The translations under genes were made by a program, and so were the position numbers. A stretch of DNA of 17,887 bases, taken from the NCBI GenBank assembly GCA_949287345.1, contig CASEGD010000050.1:1-17887 (forward strand). The letters run 5' to 3'. The notes below the pieces were generated by a model. It had not been told where the DNA came from and ran no database searches. It saw only the letters and a program-made list of their open reading frames with translations. Shown here in pieces: positions 1 to 17,887 of the stretch. Source of the stretch: an uncultured Phascolarctobacterium sp. GTDB taxonomy: Bacteria > Bacillota > Negativicutes > Acidaminococcales > Acidaminococcaceae. Within the stretch, counting starts at the first letter, position 1. Every line of letters begins with the position of its first letter.

Positions 1-62
1 ACTTCATCATCCTTCCATAACTGCCCCGCACAGGCGGCGCAGGCAAATACATATCTTTTATA

Positions 63-91
63 ATTATAATACAAAATTGCATAAATTACAA
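63..91 (-). promoter_or_regulatory. Promoter of a gene running off the left edge
   Basis: On the minus strand a -35 TTGTAA (86-91) and a perfect -10 TATAAT (63-68) are separated by exactly 17 bp. It points toward position 1, so the gene it serves lies mostly outside the window. A purine-rich GGAAGG followed by ATG near positions 4-15 could be its start, but too little is visible to call a gene. Confidence 0.55.
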
Positions 92-111
92 AAGCGCTTG
101 CGCTGATAAAA

Positions 112-143
112 ACAAAAAATCCCTGCTGAAAAACAGGGATTTT
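112..143 (-). terminator. Intrinsic terminator of the fadL-type porin gene
   Basis: A 10-bp stem (116-125 with 134-143) with an 8-nt loop sits 18 nt after the porin stop codon and is followed on the minus strand by a T-rich tail. It separates the porin from the promoter that faces the left edge. Confidence 0.85.
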
Positions 144-160
144 AAAAATTTTACTTAGTT

Positions 161-1381
161 TTAAAAATTACGCTGGTAGCTGATACCGATAATTTTGGTA
201 AAGCTGTCGTGAGTATGGGCACGGCCGCCATTAAAGTCGCCTGCTCCTTTAAACTCAAACTGCAAATCGCCTACATCCATCCAGCCCAGTGCCAGTGCAA
301 CGGTCTGGTCTTTATCATTGTAGCGCGCGCCGATGGAATAAGTGCGGCGGTTGCCGGTCGGCACCATAAAATCGCCGCCTTCATAAGGAATGGAAGATTC
401 ATCATAAGCATAGCCTGCCATTACAGTATATTTATCGCTCAGCTTATGCTCGATACCGATGGCATAACGCCAACCGTCCTCCCAGTTTTTAGGATTATTG
501 CTAGGGCCCATAGGAGTCATAATATTCAAAGCATCATAAGTGTCCCAACCGGTACGCACAGCATTCAATTCCACGCGAGTTTTATCATTAAACTTATGGC
601 TGTAACCGATATGCCAGGATTCCGGCAACGTTACTTCACCGTAAGCATCACCGAAAACATGTTCTAGAGTTGGATGATTGTAAGCATTAAAATCTGCTTC
701 CATGGAATGTTTAATACGGCTGCGGTATACAACGCCGATTTCGTTTTTATCGTCAAAAGCATAGTTGGCAGCAGCATTCCATCCCAAAGCATAACTTTCG
801 CCTTTAGTATGAGTAGGTACAGCCCAAGGCGTTAATGTAGCATTTTTTTCCATTGTCAAACGCACATAGTTAATTTCCGCACCAACAGCTGCGCTCCATT
901 TGTCATCAAATTTATGCGCAAAGGTCGGCGTAAGGCTTACGCCATCCAAACGTGAAACGAATGCATTGGTAGAAACAGGAGAATTACGTTCAAACTCTGA
1001 AACCATGGCAAAACGGCTGAAGGCACCGATACCGAACCAGTCTTTATCATTAATCTTTTTTACATAATAGCTGCCGGGCGCAAAACCAAAATGCACACGG
1101 TTATGGCCGCTATCATGAAACTCGCCTTTATACAAATCATAATCGCCATGCGGGCTAAGGTAAGTCACACTTGCTTTAAAAGCCTCGCCGTCCACCTTGG
1201 TAATGGAAGCCGGGTTGTATGCCACGTTGGCAGCATCGCCTTCGGCAAACATACGCGCGCCGCCCATGGCAACGCCTTCAGCACTCCACTCGTTAATGGC
1301 AAAGCCTTCAGCACCGGCAAGCTGCGGCACGGACAGGGCGCACAGTACGCCCATTGCGATAAGTTTATTTTTTACTTTCAC
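161..1381 (-). CDS. OmpP1/FadL-family outer-membrane transport protein
   Basis: A 406-residue outer-membrane beta-barrel of the OmpP1/FadL/TodX family, which lets hydrophobic compounds such as long-chain fatty acids cross the outer membrane. A signal peptide (about residues 1-24, cut after AGA) is followed by the family's N-terminal region (EGFAINEWSAEG, then GDAANVAYNPASI). Alternating aromatic strands run to the end (YQRNF*), where the final Phe is the usual barrel-assembly signal. The length matches the family. The start is GTG, with AGGGGTG about 6-8 nt upstream. The end of the upstream TPR-like gene and that gene's terminator lie just ahead, leaving only about 31 nt between the terminator tail and this start, so expression probably depends on read-through or a promoter inside the upstream gene. 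The substrate cannot be told from sequence. Confidence 0.9.
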   Translation of the reverse strand: MKVKNKLIAMGVLCALSVPQLAGAEGFAINEWSAEGVAMGGARMFAEGDAANVAYNPASITKVDGEAFKASVTYLSPHGDYDLYKGEFHDSGHNRVHFGFAPGSYYVKKINDKDWFGIGAFSRFAMVSEFERNSPVSTNAFVSRLDGVSLTPTFAHKFDDKWSAAVGAEINYVRLTMEKNATLTPWAVPTHTKGESYALGWNAAANYAFDDKNEIGVVYRSRIKHSMEADFNAYNHPTLEHVFGDAYGEVTLPESWHIGYSHKFNDKTRVELNAVRTGWDTYDALNIMTPMGPSNNPKNWEDGWRYAIGIEHKLSDKYTVMAGYAYDESSIPYEGGDFMVPTGNRRTYSIGARYNDKDQTVALALGWMDVGDLQFEFKGAGDFNGGRAHTHDSFTKIIGISYQRNF

Positions 1382-1412
1382 GTCGTCACCCCTGTTTAAA
1401 TTAGTACCTTAC

Positions 1413-1451
1413 AAAAAAATACGCCCTCTGCAATTTGCAAAAGGCGTATTT
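1413..1451 (-). terminator. Terminator-like hairpin between the TPR gene and the porin
   Basis: An 8-9 bp stem (AATACGCC at 1418-1425 with GGCGTATT at 1443-1450) is followed on the minus strand by seven Ts (1413-1419). It lies 8 nt after the TPR gene stop and 31 nt before the porin start, so it either ends the upstream message or partly attenuates transcription into the porin. Confidence 0.8.
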
Positions 1452-1458
1452 AAAATTA

Positions 1459-2196
1459 TCAGCCGTCAATGCCGCGGCGCAAAACAACCGGGCGTTGTTT
1501 CTCCCACGGTTTGTACTGCACGGTGCTGCAAAATTCGTAAGCTTTGTAGCGTTTGGCAGCGTCCGTTTCCTCTGCCGCTTTGGCTAAATCGCGCTCAGCA
1601 ATGTCGTTGCGCGGGTAATATTTAAACGCTTCGGCGTAGATGTCGCTTGCTTTGGCATCGTCACCGGCGTTATGCGCGTCCTCCGCCAAAAATTTCAGCG
1701 CAAAATATTTGTACGGGTTTACGCCGTTGTTGTCCTTTTCGGCTTCCACCATCTGCTGCGCTTCCGTAACAGCCTGTTCTTCCTTGCCTGCTTCGCGCAG
1801 TACGGTCAGGCGGCGGTAAAACATATCGCCGCGCGCGCAGCTGTGAAAGGTATGCGTGTAAGCACGGGCAATGTCGTAAGCCTGCTGCAGATAAGTCAGC
1901 GCCGCTTCTTCGCTTTTTGCCAGCTTCCACACAATTTCGGCAATGTCGCGCAGGCACAAAACTTTGTGTTCCGCTTCACTCAAGCCGTATTCCGGGTCGT
2001 CGTCCATGTTTGGCTCAACCTCCACCACGGTGCTTAAAACGCGCATCGCGCTTTCGGTGTCGCCCATCCAGTACAGCGCGCGTCCCACAATAGAGCGGCA
2101 TCGCCAGTCGTTATAATCCTGTATCATACCCACCGGCACGGGATATTCGCCGTTAGCCAGGCGGGATACATAGCCCATCCATTCCTGCTGGTCCAT
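1459..2196 (-). CDS. TPR-like cytoplasmic protein of unknown function
   Basis: A 245-residue protein without signal peptide or membrane segment. It is mainly alpha-helical, with helix pairs that look like degenerate tetratricopeptide repeats: GRALYWMGDTESAMRVL near residue 40, EEAALTYLQQAYDIARAY near 96, and DDAKASDIYAEAFKYYPRN near 180. These repeats usually bind other proteins, but no partner or enzymatic motif is visible. The start is well supported by AGGAGG (2204-2210) 7-8 nt before ATG. It has its own extended -10 promoter upstream and a terminator just after the stop, so it may be a single-gene unit that leaks into the porin gene. The tail (RRGIDG) has no sorting signal. I do not recognise a named family. 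Confidence 0.85.
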   Translation of the reverse strand: MDQQEWMGYVSRLANGEYPVPVGMIQDYNDWRCRSIVGRALYWMGDTESAMRVLSTVVEVEPNMDDDPEYGLSEAEHKVLCLRDIAEIVWKLAKSEEAALTYLQQAYDIARAYTHTFHSCARGDMFYRRLTVLREAGKEEQAVTEAQQMVEAEKDNNGVNPYKYFALKFLAEDAHNAGDDAKASDIYAEAFKYYPRNDIAERDLAKAAEETDAAKRYKAYEFCSTVQYKPWEKQRPVVLRRGIDG

Positions 2197-2246
2197 AATT
2201 TTTACCTCCTTATATATAAACGTTTTTGTTATCGTTCAGCGGTTTA

Positions 2247-2275
2247 ATTATACCATATAATCAGCAGGGCTTAAA
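2247..2275 (-). promoter_or_regulatory. Promoter of the TPR-like gene (extended -10)
   Basis: On the minus strand TGGTATAAT provides a perfect -10 (2247-2252) with the TGn extension. The -35 at 17 bp is poor (TTTAAG, 2270-2275). It lies just downstream of the small-RNA terminator and 50 bp before the start codon. Confidence 0.55.
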
Positions 2276-2276
2276 T

Positions 2277-2322
2277 AAAAAAAGGCTGCGGCTCACACCG
2301 AAAGATGTGCGCACAGCAGCCT
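2277..2322 (-). terminator. Intrinsic terminator of the small RNA
   Basis: A 7-bp GC-rich lower stem (2283-2289 with 2316-2322) closes an upper stem CACATC/GGTGTG around a UUUC loop. It is followed on the minus strand by seven Ts (2277-2283). It would also end any transcript reading through from the decarboxylase gene. Confidence 0.85.
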
Positions 2323-2373
2323 AAAATAAGGGAAAGCGTCTGTCAGGCAATGTATAAAAAATATCATTGCACA
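2277..2373 (-). ncRNA. Candidate small RNA, about 97 nt, not a family I recognise
   Basis: A perfect consensus promoter upstream predicts a transcript start near 2373, and a strong intrinsic terminator ends it near 2277. The predicted RNA has a 5' hairpin (GCAATG/CATTGC, 2347-2370), an unpaired linker of about 24 nt (2323-2346), and a terminator hairpin (2283-2322) followed by seven U. The linker contains the pyrimidine run CUUUCCCUU, which could pair with purine-rich Shine-Dalgarno sequences, as the C-rich motifs of some Firmicute small RNAs do (inference). The only frame inside it codes 24 residues from an ATG lacking a ribosome site and runs into the terminator, so a peptide is unlikely. 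It sits between the decarboxylase and TPR genes and reads in the same direction as both. No expression evidence is available. Confidence 0.65.
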
Positions 2374-2379
2374 ATGCAA

Positions 2380-2408
2380 ATTATACACTCCTAACAGAGA
2401 TTTGTCAA
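2380..2408 (-). promoter_or_regulatory. Perfect sigma-70/SigA consensus promoter of the small RNA
   Basis: TTGACA (2403-2408) and TATAAT (2380-2385) on the minus strand are separated by exactly 17 bp, matching the consensus at all twelve positions. The small dyad CATTG-TG-CAATG lies over the expected start site and may be an operator or part of the 5' hairpin. Confidence 0.8.
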
Positions 2409-2492
2409 GTTTTTCTGTAAATTATTAAAATTATTAACTTTTTGTAACATTTATTACCTTCTATAAGTATCCAAACGGACTAAAGGCAAAAA

Positions 2493-3662
2493 TTACTGTT
2501 CCTTTGCAGGTGATGCCTCAGGGATTTCGCCCTTAACATCTTCCCACACCACAAAGTTGGCCTTATTGAACCCGTTGAACGTCGTCGCCGATGCGGAGGT
2601 ATACGCGCCGCAGATAGGCACAAGGATTAAGTCGCCCTCCTCCTGGCGCACCGTCATTTTGCCGCGGAACATAATATCCAGCGAATCGCAGCTCGGCCCT
2701 GCAAAAGTTGCCGCCACCTGCTCGCCTTCCTTAAAGCTGATAAGCTTGAAATCCCACTGGTCAAACAGCACGCCGGAAAAAGTTCCGTACAAGCCGTCGT
2801 CAAGGAAATACCACGGCTGCCCGCCGCGCTCCGTCACGCCGATGACGCTGGTAATAAGGTTCACCGCCGTACCGCAGATAAAGCGCCCCGGTTCGCACCA
2901 GATTTCCACGCCCGGAAAGTCCTCATCAAGGCGCGCGTTGATTTGCTTTAACATCTCCGTAAGGTTAAAACGCACCTTCGGTTCGGGGATGGGGAAGCCG
3001 CCGCCGATATCCATAATGCGCAGCTGCATGCCGTTGGCCGCAGCTTCTTCAAAAATTTCGCGCGCAATATCCAGCGCGTTCAAATATGGGTCGGCGCTCG
3101 TCGTCTGGCTGCCTACATGAAAGGCAATGCCCGCAGCGTCAAGCCCTGCCGCTTTCGCTTTCTGCAAAAGCTCCAAAGCCTGCTCACGGCCTGCGCCGAA
3201 TTTTTTATTTAAGTCGACATGTGCCGAAGAATTATCTATCCTGATACGCAGGAGCGCCGTTGCACCCGGACACTCACGCGCCATTTTATCTATCTCACCT
3301 GCGCTGTCAAAAGTCATCTTGCCTACACCGGCATTACGGCAGGCACGCAAACCGTTTACCGTTTTCATCGGGTTGGCGTAAATCATCCTGCTGCCGTCCA
3401 CGCCCAAAGAAGCAAGCTCCATAATCTCGCCGTCGGAAGCAACGTCAAAGTTAGAGCCGAGGTCACGCATCAGCTCCAGAATGCGCCCGTGGGGATTAGC
3501 CTTAATGGCGTAAAATACTTTAACGCGCGGCATATGAGTGCGCAGAAGGTTATAATTTTTTTCAATCTGCTCCAGCGAAAGCACGAGTAACGGCGTTCCG
3601 TATTTTTCCGCCAGTGCTTCAACCGCAGTCCGGTTTAACTGAAAATATTTTTCTTTTTTCAT
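2493..3662 (-). CDS. PLP-dependent lysine/ornithine decarboxylase (fold type III, Selenomonas type)
   Basis: A 389-residue cytoplasmic decarboxylase that turns lysine into cadaverine and/or ornithine into putrescine. Residues counted from ATG: PLP lysine K54 in YAIKANP, HVGSQ at 182-186, phosphate-binding GGGFP from 220, EPGR at 257-260, catalytic Cys 325 in CDSLD, and Tyr 354 near the C-terminus. CDSLD and the length fit eukaryote-like ODC/LDC rather than DAP decarboxylase. The sequence closely resembles Selenomonas ruminantium LDC/ODC as I remember it. Of five positions reported to favour lysine there, V49, P57 and the Ser before the catalytic Cys are kept, and two differ (V47, K48). In Negativicutes cadaverine is attached to peptidoglycan and anchors the outer membrane, the likely role here. 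GGGGAGA lies 7 nt before ATG 3662; a GTG at 3668 is too close to it. Confidence 0.88.
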   Translation of the reverse strand: MKKEKYFQLNRTAVEALAEKYGTPLLVLSLEQIEKNYNLLRTHMPRVKVFYAIKANPHGRILELMRDLGSNFDVASDGEIMELASLGVDGSRMIYANPMKTVNGLRACRNAGVGKMTFDSAGEIDKMARECPGATALLRIRIDNSSAHVDLNKKFGAGREQALELLQKAKAAGLDAAGIAFHVGSQTTSADPYLNALDIAREIFEEAAANGMQLRIMDIGGGFPIPEPKVRFNLTEMLKQINARLDEDFPGVEIWCEPGRFICGTAVNLITSVIGVTERGGQPWYFLDDGLYGTFSGVLFDQWDFKLISFKEGEQVAATFAGPSCDSLDIMFRGKMTVRQEEGDLILVPICGAYTSASATTFNGFNKANFVVWEDVKGEIPEASPAKEQ

Positions 3663-3702
3663 ATCCACTCTCCCCTTGCCTATGCATTAATTAACGTATA
3701 TG

Positions 3703-3730
3703 ATTGTACCACAATTTTCAGAAAGTACAA
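3703..3730 (-). promoter_or_regulatory. Promoter of the decarboxylase gene
   Basis: On the minus strand TTGTAC (3725-3730) and TACAAT (3703-3708) are 16 bp apart, and the -10 carries the TGG extension. It lies about 40 bp before the start codon. No lysine riboswitch fits in the short leader. The remaining sequence up to the serS terminator (3731-3905) is AT-rich and shows no supported gene. Confidence 0.55.
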
Positions 3731-3905
3731 TAGGAAAATGAAAGAAATTACAAATTTTTAAAGGAGTTTAAACCAAAACTAAAATAATCACGGATAGCGG
3801 CAAATTTAAGTGGAAAAATGCTGATTTTTTAGGATTTTTTCATTATAACGCCCCTATACAAAATATTGTGCCGCCAGCCAAAGCGAAGGACAAAATACAG
3901 CAAAC

Positions 3906-3935
3906 AAAAAGGCCCTGCCTTTTAAGGGCAGAGCC
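3906..3935 (-). terminator. Intrinsic terminator of serS
   Basis: A GC-rich stem (GGCCCTGCC with GGGCAGAGCC, one bulge, 3911-3935) is followed on the minus strand by five Ts. It begins 16 nt after the serS stop codon. Confidence 0.85.
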
Positions 3936-3951
3936 ATTAAGTTTAAACTGA

Positions 3952-5256
<1,305 letters not shown>

Positions 5257-5271
5257 TTAAATAATACTATT

Positions 5272-5280
5272 ATTGTAGCA
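5272..5280 (-). promoter_or_regulatory. Probable serS promoter (extended -10)
   Basis: TGCTACAAT on the minus strand gives a -10 TACAAT (5272-5277) with the TGn extension, 40 bp before the start codon. No good -35 lies at 16-18 bp. Confidence 0.45.
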
Positions 5281-5355
5281 CAAACGGCGGCAATATTAAA
5301 GTAAAACGGGAAAAAGGTTTTAATTAAATCGAATTTTTTGCCCAAATGCCGCCGG

Positions 5356-5410
5356 TTTTTAAAAATTTTTTACAAAAACACTTGACGGGAGGCGCTAAAG
5401 CAGATATACT
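5356..5410 (+). promoter_or_regulatory. tRNA operon promoter with upstream A/T tracts
   Basis: TTGACG (5382-5387) and TATACT (5405-5410) are exactly 17 bp apart. Phased T and A tracts (5356-5379) sit directly upstream of the -35, as an UP element does at strong stable-RNA promoters. The first tRNA starts 29 bp after the -10. Confidence 0.8.
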
Positions 5411-5438
5411 ATTTCTTGCACAGTTGCAAAACTTGCTT

Positions 5439-5528
5439 GGCCCATTAGCTCAGTTGGTAGAGCACCTGACTCTTAATACCTGACTCTTAATCAGGGTGTC
5501 GTAGGTTCGAGGCCTACATGGGTCACCA
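5439..5528 (+). tRNA. tRNA-Lys(CUU) with a 14-bp tandem duplication of the anticodon arm; possibly non-functional
   Basis: Both acceptor halves (GGCCCAT, 5439-5445; ATGGGTC, 5518-5524), the D arm (5448-5463), the T arm and an encoded A-CCA end are intact. The unit ACCTGACTCTTAAT, holding position 26, the 5' anticodon stem and the CTT anticodon loop, occurs twice without a break (5464-5477, 5478-5491). It is followed by only one 3' half, CAGG. Removing one copy leaves a normal 76-nt tRNA-Lys with anticodon CUU. As written the gene is 90 nt: either the second copy forms the arm and 14 nt are inserted between positions 26 and 27, or the first copy pairs and leaves a loop of about 21 nt. Lysine AAG codons occur in nearby genes, so another tRNA-Lys must read them if this one fails. 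It is the first gene of the operon. An assembly or read error is possible. Confidence 0.85.
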
Positions 5529-5531
5529 TGT

Positions 5532-5606
5532 GGCCGGTTGGTCAAGCGGTTAAGACACCGCCCTTTCACGGCGGTATCGGGGGTTCGATTCCCCCACCGG
5601 TCACCA
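5532..5606 (+). tRNA. tRNA-Glu(UUC)
   Basis: A complete cloverleaf: acceptor GGCCGGT/ACCGGTC with a G-U at the second pair, anticodon stem CCGCC/GGCGG around loop CTTTCAC (anticodon TTC, 5565-5567), and an encoded CCA. Its U34 is a normal target of MnmA, whose gene lies at 9806-10888. It is the second gene of the operon, 3 nt after the Lys gene. Confidence 0.97.
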
Positions 5607-5609
5607 TAC

Positions 5610-5685
5610 GGGCGCTTAGCTCAGCTGGGAGAGCGTCTGCCTTACAAGCAGAATGTCAGCGGTTCGATCCCGTTAGCGCCCACCA
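5610..5685 (+). tRNA. tRNA-Val(UAC)
   Basis: A complete cloverleaf of 76 nt: acceptor GGGCGCT/AGCGCCC, anticodon stem TCTGC/GCAGA around loop CTTACAA (anticodon TAC, 5643-5645), and an encoded A-CCA end. It follows tRNA-Glu after 3 nt. Confidence 0.97.
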
Positions 5686-5701
5686 TTTCTTAACTTAATA
5701 C

Positions 5702-5778
5702 GGCCCGGTGGTTCAGTTGGTTAGAATGCCGCCCTGTCACGGCGGAGGTCGTGGGTTCGAGTCCCATCCGGGTCGCCA
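5702..5778 (+). tRNA. tRNA-Asp(GUC)
   Basis: A complete cloverleaf of 77 nt: acceptor GGCCCGG/CCGGGTC, anticodon stem CCGCC/GGCGG around loop CTGTCAC (anticodon GTC, 5736-5738), and G73-CCA encoded. It is the last intact gene of the operon. Confidence 0.97.
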
Positions 5779-5782
5779 TTAT

Positions 5783-5800
5783 GCCTCGGTAGCTCAGTTG
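5783..5800 (+). pseudogene. 5' fragment of a fifth tRNA gene, cut off in the D loop
   Basis: GCCTCGGTAGCTCAGTTG has the layout of tRNA positions 1 to about 18: a 7-nt acceptor strand, TA at 8-9, D-stem GCTC and the start of the D loop AGTTG. The rest of the D arm, the anticodon arm, T arm and 3' acceptor strand are missing, and the next base begins the operon terminator. The sequence resembles the start of tRNA-Phe in many bacteria, but the identity cannot be fixed from 18 nt. It begins 5 nt after tRNA-Asp, in the right place for the next gene of the array. Confidence 0.75.
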
Positions 5801-5827
5801 ATCCTGCTTAAATAAGCAGGATTTTTT
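5801..5827 (+). terminator. Intrinsic terminator of the tRNA operon
   Basis: A perfect 9-bp stem ATCCTGCTT/AAGCAGGAT (5801-5809, 5814-5822) with loop AAAT is followed by T6. It abuts the tRNA fragment with no spacer. Confidence 0.9.
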
Positions 5828-5844
5828 ATTTTGTTTGTTACGCA

Positions 5845-5874
5845 AAACCGGCAAGGTAGACGCCCTGCCGGTTT
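5845..5874 (-). terminator. Terminator between convergent units
   Basis: A 9-bp stem AAACCGGCA/TGCCGGTTT (5845-5853, 5866-5874) with a 12-nt loop. It lies 4 nt after the stop of the minus-strand exported-protein operon, and can also back up the tRNA operon terminator from the other side. Confidence 0.75.
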
Positions 5875-5878
5875 ATTT

Positions 5879-6472
5879 TTATGCTGCGTTTTGCGCACGC
5901 TCAACGCTTTTCATTTTTACCAGATCCATTTTGGTTAAGCCTAAATCGATGTTGTCTTTTAGTTTATAATCAATAATCGTGCCGGGCTCAAGGTCAATTT
6001 CGCGCCCCTTAAAAAACATCCCGGAAAGCGGCACTACAAAGCCTATTGCCGTGCTGACGGCCATGTTGGCGTAGTTGATGCCGCCTTTAATTTTTACGTC
6101 CTGCGGGAAGCTGACCGGTTTGCCGTTGGGCAGAAGCACGTCGTCCAGCTTAACGCGGATAACGGCGCTCTGGTTAAAAATGCGGCTGCCGTGCGCTTTG
6201 CGGATTACGCCGCCAAGCTCTGTTCCCTGCGGGATGATGACGATGTTTTCCACCGTCAGGTCATCCTTCAGCGTAAATTTAACACGGTCGCCTTTTTTAT
6301 GTACGTTACTGTCAAGCTTATCCACCAGCACAAGGTTTAAGACCGTATCTTCCGGTATATAAGCGTTGCCGGGTTCGACGCCTTTAATTTCTTCCGCCAG
6401 TGCGGCGTGTGCGTTAAAAAGCAGCAGGCACACCGCAAAAAGCACCGGCAGATAAGTTTTTATCAGTTTCAT
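5879..6472 (-). CDS. Exported protein of unknown function (second gene of a pair)
   Basis: A 197-residue protein with a signal peptide (residues 1-26, cut after ALA) and no other clear anchor except a short hydrophobic stretch near 137-152 (MAVSTAIGFVVPLSGMFF). The mature part is beta-rich: IPEDTVLNLVLVDKLDSNVHKKGDRVKF, then IIPQGTELGGVIRKAHGSR. It vaguely recalls the IPxGT...IPxGs beta-barrel of TrbI/VirB10-type proteins, but it is much shorter and no secretion genes are nearby, so I do not assign that function. It probably acts in the periplasm. The ribosome site GGAG overlaps the upstream gene's stop region, with 12 bp between the two genes, so they are co-transcribed and probably translationally linked. 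Confidence 0.82.
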   Translation of the reverse strand: MKLIKTYLPVLFAVCLLLFNAHAALAEEIKGVEPGNAYIPEDTVLNLVLVDKLDSNVHKKGDRVKFTLKDDLTVENIVIIPQGTELGGVIRKAHGSRIFNQSAVIRVKLDDVLLPNGKPVSFPQDVKIKGGINYANMAVSTAIGFVVPLSGMFFKGREIDLEPGTIIDYKLKDNIDLGLTKMDLVKMKSVERAQNAA

Positions 6473-6484
6473 GGCTTTGCTCCG

Positions 6485-7192
6485 TTATCTGTTCTGCATC
6501 AGTTTAGCGGCGTAGCTGCGCATCTGTTCGTTGGCCTGCCGCGTAAAATCAGCCGGCGGCAATGCAAAAGCTGTTTCCGCATCGACGGTGCTGCTCATCT
6601 CCAGCACGTTAAAGCGCGGCAGGGTGTTTACCTCGTAGCCCAGCCAATCGGCAGTGCCTTTGGCAAAATAAAAATACATCACGCGCTCGCCCTGCGTCAT
6701 CATGTCGTAATCCTCGCCGGTCAGGCTGCGGCCGCTTTGCGGGCGTTCGTTAAACCAGCTTACCAGCGTTTCGGCAAACGGCAGACTCATGCCCGGCAGT
6801 TCCGGCAGCTCGTCATAGGTTTTGTTAACGTAGTCAATAAAATACCAGCGCCCGCCTTTGGCAAAGGTGCAGTAATCGCGCAGCACCTTTCCTTCGCCGT
6901 CGGTGGTAACGCTGCGCTCGGCGTTAATGCCGTTCATTTCATTATATTCCGTGCGGATGTAACGCACCTTCTGCGCCGTTGTCAGTTTGGCGTAAGCGTC
7001 GGGCTCCAGCACGTCCTTCATGTCGATTGTTTGCTGCACCACAAGATGCACCGGATGTTTATCGCTGTTTAAAGCGCCGCCCAAAAGTTCTATCGTGCGC
7101 TGTCCCGGGCCGAAATCCGCCGCTAAGGCACAGGCAGCGTTAAAAATAAGCACCGTACAGAGCGCTGCAAGGCTTAACAAAAATTTTTTCAT
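6485..7192 (-). CDS. Exported protein of unknown function (first gene of a pair)
   Basis: A 235-residue protein with a typical signal peptide (MKKFLLSLAALCTVLIFNAACALA, cut near residue 24). A soluble, mixed region follows that contains GRWYFIDYVNKTYDELPELPGM and ERVMYFYFAKGTADWLGYEVNTLPRF. These lines suggest a periplasmic fold of the LolA/outer-membrane lipoprotein-sorting-like type (short beta-strands describing a modifiable substrate), but that is only an impression. No catalytic motif is visible. I chose ATG at 7192 because TGAGGTG lies 6-7 nt upstream; the longer frame from GTG 7201 would put that site inside the gene. It is first in an operon with the 5879-6472 gene and is driven by the extended -10 promoter upstream. 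Confidence 0.82.
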   Translation of the reverse strand: MKKFLLSLAALCTVLIFNAACALAADFGPGQRTIELLGGALNSDKHPVHLVVQQTIDMKDVLEPDAYAKLTTAQKVRYIRTEYNEMNGINAERSVTTDGEGKVLRDYCTFAKGGRWYFIDYVNKTYDELPELPGMSLPFAETLVSWFNERPQSGRSLTGEDYDMMTQGERVMYFYFAKGTADWLGYEVNTLPRFNVLEMSSTVDAETAFALPPADFTRQANEQMRSYAAKLMQNR

Positions 7193-7221
7193 GACGTTCA
7201 CCTCATTTATAAGATAGTTTA

Positions 7222-7230
7222 ATTATAACA
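7222..7230 (-). promoter_or_regulatory. Promoter of the exported-protein pair (extended -10)
   Basis: TGTTATAAT on the minus strand gives a perfect -10 (7222-7227) with the TGn extension, 30 bp before the start. No convincing -35 is present. Confidence 0.55.
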
Positions 7231-7259
7231 TATCCGTCGGGGATTGAAGGCTGTGATAT

Positions 7260-7281
7260 TTTTGTAAAATTTTTTACAAAA
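7260..7281. repeat. Perfect 10-bp palindrome in the divergent intergenic region
   Basis: The arms TTTTGTAAAA (7260-7269) and TTTTACAAAA (7272-7281) are separated by TT. It is centred about 55 bp upstream of the expected start of the minus-strand exported-protein operon, a distance used by CRP/FNR- or Rex-type regulators (TTGTAA-N6-TTACAA form). It lies about 70 bp upstream of the symporter -35. It is not GC-rich enough for an ordinary terminator. The regulator is unknown. Confidence 0.5.
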
Positions 7282-7317
7282 GCGCCGCAAGATTTAGAAT
7301 TTTCTGCCAAATGCACT

Positions 7318-7339
7318 GTATACATTAAATAGTGTATAC
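7318..7339. promoter_or_regulatory. Probable operator dyad upstream of the symporter promoter
   Basis: A perfect inverted repeat GTATACA-N8-TGTATAC (7318-7324, 7333-7339) ends 7 bp before the -35. The flanking CACT and AGTG form a second overlapping dyad. The position suits an activator or a co-operating repressor. I cannot name the protein. Confidence 0.5.
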
Positions 7340-7346
7340 TTTTTCC

Positions 7347-7374
7347 TTGCCATTATGGCATTATATGGTATAAT
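7347..7374 (+). promoter_or_regulatory. Symporter promoter with a palindrome over the -35
   Basis: TTGCCA (7347-7352) and TATAAT (7369-7374) are 16 bp apart, and the -10 has the TGG extension. The odd palindrome TGCCATTATGGCA (7348-7360) covers the -35 and half the spacer, where a bound repressor would block RNA polymerase. Confidence 0.7.
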
Positions 7375-7386
7375 TAATTTTATAAG

Positions 7387-7420
7387 GCGAAGTAACGGTA
7401 TGGGAACAACATTACTTCGC
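7387..7420 (+). other. Leader hairpin of the symporter mRNA
   Basis: A perfect 9-bp stem GCGAAGTAA/TTACTTCGC (7387-7395, 7412-7420) with a 16-nt loop in the 5' leader. No U-tract follows, so it is not a terminator; it may protect the message or bind a factor. The ribosome site AAAGAGG lies after it. Confidence 0.55.
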
Positions 7421-7452
7421 GTAAAAAATTTAAAAGAAAAGAGGTATTTCAC

Positions 7453-8766
7453 ATGACTGATGAAAACAAAAAAGTTGATGTGAAGGAAACAGCCGATTCC
7501 ATCATCCGCGAAACCAAGGCTAAATCCAACAACAGCCAGTTTATTTTGTGGATGGGGGCATTGGTTCTCGGCGCTGTTTTAGGCTGGATGGGTATTCCGG
7601 CGCTGAACGAGTTCTTTAATTTCGTAGCTACCGTATTTACCCGCCTGTTCCAGTTCATCGCAGTTCCTACTATCGCGCTGGCAGTTATTACCACGCTGGC
7701 GGCTCTTGGCGGCAACAAAGAAACCGGTATTATTTTTGCACATGCAGTTACCTACACCTTGCTTACTACATTTTTAGCCGCCTTCATCGGCCTTGGCCTG
7801 TACCTGTACATTGCTCCGGATAACCTTCCGGCAGACATTGTAAACGCAGGCACCGAAGTTGTTAAAGGCCAAAGCGTTGCAGCGCTCAGCTACTATGACC
7901 ACATCCTCGGCGTTATCCCGAACAACGTACTTGCTCCGTTCCTCAGCGGCAACGTACTTTCCGTTATGCTTATCGCTGCTGCAGTTGGTCTGGCACTGGC
8001 TTTCATGCCCAGAACCGAAAACCGCGAAGCTCTGCTGAAAATCATCCAGGGCGTTCAGGAACTGGCATTCACCCTTATCCGTGCCATCCTCTACGTTCTG
8101 CCGATTGGTATCGTAGCTTTTGCTGGCCAGCTTTCCGCACAGATTGAAGCAGGCGTAATTGTTGGCGCACTGGGCAAATACACCGCAGTTGTAATGCTCG
8201 GCAACGCTATCCAGTTCTTCATCGTTCTGCCGATTATCCTTGTTCTGCGCGGCCTGAACCCGATTTACGTATTCCGCCAGATGGGCCAGGCAATCGCTGT
8301 TGCGCTCTTCACCAAGAGCTCTGCCGGCACCCTGCCTGTAACCCTGGCCTGCTCCGAGCAGAACCTGAAATGCAACCCGAAAGTTTCCCGCTTTGTACTG
8401 CCGATTTGCACCACCATTAACATGAACGGCTGCGCTGCCTTCATTCTGGTAACCTCCCTGTTCCTTATGCAGAACGCAGGCATGGAACTGACCATGACCA
8501 CCATGCTTACCTGGGTATGCATCGCAGTTCTGGCCGCTGTCGGCAACGCAGGCGTACCGATGGGCTGCTACTTCCTGACCCTCTCCTTGATGGCAGGCAT
8601 TGGCGCACCGATTGGTTTGATGGGTATTATCCTGCCGATTTACACCATTATCGACATGATTGAAACCGCCGAAAACGTATGGTCCGACGCTTGCGTATGC
8701 GCAATGGTTGACCACGACCTGAAAGGCAAACTTTCTGAAGACGGCGACATTCCCGCTGCTCTGTAA
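7453..8766 (+). CDS. Sodium-coupled amino-acid symporter, DAACS family, SstT-like pocket
   Basis: A 437-residue inner-membrane transporter of the dicarboxylate/amino acid:cation symporter family (GltPh/GltP/SstT). A hydrophilic N-terminus of about 28 residues precedes the membrane segments. Key elements: hairpin HP1 SSAGTLP (289-295), the TM7 motif at NMNG (323-326), an HP2-like GVPMGCYF...GIGAPIG region, and TM8 DMIETAENVWSD (401-412). In glutamate/aspartate carriers TM7 reads NMDG and TM8 has Arg at the position of E404 here, where it holds the substrate's acidic side chain. This protein has Asn325 and Glu404; Glu is also found there in the Ser/Thr carrier SstT (from memory). A neutral or basic amino acid is therefore more likely than glutamate. 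Regular codon use (CTG, AAC, ATC, CCG) suggests high expression. It stands alone with its own promoter and terminator. Confidence 0.92.
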   Translation: MTDENKKVDVKETADSIIRETKAKSNNSQFILWMGALVLGAVLGWMGIPALNEFFNFVATVFTRLFQFIAVPTIALAVITTLAALGGNKETGIIFAHAVTYTLLTTFLAAFIGLGLYLYIAPDNLPADIVNAGTEVVKGQSVAALSYYDHILGVIPNNVLAPFLSGNVLSVMLIAAAVGLALAFMPRTENREALLKIIQGVQELAFTLIRAILYVLPIGIVAFAGQLSAQIEAGVIVGALGKYTAVVMLGNAIQFFIVLPIILVLRGLNPIYVFRQMGQAIAVALFTKSSAGTLPVTLACSEQNLKCNPKVSRFVLPICTTINMNGCAAFILVTSLFLMQNAGMELTMTTMLTWVCIAVLAAVGNAGVPMGCYFLTLSLMAGIGAPIGLMGIILPIYTIIDMIETAENVWSDACVCAMVDHDLKGKLSEDGDIPAAL

Positions 8767-8781
8767 TTTGCCATAATAAAC

Positions 8782-8817
8782 AAAAAGCACTCTGATTTAA
8801 AATCAGGGTGCTTTTTT
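8782..8817 (+). terminator. Bidirectional terminator between convergent genes
   Basis: The stem AAAAAGCAC-CTGAT / ATCAG-GTGCTTTTT with one mismatch is followed by T6 on the plus strand and T5 on the minus strand. It ends the symporter message and the rrf2-mnmA operon from the other side. Confidence 0.9.
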
Positions 8818-8833
8818 ATTGCCCAAAACTTTA

Positions 8834-9802
8834 TTAAAACCTGTCAAAAACGGAACGGCTGCCGCACTGCAAACTGCGGGCGGAATAATTCGCCAGCGGT
8901 ATAAATGTTAAGCGCTGCGCTTCCGGGAACAGGTAAAAGCCCGTGTACTGGTAGCCGCTGTACTGCGTCAGCGTCAGGCGCACCATGCACGGCACACCGC
9001 CGGACATACATTTAAACTGCATGTACTGCGAGTTCAGCCCCTGAAAGGTTTTATACTCGCCCGCTTCGACAAGCGTTAAATTTTTCAGCTGCTCCGGCAG
9101 CCCCAGCGGCGTTACGTCCACCTGTTGGTAACTGTACTGCGGCGGCGCTTCAAATTCGGTTATCTCGATAACTTCTTCTGCAGGCGTGCCTTTGGATTTA
9201 TCCGCAGGCAGCGTTATATGTTTTGTTACCGGTGCTGGCGGCGGCAGCTGCGTTTTGCCCGCCAGTGCCGCTTTAAAAATCTGCGGCGCATCACCAACAG
9301 CAGCGGCATTAAAGCTCATTGCCACAGTATCGCTCGCGCCTCTGGCAATCATCGGCCCGCTTACGGGCAAGTCTGCCAGCAAATCACTGCCGAACGCATA
9401 CGGAATTGCCAAACTGTAAGCCGCGCCTTCTTTATTAACATAGTAAGTAAAATCCGTAGGTTTGGTTAAGTACAATTTTTCCTGCGGCGGCGTTATTTTA
9501 ACCGTTTTGCGTATTACGCGCGGTTCTTTTTTTACCTGCTGCGCAGTTTTTTCTTCGGCTTCGCCCTCCGGGGCGGATTTTACATTCTGCGCGTTTTTTA
9601 CATTTCCGTTTTGCAGTTGCGTTTTATTTATAACCGGAGGCTTTTTAGCTGCTTCGCCGCTTTCTTTTGCTTCCGGCGCGTTAAGCTGCGCATTAACATC
9701 AGCCAGCATGTCAGATGTGATGGCGTTGGGCTGCACCTGTGCCGCCTGCGCACTGCCAGCCAACAGCAGGCACGCTGTTAAAATACCGATAGTTTTCTTC
9801 AT
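8834..9802 (-). CDS. Exported protein of unknown function downstream of mnmA
   Basis: A 322-residue protein with a signal peptide (residues 1-20, cut after AQA). A low-complexity linker rich in Ala, Lys, Glu, Gln and Pro follows to about residue 110, and then a globular C-terminal half with YYVNKEGAAYSLAIPYAFGSDLL and LTQYSGYQYTGFYLF. A disordered linker after the signal peptide is typical of periplasmic proteins that reach toward the wall or the outer membrane. Three cysteines in the last 60 residues could form a disulphide. The start follows AAAGGAG by 7 nt, and that site lies inside the end of mnmA: only 3 bp separate the two genes. Expression is therefore tied to the rrf2-HD-mnmA operon, though no link to tRNA thiolation is evident. 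I do not recognise a family. Confidence 0.82.
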   Translation of the reverse strand: MKKTIGILTACLLLAGSAQAAQVQPNAITSDMLADVNAQLNAPEAKESGEAAKKPPVINKTQLQNGNVKNAQNVKSAPEGEAEEKTAQQVKKEPRVIRKTVKITPPQEKLYLTKPTDFTYYVNKEGAAYSLAIPYAFGSDLLADLPVSGPMIARGASDTVAMSFNAAAVGDAPQIFKAALAGKTQLPPPAPVTKHITLPADKSKGTPAEEVIEITEFEAPPQYSYQQVDVTPLGLPEQLKNLTLVEAGEYKTFQGLNSQYMQFKCMSGGVPCMVRLTLTQYSGYQYTGFYLFPEAQRLTFIPLANYSARSLQCGSRSVFDRF

Positions 9803-9805
9803 GGT

Positions 9806-10888
9806 TTACTCCTTTAACGCGGTTTTGATAATGCCGCCGCCGACAACGTATTCGCCGCTGTAAAATACCACGGCCTGCCCCGGCGTTACGGCGCGCATCG
9901 GCTCGTCAAACGTAACCTTTACGCAACCGCCGCAAGGCTCAATCGTTGCAGGCACATCCTCCTGACGGTAGCGCGTTTTGGCGGTTACACGCAGCGGCGC
10001 GTCCAGCTTGTCAAGCATAATAAAATTGCAGTTTTCCGCAAGCAGGGCTTTACTAAACAACGCCTCCTGCGGGCCAACGATGACATTGCCGCTTGCCATG
10101 TCCTTATCGATAACGTACAACGGGTATTCATAGGCAATGCCCAAGCCTTTGCGCTGGCCGATGGTGTAGTTTATCATGCCCTTGTGCTTACCCAGAATCT
10201 GCCCGTTGAGATGCACAAAATTACCAGCAGCGAGCTGCGCTTTTTCCACGCGCCCAATCAGCCCAGCATAATCGCCGTCAGGCACAAAGCAAATGTCCTG
10301 GCTGTCAGGCTTCTGCGCCGTTACCAGCCCCGCCGCTTCCGCCGTTTGGCGTATTTCGTCCTTGCTCACTTCCGCCAGCGGCAAAAGCACATGCGCAAGC
10401 TGCTCCTGCGTCAGGCTGAACAGCATATAGCTCTGGTCCTTGCGCCTGTCCTCGCCGCGCGCCAGCAGCCAGCGCCCTCGTTCCTCATCATAAAAAATGC
10501 GTGCGTAATGCCCTGTCGCTAAATAATCACAGCCCAGCGCTTTGGCGTAATCCAAAAGCGCGCCGAACTTGATGTATTTGTTGCAGTCCACGCACGGGTT
10601 AGGCGTGCGCCCGCACTGATATTCTTCGATAAAATGGCGGATGACCTTACTGCGGAAGCAGCCGCACAAATCTACAACCTTGTGTTCAATGCCCAGCTTT
10701 GCCGCAACCGCCTGCGCATCCTTAATGTCGCGCTCAATGTTCAGCGCCGCACCCGGCAGCCCGATATCCTCGCCGCCGAACATCCGCGCCGTCGCACCCA
10801 CAACTTCATAACCCTGCTGCAAAAGCATCAGCGCCGCCGCCGAACTGTCCACGCCGCCGCTCATGGCGGCTAAAACCTTTTTGCTCAT
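9806..10888 (-). CDS. mnmA: tRNA-specific 2-thiouridylase
   Basis: Makes 2-thiouridine at wobble position 34 of tRNA-Lys(UUU), -Glu(UUC) and -Gln(UUG), taking sulphur from a cysteine desulphurase and using ATP to activate the base. The 360-residue cytoplasmic protein has the PP-loop SGGVDSS (10-16), the NPCVDC motif with catalytic Cys99, the second catalytic Cys200 in DSQDICFVP, the tRNA-contacting GQRKGLGI stretch and a C-terminal beta-barrel. The length is normal. Its ATG overlaps the TGA of the HD gene (ATGA), and no strong ribosome site precedes it, so translation is probably coupled. The usual partner iscS is not in the window, although the operon begins with an Rrf2 regulator as in classical rrf2-iscS-mnmA clusters. 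Confidence 0.97.
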   Translation of the reverse strand: MSKKVLAAMSGGVDSSAAALMLLQQGYEVVGATARMFGGEDIGLPGAALNIERDIKDAQAVAAKLGIEHKVVDLCGCFRSKVIRHFIEEYQCGRTPNPCVDCNKYIKFGALLDYAKALGCDYLATGHYARIFYDEERGRWLLARGEDRRKDQSYMLFSLTQEQLAHVLLPLAEVSKDEIRQTAEAAGLVTAQKPDSQDICFVPDGDYAGLIGRVEKAQLAAGNFVHLNGQILGKHKGMINYTIGQRKGLGIAYEYPLYVIDKDMASGNVIVGPQEALFSKALLAENCNFIMLDKLDAPLRVTAKTRYRQEDVPATIEPCGGCVKVTFDEPMRAVTPGQAVVFYSGEYVVGGGIIKTALKE

Positions 10889-11472
10889 TTTTCAAAACCG
10901 GCGCAGATTTCGTTAATCTTCGCTTCATCCACACGCATGGCGGCAATGGTTTTTTCAAACAGCTCGTCCAGCGTCCAGCCAAGCATTTCAGCGCCCTGCG
11001 CGATAACCTCGCGGTGGCAGCCCGCAGCAAACTTTTTATCCTTAAACTTTTTCTTCAGCGATTTTACTTCCATATCGCTGACGCTTTTAGACGGGCGCAT
11101 TAAAGCCGCCGCGCCGATGAGGCCGGTCAGTTCGTCAGCCGCAAACAGCACCTTTTCCATCTGGTGTTCCGGCGCAATATCAACGCACAGGCCGTAGCCG
11201 TGGCACGCCGTAGCGTGTATGAGTTTTTCGTCAATACCGCGTTCGCGCATAATCTCCTGCGATTTTACGCAGTGCTGATCAGGGTACATTTCAAAATCAA
11301 GGTCGTGCAAAAGCCCTGCCAGCGCCCAAAAATCGGCTTCATCGCCATAGCCAAGTTCGTTCGCGTACCAGCGCATAACGCCTTCCACCGTCAGCGCATG
11401 GCGCAGATGAAACGGGTCTTTGTTATATTCCTTTAATAATTCCCATGCCTGTTCGCGTGTTAAATTCTCCAT
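10885..11472 (-). CDS. HD-domain (HDIG-type) hydrolase
   Basis: A 195-residue cytoplasmic metal-dependent phosphohydrolase of the HD superfamily. The metal ligands are visible in order: His25 (FHLRHA), His56-Asp57 (GLLHDLDFE), His86/His91 (HATACHGYG) and Asp113 (AADELTG). The C-terminal part (PSKSVSDMEVKSLKKKFKDKKFAAG) fits the small HDIG proteins often annotated as hydrolases, whose substrate is unknown (nucleotides or phosphate esters are likely). GGGAGG precedes ATG by 8 nt. It lies 44 bp after rrf2 and overlaps mnmA by 4 bp, so it is the second gene of that operon; it takes the place where iscS often stands. Confidence 0.9.
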   Translation of the reverse strand: MENLTREQAWELLKEYNKDPFHLRHALTVEGVMRWYANELGYGDEADFWALAGLLHDLDFEMYPDQHCVKSQEIMRERGIDEKLIHATACHGYGLCVDIAPEHQMEKVLFAADELTGLIGAAALMRPSKSVSDMEVKSLKKKFKDKKFAAGCHREVIAQGAEMLGWTLDELFEKTIAAMRVDEAKINEICAGFEK

Positions 11473-11516
11473 AAAAAATTCCTCCCAAATATTTATCGCA
11501 AAAGTTTTAAACGGCT

Positions 11517-11948
11517 TTATTTACAGCAGCATTTTTCGTCCTGCCACTGCATTAAATCGGCCAGCGTGATGTTATCGACGACGCCGTTAATCGCGTTGCC
11601 GATACGCCGCCACACTTCCGTCGTTACGCAGTCGTCCATGCGCGGGCAGCTTGCCGGATGCACCGACGCCGCACACGCCACCGGGGCAAGGTCGCCCTCC
11701 AGCACGCGCAGAATCTCGCCCACCGTGCAGGCTTCCGGTTCTTTTGCCAGTTTATAGCCGCCCTGCGCGCCACGGGCACTTACTACCAGCCCCGCCTTGC
11801 TTAAACGGCTGATAATCTGCTCCAGATACTTGTCCGAAATATCCTGCCGCAGCGAAATTTCCTTAACCGGAGTGTAGCCGTATTGATGATTGTTTGCCAA
11901 ATCGAGCATTAAGCGCAAAGCGTAACGCCCCTTAGTTGAAATCTTCAT
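11517..11948 (-). CDS. Rrf2/IscR-family transcriptional regulator
   Basis: A 143-residue winged-helix regulator. The N-terminal MKISTKGRYALRLMLDLA and ISDKYLEQIISRLSKAGLV...GAQGGY make up the DNA-binding domain. Three cysteines at 92, 101 and 107 match the Fe-S cluster site of IscR, with Cys74 extra. The C-terminus ends in three consecutive cysteines (140-142), which is unusual. It probably senses Fe-S or cysteine status and controls its own operon. I start at ATG 11948 since AGGAG lies 7-8 nt before it; the TTG two codons upstream is too close. An operator-like dyad fills the promoter spacer just ahead of the gene, which strongly suggests autoregulation. IscR and CymR-like roles cannot be separated from sequence alone, though the cysteines favour the Fe-S type. 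Confidence 0.92.
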   Translation of the reverse strand: MKISTKGRYALRLMLDLANNHQYGYTPVKEISLRQDISDKYLEQIISRLSKAGLVVSARGAQGGYKLAKEPEACTVGEILRVLEGDLAPVACAASVHPASCPRMDDCVTTEVWRRIGNAINGVVDNITLADLMQWQDEKCCCK

Positions 11949-11971
11949 GCCCAAACTCCTTTCGTAAAAAT

Positions 11972-12000
11972 ATTTTACTACTAACGCAGTAGGAATTCAA
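11972..12000 (-). promoter_or_regulatory. rrf2 operon promoter with operator in the spacer
   Basis: On the minus strand TTGAAT (11995-12000) and TAAAAT (11972-11977) are 17 bp apart. The dyad CTACTAACGCAGTAG (11978-11992, arms CTACT/AGTAG) fills almost the entire spacer. A protein bound there excludes RNA polymerase, consistent with autorepression by the Rrf2 product. Confidence 0.72.
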
Positions 12001-12038
12001 TAAAAACTTGTTTTTTCACCATCCCGCCCGCGGCGGAT

Positions 12039-12067
12039 AAAATAAAAAATTAACGGTTTTTTATTTT
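12039..12067. repeat. AT-only perfect inverted repeat in a divergent intergenic region
   Basis: The 11-bp arms AAAATAAAAAA (12039-12049) and TTTTTTATTTT (12057-12067) surround TTAACGG. It lies between the rrf2 operon and the plus-strand unit. It lacks the GC stem of a terminator; a binding site or DNA-bending element is possible. Confidence 0.4.
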
Positions 12068-12076
12068 GCCTGTATG

Positions 12077-12085
12077 TGTTAAAAT
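12077..12085 (+). promoter_or_regulatory. Possible promoter of the 12134 gene
   Basis: TGTTAAAAT gives a -10 TAAAAT (12080-12085) with TGn extension, about 50 bp before the start. The -35 region is only a T-run. Confidence 0.3.
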
Positions 12086-12133
12086 AAAAGCATAAATTTC
12101 ATTTTAAAAAACTATAAGCCGGAGGCGTTGACA

Positions 12134-12481
12134 ATGGAAAATAAAGAAAACATGGATATTGAAAAAGAGTTTCAGCATTATCTTGATATTTTTAAAAAGG
12201 ACAAGGAGCTGGGCAAGGCTTTAAGCCTCGTTTCCTTCCCAGCGCTGTTCAACGATAAATTTTTGCAGGAGCACAGCAAATTCACTTCGCTGAACGATTT
12301 GGTCATCCGCAGCGGCTTCGGCATTATGAACCTGCTGGAAGTTGAAAACGTGAACCAGGAAAAATGGAACGCTTACATTGCCAAAAACAGTAACTGCACC
12401 ACCTGGTACGAATTTGGCAAGCTGGCGATGATTGAATGGATGAAAGCCAAAATTGAGGAAGTAAAAAACGCAGCCAACTGA
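12134..12481 (+). CDS. Small cytoplasmic protein of unknown function
   Basis: A 115-residue, highly charged, mostly helical protein (N-terminal ENKENMDIEKEFQHYLDIFKKDKELGKAL) without signal peptide or membrane segment. The middle (FTSLNDLVIRSGFGIMNLLEV) and end (TTWYEFGKLAMIEWMKAKIEEVK) look like packed helices. One Cys is present. I do not recognise a family. GGAGG (12121-12125) lies 8 nt before ATG 12134; a TTG two codons upstream would be too close. It is followed after 31 bp by the AEC transporter in the same direction, so the two probably share a transcript, and it may be a partner of that transporter, but this is only by position. Confidence 0.78.
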   Translation: MENKENMDIEKEFQHYLDIFKKDKELGKALSLVSFPALFNDKFLQEHSKFTSLNDLVIRSGFGIMNLLEVENVNQEKWNAYIAKNSNCTTWYEFGKLAMIEWMKAKIEEVKNAAN

Positions 12482-12512
12482 TTTAAATCCGGCGGAAAGG
12501 ATGTGAGCCCGC

Positions 12513-13406
12513 GTGGATATTGTACTGCATGCGTTTGAAGGCGTTTTTACCGTCAGCCTGATGGTACTGGCAGGCTATTACCTGGGCAGCCACCACTGGT
12601 TTTCGGACGAAAGCCTGAACCTGATTTCCAAACTGATTACCAAAATCTGCCTGCCGTTATATATGATTGTCAATTTAACGGAAACGCTGACGCACGACAC
12701 GGTTATCCAGATGAGCAGCGGCCTGCCGGTCGCCGTTTCGTCGATGATTATCTGCTTTATCGTGGGCCAGCTTGTTGTGCGCTTCGCCAATATCCCCAGG
12801 GGAAGGCGCGGCGTTTTGGCGGCAGTATTTTTTGTTACCAACACAATTTTAATCGGCCTGCCGTTATCGACGGAGCTGTTCGGCACCAAGTGCATACCGT
12901 TTGTGCTGGTTTACTACATGGCCAACACCGTAGTGTTCTGGGTTGTGGCGGCGCATATCATCGCCGTGGACGGCAGCGAAAAAGTACCGCCGCTGTTTAG
13001 CCTGCAAACCTTAAAGGTGATGCTGGAGCTGCACCTGCCGCACCCGCTGCTCGTTTCATTCCGCTATATGGGCAATATGACGACGCCGCTGGCGATGCTG
13101 TTTATCGGCGCGGTTGTCAGCAACGCGGACTGGAGCAAAATCCATTTTGACCGCATGATTTTGCTGGCGCTGTTCGGGCGCTTTGTTGTGTGCCCGCTGG
13201 GCATTATTTTAATGGCGCCGCTGGTTGGCATACCGCCATTGATGACGCAGGTGTTCACCATTCAGGCTGCCATGCCCGCGCCTTCCGTTTTGCCGGTGCT
13301 TGCCAAAAACTACGGCGCAGACTACGAATACGCGGCGACGCTGACGGTTGTTACCACCGTGCTGGCTGTTGTGGTAATGCCGTTTTATATGTGGGTAGTT
13401 TCGTAA
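12513..13406 (+). CDS. AEC-family (auxin efflux carrier) transporter
   Basis: A 297-residue inner-membrane protein with about ten hydrophobic segments and the family's two-half layout. The N-terminal half has GYYLGSHHWFSDESLNLISKLITKICLPLYM (the broken-helix Pro region), and the C-terminal half has TIQAAMPAPSVLPVLAKNYGADYEYAATLTVVTTVLAVVVMPFY, typical of this family. Bacterial members export or exchange carboxylic acids such as malate; the substrate here is unknown. It starts at GTG. The purine-rich AAAGGATGTGAG upstream is rather far (about 12 nt), so the start is less certain than for its neighbours; no better in-frame start is visible. It lies 31 bp after the 12134 gene. No clear terminator follows before the LexA-box promoter. 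Confidence 0.88.
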   Translation: MDIVLHAFEGVFTVSLMVLAGYYLGSHHWFSDESLNLISKLITKICLPLYMIVNLTETLTHDTVIQMSSGLPVAVSSMIICFIVGQLVVRFANIPRGRRGVLAAVFFVTNTILIGLPLSTELFGTKCIPFVLVYYMANTVVFWVVAAHIIAVDGSEKVPPLFSLQTLKVMLELHLPHPLLVSFRYMGNMTTPLAMLFIGAVVSNADWSKIHFDRMILLALFGRFVVCPLGIILMAPLVGIPPLMTQVFTIQAAMPAPSVLPVLAKNYGADYEYAATLTVVTTVLAVVVMPFYMWVVS

Positions 13407-13430
13407 GCGTTTGCCTTTTTAGATATTTTA

Positions 13431-13444
13431 CGAACAAATTTTCA
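13431..13444 (+). promoter_or_regulatory. Weaker LexA-like box upstream of the LysM gene
   Basis: CGAACAAATTTTCA matches the Firmicute LexA consensus CGAACRNRYGTTYC at 12 of 14 positions and lies 10 bp before the -35. A further half-site GTTCG sits at 13469-13473 within the promoter spacer. Confidence 0.5.
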
Positions 13445-13453
13445 TAAATATGC

Positions 13454-13482
13454 TTGACAAAATGTGATGTTCGTTTTATTAT
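13454..13482 (+). promoter_or_regulatory. Promoter of the LysM gene
   Basis: TTGACA (13454-13459), a perfect -35, and TATTAT (13477-13482) are 17 bp apart. The expected start site (about 13489) lies directly ahead of the strong LexA box, so a bound repressor would block it. Confidence 0.75.
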
Positions 13483-13490
13483 ATTTGTAA

Positions 13491-13504
13491 CGAACAGATG
13501 TTTT
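13491..13504 (+). promoter_or_regulatory. LexA (SOS) box
   Basis: CGAACAGATGTTTT matches the Bacillus-type LexA consensus CGAACRNRYGTTYC at 13 of 14 positions and overlaps the expected transcription start of the LysM gene. This predicts induction by DNA damage. Confidence 0.72.
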
Positions 13505-13523
13505 GAAAGGCAGTTGATTATTT

Positions 13524-13838
13524 ATGAAAAAGCTTATAACTGTAATTATGGCAAGCCTTTTATTATACAGCGGCTATGTTTTGGGCACCTGCGCCGCGGC
13601 CGATGAAGTTTACACCACCAAAACCGTAACCGTATACAGCGGCGACACCATGTGGGATATCGCCTCCCGCTGGACGGAGGACGGAGAAGACGTGCGCGCG
13701 GTTATCTACCGCATTTGCGAAGCCAACGGGCTGGCAAGCACCGACTTGCAGCCGGGGCAGAAAATTATCGTGCCGGTGCGCGTACAGCTTAACGATGCCA
13801 ACATGATGCTTGCCGAAGCAGCGAACAACCATTTATAA
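13524..13838 (+). CDS. Exported LysM protein resembling the SOS cell-division inhibitor YneA
   Basis: A 104-residue protein with an N-terminal hydrophobic segment (residues 1-25), a signal peptide or single membrane anchor, and one LysM peptidoglycan-binding domain (about 31-82: KTVTVYSGDTMWDIASRWTEDG...IYRICEANGL...LQPGQKIIVPV). This size and layout match Bacillus YneA, made under LexA control to delay division after DNA damage. A LexA box covers the promoter here, supporting the same role; lexA itself is not adjacent. With two membranes, the LysM part would sit in the periplasm on the wall. The ribosome site AAAGG lies 13 nt before ATG, unusually far, which may keep translation low. A plain LysM wall protein remains possible. 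Confidence 0.85.
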   Translation: MKKLITVIMASLLLYSGYVLGTCAAADEVYTTKTVTVYSGDTMWDIASRWTEDGEDVRAVIYRICEANGLASTDLQPGQKIIVPVRVQLNDANMMLAEAANNHL

Positions 13839-13848
13839 AAAGCCAAAC

Positions 13849-13885
13849 AAAAAGAGGACTGATAATTTTATCAGCCCTCTTTTTT
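13849..13885 (+). terminator. Bidirectional terminator between the LysM gene and dpaL
   Basis: The stem AAAAAGAGG-CTGATA / TATCAG-CCTCTTTTT with one mismatch, loop ATTT and seven Ts. On the minus strand its A-run side touches the dpaL stop codon, so it also ends the purB-purA-dpaL message. Confidence 0.9.
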
Positions 13886-15075
13886 TATTTCTGCCGCCAT
13901 TTGCCGGTCAGCACTTTTAAGTAGTTTACTTTGTCCGTATCGCCTTCGGTGCTGATAAGCAGCACGCGGGAGCTTTCATTCAAGCCCAGCTCTGCACGCA
14001 GCGGCACAAGCTCCTGCTCCGTCATAATAGCGTCCAGCACGCCCGCCGTTACCGCGCCCGATTCGCCGGAAACTACCCGCGCGTCACCAGCCGGCGGCTT
14101 ACCCAAAAGGCACATGCCGCGCGCCGCGTATTCATCGCTGCACGCCACAAACGCCGCAGCAAAATTGTCAATTATATCCCAGCTTATCGTGCAAGGCTCG
14201 CCGCAGCAAAGACCAGCCATCATGCTGTCCATTTTGCCGCCGACCTTATGGATTTGCCCGTCGCCAGCTGCCGCCGTTTTATACAGGCACGCCGCCTTAT
14301 CCGGCTCGCAGATAACCGTAACAGGCGCTTTACCGCCCCACAGGGCAGCAAAATAACCGAGCAGCGCGCCCGCCATGCTGCCAACGCCGGCCTGCAAAAA
14401 CAAATGCGTCGGCACTTCACCGTTAAGCTGCGCGGCAATCTCCTGCGCCATCGTCGTATAGCCCTGCATAATCCATGTAGGTATTTCCTCGTAGCCCGGC
14501 CACGCGGTATCCTGCACCATCACCCAGCCGTGCTTTTTACTCATGGCGTAAGCAAGGCGCACCGCACTGTCGTAATTAAATTTGGTAATCTCCGCTTCTG
14601 CGCCCAGCGCGCGGATGTTGTTCAACCGCTCCAAACTGCTGCCTTCCGGCAGATAAACAACTGCCTTGTGCCCCAAAAGCTTTGCCGCCCACGCCACGCC
14701 GCGCCCGTGATTGCCGTCTGTTGCCGTTACAAAGGTAATCTGCTCCAGCTTTTGGCGTGCTTCCTCACTGCGCAGAATGTTAAAAGCGTTTTCATCCACC
14801 GGTATGCCAAGTTTGCCGCACAAATATCTGGCAATGGCGTAGCTGCCGCCCAGCGCTTTAAAAGCGGTCAGCCCAAAGCGTTTGCTTTCGTCCTTAACCC
14901 ATATTTTGCCAATGCCGATTTTTTGCGCCCATGCAGGCAAATTTACCAGCGGCGTTGCCGCATAACCTTCAATGCCGCTGTGAAACTTCTGCGCCATATC
15001 CGCCTGCGCAGGCGTTACGCTTTGCAGCACCGCCTCACTGCGCGCACCTTTATGAAGTACATAATCAAATGCCAT
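13885..15075 (-). CDS. dpaL: Diaminopropionate ammonia-lyase
   Basis: A cytoplasmic fold-type II PLP enzyme that splits 2,3-diaminopropionate into pyruvate and two ammonia. Counted from ATG 15075 it has 396 residues, close to E. coli YgeX. The Schiff-base lysine is K73 in KDESKRFGLTAFKALGGS; ATDGNHGRG (about 118-126) holds Asp120, and VQDTAWPGYEE holds Asp189, matching the catalytic aspartates reported for the E. coli enzyme as I recall. A glycine loop GVGSMAG binds the PLP phosphate. A longer frame would start at 15108, but that ATG lies in the loop of the purA terminator and lacks a ribosome site; GGGGTGG lies 3-4 nt before 15075. It follows purB-purA with a terminator hairpin between, so it probably depends on read-through. 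Confidence 0.92.
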   Translation of the reverse strand: MAFDYVLHKGARSEAVLQSVTPAQADMAQKFHSGIEGYAATPLVNLPAWAQKIGIGKIWVKDESKRFGLTAFKALGGSYAIARYLCGKLGIPVDENAFNILRSEEARQKLEQITFVTATDGNHGRGVAWAAKLLGHKAVVYLPEGSSLERLNNIRALGAEAEITKFNYDSAVRLAYAMSKKHGWVMVQDTAWPGYEEIPTWIMQGYTTMAQEIAAQLNGEVPTHLFLQAGVGSMAGALLGYFAALWGGKAPVTVICEPDKAACLYKTAAAGDGQIHKVGGKMDSMMAGLCCGEPCTISWDIIDNFAAAFVACSDEYAARGMCLLGKPPAGDARVVSGESGAVTAGVLDAIMTEQELVPLRAELGLNESSRVLLISTEGDTDKVNYLKVLTGKWRQK

Positions 15076-15092
15076 AATCCACCCCGTATACC

Positions 15093-15123
15093 AAAACGGC
15101 ACAGCCATTACAGCTGTGCCGTT
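15093..15123 (-). terminator. Terminator-like hairpin between purA and dpaL
   Basis: A perfect 10-bp stem ACGGCACAGC/GCTGTGCCGT (15096-15105, 15113-15122), extendable by one pair, has a 7-nt loop and is followed by four Ts on the minus strand. It leaves only 17 nt before the dpaL start, too little for a separate promoter. Confidence 0.75.
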
Positions 15124-15143
15124 GTTATTAAGTTAAGCCAATC

Positions 15144-16427
15144 TTAAAACAGTTTTTTCAAAACCATGGTCTGTTCGCGGTCCGGGCCGACGGAAACGAT
15201 ACCGATTTCCACACCTGCCACTTCGCTCATGCGTTTTAAATATTTTTTGCAGTTTTCCGGCAGGTCATCATATTTGCGGATACCGCTGATATCGGTCATC
15301 CAGCCTTCAAACTCCTCGTAAACCGGTTCAACCTGGCCCAATACCTTCAGGCTGGCCGGAATTTGTTTAATTTCTTCGCCGTTCAGCTTATAGCCAACGC
15401 ACATTTTAATAACCGGCAGTTCGTCCAGAATATCCAGACGGGTTACGGCAAGACAGTCAAGGCTGTTAACGCGCGCACTGTATTTCAGCATAAATGCATC
15501 CAGCCAGCCGCAGCGGCGCGGACGTCCGGTAACGGTGCCGTATTCGTGTCCGCGTTCACGCAGCATATCGCCGTCGGCATTTAACTGCTCGCAAACAAAC
15601 GGGCCTTCACCTACGCGGGTGGTATAAGCCTTAACAACGCCAACCACATGGTTGATGCACAGCGGGCCGACGCCGCTGCCGGTTGCCGCATTGGCAGCAG
15701 TCGGGTTGGAGCTGGTTACATACGGATAAGTGCCGTGGTCGATATCGAGGAAGGTAGCCTGCGCGCCTTCAAACAGCACGTTTTTGCCGCCTTCAAAAAC
15801 TTCGCCCAAAACAACGCCAGTGTCGCAGACATGCGGGCGCAGTTCTTCGGCGTAAGCCAGATATTCTTTTAAAACAGTGTCATAGTCAAACGGTTCAGCG
15901 CCGTAAATTTTGGTGATGATTTCATTTTTGGCAGCCAGGTTTACACGCAGCTTTTCAGCAAAGGTGTCGGGCTCCATCAAATCGCAGATGCGGATGCCGG
16001 TGCGGGCAACCTTATCCATGTAGCAGGGGCCGATGCCGCCTTTGGTGGTGCCGATTTTGTGTTCTCCGAGCGCAGCTTCCTGCAGCTCATCAAGGCGTGC
16101 ATGATAAGGCATTACCACATGGGCGCGGTCGCTGATTAACAGATTGCTGCAATCAACGCCCTGCTCCTTCATGCCAGCAATTTCTGCCAGTACAACGGAA
16201 GGGTTGATTACAACGCCGTTGCCCAGAATATTGATTTTATCCTTGTACAAAACGCCGGAGGGCAAAAGACGCAGCTTGTAAGCCACATCGTCAACCACAA
16301 CGGTATGGCCGGCATTGGAGCCGCCGGAATAACGCACAACGGCGTCAGCCTTTTGCGCCAGGTAATCAACAATCTTGCCTTTGCCTTCATCGCCCCACTG
16401 GGCGCCGATAACTACAACAGATGACAT
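15144..16427 (-). CDS. purA: Adenylosuccinate synthetase
   Basis: Joins IMP and aspartate, using GTP, to form adenylosuccinate, the first committed step to AMP, in the cytoplasm. The 427-residue protein has the GTP-binding loop GDEGKGK (12-18) with Asp13, catalytic His41 in NAGHTVV, the IMP-binding GPCYMDKVARTGIR, VGEGPF, and the base-contacting TGRPRRCGWLDA. It is full length and shows no missing residue. AAGGAGA lies 8 nt before ATG. It is the second gene of the purB-purA unit, 20 bp after purB; the two enzymes catalyse consecutive steps of AMP synthesis. Confidence 0.97.
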   Translation of the reverse strand: MSSVVVIGAQWGDEGKGKIVDYLAQKADAVVRYSGGSNAGHTVVVDDVAYKLRLLPSGVLYKDKINILGNGVVINPSVVLAEIAGMKEQGVDCSNLLISDRAHVVMPYHARLDELQEAALGEHKIGTTKGGIGPCYMDKVARTGIRICDLMEPDTFAEKLRVNLAAKNEIITKIYGAEPFDYDTVLKEYLAYAEELRPHVCDTGVVLGEVFEGGKNVLFEGAQATFLDIDHGTYPYVTSSNPTAANAATGSGVGPLCINHVVGVVKAYTTRVGEGPFVCEQLNADGDMLRERGHEYGTVTGRPRRCGWLDAFMLKYSARVNSLDCLAVTRLDILDELPVIKMCVGYKLNGEEIKQIPASLKVLGQVEPVYEEFEGWMTDISGIRKYDDLPENCKKYLKRMSEVAGVEIGIVSVGPDREQTMVLKKLF

Positions 16428-16447
16428 AACTATCTCTCCTTATATAA

Positions 16448-17740
16448 TCATAATCCGAAGCGCGCCATAATGAGGTCTACATTACGCAGCATCGGCTTGG
16501 GGTCAAAGCAGTGCTCAATTTCTTCATCGGTGAGGTATTTTTTGATGTCCTCATCGTGCTCAACATTGGTTTTAAAGTCAGCACCTTCCAGCCAGCGCGC
16601 CATAGCGTTGCGCTGTACCCATTTGTAAGCGTCCTCGCGCAGTACGCCTTTGCTTACAAGGGCAATCAAAAGGTTCTGGCTGAAAATCAAACCGCCGGTT
16701 TTGTTCATGTTGGCAATCATTGCGTCCGGGTAAACCAGAAGCTTGTCCACAATGTTGATGAACTTGCGCAGCATATGGTCCAGCGCAATGGTAGCGTCCG
16801 GCAGGATAACCCTTTCTACGGAAGAATGGGAGATATCGCGCTCGTGCCACAGGGTAACGTCTTCCAGCGCGGCAATGGCATAACCGCGCAGCAGCCTTGC
16901 CATACCGGAAATTTTTTCGCAGGTAATCGGGTTGCGTTTATGCGGCATTGCGGAACTGCCTTTCTGACCCGGGGCAAAATATTCTTCCGCCTCGCGGATA
17001 TCGGTGCGCTGCAAATTACGGATTTCGGTTGCCATTTTTTCCAGCGAAGAACCGATGATGGCGATGGTGGTTAAATAATCGGCATGGCGGTCGCGCTGAA
17101 TAACCTGAGTTGCCAGGCGTGCGGCTTTAATGCCGAGCTTTTCGCAGACGTATTCTTCCACAAACGGGTCGATATTGGAATAAGTGCCGACAGCGCCGGA
17201 AAGTTTACCGACGGAGATAAACTCGCGTGCCTGTTTCAGGCGTTCCATGTTGCGCTCGGTTTCATCCATCCACAGCGCAAATTTCAGGCCGAAGGTCATC
17301 GGTTCGGCATGGATGCCGTGGGTACGGCCAATCATAATGGTATGTTTATGCTCGGCAGCGCGGCGTTTTAAAACTTCGTGCAGTTTTTCCAAGAGGCCCA
17401 TCAAAACATCGGCCGACTGCTGCATCATCACGCCCATGGCGGTATCCTTAACGTCGCTCGAGGTCAAGCCCTTATGGATATACTTGGAAGCGTCGCCGAC
17501 ATATTCGGCAACATTGGTTAAAAACGCGATAATATCGTGGTTGGTAACCGCTTCAATTTCTTTAATACGCTCAATGCGGAAATCAGCCTTCGTCTGGATA
17601 TCATGCAAAGCATCATCCGGCACAATGCCCAGCTTGTTCATCGCCTCGCAGGCTAAAATCTCAACCTTCAGCATAGTGCGGAATTCATTTTCCAGCGTCC
17701 AGATGTGGCCCATCTCCTGACTGGTATAGCGTTCAATCAT
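16448..17740 (-). CDS. purB: Adenylosuccinate lyase
   Basis: Splits adenylosuccinate to AMP and fumarate, and SAICAR to AICAR in the general purine pathway; a cytoplasmic homotetramer of the fumarase/aspartase superfamily. The 430 residues contain TSSDVKDTA (near 93), GRTHGIHAEP with catalytic His141, and the signature loop GSSAMPHKRNP (about 261-271) with the catalytic Ser. I begin at ATG 17740, because six Gs lie 7 nt before it; the frame can be extended to an ATG at 17755, but that would place the ribosome site inside the gene. It is first in the operon with purA 20 bp downstream. The leader of about 88 nt holds a small hairpin but no purine riboswitch or PurBox. Confidence 0.97.
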   Translation of the reverse strand: MIERYTSQEMGHIWTLENEFRTMLKVEILACEAMNKLGIVPDDALHDIQTKADFRIERIKEIEAVTNHDIIAFLTNVAEYVGDASKYIHKGLTSSDVKDTAMGVMMQQSADVLMGLLEKLHEVLKRRAAEHKHTIMIGRTHGIHAEPMTFGLKFALWMDETERNMERLKQAREFISVGKLSGAVGTYSNIDPFVEEYVCEKLGIKAARLATQVIQRDRHADYLTTIAIIGSSLEKMATEIRNLQRTDIREAEEYFAPGQKGSSAMPHKRNPITCEKISGMARLLRGYAIAALEDVTLWHERDISHSSVERVILPDATIALDHMLRKFINIVDKLLVYPDAMIANMNKTGGLIFSQNLLIALVSKGVLREDAYKWVQRNAMARWLEGADFKTNVEHDEDIKKYLTDEEIEHCFDPKPMLRNVDLIMARFGL

Positions 17741-17833
17741 ACTTTTGCCCCCCATACGTTTTTTTACAATAAGAAACAGGAAGCAGCCTCCTTGTGCCCT
17801 TCCTTTTTACTATAAAACTTTTTATCCTCTCTT

Positions 17834-17862
17834 ATCATACCATTTATAACATTTTACCGCAA
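17834..17862 (-). promoter_or_regulatory. Promoter of the purB-purA operon
   Basis: On the minus strand TTGCGG (17857-17862) and TATGAT (17834-17839) are 17 bp apart, and the -10 carries the TGG extension. The leader to the purB start is about 88 nt and contains the weak stem AGGAAG/CTTCCT. The last bases of the window hold half of a TTTTGTAAAA-type palindrome. Confidence 0.6.
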
Positions 17863-17887
17863 GGCTATACGTGTTTTTTGTAAAAAT

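Follow-up and report, generated by a model that had tools for sequence, protein, structure and literature searches.

A candidate small RNA gene of Phascolarctobacterium that seems to have begun as the tail of another gene

What is encoded between the PLP-dependent decarboxylase gene and the TPR-like protein gene of an uncultured Phascolarctobacterium sp., where does it come from, and which messages could it act on? These questions are raised by a stretch of DNA of 17,887 nucleotides (GenBank assembly GCA_949287345.1, contig CASEGD010000050.1, positions 1 to 17,887), referred to here as the window, in which a consensus promoter is followed at a short distance by a strong terminator. In this study, the locus was compared with 59 genomes of the family Acidaminococcaceae, whose genera are labelled g1 to g18; g1 is the genus of the window and six of its genomes were compared. 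The element is probably a short non-coding RNA with a conserved stretch that could pair with mRNAs for the synthesis and import of the branched-chain amino acids (BCAAs) leucine, isoleucine and valine, and the comparison of sequences suggests that this RNA began as the tail of another gene and later gained a promoter of its own.

The predicted RNA of the window

The promoter is the sole place in the window that matches the sigma-70 consensus at all twelve bases, and 400 windows simulated with its dinucleotide steps contained four such matches. A transcript of about 97 nt is predicted from it. The fold of this RNA has an energy of -30.1 kcal/mol, compared with a mean of -18.6 kcal/mol for shuffled sequences (z -4.0; 0 of 200 shuffles as good), and consists, in this order, of a 5' hairpin, an open stretch of 24 nt and the terminator (Table 1). 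The preliminary description had proposed exactly this arrangement, with a perfect promoter, a terminator with seven Us about 97 nt further on and two hairpins joined by a single-stranded linker, and it is borne out in each of these points.

Table 1. Features of the predicted RNA and its neighbours in the window.
Feature	Position	Strand	Basis or remark
-35 hexamer TTGACA	2403..2408	minus	sequence; invariant in 6/6 g1 genomes
-10 hexamer TATAAT, 17-bp spacer	2380..2385	minus	sequence; invariant in 6/6 g1 genomes
Predicted sRNA, about 97 nt	2277..2373	minus	5' end inferred from the promoter
5' hairpin	2347..2370	minus	fold; predicted in 6/6 g1 genomes, letters vary
Linker and presumed seed GCUUUCCCUUAUUUU, single-stranded	2323..2337	minus	invariant in 16/17 members; complementary to BCAA mRNAs
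Terminator stem-loop	2284..2321	minus	fold; other genera differ in bases but retain the stem
U tract, seven	2277..2283	minus	sequence
TPR-like protein gene, downstream neighbour	1459..2196	minus	also after the module in three other genera
PLP-dependent decarboxylase gene, upstream neighbour	2493..3668	minus	occupies the place of alr (or alr-livJ) in other genera

By alignment, the element is present in all six g1 genomes. Besides both promoter hexamers, the region from the linker through the first arm of the terminator stem is invariant in them, and past the terminator the sequences diverge. A near-palindrome, TTGCATTGTGCAA, is located at 2367-2379, right after the -10 hexamer; it is also invariant in the six genomes and could be an operator.

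A coding gene was considered and rejected. The longest reading frame on the transcript strand has 31 amino acids, starts with GTG and overlaps the promoter; it meets a stop after 15 amino acids in G005 and is frame-shifted in G001, and is thus not conserved. Since this frame is disrupted and the promoter hexamers, like the linker, do not vary within g1, the element is read as an RNA and not as a protein gene. A known family was likewise rejected, because no Rfam covariance model matched the window at its gathering score; a scan of two modules linked to alr in other genera (L106 and L133) also gave no Rfam match. The absence of a credible reading frame and of a recognizable family, both noted in the preliminary description, is therefore confirmed within this scope, and its proposal of a new small RNA gene is well supported. 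What the sequence offers is what would be expected of a stand-alone sRNA gene: an own promoter and an intrinsic terminator, with no conserved frame between them.

The linker in the family and the sites complementary to it

The linker directly followed by a terminator, referred to as the module, is present in 17 of the 59 Acidaminococcaceae genomes, distributed over eight genera. Sixteen of these were found with the pattern GCTTTCCCTTATTTT followed by GRYT within 0-2 nt (0/59 for the reversed control); the 17th, G006, has one changed letter in the linker and was recovered in a one-mismatch search. In all 17 members, the linker is followed by a hairpin with an energy between -11.1 and -26.2 kcal/mol and then by a run of Ts. 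A strict rule, which demands that a stem with 5 or more pairs begin 0-4 nt past the linker and be followed by Ts, is passed by 16 of them, the exception being G011 with an interrupted stem (-24.8). The letters of the terminator stems differ among the genera and the pairing is kept; for example, the second pair is G-C, G-U or A-U. The linker itself is constant across genera whose alr proteins are down to 53% identical to the query, while the flanks differ, so that it is indeed the conserved part of the RNA, as had been supposed. The 5' parts of the g1 members and the alr-linked members are not homologous, and BLAST searches with the whole element gave only short partial matches outside g1, the linker region among them. 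The start-site region gave weak BLAST matches, which were rejected, being coding-like in the three places closest to one motif. Linkers with one mismatch occur at 83 places in the 59 genomes, of which 78 were examined; one of these (L166, in G015) passes the strict rule weakly (-6.7) and was left out of the member count, and a looser terminator test flagged about 10 further places.

The same pattern was searched in 84,980 species, each represented by one genome, and was found at 65 places. Fifteen of these belong to the Acidaminococcaceae, and 14 of the 15 pass the strict rule; only one of the 50 others does so (L103), and weakly (-6.9 kcal/mol), which indicates that the places outside the family are due to chance. 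With a looser hairpin test, values of -12 to -13 were obtained for L097 and L138, which both resemble coding sequence. The family count includes L141, a contig titled Acholeplasmataceae, which fails the strict rule solely through an interrupted stem. This contig shares the context of its motif with G011:C38 and is probably misbinned Acidaminococcaceae DNA. The preliminary description had suggested a search for conservation over the Negativicutes; the module was found in just one family, the Acidaminococcaceae.

All 59 family genomes were searched for AAATAAGGGAAA, which is exactly complementary to the core of the linker. In g1, it occurs twice in the 3'UTR of leuB in all six genomes, at a distance of 30 or 45 nt, and only one further site, in G005, was found beyond the RNA gene and this 3'UTR. 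Between G000 and G001, the spacing of the leuB sites is shifted by 15 nt; the sites themselves are kept, as is GCAGCCGTA, which extends the first one on its 5' side. Also, a T-box-led symporter gene of the SBF family in g1 has a perfect complement of 17 nt about 25 nt after its stop codon in G000, the genome in which its context was examined; the 17-mer is present in five of the six g1 genomes. The CstA gene carries TAAGGGAAAG, a 10-nt complement, in its ribosome site in five of the six (Pfam checked in G001). In g17, the site lies at the ribosome site of ilvA in G021, G071, G031 and G070, in the 3'UTR of ilvC in G021, G031 and G070, and in G070 also before ilvC, after a T-box. Copies at ribosome sites of livJ-type genes are found in G021 and in G011 (g7), and in G006 (g2) the site follows ilvB, in its 3'UTR. 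In the two g10 genomes, no exact site other than the module itself was found. LeuB, IlvC and IlvA pass the NCBIfam cut-offs and the IlvB piece is incomplete; the livJ-type proteins score below the cut-off of the BCAA-binding model and well above that of Pfam for Peripla_BP_6. The earlier suggestion that the linker is complementary to ribosome sites does not hold in general, as the g1 leuB sites and the ilvC and ilvB sites of relatives lie in 3'UTRs, and it does hold at ilvA and livJ of relatives. Family-wide, a complement just upstream of an ATG occurs at 65 places, six of which are module antisense, compared with 49 for the reversed control.

Two further loci are of note here. In G022 (L325:845-1260), a T-box that seems to read isoleucine precedes a short segment in which no coding gene is evident; AAATAAGGGAAA and a terminator-like hairpin come next, and this locus would be either a non-coding RNA under T-box control or a relic. 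In G021:C27, a second copy of the ilvC 3'UTR site, again with a terminator-like hairpin, lies 2.4 kb away after another gene (L189 and L190). From an alignment, three T-boxes seem to read AUC, for isoleucine.

The 17 genomes that bear the module contain 29 exact sites (modules removed), compared with 7 for the reversed pattern, and the 42 other genomes contain 48 compared with 59 (Fisher p 2e-4 for bearing against others). A BCAA gene is present at 18 of the 29 sites and at 6 of the 48 (p 9e-6 for sites that are not independent). These genes were identified using tblastn with leuB, leuC, ilvA, ilvB, ilvC, livJ and the symporter, references that were, except for leuC, drawn from the sites themselves, and the BCAA class was chosen after the matches had been seen; therefore, the remaining 54 sites were annotated with Pfam, one frame each. 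In the non-bearing genomes, tblastn accounted for 5 of the 48 sites, all in G031 and G070, the assemblies of which have no alr match and may have a gap where the module lies. Pfam annotation of the 43 sites in the remaining 40 non-bearing genomes added one BCAA gene, leuA of G013, a genome without the module; the coding sequence of this gene contains an exact AAATAAGGGAAA in sense orientation (L334, G013:C114). In G018, also non-bearing, a site lies between aspartate-family genes. If the sites of the bearing genomes are collapsed to one per genus and gene, so that the 12 leuB sites, which six closely related genomes have inherited from a single event, count once, BCAA genes are found at 6 of 17 sites compared with 1 of 43 with G031 and G070 excluded (p 0.0014), and compared with 6 of 48 with these two taken as lacking the module (p 0.065); the other 11 of the 17 collapsed sites are away from BCAA genes. 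None of the 30 reversed-pattern loci has any of the tblastn reference genes. Exact sites in mRNAs thus exceed chance, for a category chosen post hoc, and one-mismatch complements show little excess (371 compared with 330 over 12 genomes). Duplex energy alone was rejected as a means of finding targets, because the leuB site (-20.8) ranks only about 20th of 6,320 tiles.

The recurrence of the motif near BCAA genes, at times upstream of them, would also be expected if CTTTCCCTTATTT acted as DNA, either by binding a BCAA transcription regulator or as a roadblock; the hairpin would then be no more than the terminator of the gene upstream. In each of the six BCAA loci that remain after collapsing, however, the motif has a single orientation, that which is complementary to the sRNA, and often lies in the 3'UTR, whereas in 17 of 17 modules it has the opposite orientation and directly precedes the terminator. 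In addition, the perfect promoter of g1 would direct a transcript through the motif. A DNA element is therefore considered unlikely.

The roles of the RNAs could also be reversed, in that the 3'UTRs of BCAA genes would release regulatory RNAs, composed of AAAUAAGGGAAAG and a terminator, for which the present RNA would be a decoy (sponge). By eye, the site does lie just before a terminator-like hairpin at ilvC of G021, ilvB of G006, leuB of g1 and the T-box RNA of G022. The copies at the ribosome sites of ilvA and livJ, however, share their polarity with the 3'UTR sites, which would make them targets of the present RNA and not of the 3'UTRs, and for this reason the reversed arrangement is thought rather unlikely.

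Genomic place and origin

The linker directly follows the stop codon of alr (alanine racemase) in g5, g18, g2, g10 and two g17 genomes. In another g17 genome (G036), it lies about 345 nt past alr, in G024 and G007 it comes after alr-livJ, and in G011 livJ lies on one contig and alr-livJ on another. In the 11 members outside g1, no promoter within 130 nt of the linker matches the consensus at more than 8 of 12 bases, compared with 12 of 12 in all six g1 members. The alr-linked members thus have the makeup of 3'UTR-derived RNAs, with a conserved seed between stop codon and terminator and no promoter near.

After the module, a TPR protein is encoded that is 51% identical to that of the window in g5, 51% in g18 and 44% in g7, and in g2 the frame after the module starts like this protein (by eye). 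In g1 and g5 the TPR gene is followed by a FadL-type gene, which in g2 is found further along (by eye, with Pfam for the window only). As the TPR gene following the module is common to g1 and three of the other genera, the window RNA lies at the orthologous place, with alr missing from it; the alr of g1 is a distant gene, 37-38% identical to the query, on other contigs (e.g., G000:C111 and G001:C4). The last codons of alr, where it is directly upstream of the module, form a hairpin with a mean of -9.1 kcal/mol in 8 genomes compared with -4.2 in 29 others (p 0.005), a comparison that is uncorrected for relatedness, counts three alr-livJ genomes among the 29 and dropped 6 of 43 loci with no stop in reach. 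With this hairpin, a 3'UTR RNA would share the two-hairpin shape of the free gene. The RNA would accordingly descend from the 3' end of the alr transcript, its g1 member now being a free gene with a consensus promoter.

The position before the TPR gene, which the module has in g1, g5, g18 and g7 and, judged by eye from the start of the frame, in g2, could instead point to a cis element, a leader or attenuator of this downstream gene. Module and TPR gene can nonetheless be found apart: a g17 locus (L100) keeps the module at the end of alr with convergent genes resembling those of thiamine synthesis (by eye) in place of TPR, and alr is followed by TPR (by eye) without a module in G012, G017, G077, G080, G008 and G068. 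The window also has a second TATAAT on the minus strand past the terminator (2252-2247), possibly the TPR gene's own promoter, and a cis role is regarded as quite improbable. A plain terminator with a chance promoter, for which the linker would be a mere U- and C-rich spacer, is highly improbable, for even though AT-rich DNA gives many weak promoter matches, the linker is invariant across genera (alr down to 53% identity) with differing flanks and the promoter is invariant in all six g1 genomes.

Proposed action and related systems

The explanation that we find somewhat probable is that of a trans-acting, Hfq-type base-pairing sRNA of BCAA metabolism, born from a 3'UTR and with 3'UTR sites that are maybe sponges. 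Its seed would be the linker, held between the 5' hairpin and the terminator, which would pair with AAAUAAGGGAAA(G) in mRNAs for BCAA synthesis and uptake. Pairing at ribosome sites (ilvA and livJ in relatives, and the weaker 10-nt match of cstA in g1) would block translation; the ilvA and livJ sites cover or adjoin the Shine-Dalgarno region, so that repression would be the simplest reading. The 3'UTR sites by terminators (two at leuB and one at the T-box-led symporter in g1, and those of ilvC and ilvB in relatives) could titrate the RNA or alter mRNA stability. At leuB, with one unpaired G, and at the symporter, the complementarity continues into the first arm of the terminator stem of the RNA, and pairing there could help to open the stem and expose the RNA to decay.

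A more tentative extension, possible but on the whole doubtful, is that the displacement of alr freed the 3'UTR RNA and that a two-layer BCAA circuit has formed, in which messages turned on by T-boxes (AUC, isoleucine) or by need would titrate the RNA via their 3'UTR sites and thereby free other BCAA mRNAs, while pairing at leuB and the symporter could open the terminator stem.

Hfq would be the likely helper. Its gene is present in 55 of the 59 family genomes, including all 17 that bear the module, and no match to it was found in the three g15 genomes (G019, G029 and G034), which also have no module. The only hint within the RNA is the U tract of seven, which suggests binding to Hfq.

Several known systems resemble the proposed RNA in part. 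DapZ, from the 3' end of dapB in Salmonella, is set apart by its description, as its promoter lies just upstream of the dapB stop codon, whereas no promoter is in sight for the alr-linked members and the window member has left the coding gene. GcvB acts on liv and ilv genes and differs in length and seed; the window, moreover, has no Rfam match. In excerpts of one source, GcvB and SroC, a sponge acting on it, are like the proposed case in that an sRNA on mRNAs of amino acid transport and metabolism is titrated by RNA from a target transcript (PMC9438474), and the 3'UTR sites adjoining terminators recall such sponges. The same excerpts describe SdhX and other 3'UTR-derived sRNAs in which a short seed is conserved and the rest of the 3'UTR RNA varies (PMC9438474); here, one seed belongs to a 3'UTR in some genera, whereas another genus has it in a gene that stands alone. 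A lactococcal sRNA that alters alr expression is, from the excerpt consulted, a different thing (PMC13109727). Among the literature matches listed, there was no base-pairing sRNA of Phascolarctobacterium or other Negativicutes, nor the present RNA.

As its seed, the range of species and the names of partner genes are all given, the RNA is testable at once. At one and the same chromosomal position, the seed is found both within a 3'UTR and in a gene of its own, a case that is relevant to the origin of sRNA genes. Elsewhere in the window, four tRNA genes are clustered at 5439-5775.
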